From contig NZ_SAIT01000023.1 of assembly GCF_004360145.1 (NCBI RefSeq), forward strand, positions 1-36,089: DNA of 36,089 nt, read 5' to 3'. Every line of letters begins with the position of its first letter. Position 1 is the first letter of the stretch. Below the pieces are notes generated by a model. That model saw only the letters and a list, made by a program, of their open reading frames with translations, did not search any database and was not told the DNA's origin. Both the position numbers and the translations under genes were made by a program. Shown in pieces: positions 1 through 36,089 of the stretch. Source of the stretch: Aliiroseovarius marinus (lineage in GTDB: Bacteria; Pseudomonadota; Alphaproteobacteria; Rhodobacterales; Rhodobacteraceae).

Positions 1-234
1 CAGATATGTCTGCGGTATGCCGCTGTATACCAAATGGATGCGAGCGCTGCAATATCTACTAAGGCGTCAGAACAACCGCCCTGCCGCTTCATACACAGTT
101 TTACGAACTGATCCCACCGCAATCTCACTGCGTCATTAGGCCACCCCCAATCCCTTAACACATTCATGGACGTGAATACTTAACAGGCGTAGAGAGGCGC
201 TCAGAACGAAGCATTGCCTGATTGGAGGTCGCTC
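1..234. other. Intergenic region upstream of the sulfide oxidoreductase
   Basis: No convincing coding frame is seen here. The region should hold the promoter of the downstream sulfide:quinone oxidoreductase operon, but I find no strong sigma70 hexamer pair. The only clear element is the Shine-Dalgarno GGAGG at 224-228, placed for the ATG at 235. The first 35 bases have small overlapping inverted repeats (GCGG/CCGC and GTAT/ATAC around 12-31) that could be the tail of an upstream terminator or an operator. This is inference only. Confidence 0.4.
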
Positions 235-1548
235 ATGTCCCACAACTTCACCGCCACACGCCGCGGATTTCTTGGATTTGCCGCAGGCGCTGGTGCCCTA
301 ATGGCCGCAGGTGCCGGTGCAACAGCCGCCCCTGCCCCCATCGACACCAAAGCCCGGATCGTCATCCTTGGCGCGGGTGCCGCTGGCACCGCGCTGGCCA
401 ACCGCCTGTCGCGCCGCCTGAACGGCGCCACGATCACCATCATCGACCCGCGCAAGGAACATTGGTACCAGCCCGGCTTCTCGCTGATCGCGGCGGGCTT
501 GAAACCGGCCAAGTACTCGGTCTCGCAAACCGGCGACTGGCTGCCGAAGGACATCACCTGGATTGCGGAACGCGCGGCCGAAATCGACCCCGATGGCAAC
601 AAGGTCATGACCGAAAGCGGCAAGACTGTTCCTTATGACTTTCTGGTGCTGGCCACCGGCCTTGTCCTGAACTACGACGCCATCGAAGGCTTCGAGATGG
701 ACATGATCGGCAAAAACGGCATCGGCTCGCTCTATGCCGGGCCGGACTACGCCGCCAAGACGTGGGAGGCCGCGGGCCGCTATACCGAAGACGGCGGCGT
801 CGGCATCTTCACCCGCCCTGCGACCGAGATGAAATGCGCAGGCGCGCCGATCAAACACACCTTCCTGATCGACGACATCGCCCGCAAATCCGGCACCACC
901 AAGCTGGACATCAACTATATGGCCCACAACAAGGCGCTGTTTGGCGTTCCGATCATCTCGGAAAAGCTGCGGATGCTGTTTGGCCAGCGCGAAATCACAC
1001 CGCATTACAGCCATGTTCTGAAATCGGTGGATGCGGGCAAGAAGATGGCCACCTTCGCGACCGAGAACGGCGATGCAGAGATGCCCTATGACTATCTGCA
1101 CATCGTGCCGCCGCAGCAGGCGCCCGACGTGGTCCGCAACTCGGCCCTGACCGATCCCGGCAGCTGGGACGGACGCGGCTGGGCCACGGTCGACAAGCAC
1201 ACCCTGCGTCACAATTTCTTCGACAACGTCTTCGCCGTGGGTGACATCGCGGGCGTTCCGAAAGGCAAGACCGCGGCCAGTGCCAAATGGCAGGTGCCGG
1301 TGGTCGAGGAGCATCTGATCGCGCAGATCGCAGGCACCAAGAGCGACGCGAGCTATAACGGCTACACATCCTGCCCGCTGATCACCCGTGTGGGCCGCGC
1401 GATGCTGATCGAGTTCGATTACAACAACGACCTGACCCCCAGCTTCCCCGGCGTGATCGCGCCCTTGGAAGAGCTATGGATCAGCTGGCTGATGAAAGAA
1501 GTCGCCCTGAAAGCCACCTATAACGCCATGATCCGTGGCGACGCGTAA
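235..1548 (+). CDS. sqr: Type II sulfide:quinone oxidoreductase with Tat signal
   Basis: This FAD enzyme should oxidise sulfide and pass electrons to the quinone pool. The ATG at 235 (437 aa) is chosen because GGAGG lies at 224-228; an in-frame TTG at 214 has no such site. Residues 1-32 form a twin-arginine signal (RRGFLG at 9-14, then Ala/Gly-rich), so export to the periplasm is predicted. A Rossmann FAD motif GAGAAG is near 46-51 and a second FAD segment (VFAVGDIAG) near 332-340. Two redox cysteines are visible, Cys201 (MKCAGAP) and Cys380 (YTSCPL), matching the two-cysteine pattern and surrounding motifs of mitochondrial SQOR-like type II enzymes rather than the three-cysteine type I. The downstream membrane gene follows after 14 bases and is probably cotranscribed. 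Family assignment is firm; sulfide as substrate is inferred from motifs. Confidence 0.88.
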   Translation: MSHNFTATRRGFLGFAAGAGALMAAGAGATAAPAPIDTKARIVILGAGAAGTALANRLSRRLNGATITIIDPRKEHWYQPGFSLIAAGLKPAKYSVSQTGDWLPKDITWIAERAAEIDPDGNKVMTESGKTVPYDFLVLATGLVLNYDAIEGFEMDMIGKNGIGSLYAGPDYAAKTWEAAGRYTEDGGVGIFTRPATEMKCAGAPIKHTFLIDDIARKSGTTKLDINYMAHNKALFGVPIISEKLRMLFGQREITPHYSHVLKSVDAGKKMATFATENGDAEMPYDYLHIVPPQQAPDVVRNSALTDPGSWDGRGWATVDKHTLRHNFFDNVFAVGDIAGVPKGKTAASAKWQVPVVEEHLIAQIAGTKSDASYNGYTSCPLITRVGRAMLIEFDYNNDLTPSFPGVIAPLEELWISWLMKEVALKATYNAMIRGDA

Positions 1549-1562
1549 GGAGGATTTGACCC

Positions 1563-1925
1563 TTGAAAGAACTTACCTTTGGCACCTTGATCGCCGTCTT
1601 TGAAGAAATCTTCGGCCCCACCCTGTTCTGGGTCATGGTGATTGTCGCGGCGGTGATTACACTGGCCTATTTCTATGTGCTGATCCGCGATCGTGCGGTC
1701 AGCTGGCGCAAGTTCTTGCGCGCCCAGCTGTCGATGCCCTTTGGGGCGGTGATCGCCGTGATCTTCGTACAGAAAATGACCCACTCTGCCTTCTCGGATA
1801 TCGGTGGACCGATTGACCTGATCATCCTTTTGGGCATTGCCGTGATGGGCGCGGTGGGTGCAGCCATTCTGGTTTATACCTTCGACGCGCTATTTTTGCA
1901 GAAGCCCGGCAAGCAGGTCGACTAA
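1563..1925 (+). CDS. Small membrane protein (DUF5368-like), SQR partner
   Basis: This 120-residue protein has three likely membrane segments (about residues 20-42, 58-72 and 82-108) and no recognisable catalytic motif. Translation starts at a TTG at 1563, supported by AAGGAGG at 1547-1553 overlapping the end of the sulfide oxidoreductase gene. The close spacing indicates one transcript. I recall a family of this size and topology (DUF5368) beside SQR genes in Rhodobacteraceae, but cannot check it. A role as membrane partner or anchor for the exported SQR, or in sulfide-derived sulfur handling, is inference only. Confidence 0.65.
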   Translation: MKELTFGTLIAVFEEIFGPTLFWVMVIVAAVITLAYFYVLIRDRAVSWRKFLRAQLSMPFGAVIAVIFVQKMTHSAFSDIGGPIDLIILLGIAVMGAVGAAILVYTFDALFLQKPGKQVD

Positions 1926-1943
1926 ACCCTGCAACACACAGTA

Positions 1944-1974
1944 AAAAAAGGGCCGCGCGATGTGGCCCTTTTTT
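1944..1974. terminator. Bidirectional intrinsic terminator
   Basis: Arms AAAAAAGGGCC (1944-1954) and GGCCCTTTTTT (1964-1974) form a perfect 11-bp stem around a 9-base loop, with A and T runs on opposite sides. It therefore works for both the rightward sulfide oxidoreductase operon and the leftward antiporter gene, which ends only four bases away. Confidence 0.9.
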
Positions 1975-1977
1975 GCT

Positions 1978-3135
1978 TCAACGCGTGTTGGACACCTTGC
2001 GAATGGCCAAAAGTGTCAGCGGTGGGCCGATGATTTCGAACACCACCGTGCTTGCGATGGTGAAAGCCATGATGACCGAAGCCCATTCCGGAAATTGCTC
2101 GCCCGCGACCAGCGCCATACCGACGGCAACACCGGCCTGTGGCAACAGCGCGGGACCGTACCAGCCCACCTCGCTGCCCGGCACCCGACCAAGCAGAGCT
2201 CCAATGACCCCTCCGACAAACCGCCCCGCAATGCGCAGCAGAAGAAATCCAACACCTGTCCACCCCAGAAGCACCAGCGCATCCACTTCTAGCAACGCAC
2301 CTGCCAGCAGGAAAAACAGGATCATAAACGGCCATTGAATGTGCTCAATCTCGTGAAAGGCGCGGTCGTGGTGTTTTGCGAAATTCGCGATGATGGCGCC
2401 GACCGTCATGCCGGTGATCAGGAACGAAACTTCCAGCCACAGGGCAAATCCAGCGGTCAGAAAGACGATCCCGATCGCCTCGGCCTGTTGGGGCTCGCCC
2501 GGTTTCAGCCGCCCGGTCAAATACGCAGCGGGGGCGCCAAGAACACACCCAAGCGCAATTGCGCCGCCTAGATCCCATGCCGCCCCGCTTAGAACACTGC
2601 CCCACCCGGTTGCTTGGCCGATCATAACCAGCACGACGCTGAACACGATCAACCCCCAGACATCGTCAACGGCAACAATGCCCTTCAGCGTTTCCGTGAA
2701 CCCATTTTTGATCCCCGATTGATGAATGACATCTGCCATTGCGGCGGGCGCCGTCGCTGTGGCGATGGCGGCCAAAACCAAAGCGAGTTCTGGCGCCATT
2801 CCCAAAGCCCACAATCCGGGCGTGACGACAAGAAGGGTGGCACACACAACCGCCAAAGAGATCGTGAAGATCGCAACTCCGTGACGTGCGAAGTTCTTTC
2901 GTGTCAGTGATCCGCCCAACAGGAAGGCCACCATGGTCAGGGCGACGATGGAAAGCTCGTCAAACCACTGGGCAACATCATCCGGCACCAGATCCAACCC
3001 CTCGTTCCCGATCGCAACGCCGAGAAGCAAAAGCAGGGTGACCCGGGGAAGACGCGTTACGCGCCCCAGTTCGTCTGCCGCAAGGCCCGCCAGAAAGAGC
3101 GCGCCCAAGGTTACCAAGATTCCAGATAGTTCCAT
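1978..3135 (-). CDS. Cation:proton antiporter (CPA family)
   Basis: A 385-residue hydrophobic protein with about 11-13 predicted membrane helices, matching the Na+/H+ exchanger domain of the CPA1/CPA2 superfamily; the length fits a transporter domain without a cytosolic TrkA-N/RCK extension. The N-terminal region (LGALFLAGLAADELGRVTRLP) is typical of KefB/NapA-like members, and charged residues in the middle helices (for example VAVDDVWG) are where the antiporter aspartates lie. It probably exchanges Na+ or K+ for H+. No Shine-Dalgarno is seen before the ATG at 3135; an FNR-type palindrome at 3171-3184 lies about 41 bases upstream, which would fit a nearly leaderless transcript. It converges on the SQR operon and shares its terminator. 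The ion is not determinable. Confidence 0.82.
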   Translation of the reverse strand: MELSGILVTLGALFLAGLAADELGRVTRLPRVTLLLLLGVAIGNEGLDLVPDDVAQWFDELSIVALTMVAFLLGGSLTRKNFARHGVAIFTISLAVVCATLLVVTPGLWALGMAPELALVLAAIATATAPAAMADVIHQSGIKNGFTETLKGIVAVDDVWGLIVFSVVLVMIGQATGWGSVLSGAAWDLGGAIALGCVLGAPAAYLTGRLKPGEPQQAEAIGIVFLTAGFALWLEVSFLITGMTVGAIIANFAKHHDRAFHEIEHIQWPFMILFFLLAGALLEVDALVLLGWTGVGFLLLRIAGRFVGGVIGALLGRVPGSEVGWYGPALLPQAGVAVGMALVAGEQFPEWASVIMAFTIASTVVFEIIGPPLTLLAIRKVSNTR

Positions 3136-3170
3136 TCTAGCTATTCCAGCATTCTCAATTCTTCCGGGCT

Positions 3171-3184
3171 TTGATCCGGATCAT
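3171..3184. promoter_or_regulatory. FNR/CRP-type palindrome between antiporter and XRE gene
   Basis: The sequence TTGATCCGGATCAT matches the FNR-family consensus TTGAT-N4-ATCAA at 9 of 10 fixed positions and contains a perfect 12-bp palindrome (3172-3183). Its centre is 41.5 bases before position 3136, the base next to the antiporter ATG, with a TGGAAT -10-like hexamer (minus strand, 3148-3143) at the right distance. It could instead act on the rightward regulator gene. Confidence 0.5.
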
Positions 3185-3235
3185 AATAGCGCAAAGTGCT
3201 GCAAGTCCTGCCCTGTCGCGCAGGTGATAGAATCG

Positions 3236-3281
3236 TTGACAATTTTTATACTTGTAAAATAATTGCTTCATATTTTTACAA
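3236..3281 (+). promoter_or_regulatory. Promoter and likely operator of the XRE-cupin regulator
   Basis: A consensus -35 TTGACA at 3236-3241 is followed after 16 bases by AATAAT (3258-3263, five of six matches to TATAAT). Perfect inverted arms TTGTAAAA (3252-3259) and TTTTACAA (3274-3281) bracket the -10 and the expected start point near 3270. The layout suggests a repressor site, most simply autoregulation by the XRE protein encoded immediately downstream. The segment is AT-rich compared with its surroundings. Confidence 0.65.
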
Positions 3282-3297
3282 ACGCAAAGTGCTCTGA

Positions 3298-3921
3298 ATG
3301 CCCAACCACTATGAAGGAACAGTTATCTCATCCCCTTTGGACATCGAGGCGGTAGAAACCTCTCGGTTCGATCCGCGCTTGGGGGAAGAGATCAAGGCGC
3401 TGCGAAAAGCGAAGCGCATGACGCTTGGCCAGTTGGGACAGGCGACCGGCCTGTCAAACGGGTTCATCAGCCAGATCGAACGGGGCCAGAACCGCCCCTC
3501 GGTCACGGCATTGTTCAAGATCAGCCGCGCGTTGGGCGTTTCTGTTGGGTGGTTCTTTCCCGGCACAAACACAGGGGACGCGCAAAGAAACACCCATGTG
3601 GTGCGGCGGCAGGACCGACGTTCCATCGACTACGATGACGGTATCCGCGACGAGCTTCTTACCCCCGGGCTGGGTGGCAAGCTTGAGCTTCTGTCCTGCC
3701 GGTTCCCAGCCGGAAGCGGGGTAGAAAATGCCTATCATCACGAAGGTGAAGAAGCAGGCGTCGTGATCCGCGGCGCCTTGGACCTTTGGGTCGGAGACAC
3801 GCTGTATCACCTGAAGGAAGGCGACAGCTTTGCCTTCGACAGCGCAACGCCGCACCGCTACCGGAACCCGACACAAGACGAAACCGTTGTGATCTGGGCG
3901 ATCACCCCACCGAACTTTTGA
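3298..3921 (+). CDS. XRE-family regulator with C-terminal cupin domain
   Basis: A 207-residue transcription factor. An HTH_3/XRE DNA-binding domain occupies about residues 26-82 (LGQLGQATGLSNGFISQIE is the helix-turn-helix) and a cupin_2 effector domain about 125-200 with the metal/ligand-type motif YHHEGEEAG and a second motif ending in TPHRYRNP. This architecture is known from PuuR/SutR-like regulators of amine, amino acid or sulfur compound catabolism, where the cupin senses the substrate. The ATG at 3298 has only a weak ribosome site. It lies 28 bases before the flavin oxidoreductase gene on the same strand and is likely its regulator. A palindromic operator candidate overlaps its own promoter. 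Confidence 0.85.
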   Translation: MPNHYEGTVISSPLDIEAVETSRFDPRLGEEIKALRKAKRMTLGQLGQATGLSNGFISQIERGQNRPSVTALFKISRALGVSVGWFFPGTNTGDAQRNTHVVRRQDRRSIDYDDGIRDELLTPGLGGKLELLSCRFPAGSGVENAYHHEGEEAGVVIRGALDLWVGDTLYHLKEGDSFAFDSATPHRYRNPTQDETVVIWAITPPNF

Positions 3922-3949
3922 CGCAACTTCCCAGACAGGACCCCCTCGT

Positions 3950-5914
3950 ATGAGCCACGCACATTTCCCGCACCTGTTTTCGCCAATCACCATCGGTGGC
4001 CTGACATTGCGCAACCGGATCGTGTCCACGGGGCACGAAACCCATCTGAACGAGGGTGGCCGCATCGGTGACCGGATGATCGCCTATCACGAAGCTCGCG
4101 CCCGTGGTGGCGCCGGGCTGATCATGACCGAAGTGGCCTTGGTGCATTCCAGAGCCGTTTTCGTGGCCGATCCGATCCGCGTCGACACCGATGATTGCAT
4201 TCCTGGCTATGCCAAGTTGGCCGAGGTGATCCACAGCCATGGCACCGGATTGATTGCCCAACTGTTCCACCCGGGACGCGAGATGCTGGCCTCGGAAGAC
4301 GGCACAGCGCCGGTGTCTTACAGCGCCTCCCCCACCCCGAATGAACGCTTCCATGTGATGCCGCGCCCGATGACGCCCGAAATGGTGGCCGAGGTGATCG
4401 CGGCCCATGGCGATGCGGCAGCACGGATGGCCAAAGCGGGGCTCGACGGGGTCGAGATCGTCGCGTCTCATGGCTATCTTCCGGCACAGTTCCTGAACCC
4501 ACAGGTCAACCAGCGCGACGACGCCTATGGTGGCTCGCTGGACAACCGCACCCGCTTCATTCGGGACATCGCCGCGAACATCCGCACCAAGACCAGCCCG
4601 GGTTTCGTGATTGGCCTGCGCCTGTCGGGCAACGAACTAAGCCATGAGGGGATGGATCAAAGCGCAATGCTGGAGGCCTGCGAGCGGATCGCAGCGGACG
4701 AAGTGATCGACTATTTCAGCGTGGTGGCAGGCTCGTCCGCCACCTTGGCCGGATCGGTCCACATCGCGCCGCCAATGTTCGAAGAGGTCGGCTATACAGC
4801 GCCGCTTGGTCAGGCCATCCGCGAACGCACCGGGGTGACGACCATCGTCACCGGGCGCATCAACCAACCACAGGACGCCGAACGCATCGTCGCCTCGGGG
4901 CAGGCCGATTTGTGCGGCATGACCCGCGCGATGATCTGCGATCCCGAGATGGGCGAGAAAGCACGCGAGGGCCGCATCGACGACATTCGGGCCTGCATCG
5001 GCTGCAATCAGGCCTGTATCGGGCATTTCCACGACGGGTATCCGATCTCGTGCATTCAGAACCCTGTCAGTGGCCGCGAGTTGCAATACGGCACCTTCCC
5101 ACCAGCGCCGTCAAAGCGGCGGATCATGGTCATCGGCGGCGGCCCGGGCGGCATGAAAGCGGCGGCTGTAGCAGCCGCCCGCGGTCACGAGGTTGCCCTG
5201 TTCGAGCGCGACCCACAGCTGGGCGGACAAGCCCGCCTTGCCCAGATGCTGCCGCATCGGGCTGAGTTCGGCGGCATCATCACAAACCTCACCCGCGAGA
5301 TGGAACTGGCCAGTGTCGACATCCGCAAGGGGGTCAGGGTCGACGAAGACGCGATCACCAAGTTCGCCCCGGATGCCATCATCATCGCAACGGGCGCCAC
5401 GCCGCGTTGGCCCGATTTCGAAGGCCGCGACGACGCACATGTCGTCGATGCGTGGCAGGTGTTGCAGGGACAGGTGACTGTCGGAAAGTCGGTCATCGTG
5501 GCCGATTGGCGGGCCGACTGGATTGGGATCGGGGTCGCCGAACTGCTGGCGCAGAACGGCCATTCCGTGAAGCTTGCGGTGAACGGCTATATGCCCGGAC
5601 AGACGATCCAGATGTATGTGCGCGATGCCAGCATCGGCCGGTTGCACGGGCTTGGGGTCGAGATGCTGCCCTACTCGCGCCTGTTCGGCGCGGACGAGGA
5701 CAGCGTTTACCTACAACACATCATGAGCAACGAGGCCGTGATCTGCGAGGATGTCGACACGCTGGTTCTATGTCAGGGTCACACGCCCTCGAATGCTGTC
5801 GAAGACATGGTCCGCAAAATGGGTCTGGAACACCATCTGGTCGGGGACTGCATCGCACCGCGCACCGCCGAAGAAGCCGTTCTTGAAGGTCTACGCGCCG
5901 GGCTTGCTGTCTAG
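3950..5914 (+). CDS. Old Yellow Enzyme/TMADH-type flavin and Fe-S oxidoreductase
   Basis: A 654-residue enzyme with an N-terminal FMN TIM-barrel (about 8-345), a [4Fe-4S] site (Cys349, Cys352, Cys356, Cys368) and a C-terminal Rossmann-type FAD/NAD(P) region (GGGPGG near 396-401). This is the layout of trimethylamine dehydrogenase, 2,4-dienoyl-CoA reductase (FadH) and N-methylproline demethylase. The HGYLPAQF segment (174-181) and DAYGGSLDNR (191-200) are the usual active-site landmarks of the barrel. Electrons would pass from substrate or NAD(P)H through FMN and the cluster. The substrate is not clear: demethylation of an N-methylated compound or reduction of an unsaturated acid/thioester are both possible. 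The XRE-cupin regulator precedes it by 28 bases; the acyl-CoA synthetase follows after a 94-base gap. All expected cofactor residues are present. Confidence 0.85.
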   Translation: MSHAHFPHLFSPITIGGLTLRNRIVSTGHETHLNEGGRIGDRMIAYHEARARGGAGLIMTEVALVHSRAVFVADPIRVDTDDCIPGYAKLAEVIHSHGTGLIAQLFHPGREMLASEDGTAPVSYSASPTPNERFHVMPRPMTPEMVAEVIAAHGDAAARMAKAGLDGVEIVASHGYLPAQFLNPQVNQRDDAYGGSLDNRTRFIRDIAANIRTKTSPGFVIGLRLSGNELSHEGMDQSAMLEACERIAADEVIDYFSVVAGSSATLAGSVHIAPPMFEEVGYTAPLGQAIRERTGVTTIVTGRINQPQDAERIVASGQADLCGMTRAMICDPEMGEKAREGRIDDIRACIGCNQACIGHFHDGYPISCIQNPVSGRELQYGTFPPAPSKRRIMVIGGGPGGMKAAAVAAARGHEVALFERDPQLGGQARLAQMLPHRAEFGGIITNLTREMELASVDIRKGVRVDEDAITKFAPDAIIIATGATPRWPDFEGRDDAHVVDAWQVLQGQVTVGKSVIVADWRADWIGIGVAELLAQNGHSVKLAVNGYMPGQTIQMYVRDASIGRLHGLGVEMLPYSRLFGADEDSVYLQHIMSNEAVICEDVDTLVLCQGHTPSNAVEDMVRKMGLEHHLVGDCIAPRTAEEAVLEGLRAGLAV

Positions 5915-5945
5915 ACCTGCCTGAAATTGATACGAAAAACGTGAC

Positions 5946-5959
5946 TTGATTTGAATCAT
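5946..5959. promoter_or_regulatory. FNR-type box ahead of the acyl-CoA synthetase operon
   Basis: TTGATTTGAATCAT fits TTGAT-N4-ATCAA at 9 of 10 positions. It lies in the 94-base gap between the flavin oxidoreductase gene and the acyl-CoA synthetase start at 6009. I find no good -10 hexamer at the distance expected for class II activation, so function is uncertain. Confidence 0.35.
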
Positions 5960-6008
5960 TGTCCTCCACTGCCGTCAGCCGCCAAGCTTCAGGTGGGAGG
6001 ACACCACA

Positions 6009-7748
6009 ATGTGCACTATCGGGAAAACACCCGAAGACTGCGCGGTGGCATGCTGGCGCCCGGCTGAACTGGGCGACACGCGCTCGGCGCATGACCTTGG
6101 CCGCGAACTTCTGACTGGGCTACCGGGTGATGCCATCAACATCGGGTTCGAAGCTGTCGACCGTCACGTCGACCAGGGGCACGGCGATCAGATTGCGTTG
6201 GTCTGGCTGTCAAAGACAGACGAGCGCAAGGCGATCAGTTATCGCGAACTTGCCCAGATGTCGTCACGCTTTGCCAACTTGCTACACGCCCATGGGCTGA
6301 CCAAAGGCGCGCGCGTCTTCGTCGCCATCGGCCGTCGGCCCGAGCTGTATGCTGCCGCCCTTGGCACCTTGAAGGCCGGAATGGTCTTCACGCCCCTCTT
6401 TGCCGCTTTCGGTCCCGAACCCATTCGCACGCGGATGGAGATCGGTGACGCGAATGTGTTGGTCACGACGAAGTCTCTCTACAAACGCAAGATCGCCGCG
6501 TGGCGGGACGAGATCCCGTCGCTGCAGTTGGTCCTGATTGTTGGCGATGATGCGCCCGAAGGATGCGTGGCGCTTGGTCCGGCGCTCGACGATGCCTCAC
6601 CCGATTTCCAAGCCGTTCGGACGCAGCCCGAAGACCCTGCCCTGATCCACTTTACGTCGGGCACAACCGGAAAACCGAAAGGCGCGGTCCATGTGCACGA
6701 GGCGGTTCTGTATCACGCGATGTCCGGGCGCTATGCGTTAGAGCTTCAACCCGGCGTGACCTACTGGTGCACCGCCGATCCGGGTTGGGTAACCGGAACC
6801 ACCTATGGGATCATTTCCCCGCTGGTGAACCGCGTGACGATGATCATTGACGAGGCCGAGTTCAACCTCGAGCGCTGGTACGGGATCCTTGAACAAGAAC
6901 GCGTGGCCATCTGGTACTCGGCCCCGACCGCCATCCGGATGATGATGCGCGCGGGCAAAGAAGCCACCAAGGGTTTCGACTTCAGCGCGCTTCAGTTTTT
7001 GGCCAGCGTCGGCGAACCGCTCAACCCCGAGGCCGTGATCTGGTCGCACGAGGTGTTCGGCCTGCCCTTCCACGACAATTGGTGGCAGACGGAAACCGGC
7101 GGCATCATGATCGCCAACACGCGGGCGCAAGACATCAAGCCGGGATCAATGGGCAAGCCCATGCCCGGCATCCACGCGGGCATCGTCGAGAAAGACAATG
7201 GTGGCCTACGCGAACTGGGTGATGGCGAGATCGGCGAGCTTGCGTTGCGTCCCGGCTGGCCCTCGATGATGCGGACCTATCTTCACGAACAAGCGCGCTA
7301 TGACAAATGCTTCCAAGACGGCTGGTACCTGTCCGGCGACCTCGCCATGCGGGATGCGGATGGGTATTTCTGGTTCGTTGGGCGTGCTGATGACTTAATA
7401 AAGTCCTCGGGCCACCTGATCGGCCCGTTCGAGGTCGAAAGTGCGCTGATCGAACATGACAGCGTGGCCGAGGCCGCCGCGATTGGCATCCCAGACGAAA
7501 CAGCCGGGGAAGTCGTCAAAGCCTATGTGACCCTGAACCCCGGCCAGACCCCAAGCGAAGACCTTGAACGTGACATCCGCGGGCTTGCCCGCAAGCGTCT
7601 TGGGGCCGCCGTCGCCCCGCGCGAAATTGTTTTCCGTGAATCTCTGCCCAAAACAAGGTCCGGCAAGATTATGCGTCGGCTGTTGAAAGCGCGTGAACTG
7701 GGCCTGCCCGAGGGCGATATCTCGACATTGGAGGTGGATGAAAAATGA
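6009..7748 (+). CDS. Acyl-CoA synthetase, acetate--CoA ligase-like (AMP-forming)
   Basis: A 579-residue member of the adenylate-forming (ANL) superfamily, activating a carboxylic acid with ATP to an acyl-adenylate and then to acyl-CoA (or onto a pantetheine carrier). The core motifs are intact: [11 protein letters not shown] (phosphate loop), WWQTETGG (the acetyl/propionyl-CoA synthetase-type A5 motif), YLSGDLA, and the hinge/catalytic C-terminal TRSGKIMRR with Lys553, the residue regulated by acylation in Acs proteins. Length fits the short AcsA type rather than the 650-residue Acs. The ATG at 6009 is preceded by GGGAGG (5995-6000). Its stop overlaps the next start (ATGA at 7745-7748), so synthesis is coupled to the E1 enzyme. 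Unlike a housekeeping Acs it sits with E1, E2 and a carrier protein, so its acid and acceptor may be specialised. Confidence 0.87.
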
Positions 7749-9739
7749 CCGCCAAGAAACCCAAACTGGACCACGCCCATGTGCGTCGGCTGCTGCAGGA
7801 CATGATCCGCATCCGCCGTTTCGAAGACAAATGCGCCGAGCTGTACACGCAAGAAAAGATCCGCGGCTTCCTGCATCTCTATGACGGGGAAGAGGCCATC
7901 GCGGCAGGGATCATTCCCTGCCTGACCGCAGAAGATCGCGTCGTGGCCACCTACCGCGAACATGGTCATGCGCTTATGCGGGGCGTCTCGATGTCGTCTG
8001 TCATGGCCGAGATGTATGGCAAGGCCGAAGGCTGCTCGGGCGGGCGTGGCGGGTCCATGCACCTCTTTGATGCGGCAACGAACTTCTATGGTGGGAACGC
8101 CATCGTGGGCGGCGGGCTTCCCTTGGCGACGGGCTTGGCGCTGGCCGATCATATGCGGGGCGACCGCGCGGTCACGGCCTGTTTCTTTGGTGAAGGCGCG
8201 GTGGCCGAAGGCGAATTCCACGAATCCATGAACCTTGCCGCCCTGTGGCAGCTTCCGGTTCTGTTCGTCTGCGAAAACAACGGCTACGCGATGGGCACCG
8301 CGCTGGAACGCTCGGAATCCGAGACTGACATCAGTGCCAAGGCCGCCGCTTATGGCGTCGAGGCGCGCGTGGTCGATGGCATGGATATCGTCGCGGTCGA
8401 AGCCGCAGCGATGCACGCGCTGGACCACATTCGCACCACCGGACAGCCGGTATTTCTGGAATGCCGCACCTATCGCTTCCGCCCGCATTCGATGTTCGAC
8501 GCGCAGCTTTACCGCGACAAGGACGAGGTCGAAACGTGGCGTGCAAAAGGACCCATCGTTAGGTTCCAAACCTGGCTTCTGGTCAACGGGCTGATCCACG
8601 AGGACGAGATCGCCGCGATCGAGGCAGAGGTCGCGGCGGAGATAGACGAGGCCGTCGCATTTGCCGAAGCCGGCACGTGGGAGCCCGTCGAGACGCTGAC
8701 CAAGGACGTCATGGCCCCATCGGCCCCTCCGGCTGAGGTCACGGCGCCTTCGGGCACACTGGTCGACACCACCTATCGCGAAGCCGTACGCGCCGCGATC
8801 TCGGACGCGATGACGCGCGACGAGCGGGTCTTCCTGATGGGCGAGGATGTGGGCGCTTATGGTGGCTGCTACGCGGTGTCGAAGGGCTTGATGGAGACGT
8901 TTGGTCCGGATCGCATCCGCGACACGCCCTTGTCCGAGTCCGGCTTCACCGGGGCAGGCATTGGCGCGGCCTGCGCGGGGATGCGCCCGATTGTCGAATT
9001 GATGACGGTCAATTTCAGCCTGCTGGCGCTCGACCAAATCCTGAACACCGCTGCCACCCTGCGCCATATGTCTGGCGGCCAGTTCGGCGTGCCGGTGGTC
9101 ATTCGGATGGCAACCGGTGCGGGTAAGCAATTGGCCGCCCAGCATTCGCACAGCCTTGAGGGCTGGTATGCCCATATCCCGGGCCTGAAGGTGCTCGCCC
9201 CGGCCACGCTGGAAGATGCGCGCGGAATGTTGTGGACCGCCTTGCAGGACCCCGACCCCGTGCTGATTTTCGAGAACGTGATGCTCTACAACCGGGCTGG
9301 CAAGATCGATGAGAACGCAGGGCCTGTCGACATTTCGAAGGCGGCAATCCGTCGGCCGGGCAAGGACGTCACGCTGATCACGTACGGCGGCTCGCTTTAC
9401 AAAACACTCGACGCGGCAGAGGCGCTTGCGAACGACGGGATCGACGCCGAGGTGATCGACCTCAGATCGCTCCGCCCCTTGGATGACGCGACCATCATGA
9501 CGTCGGTCGCCCGCACCCGCCGCGCGATCATCGTGGACGAGGGCTGGCGTAGCGGATCGTTGGCGGCAGAAATCTCGGCGCGGATCACGGAACAGGTGTT
9601 CTGGACGATGGATGCACCGGTCGGCCGGGTCTGCGCCGCAGAAGTGCCGATTCCTTATCCGAAGCACCTTGAGGATGCCTCGATCCCGCAGGTGCCCGCG
9701 ATAGTCGCGGCGGTGAAAGCAACCATGGGGCGCGGGTGA
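7745..9739 (+). CDS. Fused alpha-beta E1 of a 2-oxoacid/acetoin dehydrogenase complex
   Basis: A 664-residue thiamine diphosphate enzyme in which the alpha and beta chains, usually two genes, are one polypeptide. The alpha part (about 1-320) has the ThDP/Mg motif GEGA (149-152) through ENN (177-179) and the RFRPHSM loop (243-249); a Pro/Ala-rich linker runs about 322-338; the beta part (about 340-664) has GEDVGAYGG and the catalytic-region motif QHSHS (465-469). It would decarboxylate a 2-oxoacid (or cleave an acyloin such as acetoin) and acylate the lipoyl group of the E2 encoded next, one base downstream. The sequence resembles PDH-, branched-chain- and acetoin-type E1s and the substrate cannot be read directly. 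No E3 lies beside it, so housekeeping lipoamide dehydrogenase would be needed. GEGA replaces the common GDGA, a conservative change. Confidence 0.87.
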
Positions 9740-9740
9740 C

Positions 9741-10895
9741 ATGAGTGTCTTTCGAATGCCTTCGCTGGGTGCGGACATGGAAGCCGGAACACTGGTCGAA
9801 TGGCTGATCAAACCGGGGGACGAGGTGCACCGGGGTGATGTCGTCGCCGTCGTCGAAACGCAGAAAGGCGCGATCGAGATCGAAAGCTTTGAGACCGGCA
9901 TTGTGTCCGAGCTGCTTGCCAACATTGGCCAAACCGTTCCAGTCGGCGAAGAACTGGCGCGGTTCGGCACGGAAGACCCCGTGGCAAGCGCCCCTGCCCC
10001 CGAGCCGCTTGAAGCGCCCGCTGTTGTCGCAAAGCCCCATAAGGCAACGCCACAGGCACCCCCTATCCCCACAACGGACACCCGCGCCAGCCCCGCCGCA
10101 CGTCTTGCGGCACAGGAACGGGGGATCGACCTGTCGACCATAGATGGCAGTGGCCCGGATGGGGCAGTTGTGTTGGCGGATGTCGAGGCACAGGCGCAGA
10201 CCACGCCCACAGCCCCACCGACGAAGGGTGGCTTGTCCGAGATGCGCAAGGCCGTGGCCGCCGCGATGGTGCGTTCCAAACGCGAGATCCCGCATTTCTC
10301 GGTTTCGCACAATATCGACACGCAGCACCTGTCGGAATGGCTGAGCGCGCGTAACGCCGACCGCCCGCCCTCCGAACGCGTTTTACTGGGCGCCGCGATC
10401 GTCAAAGCCACCGCGCTGGCGCTACGCTCGGTCAAGGCCTTGAACGGGCACTTCGCCGAAGATGCGTTCATCCTATCGGACGAGATCAATATCGGCGTTG
10501 CCATCGCCTTGCGAGGCGGCGGTTTGGTAGCCCCCGCGTTGCATCAGACCGACACCATGACGCTGGACGAGGTCATGGCCGACATGCGCGACCTTGTCAC
10601 CCGGGCGCGTGCAGGCCGTTTGCGAGGGTCGGAGATGACCCGTGGGACCCTGACCGTCTCCAGCCTTGGCGAAAAAGGGGCCGAGGCGATGACCGGCGTG
10701 ATCTTTCCCCCGCAGGTCGCCCTTCTGGCCGTCGGCGCCCCTCAGATCCGGCCTTGGGTCTCGGGGGATACGGTTGTGCCACGAGAGGTGACACGTTTCA
10801 CGCTCTCTGCCGACCACCGCGTCTGTGACGGGCGGCAAGGGTCCAAATTCCTGACGACCTTAGAAGACATTCTGTCAAAACCGGAGGAGCTATGA
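9741..10895 (+). CDS. Lipoyl acyltransferase E2 component
   Basis: A 384-residue E2 with one lipoyl domain (about 1-78, lipoyl Lys42 in ETQKGA), an Ala/Pro-rich linker, a peripheral subunit-binding domain (about 116-150) and a trimeric CAT-like acyltransferase domain (about 163-384). The catalytic motif DHRVCDG is intact (His359, Asp363). Family role: receive the acyl group from E1 on lipoate and transfer it to CoA. The lipoyl motif ETQKG differs from the usual ETDKA, a pattern I associate with acetoin-type or atypical complexes. It starts one base after the E1 stop and its last codons overlap the acyl carrier protein start (ATGA at 10892-10895), so E2 and ACP are made together, which suggests they work together. 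Confidence 0.88.
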   Translation: MSVFRMPSLGADMEAGTLVEWLIKPGDEVHRGDVVAVVETQKGAIEIESFETGIVSELLANIGQTVPVGEELARFGTEDPVASAPAPEPLEAPAVVAKPHKATPQAPPIPTTDTRASPAARLAAQERGIDLSTIDGSGPDGAVVLADVEAQAQTTPTAPPTKGGLSEMRKAVAAAMVRSKREIPHFSVSHNIDTQHLSEWLSARNADRPPSERVLLGAAIVKATALALRSVKALNGHFAEDAFILSDEINIGVAIALRGGGLVAPALHQTDTMTLDEVMADMRDLVTRARAGRLRGSEMTRGTLTVSSLGEKGAEAMTGVIFPPQVALLAVGAPQIRPWVSGDTVVPREVTRFTLSADHRVCDGRQGSKFLTTLEDILSKPEEL

Positions 10896-11140
10896 CCGAG
10901 CAAGAGATCCGAGACCTTTTTCTGAATGAGATCAATAAGGTCGCCCCTGACATCGACCCAAGCGACGTGTCGGACGACGATCATCTGCAGGATGACCTCG
11001 AGCTCGACTCGATGGACATCCTGAGTCTGGTCACCGCCCTGGACGCGCGGCTGGGCATATCGATCCCCGAGGCGGACTATCCGCAGATTGAAACGCTAAC
11101 CAAAGCGGTTCGGTATCTGGCAGGCAAGCTGGCCGGATAA
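10892..11140 (+). CDS. Stand-alone acyl carrier protein
   Basis: An acidic 82-residue carrier protein with the phosphopantetheine attachment serine in LDSMD (Ser40) and the helix pattern of the PP-binding family. The strong site GGAGG (about 10881-10886) inside the end of the E2 gene and the ATGA overlap support translational coupling. It is not the housekeeping AcpP: that protein normally lies in fab clusters and has the DSLD motif, whereas this one has DSMD and differs throughout. In this setting it may be loaded by the upstream acyl-CoA synthetase-like protein or accept an acyl group from E2. That partner assignment is inference from gene order. Confidence 0.85.
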   Translation: MTEQEIRDLFLNEINKVAPDIDPSDVSDDDHLQDDLELDSMDILSLVTALDARLGISIPEADYPQIETLTKAVRYLAGKLAG

Positions 11141-11181
11141 GGGCGGCCAGCGCGACCTGCCGGGTGTTCCCGCCAGTGCGT

Positions 11182-11220
11182 TTGACTCAGCACACACTTT
11201 CAAGCTTACTGTCATGACAG
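11182..11220 (+). promoter_or_regulatory. Operator-like palindrome and weak promoter before the amidohydrolase
   Basis: CTGTCATGACAG at 11209-11220 is a perfect 12-bp palindrome in the 152-base gap between the carrier protein and amidohydrolase genes. A -35-like TTGACT lies at 11182-11187, and the palindrome would overlap a weak -10 at the normal spacing, as a repressor site would. The regulator is unknown. Confidence 0.4.
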
Positions 11221-11292
11221 AGGCGGTTCTTGCCCCGTTTTCCATCGCCTCTGCCAATCCCTTCTGAGACGGGCTGATCAAAAGGGGCAAAC

Positions 11293-12627
11293 ATGACCGA
11301 AATCCTACTTCGAAATGCCGACACCATCCTGACGATGGATGACACAAGGACCGAGCTGTCGGGCGCGGATATCCGCGTGCGCGATGGTGTTATCACCGAG
11401 ATCGGCACCGGACTGACAAGCAACGGCGACATCCATGACGCGCGTGGATGCGTGGTGACGCCCGGGCTGGTGAACACGCACCATCACCTCTATCAAACCC
11501 TGACCCGCGCGGTGCCGGGCGGACAGGATGCTTTGCTGTTTGGCTGGCTTCAGACGCTCTATCCAATCTGGTCCCGTTTTGGTCCGGAAGAGATGTTTAT
11601 CTCGGCCCAAGTCGGGCTGGCCGAACTGGCGCTGTCCGGATGCACGCTCAGCTCTGATCACCTGTATCTCTACCCCAATGGCGCGCGCCTTGATGACACA
11701 ATCGCTGCCGCGCAAGAGGTTGGGCTGCGCTTCCACCCGACGCGCGGGTCGATGAGCATCGGAGAAAGCGACGGAGGGTTGCCCCCGGACAGTCTGGTCG
11801 AGAAGGAAAGCGCCATTCTGGAGGACTCGATCCGCGTGGTCGATGCCTTCCACGATCCCCGCGAGGGCGCGATGGTGCGTGTGGGTCTGGCGCCGTGCTC
11901 GCCATTTTCTGTCAGCCGAGACCTCATGCGCGACGCCGCCCTGCTGGCGCGGGACAAGGGCGTCATGCTGCATACCCATCTGGCCGAAAACGACGAAGAC
12001 ATTGCCTATTCGCTCGAAAAATTCGGCTGCCGCCCCGGTCAATATGCCGAGGACCTTGGCTGGACCGGCGACGACGTCTGGCACGCCCATTGCGTGAAAC
12101 TGGATGGGCAAGAGATTGACCTCTTTGCCCGCAGCAAGACCGGTGTTGCGCACTGCCCGTGCTCGAACTGCCGGTTGGGCAGCGGGATCGCGCCGGTGCG
12201 TCAGATGCGCGATGCGGGTGTGCCGGTGGGGCTGGGTGTCGATGGATCCGCCAGTAATGATGCGGGGAACCTGATCTTGGAAGCGCGGCAATCCATGCTG
12301 TTGCAGCGCGTCGCAAATGGGGCAGACGCCATGTCTGCCCGCGAAGCGCTTGAGATCGCAACCCGGGGCGGCGCAGATGTTCTAGGGCGCCGTGATTGCG
12401 GACGGCTTGCTGTGGGCAAACGGGCGGACATCGCGGTTTGGGACGTGTCCGGTATCGAAAGCGCAGGTAGCTGGGATCCCGCCGCCCTGCTTCTTGCCGG
12501 TCCAACGCGGGTCAAACATCTGTTCGTCGAAGGGCGGCAGATCGTGCGGGATGGCCACATGACGACCGTAGACTTGCCCAAAGTGATCGAGCGCCAAAAC
12601 CAGATGGCCTTGACGCTCCAGACGTAA
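11293..12627 (+). CDS. 8-oxoguanine deaminase-like amidohydrolase
   Basis: A 444-residue metal-dependent hydrolase of the AtzF/TrzN/guanine deaminase (amidohydrolase) superfamily. The metal-binding HxH is at 63-65 (NTHHHLYQTL), with later ligand regions LHTHLAEN, AHCVKLD and the aspartate motif GVDGSASND. The NTHHHLYQTLTRAVP and SDHLYLYPNGA stretches closely resemble the Pseudomonas 8-oxoguanine deaminase group (product urate plus ammonia); hydroxyatrazine-type hydrolases (AtzB) are related, so substrate is assigned by similarity only. The ATG at 11293 follows AAAGGGG. It is probably transcribed from its own promoter in the 152-base gap, although read-through from the carrier protein gene is possible. 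It converges on the acyl-CoA dehydrogenase gene. Confidence 0.78.
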   Translation: MTEILLRNADTILTMDDTRTELSGADIRVRDGVITEIGTGLTSNGDIHDARGCVVTPGLVNTHHHLYQTLTRAVPGGQDALLFGWLQTLYPIWSRFGPEEMFISAQVGLAELALSGCTLSSDHLYLYPNGARLDDTIAAAQEVGLRFHPTRGSMSIGESDGGLPPDSLVEKESAILEDSIRVVDAFHDPREGAMVRVGLAPCSPFSVSRDLMRDAALLARDKGVMLHTHLAENDEDIAYSLEKFGCRPGQYAEDLGWTGDDVWHAHCVKLDGQEIDLFARSKTGVAHCPCSNCRLGSGIAPVRQMRDAGVPVGLGVDGSASNDAGNLILEARQSMLLQRVANGADAMSAREALEIATRGGADVLGRRDCGRLAVGKRADIAVWDVSGIESAGSWDPAALLLAGPTRVKHLFVEGRQIVRDGHMTTVDLPKVIERQNQMALTLQT

Positions 12628-12635
12628 AGCGAGGC

Positions 12636-12655
12636 GCCATGTCGTTCGACATGGC
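12636..12655. terminator. Hairpin between convergent genes
   Basis: GCCATGTCG (12636-12644) and CGACATGGC (12647-12655) form a perfect inverted repeat, an 8-bp stem with a GTTC-type tetraloop in RNA. There is no T-run, but its position between two convergent stop codons supports a bidirectional termination or mRNA 3'-end role. Confidence 0.6.
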
Positions 12656-12673
12656 ACCACTATCTGTCAGGTA

Positions 12674-13819
12674 TTAGCGGGGGCCGGGATTGGCGATCAG
12701 ATCCCGCGCAATCACAAGGCGCTGAATGTCGCTGGTGCCTTCATAGATCTGCGCCACGCGGACATCGCGGTAAATCCGCTCGACCGGGTAGTCGCTCAGA
12801 TAGCCGTAGCCGCCAAAGGTCTGGATCGCGGCCGAGCAGACCTCTTCCGCCATTTCCGTGGCGAACAGTTTCGCCATCGAGGCTTCACGCAGCGCGGGCA
12901 AACCAGCGTCACGACGGCGGGCGGCATGCTGCACCAGTTGACGTGCGGCTTCGACCTTTGTGGCCATATCCGCCAGACGGAACCCAACCGCTTGGTGCTG
13001 AGCGATTTCCTTGCCGAACGCCTTGCGCTCCTGCGCATACTCGATGGCCAGCTCCAGCGATTTCCGCGCCATACCAACCGCTTGCGAGGCAATCCCGATG
13101 CGCCCGCCCTCAAGGTTCGCTAGGGCGATTTTATAGCCTTCGCCTTCAGCGCCCAGTAGATTTTCCTTAGGAATGCGCATGTCCTCAAACGACAGCTGGC
13201 AGGTGTCCGACGAATGCAGACCCAGCTTTTCCTCAACCCGAACAACCTCGTATCCGGGGGTGTCGGTCTCGACGATAAAGGCACTGATGCCCTTCGATCC
13301 GGCATCCTTGTCAGTCACGGCGAACACGATGATCACTTTGCCGTTCTTACCCGAAGAAATGAATTGCTTCGCGCCGTTCAGCACATAGTGATCGCCGTCC
13401 AGAACCGCAGTGGTGCGCAGTTTCGACGCGTCCGATCCGGCCTGAGGTTCGGTCAGGGCAAATCCGCCGATCCACTCGCCGCTGGCCAGTTTCGGCAGGT
13501 ATTTCTGCTTCTGCTCTTCGGTGCCGTATTTCACGATGGGTCCACACCCGACCGAGCTGTGCACGGACAAGATCGTCGAGCACGCACCGTCTCCAGCAGC
13601 AACTTCCTCGACCACGCTTGCATAGGTCACGGCATCCAGTTCGATCCCGCCATACTCTTCCGGGACCAGCATGCCCAAGAAGCCCAGCTCGCCCATCTCG
13701 GTCAGCTGTTCGCGGGGGAAGTTGCCGGTGCGATCACGTTCTTCCGCGCCGGGCCACAGGCGGTCCTGAGCGAACTGCGCAGCCATGTCGCGAATGGCGG
13801 ATTGGGTTTCGTCAAGCAT
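12674..13819 (-). CDS. Acyl-CoA dehydrogenase
   Basis: A 381-residue FAD-dependent acyl-CoA dehydrogenase, introducing the 2,3 double bond into an acyl-CoA and passing electrons to ETF. The order is N-terminal helical, middle beta (FALTEPQAGSD signature near 133-143) and C-terminal helical domain, with the signature QIFGGYGY-like TFGGYGY and catalytic-base region IYEGTSDIQR (Glu360). Short/branched-chain substrates are most likely from size and signature, but this cannot be fixed. The ATG at 13819 has GGAG at 13830-13827 seven bases upstream; a longer frame to 13855 lacks such support. The gene diverges from an AraC-type regulator across 126 bases and is its probable target. Confidence 0.88.
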   Translation of the reverse strand: MLDETQSAIRDMAAQFAQDRLWPGAEERDRTGNFPREQLTEMGELGFLGMLVPEEYGGIELDAVTYASVVEEVAAGDGACSTILSVHSSVGCGPIVKYGTEEQKQKYLPKLASGEWIGGFALTEPQAGSDASKLRTTAVLDGDHYVLNGAKQFISSGKNGKVIIVFAVTDKDAGSKGISAFIVETDTPGYEVVRVEEKLGLHSSDTCQLSFEDMRIPKENLLGAEGEGYKIALANLEGGRIGIASQAVGMARKSLELAIEYAQERKAFGKEIAQHQAVGFRLADMATKVEAARQLVQHAARRRDAGLPALREASMAKLFATEMAEEVCSAAIQTFGGYGYLSDYPVERIYRDVRVAQIYEGTSDIQRLVIARDLIANPGPR

Positions 13820-13885
13820 GTCATGTCTCCTATCTGCCGACTGGTCTTGGCCCACGGCGAATCCGGGCGGGTTGGATCGGGACTA

Positions 13886-13905
13886 TACAATTGAAGAAAG
13901 TTGTA
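13886..13905. promoter_or_regulatory. Imperfect inverted repeat in divergent promoter region
   Basis: TACAATT (13886-13892) and AGTTGTA (13899-13905) form an inverted repeat with one mismatch in the 126-base space between the acyl-CoA dehydrogenase and the AraC-type regulator. It is a candidate operator for that regulator or part of the overlapping promoters. Confidence 0.3.
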
Positions 13906-13945
13906 AGCGATGCCAGTATCTTTCACATAACTGACAGGAAATGCC

Positions 13946-14932
13946 ATGCCGAAAACCAGCACCATCCCCCGCGCCTTCGTGAACGAAGCGATCGACTGTG
14001 GGCGCAACGCCGGGGTAGATATGGACGCCCTGCTGGGCAGCCTTGGCATCACGCCCGAGGATCTAAGCCAGCTAACAGCGGCTCAGTTCGGTCAGATCTG
14101 GTTGGAGCTGTCCTTTCGCATGCAGGACGAGTTCTTCGGCCTTGCCGCCCGCCCCATGCGCCCGGGCAGTTTTACTATTCTGGGTCATGCCACCCGCCAC
14201 GCCCCTACCCTTGAGGTCGCGATGGCGCGCGCGCTGCGTTTCTTGACGATCGTTTTAGAGGATCCGGCGGGCAAGCTAAGCATCGAGGGCCGACAGGCCA
14301 TCGTCTCGCTGTCCGAACATGGCCCGGTCAAATCGGCCTTCTCGTACCGGCTCTATTTCACCATTCTGCATGCGCTGAATTGCTGGCTGATCGGCACGCG
14401 CATCCCCATTCGGCACATCCAGTTTCCCTGTGCCGAACCCGCATGGACCAACGACTACGGCGACTTTTTTGGGGTGCCCGTCCAGTTCAACGCGGACTGC
14501 GCTCAGATGGTCATTGAACGGAAATACTTGCGAAAGCCGATCAACCGGTCTGACCGCGCGTTGAAGCAGTTTTTGAAGTCCGCGCCGACCGCCTTCCTGA
14601 CCGGCTATCGCCACGGGGACGGCATCAAGGCGCAGATCATCAAAGAGCTGTCGGCGGGCACAACAGACGCCTGGGACAGCGTGGACGCGATGGCCGCGAA
14701 GCTGGGCATGTCCACCTCGACCCTGCATCGGCGCCTCAAAGAAGAAGGCCAGAGCTTTGGCGAGATCAAGGAAGAGCGCCGCCGCAATCTTGCGATCTCG
14801 CTTCTGAAGAAAACCGACCTTCCCGTGTCCGAGATCGCCCGTCAGGTGGGCTATGCCGAACCCAGCGCGTTTTTCCGCGCGTTCAATCGGTGGTTCGGCA
14901 CCACGCCAAGTGCAATCCGAAGCCGGGGATGA
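13946..14932 (+). CDS. AraC-family transcriptional regulator
   Basis: A 328-residue regulator with an N-terminal Arabinose_bd-type sensor domain (about residues 15-205) and a C-terminal double helix-turn-helix AraC domain (about 228-328). The AraC signature VSEIARQVGYAEPSAFFRAFNRWFG is clear in the last 50 residues. The size and the N-terminal domain match the OruR/PhbR-like group rather than small AraC proteins. It is divergent from the acyl-CoA dehydrogenase and probably controls that gene in response to an organic acid or its thioester. The ligand is unknown. Its stop is 12 bases from the stop of the convergent DUF2478 gene with no obvious terminator between. Confidence 0.85.
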   Translation: MPKTSTIPRAFVNEAIDCGRNAGVDMDALLGSLGITPEDLSQLTAAQFGQIWLELSFRMQDEFFGLAARPMRPGSFTILGHATRHAPTLEVAMARALRFLTIVLEDPAGKLSIEGRQAIVSLSEHGPVKSAFSYRLYFTILHALNCWLIGTRIPIRHIQFPCAEPAWTNDYGDFFGVPVQFNADCAQMVIERKYLRKPINRSDRALKQFLKSAPTAFLTGYRHGDGIKAQIIKELSAGTTDAWDSVDAMAAKLGMSTSTLHRRLKEEGQSFGEIKEERRRNLAISLLKKTDLPVSEIARQVGYAEPSAFFRAFNRWFGTTPSAIRSRG

Positions 14933-14944
14933 CCTGCCCGCGCG

Positions 14945-15463
14945 TTAGGCGCATTTCAAGTCGTTGGATTGCTCCAGAAACCAGCCTTCCAGCGCGGCGA
15001 TGTTGCCGTCGAGTTGGGTGGCCATGCCTGCCGTGTAGGCCTCAAACGCCTCGCGGTTCAGGTCATTGAGGCCGACCAACACCGGAATATCGTCCGCAAG
15101 CGCCTTGGCAATCACATCGCGAAACCCGCGCCCGTCGGCCTCTTGTTTGCCGAACTTGTTGATGATCAGGCAGTCAATGCCTTTGGTCAATTCAGCCTCG
15201 GCCAACCCGACCGATGCCTCAAGCGCGCCTGCATCCAGCCGACACCCGCGTGAGTTCTGTCCAAGGTTCTGCGAGATGCGCAGGACGGGGCCTTCGGGCA
15301 GCACTTTGACGTCCATGTCGCATGGCCCGTCATAGTCGCGCTCGGTGTTGATCTGGACAATGCCGCCCAGACGCCAGCCGTACGAGGCCAGCCGGTTCGC
15401 CAATTCCAGCAGCAACTCATCGGTGTCACCGCGGCCCGTGGACATCGTGTAGGCAATCTTCAT
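14945..15463 (-). CDS. DUF2478-family protein at the end of the nar operon
   Basis: A 172-residue soluble protein of a family (DUF2478) that I associate with molybdenum-enzyme and nitrogen-metabolism loci in alphaproteobacteria and which is thought to be NTPase-like. The N-terminus (IAYTMSTGRGDTDELL) looks like a degenerate phosphate-binding loop without the canonical GKS/T, so nucleotide hydrolysis is doubtful. The GGIVQINTERDYDG and LIINKFGKQEADGRGFR segments are characteristic. AAGGAA lies a few bases before the ATG at 15463. It is 34 bases after the PPIase gene and appears to be the last gene of the nitrate reductase transcript. A role in molybdenum cofactor handling or maturation is inference. 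Confidence 0.72.
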   Translation of the reverse strand: MKIAYTMSTGRGDTDELLLELANRLASYGWRLGGIVQINTERDYDGPCDMDVKVLPEGPVLRISQNLGQNSRGCRLDAGALEASVGLAEAELTKGIDCLIINKFGKQEADGRGFRDVIAKALADDIPVLVGLNDLNREAFEAYTAGMATQLDGNIAALEGWFLEQSNDLKCA

Positions 15464-15497
15464 GTCATTTCCTTTCCGTGGACGTGATCCCGTTGGA

Positions 15498-16298
15498 TCA
15501 CTCCACCGGTTTCAAATCCGCGCCTGTGATCTCGGCCTTGGCGGCAAGTTCGGCCACGAAAGCGCGTGCGCCTTTCGCCCATGCGGCTTTTTCCATCGCC
15601 TCGGCAATGCGCGGTTGAACTGTGTGATACGGCAGTTCCGCTCCGTCTTCGGCGGCATCCATCCGGATGATGTGCCAGCCGTGGCGGGTCAGAACGGGTT
15701 CGTTCGTAATCTCTCCGCTTGCGAGTCCGCGCAGCGCTTTTTCGAACTCGGGCACGGTGTCGCCCGGTCCAAGCTGGCCCAGCACCCCGCCCGAGGATTT
15801 GGAGCCGCAATCGCTGTGCTCTTCGGCGATATGCGCGAACTTGCGCGGGTTTGCGATCACGGCGGCCAGCACCTGATCGGCGCGGGCTTTTGCAGCGTCT
15901 GTTTCGGCCTGATCACGCGGGTCGCAGGCGATCAGGATGTGTGAGACCTCCCAAAGCGGCGGCGCACGAAAACGGGATGGGTCGCGGGACCATTCGGCCT
16001 GCACAGCGTCTTCGCCGGGTGCTGCGACCTCGACTTCGGTTTCGAGAAGGCCCCGGATCAGGGCCTCCTCGTCTGTTTCAAAGCGGCCCCGAGCGACCTC
16101 AGCCGGCTCGGCCGTGATCTGGCGCTTGCGGGCTTCTTGCAAAAGAAGGGTCCGCACGGCGACAGCATTCGCTGCCTTGCGCCAAGCGATGCCGGGCTTG
16201 CCGGTGGGGGCGTCGTGGTTCTGCGCCTCGGCGGCGACAACCGCATGAGGGACGGTTTCACCATTGACGACGAGATCGGGGAACAAGGCCGCATTCAT
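15498..16298 (-). CDS. Parvulin-type peptidyl-prolyl isomerase (nar-linked)
   Basis: A 266-residue protein with a PpiC/rotamase domain at about residues 115-215 (HIL, FAHIAEEHSDCGSKSSGGVLGQLGPGD, FEKALRGL and the RHGWHII end are the parvulin landmarks). There is no signal peptide, so it should act in the cytoplasm, unlike SurA/PrsA. The N-terminal part is NifM-like helical. A PpiC-type gene directly after narI is also known in Pseudomonas nar clusters, suggesting a chaperone role in assembly of cytoplasmic NarGH. GGAG precedes the ATG at 16298 and lies across the narI stop, so it is translated from the nar message. Confidence 0.83.
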   Translation of the reverse strand: MNAALFPDLVVNGETVPHAVVAAEAQNHDAPTGKPGIAWRKAANAVAVRTLLLQEARKRQITAEPAEVARGRFETDEEALIRGLLETEVEVAAPGEDAVQAEWSRDPSRFRAPPLWEVSHILIACDPRDQAETDAAKARADQVLAAVIANPRKFAHIAEEHSDCGSKSSGGVLGQLGPGDTVPEFEKALRGLASGEITNEPVLTRHGWHIIRMDAAEDGAELPYHTVQPRIAEAMEKAAWAKGARAFVAELAAKAEITGADLKPVE

Positions 16299-16304
16299 GG
16301 TCTT

Positions 16305-17003
16305 TTACTCCGCAGGGTTTGCAGGTTTCTGACGGCGCGAACGCACCACCTGATAGCCGGGACGCCAGATATAGCGCACGGGCACCGACAGCATGTGCAC
16401 CAGTCGGGTGAACGGGAAGACAAGGATAATTGTCAGCCCAAGGAACAGGTGCAGTTTGAAGACCCACGACACGTCCGCGATATAGCTGGCAGCCGCACCA
16501 TCAAAGGTGAAGATCCCCTGTGCCCAGGACATGAACTTGACCATCTCGTGCCCGTCCAGGTGACCCAGCGAGACGAAGATCGTGCCAAGGCCCAGCACCA
16601 GTTGCGCCAGAAGCATGCCCAGAATGGCAATGTCCCAGAAGCTCGAGGTCTGGCGGATGCGCGGATCAGTCCAGCGACGGTGGAACAGCATACCGCCGCC
16701 CACCAGCGCCATGACGCCTGCGATGCCACCGGCAACAACGGCCAGAAGTTGTTTCGCGCCGTGGCTGATGCCCATTGCGTCGAAGATCCAGATCGGAGTC
16801 AGAAGACCGATGAGATGGCCGAAGAAGATGACCAGAACGCCAACATGGAACAGGATCGAGCCCATCACCAGCTGCTTGCGACGCAACATCTGGGAAGACG
16901 AGGTTTTCCAGGTGAAAGGATCGCGGTCATAGCGCGCGATGCTTCCCATGATCCCCACGCCCAAGGCGATATAGGGGAAGATTCCAAAGAAGAAATTATG
17001 CAT
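16305..17003 (-). CDS. narI: Respiratory nitrate reductase gamma subunit (cytochrome b)
   Basis: The membrane diheme cytochrome b of NarGHI, oxidising quinol and passing electrons to NarH. Five transmembrane helices are visible in 232 residues. Candidate heme ligands are His53 and His63 (FHVGVLVIFFGH) and histidines in the last helix (FKLHLFLG and RLVHML). I chose the ATG at 17003 because GGAGG lies at 17013-17009 with a five-base spacing and the protein then begins MHNFFFGIFPYIAL, aligning with NarI; an alternative ATG at 17018 overlaps the narJ stop in an ATGA. Either way translation is coupled to narJ. Confidence 0.94.
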   Translation of the reverse strand: MHNFFFGIFPYIALGVGIMGSIARYDRDPFTWKTSSSQMLRRKQLVMGSILFHVGVLVIFFGHLIGLLTPIWIFDAMGISHGAKQLLAVVAGGIAGVMALVGGGMLFHRRWTDPRIRQTSSFWDIAILGMLLAQLVLGLGTIFVSLGHLDGHEMVKFMSWAQGIFTFDGAAASYIADVSWVFKLHLFLGLTIILVFPFTRLVHMLSVPVRYIWRPGYQVVRSRRQKPANPAE

Positions 17004-17014
17004 TTCCGCCTCCA

Positions 17015-17731
17015 TCATTCCGCAGCCACGCCGGGGGCGCGGGCTGCTGTGTCTGATTTGGGTTCATCCATGCGCGCCAGCATGTCGCGCACTTGTGGGC
17101 AACCGGCGTTGGGATCGGGGCCGAAGCGGACTTCGCTTTCCTCCCAGATCTCGTCCAGTGCCTCCAGATCGTTTGGATCGACCTCGGGCTGTTCCAGCAA
17201 CTCGGCCACGGCTTCTTTGTCGGCTTTTACGCCAGAAAGCTGCAACAAAGCGGCGAACACGGCAGCATATGGGCTGTCACGTCGAGCCAGTCGTTCACTC
17301 AACGCCTCCAGAATATGCGCCGCGTCCGCCAGGGTATCCTGTCCCTCGGCATAGGGACGCGTGGACAGGAATTCCAACAGAACAGGCAGGTGGTCGGGCA
17401 GTTCGCTCGACACCGGATCGAACCCGGCCTCGCGATACATCTCGACCAGCGACACCATCGCCCCGCCCCGATCGCGGCTTTCGCCGTGAACATGTTCAAA
17501 CAGGTTCAGCGACAAAGTGCGCGAGCGGTCGAAGAGCAGCACATACTGCTCTTCCAGGTCATAAATGTCCTGCGTGCCCAAGGCATCAACCAAGGGCCGC
17601 AGGTCGCGCCGGGCAGCCGCCGTCAGACGGCTGTCCGATGCCAGCACCGCGCCGATTTCCGGCATGGCCTGCTGCAGTTCGCGAGTGGGGTAGCTTAGAA
17701 CCAGCGAGATGGCTTTAAAGGTACGGTCCAT
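17015..17731 (-). CDS. narJ: Nitrate reductase molybdenum cofactor assembly chaperone
   Basis: A 238-residue acidic helical protein of the TorD/NarJ family, which holds the NarG apo-subunit while the molybdenum cofactor and Fe-S cluster are inserted. It is not part of the final enzyme. The N-terminus (KAISLVLSYPTRELQ) and the core segment SLNLFEHVHGESRDRGGAM are typical of NarJ. The start codon shares one base with the narH stop (TAATG) and its own stop overlaps the upstream candidate start of narI, as in other narGHJI operons. Confidence 0.93.
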   Translation of the reverse strand: MDRTFKAISLVLSYPTRELQQAMPEIGAVLASDSRLTAAARRDLRPLVDALGTQDIYDLEEQYVLLFDRSRTLSLNLFEHVHGESRDRGGAMVSLVEMYREAGFDPVSSELPDHLPVLLEFLSTRPYAEGQDTLADAAHILEALSERLARRDSPYAAVFAALLQLSGVKADKEAVAELLEQPEVDPNDLEALDEIWEESEVRFGPDPNAGCPQVRDMLARMDEPKSDTAARAPGVAAE

Positions 17732-19254
17732 TACATCACCTCCGACGGCATTTTCAGGGCTTTCTTGGCACCGCCAAACAGCGAGGCCTTGGACGTTCCA
17801 CCGGAACAGCCATTGGTGTCGGTGAAGCCGCAGCCGCCGCGCAGATCGTAAGCGTCTTCGACTTGTTCACGGTGTGTGGTCGGGATCACGAAACGGTCTT
17901 CGTAGTCAGCCAAGGCCATGATTTTATACATGTCCTCGATGGTGCGACCCGACAGACCGACGCGCTGCGCCAGACCCTCGTCCGTCACGCCCTCGATGGT
18001 TTTCGATCGCATGTAGGCCCGCATCCCCAGCATCCGCTCCAACGCTGTGACCACGGGGGCTTCGTCGCCGGCGGTCAGCATGTTGGCCAGATACTTCACC
18101 GGGATCCGCAGGTTCTGGACGTCGGGCATTGCGCCGTCGGTGCCGATTGCACCTGCTTCGGCTGCGTTCTGGATCGGGCTGAGTGGCGGGATATACCAGA
18201 CCATCGGAAGGGTGCGATATTCGGGGTGCAGCGGGAAGGCTACTTTCCACTCCATCGCCATCTTCCAGACCGGGCTTTCTTGAGCTGCCTTGATCCAATC
18301 CTGCGGAACACCGTCGCGCGCTGCGGCGGCAATCACCTCGGGATCATTCGGGTCAAGGAAGACACCCAGCTGTGCGTCATAAAGATCGGTGGTGGCTTCC
18401 GCATTCGCGGCTTCCTCGATCTTGTCGGCATCATAGAGCATCACACCCAGATAGCGGATCCGGCCCACGCAGGTTTCCGAACAGACGGTCGGATTGCCGC
18501 TTTCGATACGCGGATAGCACAGGGTGCATTTCTCGGACTTACCGGTCGACCAGTTATAGTAGACCTTTTTGTAAGGACAGCCCGAGACACACATCCGCCA
18601 ACCGCGACACTTCTCTTGGTCGATCAGAACGATGCCGTCTTCCTCGCGCTTATAGATCGCGCCCGAGGGACACGAAGCCGCACAGGCCGGGTTCAGGCAG
18701 TGTTCGCACAGACGGGGGAGATACATCATGAAGGTGTTCTCGTATTCCCCGTAGATCTGCTTTTGCACACCTTCGAAGTTGTAGTCTTCACCACGTTTCG
18801 AGAACTCGCCGCCCAGGATTTCTTCCCAGTTCGGTCCCTTTTCGATCTTCTCAATCCGTTCGCCAGTGATCTTGGAACGCGGGCGTGCGGTCGGGAAGGC
18901 CTCCATTTCGGGGGCCGACTTCAGGTGGTCATAGTCGAAATCGAACGGCTCATAGTAGTCGTCGATCTCGGGCAGGTCGGGGTTGGCGAAGATATTCGCC
19001 AAGATCCGCCATTTCGACCCCTGTTTGGGCTGCAACTTGCCCGATTTGGTGCGTTCCCAGCCACCGTTCCAACGTGCCTGGTTTTCCCAGTCGGTCGGAT
19101 AGCCGGTACCCGGTTTGCTTTCCACGTTGTTGAACCATGCATATTCAACACCATCGCGCGAGGTCCAGACGTTCTTACACGTCACAGAGCAGGTGTGGCA
19201 CCCGATACATTTATCAAGGTTCAACACCATGCCGATTTGAGCACGTACCTTCAT
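17731..19254 (-). CDS. narH: Respiratory nitrate reductase beta subunit
   Basis: The 507-residue iron-sulfur electron-transfer subunit between NarI and NarG. Four cysteine groups are present: CIGCHTCSVTC at 16-26, CEHCLNPACAASCP, CRGWRMCVSGCP and the CTLC/CSETC group. Trp instead of Cys in CRGWRMC is the known NarH feature that yields a [3Fe-4S] cluster, so three [4Fe-4S] and one [3Fe-4S] centre are expected. It is cytoplasmic and bound to NarG. The ATG overlaps the narG stop (ATGA at 19254-19251) with GAGGCAG upstream. Confidence 0.96.
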   Translation of the reverse strand: MKVRAQIGMVLNLDKCIGCHTCSVTCKNVWTSRDGVEYAWFNNVESKPGTGYPTDWENQARWNGGWERTKSGKLQPKQGSKWRILANIFANPDLPEIDDYYEPFDFDYDHLKSAPEMEAFPTARPRSKITGERIEKIEKGPNWEEILGGEFSKRGEDYNFEGVQKQIYGEYENTFMMYLPRLCEHCLNPACAASCPSGAIYKREEDGIVLIDQEKCRGWRMCVSGCPYKKVYYNWSTGKSEKCTLCYPRIESGNPTVCSETCVGRIRYLGVMLYDADKIEEAANAEATTDLYDAQLGVFLDPNDPEVIAAAARDGVPQDWIKAAQESPVWKMAMEWKVAFPLHPEYRTLPMVWYIPPLSPIQNAAEAGAIGTDGAMPDVQNLRIPVKYLANMLTAGDEAPVVTALERMLGMRAYMRSKTIEGVTDEGLAQRVGLSGRTIEDMYKIMALADYEDRFVIPTTHREQVEDAYDLRGGCGFTDTNGCSGGTSKASLFGGAKKALKMPSEVM

Positions 19255-22200
19255 TCTGCTGCCTCCTTATTCGGGGTCGCTTCACGGTCGAGCCAGTCAA
19301 CCTTCTTCATCTTGCGCACCACGACGAATTCATCGCGGTTCGCACCAACGGTGCCGTAGTAGTTGAAACCGTAAGATTGCTGGGCATAGCCGCCGATCAT
19401 GTGAGTGGGCTTCAGCGTCGCACGCGTGACCGAGTTGTGAATGCCGCCGCGTTTGCCGGTCTTCTCAGACCCGGGCGTGTTCACGATTTTCTCTTGCGCA
19501 TGATACATGAAGGTCGTTCCGTCCTTCATCCGCTGACTGACAACCGCACGGGCCGTCAGGGCGCCGTTCGAGTTGTAGAGCTCGACCCAATCGTTATCGA
19601 CAATACCTGCCGATTTCGCATCGTTTTCCGAGATCCAGATCACCGGGCCCCCGCGGTTCAGCGTCAGCATGTGAAGGTTGTCGGAATAGGTCGAGTGGAT
19701 ACCCCATTTCTGGTGCGGCGTGATGAAGTTCAGCACCACATGCGGCCAGTCTTTCTCGCTATGCACCTCGTCGGTAATCGTTTTCAGGTCGACGGGGGGG
19801 CGATAGGACAGGAAGCCTTCACCGAAGGCCAACATCCACTGGTGATCCTGATAGGTCTGTTGACGACCCGTCAGGGTCCGCCACGGGATCAGTTCGTGCA
19901 CGTTGGTGTAGCCCGCGTTATAGCAGACCTCTTCACTTTCCAGACCCGACCATGTGGGCGACGAGATGATCTTGCGGGGTTGCGCGGCGATGTCGCGGAA
20001 CCGGATCTTTTCGTCTTCCTTCGGCTTGGCCAGATGGGTGTGATCACGACCGGTTGCTTTGGACAGGCTGTCCCAAGCTTTGACAGCAACCTCGCCGTTG
20101 GTTTCCGGCGCCAGCATCAAGACGACCTCAGTCGCATCAATGTCGGTCACGATCTTCGGCTGACCCTTGGCGGGGCCGTCCTCGTGCACGCCATTCAGTT
20201 CGCGCAGGTGCTGCACTTCGTGCTTGGCGTCGACCATGATGCCTTTACCGCCATTCCCCAGCTTGTCCAGAAGCGGACCAAGGGCCACAAAGCGGTCATA
20301 GATCGCGGTATAGTCGCGTTCCACCGGCACATAGTTCGGCGCGGTCTTGCCCGGAATAAGGTCACATTCGCCCTTCTTCCAATCCCGCACCTGATCCTGC
20401 GCCAGCTCACCCGGGGTGTCATGCAGAAGCGGCACCTGAACGATATCCGTCTCCACACCCAGAATTTCCGGGGCAACTTCCTGGAACTTGTGGGCGATGG
20501 ACTTGAAGATCTCCCAGTCCGACTTGCTTTCGTAAGCCGGGTCCACGGCCGCCTGAAGCGGGTGGATGAACGGGTGCATGTCCGAGGTGTTCAGGTCATT
20601 CTTTTCGTACCACGAGGCCGTGGGCAGAACGATGTCCGAATAGACCGCAGTGGTCGACATGCGGAAGTCCAGCGTGACCAACAGGTCCAGCTTGCCTTCG
20701 GGCGCATCCTCGTGCCACTTGGCTTCTTTCGGAAGCTGCGCGCCTTCTTCCCCAAGATCCTTGCCCAGAACACCGTGATCGGTGCCCAAGAGGTGCTTCA
20801 GGAAGTACTCGTGCCCCTTGCCCGACGAACCCAGCAGGTTCGAGCGCCAGACAAACAGGTTGCGCGGCCAGTTTTCCGGTGCATCCGGGTCCTCGCAGGA
20901 CATTTCCAGATCGCCAGATTTCAGCTGCTGCGCCACATAGGCAGGGATTTCCATGCCCGCGTCTTTAGCCTGTTTGGCCACCTCCAGCGGGTTGGTTTTC
21001 AGCTGCGGTGCCGACGGCAACCAGCCCATGCGTTCTGCACGGATGTTGAAGTCGATCATCGAGGCATCCCAGTCACCTTCCGGTGCGGTGGGCGACACGA
21101 TCTCGCTTGCGGTCAGGGTCTCGTAACGCCACTGATCCGAATGCGCATACCACATCGAGGTCGAGTTCATGTGACGCGGCGGACGGCCCCAATCGAGCGC
21201 GAATGCCAGCGGCAACCAACCGGTCTGCGGACGCAGTTTTTCCTGACCCACATAGTGGGCCCAACCGCCGCCGGACTGACCGACACAGCCGCACATGATC
21301 AGCATGTTGATCACGCCGCGATAGTTCATGTCCATGTGGTACCAGTGGTTCATCGCAGCGCCGATGATGATCATCGACTTACCGTTGGTCTTCTCGGCGT
21401 TCTGCGCGAATTCACGGGCGACGTGGACGATCTTGTCAGCGGATACGCCGGTGATCTTCTCGGCCCAGGCGGGGGTGCCCGGCACGTCTTCGTTATAGTC
21501 CTTGGCAACCCAGTCGCCGCCCAGACCACGATCCAGGCCATAGTTGGCGCAGAACAGGTCAAAGACAGTGGCCACGCGGATCACGCCATCTTTGGTCTGA
21601 ACTTCGCGGATCGGAATGTTGCGGGTCAGAACGTCAGGACGGTCATCGCCGGTCGAGAACTGCTCGGTCGCGCCAGCACCGAAATAGGGGAAGTCCACGC
21701 CAGCAACGCGATCATGGTCGCCATCGCCGATCAGCGTCATTTTCAGATCGGTGTCGGATTTGTTGGCGCGTTCTTCGAGGTTCCATTCCCCGTCTTCGCC
21801 CCAGCGATATCCGATCGAGCCGTTGGGCGCGACCAGACCACCGGATTTTTCATCCAGAGCAACGGTTTTCCATTCCGGGTTATTGTCTTCACCCAGTTTG
21901 CCGTCCAGATCGTCAGCACGCAGGAAGCGGCCAGGAACCAGCTTGCCGTTCTTGTCTTCCAGCTTCACCAGCATCGGGAAGTCGGAATACTTGCGGCAAT
22001 AATCCTCGAAATACTCGACTTGGTTATCCAAGTGGAATTCGCGCAGGATCACGTGGCCAAAGGCCATCGCCAGTGCGGCGTCGGTACCCTGTTTGACGTT
22101 CAGCCAGACGTCGCCAAATTTGGCGGCTTCCGAATAGTCGGGGCAGATGACGGCGGACTTGGTGCCGCGGTAACGCGCCTCGGTATAGAAGTGCGCATCA

Positions 22201-22988
22201 GGCGTCCGCGTTTGCGGCACGTTCGAGCCCCAGAGCAGCAGATAGCCAGCGTTGTACCAGTCAGCCGATTCCGGCACGTCGGTCTGTTCACCCCATGTCA
22301 TGGGCGAGGCCGGCGGAAGGTCACAATACCAGTCATAGAAGGATCCGCAGACCCCGCCAATCAGGCTCAGGTAACGCGCACCAGCGGCATAAGAAATCAT
22401 CGACATGGCCGGGATGGGCGAAAAGCCGATCACGCGGTCGGGGCCGTATTTCTTGGCGGTGTAGGCGTTGGCGGCGGCGGTAATCTCGGTCGCTTCATCC
22501 CAGCTTGCGCGGACAAAGCCACCCTTACCGCGGGTCTTTACATACGAGTCGCGCAGGATCGGGTCGTTCTGGATCGCGGTCCAGGCCTCGATCGGCGACA
22601 TGGTCTGGCGCATCCGGCGCCATACTTTCATCAGACGTCCACGGACCAGCGGGTTCTTCACGCGGTTCGCGGAATACAGATACCAGCTGTAGGACGCACC
22701 ACGGGCACAGCCGCGCGGTTCGTGGTTGGGCAGATCAGGGCGCGTACGCGGGTAATCGGTCTGTTGGGTTTCCCAAGTGACGATCCCGGATTTCACGTAG
22801 ATCTTCCACGAACACGATCCGGTACAGTTCACCCCGTGGGTCGAGCGCACAACTTTGTCGTGGCGCCAGCGATTCCGATAGGTGTCCTCCCAGTCGCGGT
22901 TTTCGTTGGTCACTTGGCCGTGACCGTTAGAAAACTGTTCCAGTTCTTTGGACTGGAAGAAGTTCAGTCTGTCGAGCAGGTGGCTCAT
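19251..22988 (-). CDS. narG: Respiratory nitrate reductase alpha subunit
   Basis: The 1245-residue catalytic subunit, reducing nitrate to nitrite on a bis-MGD molybdenum centre on the cytoplasmic face of the membrane. The FS0 [4Fe-4S] ligands are present as His51, Cys55, Cys59 and Cys94, the His-type ligand set known from NarG. The molybdenum ligand Asp is at 223 (YCDLPPASP). Length matches the family. No functional Tat signal remains, consistent with cytoplasmic NarG. AGGAGA precedes the ATG at 22988. A long open frame on the other strand over this gene is a coding shadow. It is the third gene of the operon, after two nitrate/nitrite transporters. Confidence 0.97.
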   Translation of the reverse strand: MSHLLDRLNFFQSKELEQFSNGHGQVTNENRDWEDTYRNRWRHDKVVRSTHGVNCTGSCSWKIYVKSGIVTWETQQTDYPRTRPDLPNHEPRGCARGASYSWYLYSANRVKNPLVRGRLMKVWRRMRQTMSPIEAWTAIQNDPILRDSYVKTRGKGGFVRASWDEATEITAAANAYTAKKYGPDRVIGFSPIPAMSMISYAAGARYLSLIGGVCGSFYDWYCDLPPASPMTWGEQTDVPESADWYNAGYLLLWGSNVPQTRTPDAHFYTEARYRGTKSAVICPDYSEAAKFGDVWLNVKQGTDAALAMAFGHVILREFHLDNQVEYFEDYCRKYSDFPMLVKLEDKNGKLVPGRFLRADDLDGKLGEDNNPEWKTVALDEKSGGLVAPNGSIGYRWGEDGEWNLEERANKSDTDLKMTLIGDGDHDRVAGVDFPYFGAGATEQFSTGDDRPDVLTRNIPIREVQTKDGVIRVATVFDLFCANYGLDRGLGGDWVAKDYNEDVPGTPAWAEKITGVSADKIVHVAREFAQNAEKTNGKSMIIIGAAMNHWYHMDMNYRGVINMLIMCGCVGQSGGGWAHYVGQEKLRPQTGWLPLAFALDWGRPPRHMNSTSMWYAHSDQWRYETLTASEIVSPTAPEGDWDASMIDFNIRAERMGWLPSAPQLKTNPLEVAKQAKDAGMEIPAYVAQQLKSGDLEMSCEDPDAPENWPRNLFVWRSNLLGSSGKGHEYFLKHLLGTDHGVLGKDLGEEGAQLPKEAKWHEDAPEGKLDLLVTLDFRMSTTAVYSDIVLPTASWYEKNDLNTSDMHPFIHPLQAAVDPAYESKSDWEIFKSIAHKFQEVAPEILGVETDIVQVPLLHDTPGELAQDQVRDWKKGECDLIPGKTAPNYVPVERDYTAIYDRFVALGPLLDKLGNGGKGIMVDAKHEVQHLRELNGVHEDGPAKGQPKIVTDIDATEVVLMLAPETNGEVAVKAWDSLSKATGRDHTHLAKPKEDEKIRFRDIAAQPRKIISSPTWSGLESEEVCYNAGYTNVHELIPWRTLTGRQQTYQDHQWMLAFGEGFLSYRPPVDLKTITDEVHSEKDWPHVVLNFITPHQKWGIHSTYSDNLHMLTLNRGGPVIWISENDAKSAGIVDNDWVELYNSNGALTARAVVSQRMKDGTTFMYHAQEKIVNTPGSEKTGKRGGIHNSVTRATLKPTHMIGGYAQQSYGFNYYGTVGANRDEFVVVRKMKKVDWLDREATPNKEAAE

Positions 22989-23011
22989 CTGATTTCTCCT
23001 AGGTTGGCTGG

Positions 23012-23038
23012 CCTACCCCGGCACGGGGCCGGGATAGG
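23012..23038 (-). ncRNA. Intercistronic RNA hairpin between narK2 and narG
   Basis: CCTACCCCGGC (23012-23022) and GCCGGGATAGG (23028-23038) form an 11-bp stem with one mismatch around a five-base loop in the 62-base gap. There is no U-tract on the minus strand, so it is more likely to set segmental mRNA stability or partial read-through between transporter and enzyme genes than to terminate fully. Confidence 0.55.
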
Positions 23039-23050
23039 CGGGCGTGCATA

Positions 23051-24667
23051 TCAGGGGTTCTTCACGTAGGCGCCGGGGCGCAGGTAGAACCACCAGTTGA
23101 TGGCGATGCAGACCGCATAGAAGATCGCGAAGCCGTACAGTGCGTATTCAGGCGTTCCGGCCTTCAGCTGTTCACCAAACACTTTGGGGATGATGAATGC
23201 GCCGTAAGCAGCAACCGCAGCGGTCCAACCCAGAGCAGGACCAGCCTGTTCTTTGTTGAACACCATCGCGATGGTGCGGAAAGTCGAGCCATTGCCGATA
23301 CCCGTTGCGGCGAACAGGATCAGGAACAGACCCAGGAACGGGTAGAAGTATTGTTCCGGAGTTGCCGACGAATAGGCCTGCTGGATGAAGTAGGCGACAC
23401 CCAGTGCCGAGGCGACCATGACGACCGAGATAATCTGGGTCACTTTCGCGCCACCGGCTTTGTCAGCCCACATACCACCCAGCGGACGGATCAGAGCGCC
23501 GATGAATGGGCCCATCCAGGCAAACATCAGGGCCGACGGGCCGTTGGGGTTTACCATGTCGTGGGTCATCACACCGTCAACCTCGACGTGGCTGAAGCCG
23601 AACACAACTTTGATGGTCAGTGCCAGAGCGGCCGAGTAGCCGATGAACGAACCAAAAGTCATGGTGTAGATGATCGTCATGGCCCAAGTGTGCTTGTTGC
23701 CAAAGATCTTGTACTGGCGGCTCAGGTTTTGACCGACAGCACCGGGGATCATTTTCAGACCCAGCACGGTCAGGGCGATAACGATCGGCAAAACGATCCA
23801 TTTCGATACACCCATGCCCGACGTCGGCAGACCACCTTCCGTGCCCGGCAGCAGCAGCCACAGGCCAAAGGCAGCGGTGATGAAACCGATCAGCAACATG
23901 CCCGAGATCGTGGCGAATGCGCCAAGCGGGTTGGGGATGTTCGGCGAGACGTGCTCGTCACGGATGTTGTTCATCCCCATCCAGCCAATGATCGCCAGCG
24001 GGATCAGGAAGACCAGCCAGATCAGGCCAGCGTTCTGGATGTAAGTCTCGGTTCCGGCAGGGATTTTACCGATCAGCGTACCCGAGGTGTTCACCAGCGT
24101 GCGGCTTTCGCCACCGAAGATACCCATGGTCATCGCCAGCGGGATCAGGATCTGCATGGTGGTCACACCGAAGTTCCCCAGACCCGCGTTCATACCCAGG
24201 GCGTAGCCCTGAATTTTCTTCGGGTAGAAGAAGCTGATGTTCGACATCGAGGACGAGAAGTTACCGCCGCCGATACCCGACAGGAAGGCCAGGATCTGGA
24301 AATACCACAGAGGCGTATCGGGGTTCTGCAGCGCCAGACCAGCACCAGCAGCCGGGATCATCAGAAGTGCTGTGGTGAACACAATGGTGTTTCGGCCACC
24401 CGCGATCCGGATAAAGAAGGTCGACGGAATACGCAGTGTTGCACCGGTCAGACCAGCGATTGCGCCCAGCGTAAACAGGTCGGATTTTGCAAACTCGAAG
24501 CCCAGATTAAGCATCTGAACAGTGATGATGCCCCAGTACAGCCAGACAGCAAAGCCGCACAGCAGGCTGGGAATGGAAATCCACAGATTTCGGTTGGCAA
24601 TGGACTTACCGGTGGACGCCCAGAAGGCCTCATCATCCGGTGTCCAGTTTCTTAGATCTTGTCCCAC
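23051..24667 (-). CDS. narK2: Nitrate/nitrite transporter, NarK2 type
   Basis: A 538-residue major facilitator protein with about 12 membrane helices, resembling E. coli NarK/NarU from the first residues (NWTPDDEAFW, ANRNLWISIPSLL). Both nitrate signature segments are visible (SMSNISFFYPKKIQGYALGMNAGLGNFG and a second GIGNGSTFRTIAMVF). The family exchanges cytoplasmic nitrite for periplasmic nitrate in anaerobic respiration. Translation begins at GTG (24667-24665) with GAGGAGG at 24680-24674. It lies between the NarK1-type gene and narG in the same orientation. In Paracoccus the two types are fused in one protein; here they are separate genes in the same order. Confidence 0.92.
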   Translation of the reverse strand: MGQDLRNWTPDDEAFWASTGKSIANRNLWISIPSLLCGFAVWLYWGIITVQMLNLGFEFAKSDLFTLGAIAGLTGATLRIPSTFFIRIAGGRNTIVFTTALLMIPAAGAGLALQNPDTPLWYFQILAFLSGIGGGNFSSSMSNISFFYPKKIQGYALGMNAGLGNFGVTTMQILIPLAMTMGIFGGESRTLVNTSGTLIGKIPAGTETYIQNAGLIWLVFLIPLAIIGWMGMNNIRDEHVSPNIPNPLGAFATISGMLLIGFITAAFGLWLLLPGTEGGLPTSGMGVSKWIVLPIVIALTVLGLKMIPGAVGQNLSRQYKIFGNKHTWAMTIIYTMTFGSFIGYSAALALTIKVVFGFSHVEVDGVMTHDMVNPNGPSALMFAWMGPFIGALIRPLGGMWADKAGGAKVTQIISVVMVASALGVAYFIQQAYSSATPEQYFYPFLGLFLILFAATGIGNGSTFRTIAMVFNKEQAGPALGWTAAVAAYGAFIIPKVFGEQLKAGTPEYALYGFAIFYAVCIAINWWFYLRPGAYVKNP

Positions 24668-24732
24668 GACAGTCCCTCCTCAGGGTTTGATTGGGCGGGC
24701 CACCGGGACAGGCGGCCCACCATATTCTTTGT

Positions 24733-26145
24733 TCAGACTTTTTCAGCGTGCGTGCGGTTGTATTCCTCGATCACGGCGCGCGATTCAGTCACCGCGTTCA
24801 CGGCGCGGGCGGCGCGAAGCTCCAACCCGTCAAGCTGAGCTTTTTCAAAGAGCGCACGTTCCTCGGCTTCTTTCTCTGGCGAGAAGCGGATGAACAGGGC
24901 CAGAACCGAGGCACAGCAGACCATGATGCCGATCACGAAGAAGGCGTTGTTCCAGGCCATTTCGCCTTTGAACAGGAAGCCTGCAGCCACGGCGCCTGCG
25001 TTGCCGCCAGCACCCACGATGCCTGCCACAGCGCCCAGCGCTTTCTTGTTGACGAAGGGAACGACCGAGTATGTCGCGCCTTCCGACATCTGCGTGAACA
25101 GCGAGAAGATGATCAGCATCGGGATCGCCAGGAACAGCACGTCCATGCGGCTGAACAGCATCAGGGCAAGGCCCTCACCCAGCAGAACGATGAACAGCCA
25201 GAATGTCCGGCCGCGCAGGCCCCAGAGCGATGCGAAGTTGTCGCCGAAGATTCCGCCCAGCGTACGGGCGAAGATGTTCATCAGACCGAACGAGGCCGCG
25301 ATCAGACCGGCCGTCACCAGCGTCAGGCCATCGAAGTAGTCATAGAAGTACAGCGCGGCGACGTTGTTGACGGTCAGTTCGATGCCGAAGCAAGCAGCGT
25401 AGATAAAGAACAGAACCCAGACGCGATAGTCGGCCATGGCTTTAAAGTAGGCGCCAGTGACCTTTTTCTTGTCTTCAAGCTGGCCTTTTTCGCGCAGCTC
25501 TTTGAAGTTCCCGTCCGGGGCGTCTTGCGTCAGGAAGAAGTACGCGATGCCGACCACGAAGATCACACAGCCTACAACCACCATGGACAAACGCCAGCTG
25601 GAGGCATCCGTGAAGCCCAGCGTGATGAAGATCGAGAAGACCAGCGGCATGGCAAACTGCGTGACACCGCCACCCAGGTTACCCCAGCCTGCGCTGGTTG
25701 CGTTGGCCGTCCCCACCACGTTCGGCGCGAACATGACAGTGGTGTGATACTGCGTAATCACGAAGGCCGCACCGATCATGCCGATCAGCAGGCGGAAGAA
25801 CAGGAAGCTTTCGAAGCTATCGGCCAAGCCAATCCCGGCCACCGGGAAGGCGCCAAGGATCAACAGCCAAGTATAGGCAAGCCTTGGACCGATCCGGTCA
25901 CACAGCCACCCAATAAAGAAGCGCCCGACGATCGTCATTGCCACCGAGGCAATGATCGTCCAGCCAACCTGCGATTTCGTAAACCCAAGCTCATCGCGCA
26001 CGATGATCATCAAGGGCGCGATACCGAACCATGCAAAGAAGCACGAGAAGAACGCAAACCACGTCATGTGGAAGGTTCTGATTTGCACCATTCGGACGTT
26101 GAAGAAGTTACTCCAAAGGCTTGTGGCCTTATTCTGAATTTCCAT
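24733..26145 (-). CDS. narK1: Nitrate/proton symporter, NarK1 type
   Basis: A 470-residue major facilitator transporter with about 12 helices, of the NarK1/NasA-like type (NVRMVQIRTFHMTWFAFFSCFFAWFG is the characteristic start). Signature regions NATSAGWGNLGGG and GGNAGAVAAGFLF correspond to the two nitrate motifs. It is believed to bring nitrate in with protons, starting respiration before nitrite accumulates. I chose the ATG at 26145 (MEIQNKA) preceded by AAGGGG; the longer open frame to 26373 runs through an FNR box and AT-rich promoter DNA and is unlikely. It is the first gene of the nar operon, and nar-type promoter elements lie just upstream. Confidence 0.92.
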   Translation of the reverse strand: MEIQNKATSLWSNFFNVRMVQIRTFHMTWFAFFSCFFAWFGIAPLMIIVRDELGFTKSQVGWTIIASVAMTIVGRFFIGWLCDRIGPRLAYTWLLILGAFPVAGIGLADSFESFLFFRLLIGMIGAAFVITQYHTTVMFAPNVVGTANATSAGWGNLGGGVTQFAMPLVFSIFITLGFTDASSWRLSMVVVGCVIFVVGIAYFFLTQDAPDGNFKELREKGQLEDKKKVTGAYFKAMADYRVWVLFFIYAACFGIELTVNNVAALYFYDYFDGLTLVTAGLIAASFGLMNIFARTLGGIFGDNFASLWGLRGRTFWLFIVLLGEGLALMLFSRMDVLFLAIPMLIIFSLFTQMSEGATYSVVPFVNKKALGAVAGIVGAGGNAGAVAAGFLFKGEMAWNNAFFVIGIMVCCASVLALFIRFSPEKEAEERALFEKAQLDGLELRAARAVNAVTESRAVIEEYNRTHAEKV

Positions 26146-26245
26146 TTCTTTTGTCCCCTTTTCGACCTTCAGCCCCGACCCTTTCAGGATAGGCCTGCGG
26201 TCGCTTTCGATGGGGACAACGTCTGCGAGGGCTGCGCAGTTTGTT

Positions 26246-26259
26246 TTGATCCAAGTCAA
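26246..26259 (-). promoter_or_regulatory. FNR/NarR-type box upstream of narK1
   Basis: TTGATCCAAGTCAA (read on + strand) fits TTGAT-N4-ATCAA with one mismatch. It lies 100 bases upstream of the narK1 start. If bound at -41.5 the nar transcript would begin near 26211; I see no good -10 there. An alternative -10 (TATATT, minus strand 26267-26262) would place the start inside the box. Confidence 0.7.
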
Positions 26260-26359
26260 AAAATATAATTTGTCCTTTAAAATAAACCACTTACCAAAAT
26301 CCCTCAAGCCAGCCACCACTGAACTGCAAGTTGAAGGGCGAAAGAAAACAAACGAAGGT

Positions 26360-26373
26360 TTGACATTTATCAA
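26360..26373 (+). promoter_or_regulatory. FNR/NarR-type box and promoter of narR
   Basis: TTGACATTTATCAA fits TTGAT-N4-ATCAA with one mismatch. A -10-like CAAAAT lies at 26395-26400, 21 bases beyond the box, close to the spacing of a class II FNR-activated promoter and predicting a start near 26407, shortly before the ATG at 26422. It may also help activate the leftward nar operon from a distance. Confidence 0.7.
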
Positions 26374-26421
26374 TCGCAGCAGTTAAGAATTTTTCAAAAT
26401 CAGAAAGCCAGTAAATCCGCC

Positions 26422-27120
26422 ATGCCCGAATCGCATCGACCAGATATTCGCAAGCTCGACTTGTTCTCGGAAATGTCCGACGAGAACTTCCAGTCGTTGA
26501 TGCACGCGTCGTACCTTCAGACGTTTCCGCCGCAGATCGAACTGATCACGGAAGGCGATTCCAGCGACTTTCTGCATGTGGTTGTTGATGGCTCGGTCGA
26601 GCTGTTCGCCCGCTGGAATAACCGCGAAACCAGCGTGGCGATCATCCGTCCGATCTCGACCTTCATTTTGGCGGCCACCTTGCGCGATGCGCCAAACCTG
26701 ATGTCCGCACGCACGCTCGAGAAAAGCCGCGTGGTTCTGATCCCAAGCGAAGACGTGCGCCGGATCTTTGACGCGGACAACAACTTCGCGCGCGCCATCG
26801 TGTGCGAGCTCGCCTCGGGCTATCGCGCGTCGATAAAGAAGACCAAGGATCTTAAGCTGCGCACATCACTAGAGCGTCTGGCCAACTACCTGCTGCGTCA
26901 GCAGACCCGCGAAGGCGGCGGGCCCGAATTCGAATTGCAGACGGAAAAGAAGCGGCTGGCGTCCTATTTGAACATGACGCCCGAAAACCTGAGCCGCGCC
27001 TTCAAGTCCCTAAAACCTTATGGTGTCGAGGTGGACGGTAGCAAGATCACGATTACCAAGCAATCGGATCTCGAAAAGTTCGCCCGTCCAAGCCCGCTAA
27101 TTGACGACAAAACCGTATAG
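26422..27120 (+). CDS. narR: NarR-type CRP/FNR-family regulator
   Basis: A 232-residue CRP/FNR-family regulator: cyclic-nucleotide-type beta-barrel at about 13-125, dimer helix about 126-150, winged helix at about 165-215. The recognition helix has Glu188, Ser191 and Arg192 (PENLSR), the E-xx-SR pattern of FNR that reads TTGAT half-sites. It lacks the N-terminal cysteines that bind the FNR oxygen-sensing cluster; only Cys128 is present. This, plus divergence from narK-narGHJI, matches Paracoccus NarR, which activates the nar operon in response to nitrate/nitrite. FNR-type boxes at 26246-26259 and 26360-26373 are its likely targets, including possible autoregulation. Dnr/NnrR-type NO sensors are an alternative, but position favours NarR. 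Confidence 0.85.
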   Translation: MPESHRPDIRKLDLFSEMSDENFQSLMHASYLQTFPPQIELITEGDSSDFLHVVVDGSVELFARWNNRETSVAIIRPISTFILAATLRDAPNLMSARTLEKSRVVLIPSEDVRRIFDADNNFARAIVCELASGYRASIKKTKDLKLRTSLERLANYLLRQQTREGGGPEFELQTEKKRLASYLNMTPENLSRAFKSLKPYGVEVDGSKITITKQSDLEKFARPSPLIDDKTV

Positions 27121-27147
27121 CCCCCTGCCCTAAGGGCCAAGCAGCGC

Positions 27148-28068
27148 CTAGCGCGCGTAGACCGCGCACCCTTTCAGCGCCGCCGCATCATCCAGGATAT
27201 TGTGGACCGGAACTGCGCCAACGGTGTTTAAGTCAAACTGCTTCCTCACGATATCGACGAAGGTTGCCTTGGCTGAGGTCGCCAGTAGGTTCCTTGCCAC
27301 GCCCCCGGCAAAGAAAATCCCCCGTCTGGGCAGGAACGCCAGCATTAGGTTTCGTGTGAGCACTGCAAGTAGCCCGGCATAAAAGACCTGAAACTCCTGT
27401 TGCACGCAGGTCTGCACTGCCGTGGCACCATCCGTCACGGGGACGGCCCGCGCTTCCTCCAGCGCATGAAGGGCGGCATAGCCTCGGCCCGAGAACACCT
27501 CTTCAATGGTCGTGAACGCGACCGCCTGCAGCCCATATCGCGCGGACAATTGCGTCGCGATGTCGGCGGGAAGGCAGATATGCCCGTACTCCACGTCCAA
27601 CTGAACCACCCTGCCCTGCGACATCATCACCGGGGACACGTTGAACCCGGTTCCGATCCCGACCACCAGAGCCTGCGTTTCGCCCTTGGCCTCGGCATCC
27701 GCGGCAATGATGGCATCAAGACTATCAGACCCGAGGGATCCGCTGGCCTGCCCAAGGGCTGCCAGATCGTTCAGCAGAGACACTGGACGCCCGCCAAGGC
27801 TGCGCGACAGTTGCGCCTCATCAAAATGCCAGTCCCGGTTGGTCAGGCAAGCCTGTCCGCCATGGACAGGCCCCGCAACCGCGATGACCGCGTCAGCGAT
27901 CTGTGCCCCCACCCGTCTGGACAGGTAGTGCGCTAGCACATCGTCGAAGCGTGCAAAGTCATCGTTGCGAAAGTTTTCAACCGATGCAGTGATCAGCTGC
28001 CCTGCGCGGGCCAACCCCAAACGGGTGTTGGTCCCGCCGATATCGGCAACAAGCCTGTCACCGGTCAA
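27148..28068 (-). CDS. glk: Glucokinase
   Basis: A 306-residue ATP-dependent hexokinase of the Glk (not ROK) family, making glucose-6-phosphate. The phosphate loop DIGGTNTRLG (9-18), the sugar-site LLNDLAALG with catalytic Asp, GIGTGFNVS and EYGHI regions are all recognisable. Translation begins at TTG (28068-28066), which overlaps the ABC ATPase stop (TTGA), indicating strong coupling. As the last gene of the sugar transporter operon it would trap the incoming glucose, feeding the Entner-Doudoroff route usual in this group (pathway inferred, other enzymes not in the window). Confidence 0.9.
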   Translation of the reverse strand: MTGDRLVADIGGTNTRLGLARAGQLITASVENFRNDDFARFDDVLAHYLSRRVGAQIADAVIAVAGPVHGGQACLTNRDWHFDEAQLSRSLGGRPVSLLNDLAALGQASGSLGSDSLDAIIAADAEAKGETQALVVGIGTGFNVSPVMMSQGRVVQLDVEYGHICLPADIATQLSARYGLQAVAFTTIEEVFSGRGYAALHALEEARAVPVTDGATAVQTCVQQEFQVFYAGLLAVLTRNLMLAFLPRRGIFFAGGVARNLLATSAKATFVDIVRKQFDLNTVGAVPVHNILDDAAALKGCAVYAR

Positions 28069-29162
28069 TTCAGGCGCTCTCCGCTTTCGGGCGCAAAGTA
28101 GGACACTTTGCTAAGGTCAAACGCCAGCGGCAAAGTCTCACCCGAACGCGCGTTGGTTTCAGCGTGCAGGCGCGCTGTGACCTGTTTGCCGCCCAGTTGC
28201 GACACTACATAGGTGTCGGCGCCAGCCGGTTCGACCATGTCGATCAGGCAATCGGCCTCTTGCACGTCCTCACCGGCGCGGAAGCCCGCTTCGGCGATGT
28301 CTTCGGGGCGCAGGCCCAGAATGACGTCCTCGGGCAGGTCTTTGGCGTGGGTATCGGTCAGGACCAACGGGGCCGCGCCAGCGCGTTCGATCTCGATCTT
28401 CGTGCCGGAGCCATTGGCCTTGGCGCGCGCCGGGATCAGGTTCATCGCCGGGCTACCCATGAAGTCCGCCACGAAAAGGTTCGCGGGTTTGTTGTAGATC
28501 TCAGCCGGGCTGCCGATCTGCTGCACGATCCCACCCTTCAGGACAACAATCTTGGTCGCCAGCGTCATTGCCTCGATCTGGTCATGGGTCACATAGACCA
28601 TGGTGGCGTTCAGGTTGTGGTGCAGCTTCTTGATCTCGGTCCGCATCTCGACCCGCAACTTGGCGTCAAGGTTCGACAGCGGCTCGTCAAACAGGAAGAG
28701 CTTGGGATCACGCACCAGTGCCCGGCCCATCGCGACACGCTGACGCTGACCACCGGACAGCTGGCCCGGGCGACGCTGAAGAAGCGGTTCGATCTGCAAT
28801 TGCTGTGCCACCTCGTTCAGCTTCTTTTCCTGCGTTGCCGCGTCCACACCGCGCACTTTCATGCCGAAGGTGATGTTCTTGGCCACCGACATGGTCGGGT
28901 AAAGCGCATAGGACTGGAACACCATCGCGATGTCGCGGTCTTTCGGGCTGACCTCGGTCATATCGCGCCCACCGATGCCGATCGAGCCGCTGGTGATCGG
29001 CTCAAGCCCTGCGATGCAGTTCAACAGCGTGGACTTGCCGCAGCCCGAGGGGCCAACGAGGACCAAGAAATCTCCCGGTTCGATCGCGACATTGATGTCT
29101 TTCAGGATCTCGACGGACCCATAGTTCTTGTAGAGGTTTTTGATATCCAGAATAGGAGCCAT
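28065..29162 (-). CDS. Sugar ABC transporter ATP-binding protein (MalK-like)
   Basis: The 365-residue ATPase of a CUT1-type sugar importer. Walker A GPSGCGKST is at 37-45, the Q-loop at about 84 (MVFQSYALYP), the signature LSGGQRQR at about 134 and Walker B FLFDEP follow; the C-terminal TOBE/regulatory domain (about 235-365) is complete, as in MalK/GtsD/UgpC. It would form a dimer beneath the two permeases encoded next to it. Start 29162 is four bases after the permease stop and its stop overlaps the glk start. Confidence 0.93.
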   Translation of the reverse strand: MAPILDIKNLYKNYGSVEILKDINVAIEPGDFLVLVGPSGCGKSTLLNCIAGLEPITSGSIGIGGRDMTEVSPKDRDIAMVFQSYALYPTMSVAKNITFGMKVRGVDAATQEKKLNEVAQQLQIEPLLQRRPGQLSGGQRQRVAMGRALVRDPKLFLFDEPLSNLDAKLRVEMRTEIKKLHHNLNATMVYVTHDQIEAMTLATKIVVLKGGIVQQIGSPAEIYNKPANLFVADFMGSPAMNLIPARAKANGSGTKIEIERAGAAPLVLTDTHAKDLPEDVILGLRPEDIAEAGFRAGEDVQEADCLIDMVEPAGADTYVVSQLGGKQVTARLHAETNARSGETLPLAFDLSKVSYFAPESGERLN

Positions 29163-29166
29163 GGGT

Positions 29167-30063
29167 TTAGCCTTTCACGGAGCCCGCGGTCAGTCCGCGG
29201 ATGAAGTATTTGCCGGCGACGACATAGACGAGGAGTGTGGGAAGGGCGGCGATGATCGCAGCAGCCATATCCACGTTGTATTCCTTCACGCCGGTGGTCG
29301 AGTTTACGATGTTGTTCAGCGCCACAGTGACGGGTTGGGTTCCGGCCTGACTGAAGCTGACCCCGAATAGGAAGTCATTCCAGATCTGGGTGAACTGCCA
29401 GATGACGGTCACGACGATGATCGGCAGCGACAGGGGCAGGAAGATCGACCAGAAGATCCGGAAGAAGCCCGCGCCATCCACTTTTGCCGCCTTCACCAGC
29501 TCTTGCGGAATGGTGACATAGTAGTTGCGGAAAAAGAGCGTGGTGAAGCCGATACCATAGATGACGTGGACGAAGATAAGCCCCGGGATGGTCCCCGCGA
29601 TGCCCATGATGCCCAGTGTCCGCGCCATCGGCAGCAGCACCACCTGAAACGGGATAAAGCACCCAAACAGCATTAGCGAGAAGATCAGGTTCGCGCCTTT
29701 GAACTTCCACTGGGCGATGACATAGCCATTAAGCGCCCCAAGGATGGTCGAGATCAGAACCGCCGGGATCGCCAGGATCACCGAGTTCCAGAAGTAAGGG
29801 CGCAGGCCTTCACACTGGATGCCGGTACAGGCGCCGGACCATGCGGTCCGCCAGGCCTCGAACGTGACTTCCCGGGGGAAGGCCACAAGGCTGCCGGTGC
29901 GGATCTCTTCCAGACTTTTCAGCGAGGTCGTGACCATCACGAAAAGCGGCATCAGATAGAACAGGGCAAACAGGCCAAGCAAGGTGAACAGAAGCCAGCG
30001 CAGGGCGATACGACCCCAATTGCGCGATGGGCTGTGAGCGGTGGTAAGCGCAATATCAGTCAT
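29167..30063 (-). CDS. gtsC: Sugar ABC transporter permease (GtsC/MalG-like)
   Basis: A 298-residue inner-membrane permease with six predicted helices and the EAA loop (ELVKAAKVDGAGFFRIFWSIFLPLSLP) that contacts the ATPase. Of the CUT1 family, second-permease type (MalG/GtsC-like), with a hydrophilic, substrate-side loop containing two cysteines (ACTGIQCEG, about residues 78-86). The start overlaps the preceding permease by eight bases. Sugar specificity is taken from the binding protein, which resembles glucose/mannose GtsA. Confidence 0.9.
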   Translation of the reverse strand: MTDIALTTAHSPSRNWGRIALRWLLFTLLGLFALFYLMPLFVMVTTSLKSLEEIRTGSLVAFPREVTFEAWRTAWSGACTGIQCEGLRPYFWNSVILAIPAVLISTILGALNGYVIAQWKFKGANLIFSLMLFGCFIPFQVVLLPMARTLGIMGIAGTIPGLIFVHVIYGIGFTTLFFRNYYVTIPQELVKAAKVDGAGFFRIFWSIFLPLSLPIIVVTVIWQFTQIWNDFLFGVSFSQAGTQPVTVALNNIVNSTTGVKEYNVDMAAAIIAALPTLLVYVVAGKYFIRGLTAGSVKG

Positions 30064-30928
30064 GTTTCGTCCTCAGTTCAGAGTAGAGGTAGGGAACGAT
30101 GATCGCGAAGACGACGGCCATCATGACCATGGCAGAGCTTGCCGCTTGCCCGATATCGCCGCGCGAGAACGCCATCGCGTACATGTAGGTTGCAGGCAGG
30201 TCGGTGGCATAGCCGGGACCGCCTCCGGTCAGTGCGATGACAAGGTCGAAGCTCTTGATCGCAAGGTGGGCCAGCACGATGAAGGCTGACAAGAAGATCG
30301 GGGCCATCGACGGGATGATGATGGCGGAATAGATGCGCCAGTTGGGGATCCCATCGACCTGTGCGGCCTTGATGATTTCCCCGTCCACGCTGCGCAGACC
30401 AGCCAAGAAAAGTGCCATAACAAAGCCCGAGGCTTGCCAGACACCGGCGATCACGACGGCGTAGATGGCCATATCGGGATCAATGACCCAGTCGAAACTG
30501 AAGTTTTCAAACCCCCAGTCGCGGACCATCTTTTCGATGCCCAGTCCGGGGTTCATGATCCACTTCCACGCGGTACCGGTGACGATCATCGATAGCGCCA
30601 TGGGGTAAAGATAGATCGTGCGCAACACGCCTTCGGTGCGGATTTTCTGGTCCAGCAGGATGGCGATCAGCAGGCCCAGTACCATCGAGATGATGATGAA
30701 CAGCGTGCCGAAGATGAAAAGGTTCACCATCGCAGTGTCAAACCGGGGCGACGCAAACAGGCGCTCGTATTGGATAAGGCCCTCGATCTCGTATTTCGGC
30801 AGCAGCCGCGAGCGGGTCAGAGACACCCAAGCGGTCCAGGCGATGAAGCCGTAAACGAAAACGAGGATGGCGGCGAAAGAGGGTGCAAGCACCATCTTGG
30901 GGACATGACGTTCAAGCCATTCGGTCAT
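30056..30928 (-). CDS. gtsB: Sugar ABC transporter permease (GtsB/MalF-like)
   Basis: A 290-residue permease with six membrane helices and the EAA loop (EIIKAAQVDGIPNWRIYSAIIIPSMAP). It is the partner of the second permease, and lacks the extra large periplasmic domain of E. coli MalF, as is usual for CUT1 glucose-type importers. AGGGAA precedes its ATG. A hairpin lies in the gap between it and the binding protein gene. Confidence 0.9.
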   Translation of the reverse strand: MTEWLERHVPKMVLAPSFAAILVFVYGFIAWTAWVSLTRSRLLPKYEIEGLIQYERLFASPRFDTAMVNLFIFGTLFIIISMVLGLLIAILLDQKIRTEGVLRTIYLYPMALSMIVTGTAWKWIMNPGLGIEKMVRDWGFENFSFDWVIDPDMAIYAVVIAGVWQASGFVMALFLAGLRSVDGEIIKAAQVDGIPNWRIYSAIIIPSMAPIFLSAFIVLAHLAIKSFDLVIALTGGGPGYATDLPATYMYAMAFSRGDIGQAASSAMVMMAVVFAIIVPYLYSELRTKHD

Positions 30929-30952
30929 TGTAACGTTCCCTGAATAGAAGGA

Positions 30953-30982
30953 GGCCCCGCATCTGTGACCAGACGCGAGGCC
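30953..30982 (-). ncRNA. mRNA-stabilising hairpin after the binding protein gene
   Basis: In the minus-strand transcript 13 bases (30982-30970) pair completely with 30965-30953 using eleven Watson-Crick and two G-U pairs, closed by a four-base loop. There is no U-tract. It sits immediately after the binding protein stop codon, where such hairpins protect the upstream message and give excess binding protein over permeases (known from malE-malF). The G-U pairs show that the RNA of this strand, rather than the DNA, is the selected form. Confidence 0.7.
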
Positions 30983-30990
30983 AGGGAGAT

Positions 30991-32235
30991 TTACATGGAG
31001 TTGGCGACAGCGTCGGCCAGCATGTTCACAGCATCAGCCGAGGACATGTCCGAGTTGAAGTGCGCAGTCACCACGTCGGTGATGGCACCCGACTGCGCAC
31101 CACGCAGCGCCATGCCGTGGGCATAGCTGGGCAGCAGCGAACCGTTGTCCGAGCTTTCGCTCATGTCTTTGGCGGACAGGTGAGCACAGCTGTCGAAGTC
31201 GTCCAGAGCCACGTCTACACGCGCCGGGATCGACCCTTTGTTCAGGTTGAACACTTTCTGGAAGTTCTGACCAACGATCAGCTTGGACAGAAGGTCCTGG
31301 CCGGCTTTCTTGTCGTCGCCATCCACGTTGAACATGGCAAAGCTGTCGACGTTGTACAGGAAGCCGTCACCCGGCACCGAGGCACACAGGAAATCTTCGC
31401 CCGGTGCTTTGCCAGCGGCAAGGAACTCACCCTTTGCCCAGTCGCCCATGATCTGGAAGGCGGCTTCGCCATTCATGACCATCGCCGTGGCAAGGTTCCA
31501 ATCACGGCCCGAGAAGTTGTCGTCAACATAGCCACGCATTTTGCGCATCTGGTCAAAGACAGCGACCATGCCGTCAGATTTCAGAGTGTCCATGTCCAGA
31601 TCAACAAAGGCTTTCTTGAAGCCGTCGGCGCCAAGGATGCCCAATGCAACAGCTTCGAACACGGTGGCATCCTGCCATGCCTGACCACCATGGGCCAGCG
31701 GGGTGATACCAGCGGCTGCCAGTTTGTCAGCGGCGGCGTTGAACTCGTCCCAAGTGGAGGGCATGGCGATGCCATTGGCTTCCAGAACGTCAGCGTTGGC
31801 CCAGATCCAGTCAACACGGTGTACGTTGACGGGGGCTGCACACCATGTGCCTTCACACATCATGTGACCAGCGATCGAGGCAGGCAGTACGTCCGCCCAG
31901 CCTTCGGCTTCTGCAACGGCCGAAATGTCAGCCAGAACGCCTTCTTCATACCATTCCTGAATGGCTGGGCCTTTCAGCTGAACGGCGGTCGGTGCGTTGC
32001 CCGACAGAACACGTGCGCGCAGGGCGGTCATGGCTGCATCGCCACCGCCACCGGCAACCGGCATGTCGGTCCAGGTGCCGCCATTGTCTGCAAACTCTTG
32101 CTGCAGAACGGCGACGGATTTGGCTTCACCGCCCGAGGTCCACCAGTGCAGAACCTCGGCCTGAGGCTCGGCGACTGCGGGCATGGCGCAGGTGATTGCA
32201 ATGGCCGAAACGGCCGCGAATACGGATGTCTTCAT
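30991..32235 (-). CDS. gtsA: Sugar ABC transporter substrate-binding protein (GtsA-like)
   Basis: A 414-residue periplasmic binding protein; residues 1-22 form a Sec signal peptide (MKTSVFAAVSAIAITCAMPAVA, cleavage after AVA-E). The mature part matches family 1 solute-binding proteins and has long resemblance to the Pseudomonas glucose/mannose protein GtsA (APVNVHRVDWIWAN, LAHGGQAWQDATVFEAV, QIMGDWAKGE, FQKVFNLNKGSIPAR). The ATG at 32235 has GGAGG at 32249-32245; a longer frame to 32259 is unlikely. Four cysteines occur (Cys133 and Cys138 regions, CASVPGD and DSCAHL). Glucose import, with mannose possible, is inferred by similarity and from glk at the end of the operon. Confidence 0.9.
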   Translation of the reverse strand: MKTSVFAAVSAIAITCAMPAVAEPQAEVLHWWTSGGEAKSVAVLQQEFADNGGTWTDMPVAGGGGDAAMTALRARVLSGNAPTAVQLKGPAIQEWYEEGVLADISAVAEAEGWADVLPASIAGHMMCEGTWCAAPVNVHRVDWIWANADVLEANGIAMPSTWDEFNAAADKLAAAGITPLAHGGQAWQDATVFEAVALGILGADGFKKAFVDLDMDTLKSDGMVAVFDQMRKMRGYVDDNFSGRDWNLATAMVMNGEAAFQIMGDWAKGEFLAAGKAPGEDFLCASVPGDGFLYNVDSFAMFNVDGDDKKAGQDLLSKLIVGQNFQKVFNLNKGSIPARVDVALDDFDSCAHLSAKDMSESSDNGSLLPSYAHGMALRGAQSGAITDVVTAHFNSDMSSADAVNMLADAVANSM

Positions 32236-32268
32236 TAGATTTTTCCTCCCATTGGCCACCCGATTAGG

Positions 32269-32276
32269 TAGCGCTA
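32269..32276. promoter_or_regulatory. Possible LacI-type operator core
   Basis: TAGCGCTA is a perfect 8-bp palindrome inside a roughly symmetric GG-TAGCGCTA-ACC, located in the leader of the binding protein gene. AGCGCT centres are typical of LacI-family sugar operators, but no LacI gene lies in the window. Short enough to be chance. Confidence 0.3.
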
Positions 32277-32360
32277 ACCCAAGCTTGCCGACTGAACCCC
32301 TCTTTGCGCAATGCTAGAAACAGGGCCAGATTGCAGCTGAAGTTAGTTTTTCGAGCCTTT

Positions 32361-32406
32361 TGTTACATGATGTTACGCAAGCCTTGATTTTGTTGCACGC
32401 TGTTAC
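32361..32406 (+). promoter_or_regulatory. In-register TGTTRC direct repeats (response-regulator site)
   Basis: TGTTAC, TGTTAC, TGTTGC and TGTTAC begin at 32361, 32371, 32391 and 32401. All fall on one 10-bp register, with a degenerate repeat at 32381, so they line one face of the helix. Tandem head-to-tail hexamers at this period are how OmpR/PhoB-type regulators bind. The repeats lie between the leftward sugar operon and the rightward response regulator gene, 45 bases upstream of a minus-strand -10-like TAGCAT (32316-32311). Confidence 0.75.
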
Positions 32407-32456
32407 AAACACACAGATGGTGAGGACGGCATATTTGCCGAAGGGAGGCATATCGC

Positions 32457-33200
32457 ATGGCGATTCCACGACTGCTTGTCGTCGATGATGACGCAGAAAC
32501 GCGCAGCATGATGACCCAGTTTCTACAACAGAACGGGTTCATGGCGTTCCCCTGCGAGACCGAGGACGCGATCCGTCACCACCTGAAAGGCGGACGCGTG
32601 GACCTGATCCTGTTGGACGTGATGCTGGCGGATGAGAACGGCGTCGAGATCTGTGCACGCCTGCGTAAGGAACAGGACGTGCCCGTCATTCTGGTGTCCG
32701 CCCTGTCAGCTGATCACCACCGTATGAAGGGCTACGAGGTCGGCGCGGACGACTATATCGCCAAGCCCTTCAACCCCGAACTGCTACTGGCCCGCGTGCG
32801 CGCCGTCTTGCACCGCGCCAATCGCAGCGCCTCGCTTGTGTATCGCCGCAGCGTGTCGGTCTTTCGCTTTGCCGGCTGGCACTATGATGCCAAACGGGAC
32901 GAGGTGACCTCGCCGCAAGGCTATCAGGTTGCCCTGTCGCGCAAGGAAACCGCGCTGCTAAAGGTCCTTCTGGCCAACCCGCACATCCCCCTAACCCGTG
33001 ATGAGATCGCGAATGCCCTTGATGTCACCGGAGAGGCACAGGGAACCCCGCCCGAAGGCTCTGGCCGGGCCATCGACGTCCTTGTAGGACGTCTACGCGG
33101 CAAAATCGAGACCGACCCCAAATCCCCTGAACTTCTGCGCACCGAACGCGGCATCGGCTATGTGTTCGCCGCCGATGTCTCGACCGAGGACAGCGCATGA
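32457..33200 (+). CDS. gltR: OmpR-family response regulator (GltR-like)
   Basis: A 247-residue two-domain response regulator. The receiver (about 4-118) has the acidic pocket Asp10-12, phosphorylation site Asp54 and Lys103; the C-terminal winged helix (about 135-240) ends in the RGIGYVF motif of OmpR/PhoB proteins. GGGAGG (32443-32448) precedes the ATG. Its stop overlaps the kinase start (ATGA at 33197). Position next to gtsABC-glk matches Pseudomonas GltR, which activates glucose uptake. The in-register repeats at 32361-32406 are its likely binding site. The gene name is assigned from context and should be read as GltR-like. Confidence 0.87.
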   Translation: MAIPRLLVVDDDAETRSMMTQFLQQNGFMAFPCETEDAIRHHLKGGRVDLILLDVMLADENGVEICARLRKEQDVPVILVSALSADHHRMKGYEVGADDYIAKPFNPELLLARVRAVLHRANRSASLVYRRSVSVFRFAGWHYDAKRDEVTSPQGYQVALSRKETALLKVLLANPHIPLTRDEIANALDVTGEAQGTPPEGSGRAIDVLVGRLRGKIETDPKSPELLRTERGIGYVFAADVSTEDSA

Positions 33201-34645
33201 GCAAGGGGTTTCGTCTGCAAACCCTTGGGATCACGCTGGTCGTGGTCTCGTTCGCGATGGCATTCATCTCGGCATGGTTGTGGTTTGCGTCAAACCGCTC
33301 GTGGCAGGAACACCTGACCGGCAGCTATGTCACCGGCATCGCGCTTTATGAATCCCTGCGCACGGGTGCCGAGCCGCCTGAAGGCATCCACATCACTTCG
33401 CTGAACGCGATGGATGAAATTCTGGCCAGCCGCGGCGAGTTTTCGCGCCTGCCCGACATCCCCAAGCCCGCCTTCACCACCAATGTGTCAATCAAGGGTC
33501 CGGGCCGGGATCCGGTATCCGGCGAAACCCTGGTCCTCGGCATCGTGTCCGAGAACCTGCAATATTCGGTGTCTGAACTTGTCTCGAACGAAGGCCAGCC
33601 CGCCGCCCAGAAGTTCGGCAATGTCACGCGCCTGCTCGCGACCTATTGCAGCGAACCGATCCTCTTTGCCCGCATGGGGACACAACCATGGCTGCGCATC
33701 GACGGGCGCGCGGTCTGGGGCTGCGGCGCAGCGCCCAAAGATATGCGCGTGTTGGCCGTTCTGATGTGTCTGGTCGCCTTGGCCATCCTTGCCACGGTGG
33801 TGCGTGATACATCGGCCTATTTTGACCGCTTTGCGCGGGCCCTGCACAATCGACGCCGTCTGGGTGGGCCGGAAAGCTATGCCGTGCAAGGACCGGAAGA
33901 GCTGCGCGACATCGTTCTGGCGGTGAACAGCTATCTGGAAGATGAGCGCGCCCAACTGTCCAAACGCGCGACCGTTCTATCCGGCGTTAGCCATGACCTT
34001 GGCACCCCTGCCACCCGCTTGCGCCTGCGTACCGCGCTGATCGAGGACGCCGATCTGCGCGACAAGTTCGAAGCTGATATCGACAGCATGACCGAGATGA
34101 TCGAAAGCGTGCTGACCTATACCCGCGCCGAGTTAAATGAAGAAAACCCGCGGCAGGTATCACTGACCTCGATGATCGAGGCGCTCGTTGCGGATTACGA
34201 AGACTTGGACCAGCCCGTCGCGATCCGCACGCTCGAGCGGCCCTCGGTCGAAGGGGGACGCTCGGTGTTTGCCGCAACCCCCGGCCATGTGGCGCTGCCC
34301 AACATCCAACGCATCCTGATCACCGCCCGCCCTGTGTCCCTGAAACGCGCCATATCGAACCTGATCGAGAACGCGTTGAAATACGGTCGCCGCGCCACGG
34401 TCGAGCTGACGGCAAACGCCGATCACGCCACCATCGTGGTCGAGGACGAAGGATCGGGCATGTCCGCCGAAGACATCGAAGCCGTGGTCGCGCCGTTCAA
34501 GCGGGGGGAAAACACGCAAGCCGTGGATGGGTTCGGGCTGGGCCTGACCATCGTGGCAACGGTTGCCGAACAACATGGTGGGCGCCTCTATTTTGAAACC
34601 GGCGCGCATGGCTTGCGTGCCTGTCTCGAAATCTGCCGGAATTAA
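33197..34645 (+). CDS. Sensor histidine kinase (GtrS/GltS-like)
   Basis: A 482-residue membrane kinase. Membrane helices are at about 10-31 and 184-203, enclosing a periplasmic sensor of about 150 residues with two cysteines (151, 176); a HAMP-like segment follows, then the H-box with phospho-accepting His266 (SHDLGTP), N-box NLIENALKYG, G1 EDEGSGM and G2 GFGLGLTIV. It should phosphorylate the regulator encoded just upstream. HDLGTP has Gly where HDLRTP is usual, a change near the reactive His. The signal is probably a sugar or gluconate derivative, inferred from the GtrS-type locus. Confidence 0.86.
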   Translation: MSKGFRLQTLGITLVVVSFAMAFISAWLWFASNRSWQEHLTGSYVTGIALYESLRTGAEPPEGIHITSLNAMDEILASRGEFSRLPDIPKPAFTTNVSIKGPGRDPVSGETLVLGIVSENLQYSVSELVSNEGQPAAQKFGNVTRLLATYCSEPILFARMGTQPWLRIDGRAVWGCGAAPKDMRVLAVLMCLVALAILATVVRDTSAYFDRFARALHNRRRLGGPESYAVQGPEELRDIVLAVNSYLEDERAQLSKRATVLSGVSHDLGTPATRLRLRTALIEDADLRDKFEADIDSMTEMIESVLTYTRAELNEENPRQVSLTSMIEALVADYEDLDQPVAIRTLERPSVEGGRSVFAATPGHVALPNIQRILITARPVSLKRAISNLIENALKYGRRATVELTANADHATIVVEDEGSGMSAEDIEAVVAPFKRGENTQAVDGFGLGLTIVATVAEQHGGRLYFETGAHGLRACLEICRN

Positions 34646-34840
34646 GAAACGGGGCGTTCGGGTCAACCCGACGCACCCCCCCCCCGCAGCGCGTCTTGGA
34701 AGGCAATACGTTCGGTTGCCCGCAAAGTCGATTAGCACTCTCGGGACGGAGATGTTAGGAGACACCCAAACCCGCCAGAGTCACGTTTAGTGATCACACC
34801 CCGTACAGGTCCCTGCGCCTGCAAACCCAAGGAATGAACA
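34646..34840. other. Intergenic region with C-run before citrate synthase gene
   Basis: No credible gene is present. TCGGG-TCAA-CCCGA (34658-34671) could form a small hairpin extended by GCG/CGC after the histidine kinase stop, without a T-run, and is directly followed by a run of ten C (34676-34685). No clear sigma70 promoter for the downstream gene is recognisable; AGGAATGA-like sequence just before the ATG at 34841 is the likely ribosome site. Confidence 0.45.
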
Positions 34841-35974
34841 ATGACCGAGGATGTAAAAATCAACCGTGGCCTCAAGGGGATTTACTTTGAGCGCTCTGGC
34901 GTGTCGCATATCGACGGATCCAAGGGCGAGCTTCTGTATCGCGGGTACAGCATTCACGATCTGGCAACCCATTCCAGCTTCGAAGAGGTCTGCTTTCTTC
35001 TGATCCACGGCGAGCTGCCGACCGCAGAGCAGTTTGCCAGTTTTGATGCGCAACTGAAGGCCGCACGCGAACTGCCACAAGAGGTCTATGACATCATCCG
35101 TGCCTGCAAAGATGGGCATCCGATGGATGTGCTGCGCACAGCCGTCTCAGCCTTGGCCGCACTTGAACCCGGCAGTGCCGAGAAGGGCGAAGACGGCTTC
35201 CTGACGAACGGCATCCGTTTGATCGCGCAGGTGCCGATGATCATCGCAGCACACGAAGCCCTGCGCAACGGACGCGAACCCGTCGCCGCCGACCCGTCCC
35301 TGTCGCATGCCGCCAACTGGTTGTGGATGTTGAAAGGGGAACTGCCCTCTCCCGAAGCCGTGCGTCTGGCGGATGTCGATTTTATCCTGCACGCCGAACA
35401 CGGCGCAAATGCCTCGAGCTTCGCGGCCCGCGTCACCGTGGGGACCGAAGCCAATCTGCATGGCGCGATGGTCACGGCACTGTCGACGCTGGCGGGCCCA
35501 GCCCATGGCGGTGCCGCCGAGGATGTCATGAAAATGGTGCACGAGATCCAAGACCCCGCAAACGCCGCCGCTTACGTCAAATCGAAGCGCGAAAACCGCG
35601 AGGCCGTCACCGGATTTGGTCACCGCGTCTATCGCACCGAGGATCCACGCGCCCGCCACATGCGGGATGGCGTGAAGCAATTGGGCGAGGAAATGGGCGC
35701 ACCAGAATGGTACGAAATCCTTCAAGCTGTTGTCGATGCGATGAAGCCCTATTCTCGGCACGGGCTGAACGTGAATGTCGATTTCTACTCGGGTGTGGTC
35801 TATCAGCTGCACGGCATTCCGATGGATCTATACGTCCCGATCTTCGCCATTGGCCGTATGCCCGGGTGGCTGGTTCAATGTCTTGAACAACAGCGCCAGA
35901 ACATCCTGATCCGCCCCCTCACGCTCTATAACGGCCCCGAAAAACGCGACTATGTCGCTTTATCCGACCGGTAA
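34841..35974 (+). CDS. Citrate/2-methylcitrate synthase family enzyme
   Basis: A 377-residue member of the citrate synthase family, condensing oxaloacetate with acetyl-CoA or propionyl-CoA. Catalytic residues are present: His187 (HAEHGAN), His222 (GPAHGGA, usually GPLHGGA), His261 (GFGHRVY) and Asp314 (VNVDFYSG). The length fits the short Gram-positive/methylcitrate-type form rather than the about 430-residue hexameric, NADH-sensitive GltA. The first residues (IYFERSGVSHIDGSKGELLYRGY) match this short form. No prpB, prpD or other propionate gene is adjacent, so citrate and methylcitrate synthase activity cannot be separated. A strong terminator follows after about 70 bases. Confidence 0.88.
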   Translation: MTEDVKINRGLKGIYFERSGVSHIDGSKGELLYRGYSIHDLATHSSFEEVCFLLIHGELPTAEQFASFDAQLKAARELPQEVYDIIRACKDGHPMDVLRTAVSALAALEPGSAEKGEDGFLTNGIRLIAQVPMIIAAHEALRNGREPVAADPSLSHAANWLWMLKGELPSPEAVRLADVDFILHAEHGANASSFAARVTVGTEANLHGAMVTALSTLAGPAHGGAAEDVMKMVHEIQDPANAAAYVKSKRENREAVTGFGHRVYRTEDPRARHMRDGVKQLGEEMGAPEWYEILQAVVDAMKPYSRHGLNVNVDFYSGVVYQLHGIPMDLYVPIFAIGRMPGWLVQCLEQQRQNILIRPLTLYNGPEKRDYVALSDR

Positions 35975-36048
35975 AGAACGGGCCTGATCAGGGCCATGTT
36001 CATGTCGGCGGTTTAGCTGCACTGCCGGCCACATCTGGAACCCCAAAA

Positions 36049-36075
36049 AAAGGGCGGGGAATTTCCCCGCCCTTT
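36049..36075 (+). terminator. Intrinsic terminator after citrate synthase gene
   Basis: AAAGGGCGGGGA (36049-36060) pairs perfectly with TCCCCGCCCTTT (36064-36075) around a three-base loop, preceded by an A run and followed by a short T/C-rich tail. It is suited to termination in both directions, so a convergent gene probably lies beyond the window end. Confidence 0.85.
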
Positions 36076-36089
36076 CCGTTTCTCACCGC

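Follow-up and report, generated by a model that had tools for sequence, protein, structure and literature searches.

A conserved ligase-E1-E2-ACP cassette as a candidate low-oxygen variant of pyruvate dehydrogenase that may form acetyl-ACP

Acetate is loaded on carrier proteins at the expense of ATP by the acetate:ACP ligases CitC (citrate lyase) and MadH (malonate decarboxylase). These enzymes, which may resemble the present locus in function, differ from it in their partners, a lyase or a decarboxylase rather than E1 and E2 components. Glycolyl-ACP systems, with which NapB/NapD are said to group (reportedly Peng, 2012), come closer. Among these, QncN/QncL/QncM may be regarded, by analogy, as the nearest precedent: like SclQ1-4, it combines E1-type subunits, a lipoyl acyltransferase, and an acyl carrier protein (ACP) that are encoded together (PMC6335953). 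According to the available part of that source, these systems belong to natural-product clusters and a ketose is their proposed donor, while an acetate ligase goes unmentioned there; the likeness drawn here is one of parts list. The pyruvate dehydrogenase (PDH) complex shares with the cassette described here its domain order, its ThDP, lipoyl, and His-Asp active sites, and the nearest E1alpha clade. The cassette differs from PDH in that its E2 falls in a separate clade and has lost Arg201, an ACP almost always adjoins, an acetate ligase is part of the operon, and no E3 gene accompanies it (88 loci).

The window, a 36,089-nucleotide stretch of Aliiroseovarius marinus DNA (contig NZ_SAIT01000023.1), contains the following features.

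5946..5959, no strand assigned: predicted FNR/FixK-type box TTGATTTGAATCAT, one mismatch to TTGAT-N4-ATCAA; the ligase start codon follows 49 bp on
6009-7748, plus strand: AcsA-type AMP-forming acetate ligase, short form, 579 aa (Pfam/NCBIfam)
7745-9739, plus strand: fused E1 (alpha + beta) of PDH type, 664 aa (E1_dh, Transket_pyr, Transketolase_C)
9741-10895, plus strand: E2, 384 aa (Biotin_lipoyl, E3_binding, 2-oxoacid_dh)
10892-11140, plus strand: dedicated ACP, 82 aa (PP-binding; Ser40 within ELDSMD)

The four genes run head to tail, with an ATGA overlap, a 1-nt gap, and a second ATGA overlap at their junctions. An earlier note on this DNA had described four coupled genes, and both the open reading frames and the junctions bear it out. 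The landmarks it named (ligase K553; E2 K42, H359, and D363; ACP S40) are each found at exactly that residue; the ThDP motif is likewise present, with the refinement that the window reads GEGA, not GDGA. Pfam and NCBIfam place the alpha part of E1 at about residues 1-323 and the beta part at about 342-664. In E2, a lipoyl domain carrying K42 is followed by a peripheral-subunit binding domain (115-149) and the acyltransferase core with H359 and D363. The ligase, an AMP-binding protein, scores 846 bits against the PRK04319 acetate-CoA ligase model (NF003313; cut-off, 729), and E1alpha scores 445 bits against TIGR03182 (cut-off, 394). That these curated cut-offs are passed favors one alternative, in which an ordinary auxiliary PDH and an ordinary acetyl-CoA synthetase both supply acetyl-CoA at low oxygen and the ACP merely assists, in assembly or as an accessory. 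We consider this account to be on the unlikely side, for reasons that emerge from the comparison of cassettes.

Among 88 loci from six phyla, window included, E2 adjoins an ACP in every case, in a set picked by likeness to cassette E2s. Ligase, E1, E2, and ACP are all present in 80 of the 88 loci, a recurrence that indicates an arrangement beyond chance. The complete cassette was also found in 36/38 loci of a second set, which omits G048, G154, G156, and G243 of the 29 order-level cassette loci. Conserved co-occurrence, which the earlier note had proposed as a check, is thus borne out. Among fetched loci, the ACP is present at 12/12 with an E2 score of at least 416.8 bits and absent at 6/6 with 291 bits or less; nine weaker matches of an early search lie outside the fetched material. 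Such linkage, as tight as that of the enzymes themselves, argues against a merely accessory ACP. The exceptions are few. Two genomes, G124 and G215, retain E1-E2 without an ACP, as an ordinary PDH would allow; G124, the sole ACP-less genome with room to judge, is also without the ligase, which tells against that account. Two further loci (L045 and L081) have room upstream but no ligase, and L045 lacks E1 as well.

E3 subunits are often common to several complexes. In the neighborhoods searched, an E3 gene was found at 0/88 loci, and at 1/38 loci of the second set versus 1/38 controls. The missing E3 to which the earlier note had pointed is therefore real nearby but, given such sharing, weak as an argument. 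A search of the open library found no paper describing the four-gene cassette; the label of an undescribed system holds for that library, while related E1-E2-ACP chemistry is known from QncN/QncL/QncM (PMC6335953).

The E1 component points to pyruvate as the substrate. In a tree of E1alpha sequences that included 33 of 84 cassette rows, these group with housekeeping PDH, apart from the acetoin and branched-chain E1s compared. An acetoin or acyloin substrate, the latter having been one option of the earlier note, is not supported by this tree and was rejected. The ThDP motif is GEGA in 59/85 cassettes and GDGA in 26/85, compared with GDGA in 14/14 housekeeping PDH E1alpha sequences. E1beta had at first seemed to resemble acetoin E1; the tree covers E1alpha only. 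The PDH affinity of E1alpha also bears on whether the ACP receives a ketose-derived glycolyl unit, as proposed for QncN/QncL/QncM and SclQ1-4 (PMC6335953). The parts list (E1-type subunits, lipoyl E2, and ACP) is identical, yet in addition to the position of E1alpha, an acetate-type ligase adjoins in 80/88 loci, and no peptide-synthase cluster is annotated around the cassette in the records examined. We regard a glycolyl unit as highly improbable.

The E2 component is set apart more sharply. Cassette E2s, of which 30 of 104 were placed in the tree, occupy their own side of one branch (SH-aLRT, 100), and the comparators outside this clade comprise PDH-, OGDH-, BCKDH-, and acetoin-type E2s and E. 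coli AceF. Position 201, which by analogy with Azotobacter vinelandii E2p may contact CoA, is hydrophobic in 104/104 cassettes (Leu in the window), whereas Arg occupies it in 37/37 of these comparators, PDH- and OGDH-type, BCKDH, acetoin-type, and AceF alike; the 30 canonical sequences among them include many close relatives. A literature search for a role of this residue found none. The catalytic His359 is kept in 104/104 cassettes, as an ordinary PDH would also have it. Position 175 changes from Arg to Ala in 100/104 cassettes; we dropped it as a decisive argument about the CoA site, since the residue is Asn in E. coli AceF and Lys in BCKDH and Arg is thus not universal among CoA-type E2s. 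A single-chain structure prediction of E2 plus ACP (pTM, 0.54) gave no coordinates for judging docking, and in a fold search with this model, the best 50 matches listed were 2-oxoacid dehydrogenase E2s.

The ligase shows a comparable pattern. V261, T262, V334, and W359, which presumably form the acetate pocket, are kept, as is K553. Family score, pocket residues, and catalytic Lys are those of AcsA (PRK04319; 9g79), and among 200 Pseudomonadota genomes, the 7 proteins above the NF003313 cut-off are all cassette ligases. The cassette enzyme differs from AcsA at residue 470, the equivalent of Arg526, which serves acetyl-CoA synthetase in the thioester step. This residue is Leu in 76/78 cassettes (L470 in the window) and Met in 2/78, whereas 22/23 long Acs have Arg, as does the 572-aa synthetase of solved structure, 9g79. 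Exchange at this site in AcsMt (Arg528Ala) is reported to give an enzyme not saturable with CoA, and Arg526 variants of Salmonella enterica Acs are said in the same source to suffer only an about 2-fold catalytic loss (PMC10455477). Arg584 of acetyl-CoA synthetase touches the CoA 3'-phosphate, and its equivalent, ligase R528, is Arg in 78/78 cassettes. Residue 530 is Arg or Lys in 70/78 cassettes and Glu in 23/23 long Acs; Glu is not general, since 9g79 has Gly. For the ordinary PDH and synthetase, the retained R528 counts in favor, while the loss of Arg at both E2 201 and ligase 470, without exception in 104 and 78 cassettes, counts against. Retention of R528, the mild effect reported for the S. 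enterica variants, the ACP-less E1-E2 pairs of G124 and G215, and the gaps at L045 and L081 also count against an acetyl-ACP product.

Taken together, the sequence comparisons suggest a PDH variant for low oxygen whose product is acetyl-ACP, with the ligase linking acetyl-ACP and acetate, a reading to which we assign a probability of roughly 45%. Pyruvate and acetate are the proposed substrates because E1alpha is nearest to PDH and the acetate-pocket residues are kept. From its family and kept motifs, E1 would decarboxylate pyruvate on ThDP and acetylate the lipoyl arm of E2. The E2 core would then acetylate the ACP on its phosphopantetheine, as the near 1:1 linkage and the loss of an Arg found in all compared CoA-type E2s lead us to infer. 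Dihydrolipoyl would be reoxidized by a shared E3, proposed because none is encoded nearby, and AcsA would be the link between acetyl-ACP and acetate, ATP, AMP, and PPi. The carrier protein as acetyl acceptor is the somewhat favored part of this scheme. The earlier note had suggested transfer of an acyl unit from a 2-oxoacid to the carrier protein; the E2 and ligase substitutions fit the ACP as the putative acceptor. Least certain, and rather doubtful, is that the ligase step runs from acetyl-ACP to acetate.

The use to which acetyl-ACP would be put may be sought in neighboring genes. Beyond the four genes none is constant; the most frequent non-core family occurs in 20/88 loci. The likeliest use would therefore be a closed route from pyruvate through acetyl-ACP to acetate, with ATP formed from AMP and PPi; an FNR/Crp-type regulator would turn this route on. 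As a full account, a CoA-free, ACP-bound fermentation of this kind, run through a reversed acetate:ACP ligase when oxygen is short, is itself on the unlikely side. Alternatively, both enzymes could supply acetyl-ACP at low oxygen as a building block for fatty-acid, storage, or lipid pathways, with the ligase working toward acetyl-ACP. Sulfitobacter SK012 has genes for FabI, an enoyl-CoA hydratase/Pta fusion, and AckA upstream, and FabI-like genes occur in 4/88 loci. Against this stand the lack of a constant synthase family among these loci and the occurrence of FabI-like genes in 0/38 cassette versus 2/38 control regions; we judge the building-block role quite unlikely. Were the acetyl-ACP reading true, a textbook complex would have a widespread branch in which a protein replaces coenzyme A, and this branch would belong to the low-oxygen regulons of bacteria from marine, soil, and rhizobial groups. 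The annotated records examined name the cassette genes acsA, pdhA, and E2 and so assign them to ordinary acetyl-CoA metabolism; on the acetyl-ACP reading, metabolic models that rest on this assignment would be wrong.

The low-oxygen assignment draws on promoters and neighborhoods. The cassette promoter in the window carries a predicted FNR/FixK-type box of the low-oxygen regulon; neither the box nor a low-oxygen link had been mentioned in the earlier note. An FNR-type box precedes 14/36 and 19/78 cassettes, the latter set partly from other taxa, compared with 4/277 control promoters, a control that is noisy because simple selection of the longest ORF defined it, and 0/14 housekeeping PDH promoters. 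Inside the 78-cassette loci there is no excess (19/78 cassettes versus 66/365 other promoters; P = 0.13), and exact boxes occur at 1/78 versus 15/365. With two mismatches allowed, the counts are 42/78 versus 112/365 (P = 0.0001). Since boxes are common at neighboring promoters too, they mark the neighborhood as well as the cassette.

USP, Hsp20, CBS, PpsA, DUF2267, P-type ATPase, or baeRF neighbors occur in 19/38 cassette versus 7/38 control regions (P = 0.004). When families are taken one at a time, P-type ATPases alone reach significance (7 versus 0; P = 0.006); PpsA (6 versus 1; P = 0.054) and USP (6 versus 2; P = 0.13) are not. A stress-island setting, first suggested by annotated records, was rejected as a universal trait on these counts. 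The stress-type neighbors at half of the 38 cassettes resemble those of low-oxygen islands, namely lxa of Burkholderia and the OsdR/DevR regulon; the other half lie elsewhere, and the available parts of the island descriptions do not mention the cassette.

The window ACP is 30 to 68% identical to the cassette ACPs aligned. Other carrier proteins are present in the same genome, of which an 80-aa protein on contig 4 probably belongs to fatty-acid synthesis.

Four consecutive plus-strand genes in the window had been read in the earlier note as an acid activator, a fused E1, a lipoyl E2 and a carrier protein (ACP), and ORF calls and family scans bore out both the coordinates and this reading. The active-site residues named there were all found in the window proteins; the ThDP motif is likewise present, but reads GEGA, a common form of the group (59/85).

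Features of the cassette and its surroundings in the window
3950-5914: OYE/FadH-type flavoenzyme in the cassette flank, nearest to the mycofactocin OYE-2 family but below its cut-off
5946: FNR/FixK-type box TTGATTTGAATCAT, with the ligase start 49 bp further on
6009-7748, plus strand: short AcsA-type acetate-CoA ligase
7745-9739, plus strand: PDH-type E1, alpha and beta fused
9741-10895, plus strand: E2 with lipoyl, peripheral-subunit-binding and acyltransferase domains
10892-11140, plus strand: ACP, a carrier protein
11293-12627: 8-oxoguanine deaminase in the cassette flank
16308-24667, minus strand: narK-narGHJI nitrate respiration cluster, 5 kb downstream of the cassette; narI is followed by a NifM/PpiC-type isomerase gene
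26246 and 26360: FNR-like boxes, one mismatch each

Other contigs of the host genome (33 in all) encode three E2s and further E1s, presumably the housekeeping PDH and OGDH enzymes. The genome also has further carrier proteins. The nearest named locus among the matches listed belongs to an uncultured Aliiroseovarius (E2 90% identical).

The earlier note had called for a search for conserved co-occurrence of the four genes; when this was performed, the set was complete in 80 of 88 collected loci and in 36 of 38 regions drawn from separate searches. Seven of 34 plasmid records bearing related E2s were read first, and gene order was identical in all seven, as it was in B. savannae and Tropicibacter. 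A genome-contig scan returned at least 595 stretches, at least 572 of them confirmed; the best 80 of these, the window and seven plasmid loci make up the 88. Within this set, whose contig part is thus the best 80 of at least 572, ACP adjoins E2 in 88/88 loci; 42 loci have a fused E1, and 43 have alpha and beta as separate genes. The 80 complete loci include L059 and L105, in which E2 and ligase, respectively, were read as two pieces. One complete locus, L104, has the odd order E1a-E1b-ligase-E2-ACP, with the ligase after E1. Six of the eight incomplete loci start at or near a contig end, and in L045 and L081 no ligase was seen despite room upstream. L045 (Paracoccus salsus), with E2 and ACP but no recognisable E1 or ligase in ~9 kb upstream, is perhaps a decaying copy. 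The best 80 of the at least 572 contig loci represent six phyla, with 69 in Pseudomonadota; the remainder include several single metagenome-assembled genomes, for which misbinning is possible.

Because the 88 loci had been selected by likeness to cassette E2s, genomes were also drawn without that selection. An E2 profile run on 398 Pseudomonadota genomes left a clean gap, with 14 at 416.8 bits or more and all others at 291 or less; ACP was present in 12/12 upper-group genomes examined and in 0/6 of those examined in the lower group. An order-level search matched 39/292 genomes at E <= 1e-60, and ACP was seen in 27 of the 29 loci examined besides the window. The 38 regions (16-20 kb each) were drawn from both searches. 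Two genomes retain the cassette E1 and E2 without ACP: G124 (locus L220) also lacks the ligase, and in G215 (locus L253) the contig ends just 5' of E1, where the ligase is not judgeable. These cases hint at a functional pairing of ligase and ACP. The AcsA cut-off was passed by only seven proteins in 200 Pseudomonadota genomes, all of them just upstream of a cassette E1-E2.

An E1alpha tree of 33 of the 84 cassette rows, made by a quick method with SH-aLRT support and no bootstrap, placed 32 in one clade (96) that joins housekeeping PDH (98), apart from acetoin and branched-chain enzymes. The L104 E1alpha attaches outside on a long branch and may have been swapped. In a tree of E2 cores, one branch (SH-aLRT 100) parts 30 of the 104 cassette E2s from all 29 comparators (PDH-, OGDH-, BCKDH- and acetoin-type E2s and E. 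coli AceF). Since the cassette E2 falls outside the PDH clade, we file the cassette as a probable variant of the 2-oxoacid dehydrogenase kind, outside PDH proper.

Catalytic His359 is retained in 104/104 cassette E2s and the Asp of the DHRxxDG motif in 100/104. The second Asp is lost in loci L034 and L035 (Leisingera plasmids) and L036 (S. fredii), with DHRVSGG and DHRVSHG. At position 201, 30 canonical E2s (many closely related to one another) and 7 further comparators carry Arg; the cassette E2s have Leu, Ile, Val or Met there (104/104). PDH and OGDH E2s have CoA in common and differ in the acyl group; loss of an Arg that both share therefore points to the acceptor, and we infer that this acceptor has changed. 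Position 175 makes a weaker case.

The cassette ligase aligns with its acetate-pocket residues and catalytic Lys retained. PMC10455477 describes Arg191, Arg526 and Arg584 of S. enterica acetyl-CoA synthetase as relevant to CoA. The Arg526-equivalent is Leu or Met in 78/78 cassette ligases and Arg in 22/23 long synthetases and in the solved synthetase 9g79, the closest PDB chain. According to the same paper, an Ala variant of AcsMt at this position did not reach CoA saturation, and the effect of changing S. enterica Arg526 was small. The Arg584-equivalent is kept in 78/78, which speaks for some CoA binding by the ligase; at the Arg191 site the alignment is ambiguous. Residue 530, Glu in 23/23 long synthetases and Gly in 9g79, is Arg or Lys in 70/78 cassettes, a basic residue that would fit an acidic carrier protein as partner. 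ACP Ser40 is found in 25/25 aligned cassette ACPs, in a DSMD context in 22.

Four parts thus recur: an E1 of the pyruvate type, an E2 altered at residue 201, which is otherwise universal, the ACP, and an acetate ligase altered at the thioester step. On the simplest reading, E2 and ligase would meet at acetyl-ACP. Linkage, separate clade, substitutions and box are demonstrated; beyond these, we infer ACP as acetyl acceptor and the direction of reaction. Pyruvate may pass through acetyl-ACP to acetate, with a gain of ATP if the ligase works in reverse; the alternative direction would be acetate salvage onto ACP. Reoxidation would fall to a shared E3, an E3 gene lying near 0/88 loci (the best 80 of at least 572 plus eight) and in 1/38 drawn regions. 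The commonest non-core family occurs at 20 of these 88 loci, so that with no fifth gene constant the set may be a self-contained pathway. A precedent for E2-to-ACP transfer has been proposed: PMC6335953 describes, for the glycolyl units of scleric acid and related products, systems (QncN/QncL/QncM) that likewise combine E1-type subunits, a lipoyl acyltransferase and an ACP. In the openly accessible literature searched, we found no publication describing the four-gene cassette.

Counting boxes (consensus TTGAT-N4-ATCAA) with at most one mismatch and at most 250 bp upstream, we found one at 14/36 cassettes of the drawn regions versus 4/277 promoters in control regions of the same genomes (p ~1e-11). 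The 78 cassettes of the locus set, which overlap the 36 in species, gave 19 versus the same 4/277 (p ~2e-10), and housekeeping PDH genes 0/14. Box density was twofold in cassette regions (67 versus 32 per ~750 kb, p 0.001), and 66/365 other promoters within the cassette loci also bear a box, so the whole neighbourhood is of a box-bearing type. Stress-island genes lie near 19/38 cassettes versus 7/38 control regions (p 0.004); an unrelated ABC gene, taken as comparison, occurs in 17 and 14, respectively. A few kb 5' of the cassette on a Sulfitobacter SK012 plasmid (L038, 195-3597) are genes for FabI, an enoyl-CoA hydratase/phosphate acetyltransferase fusion and acetate kinase.
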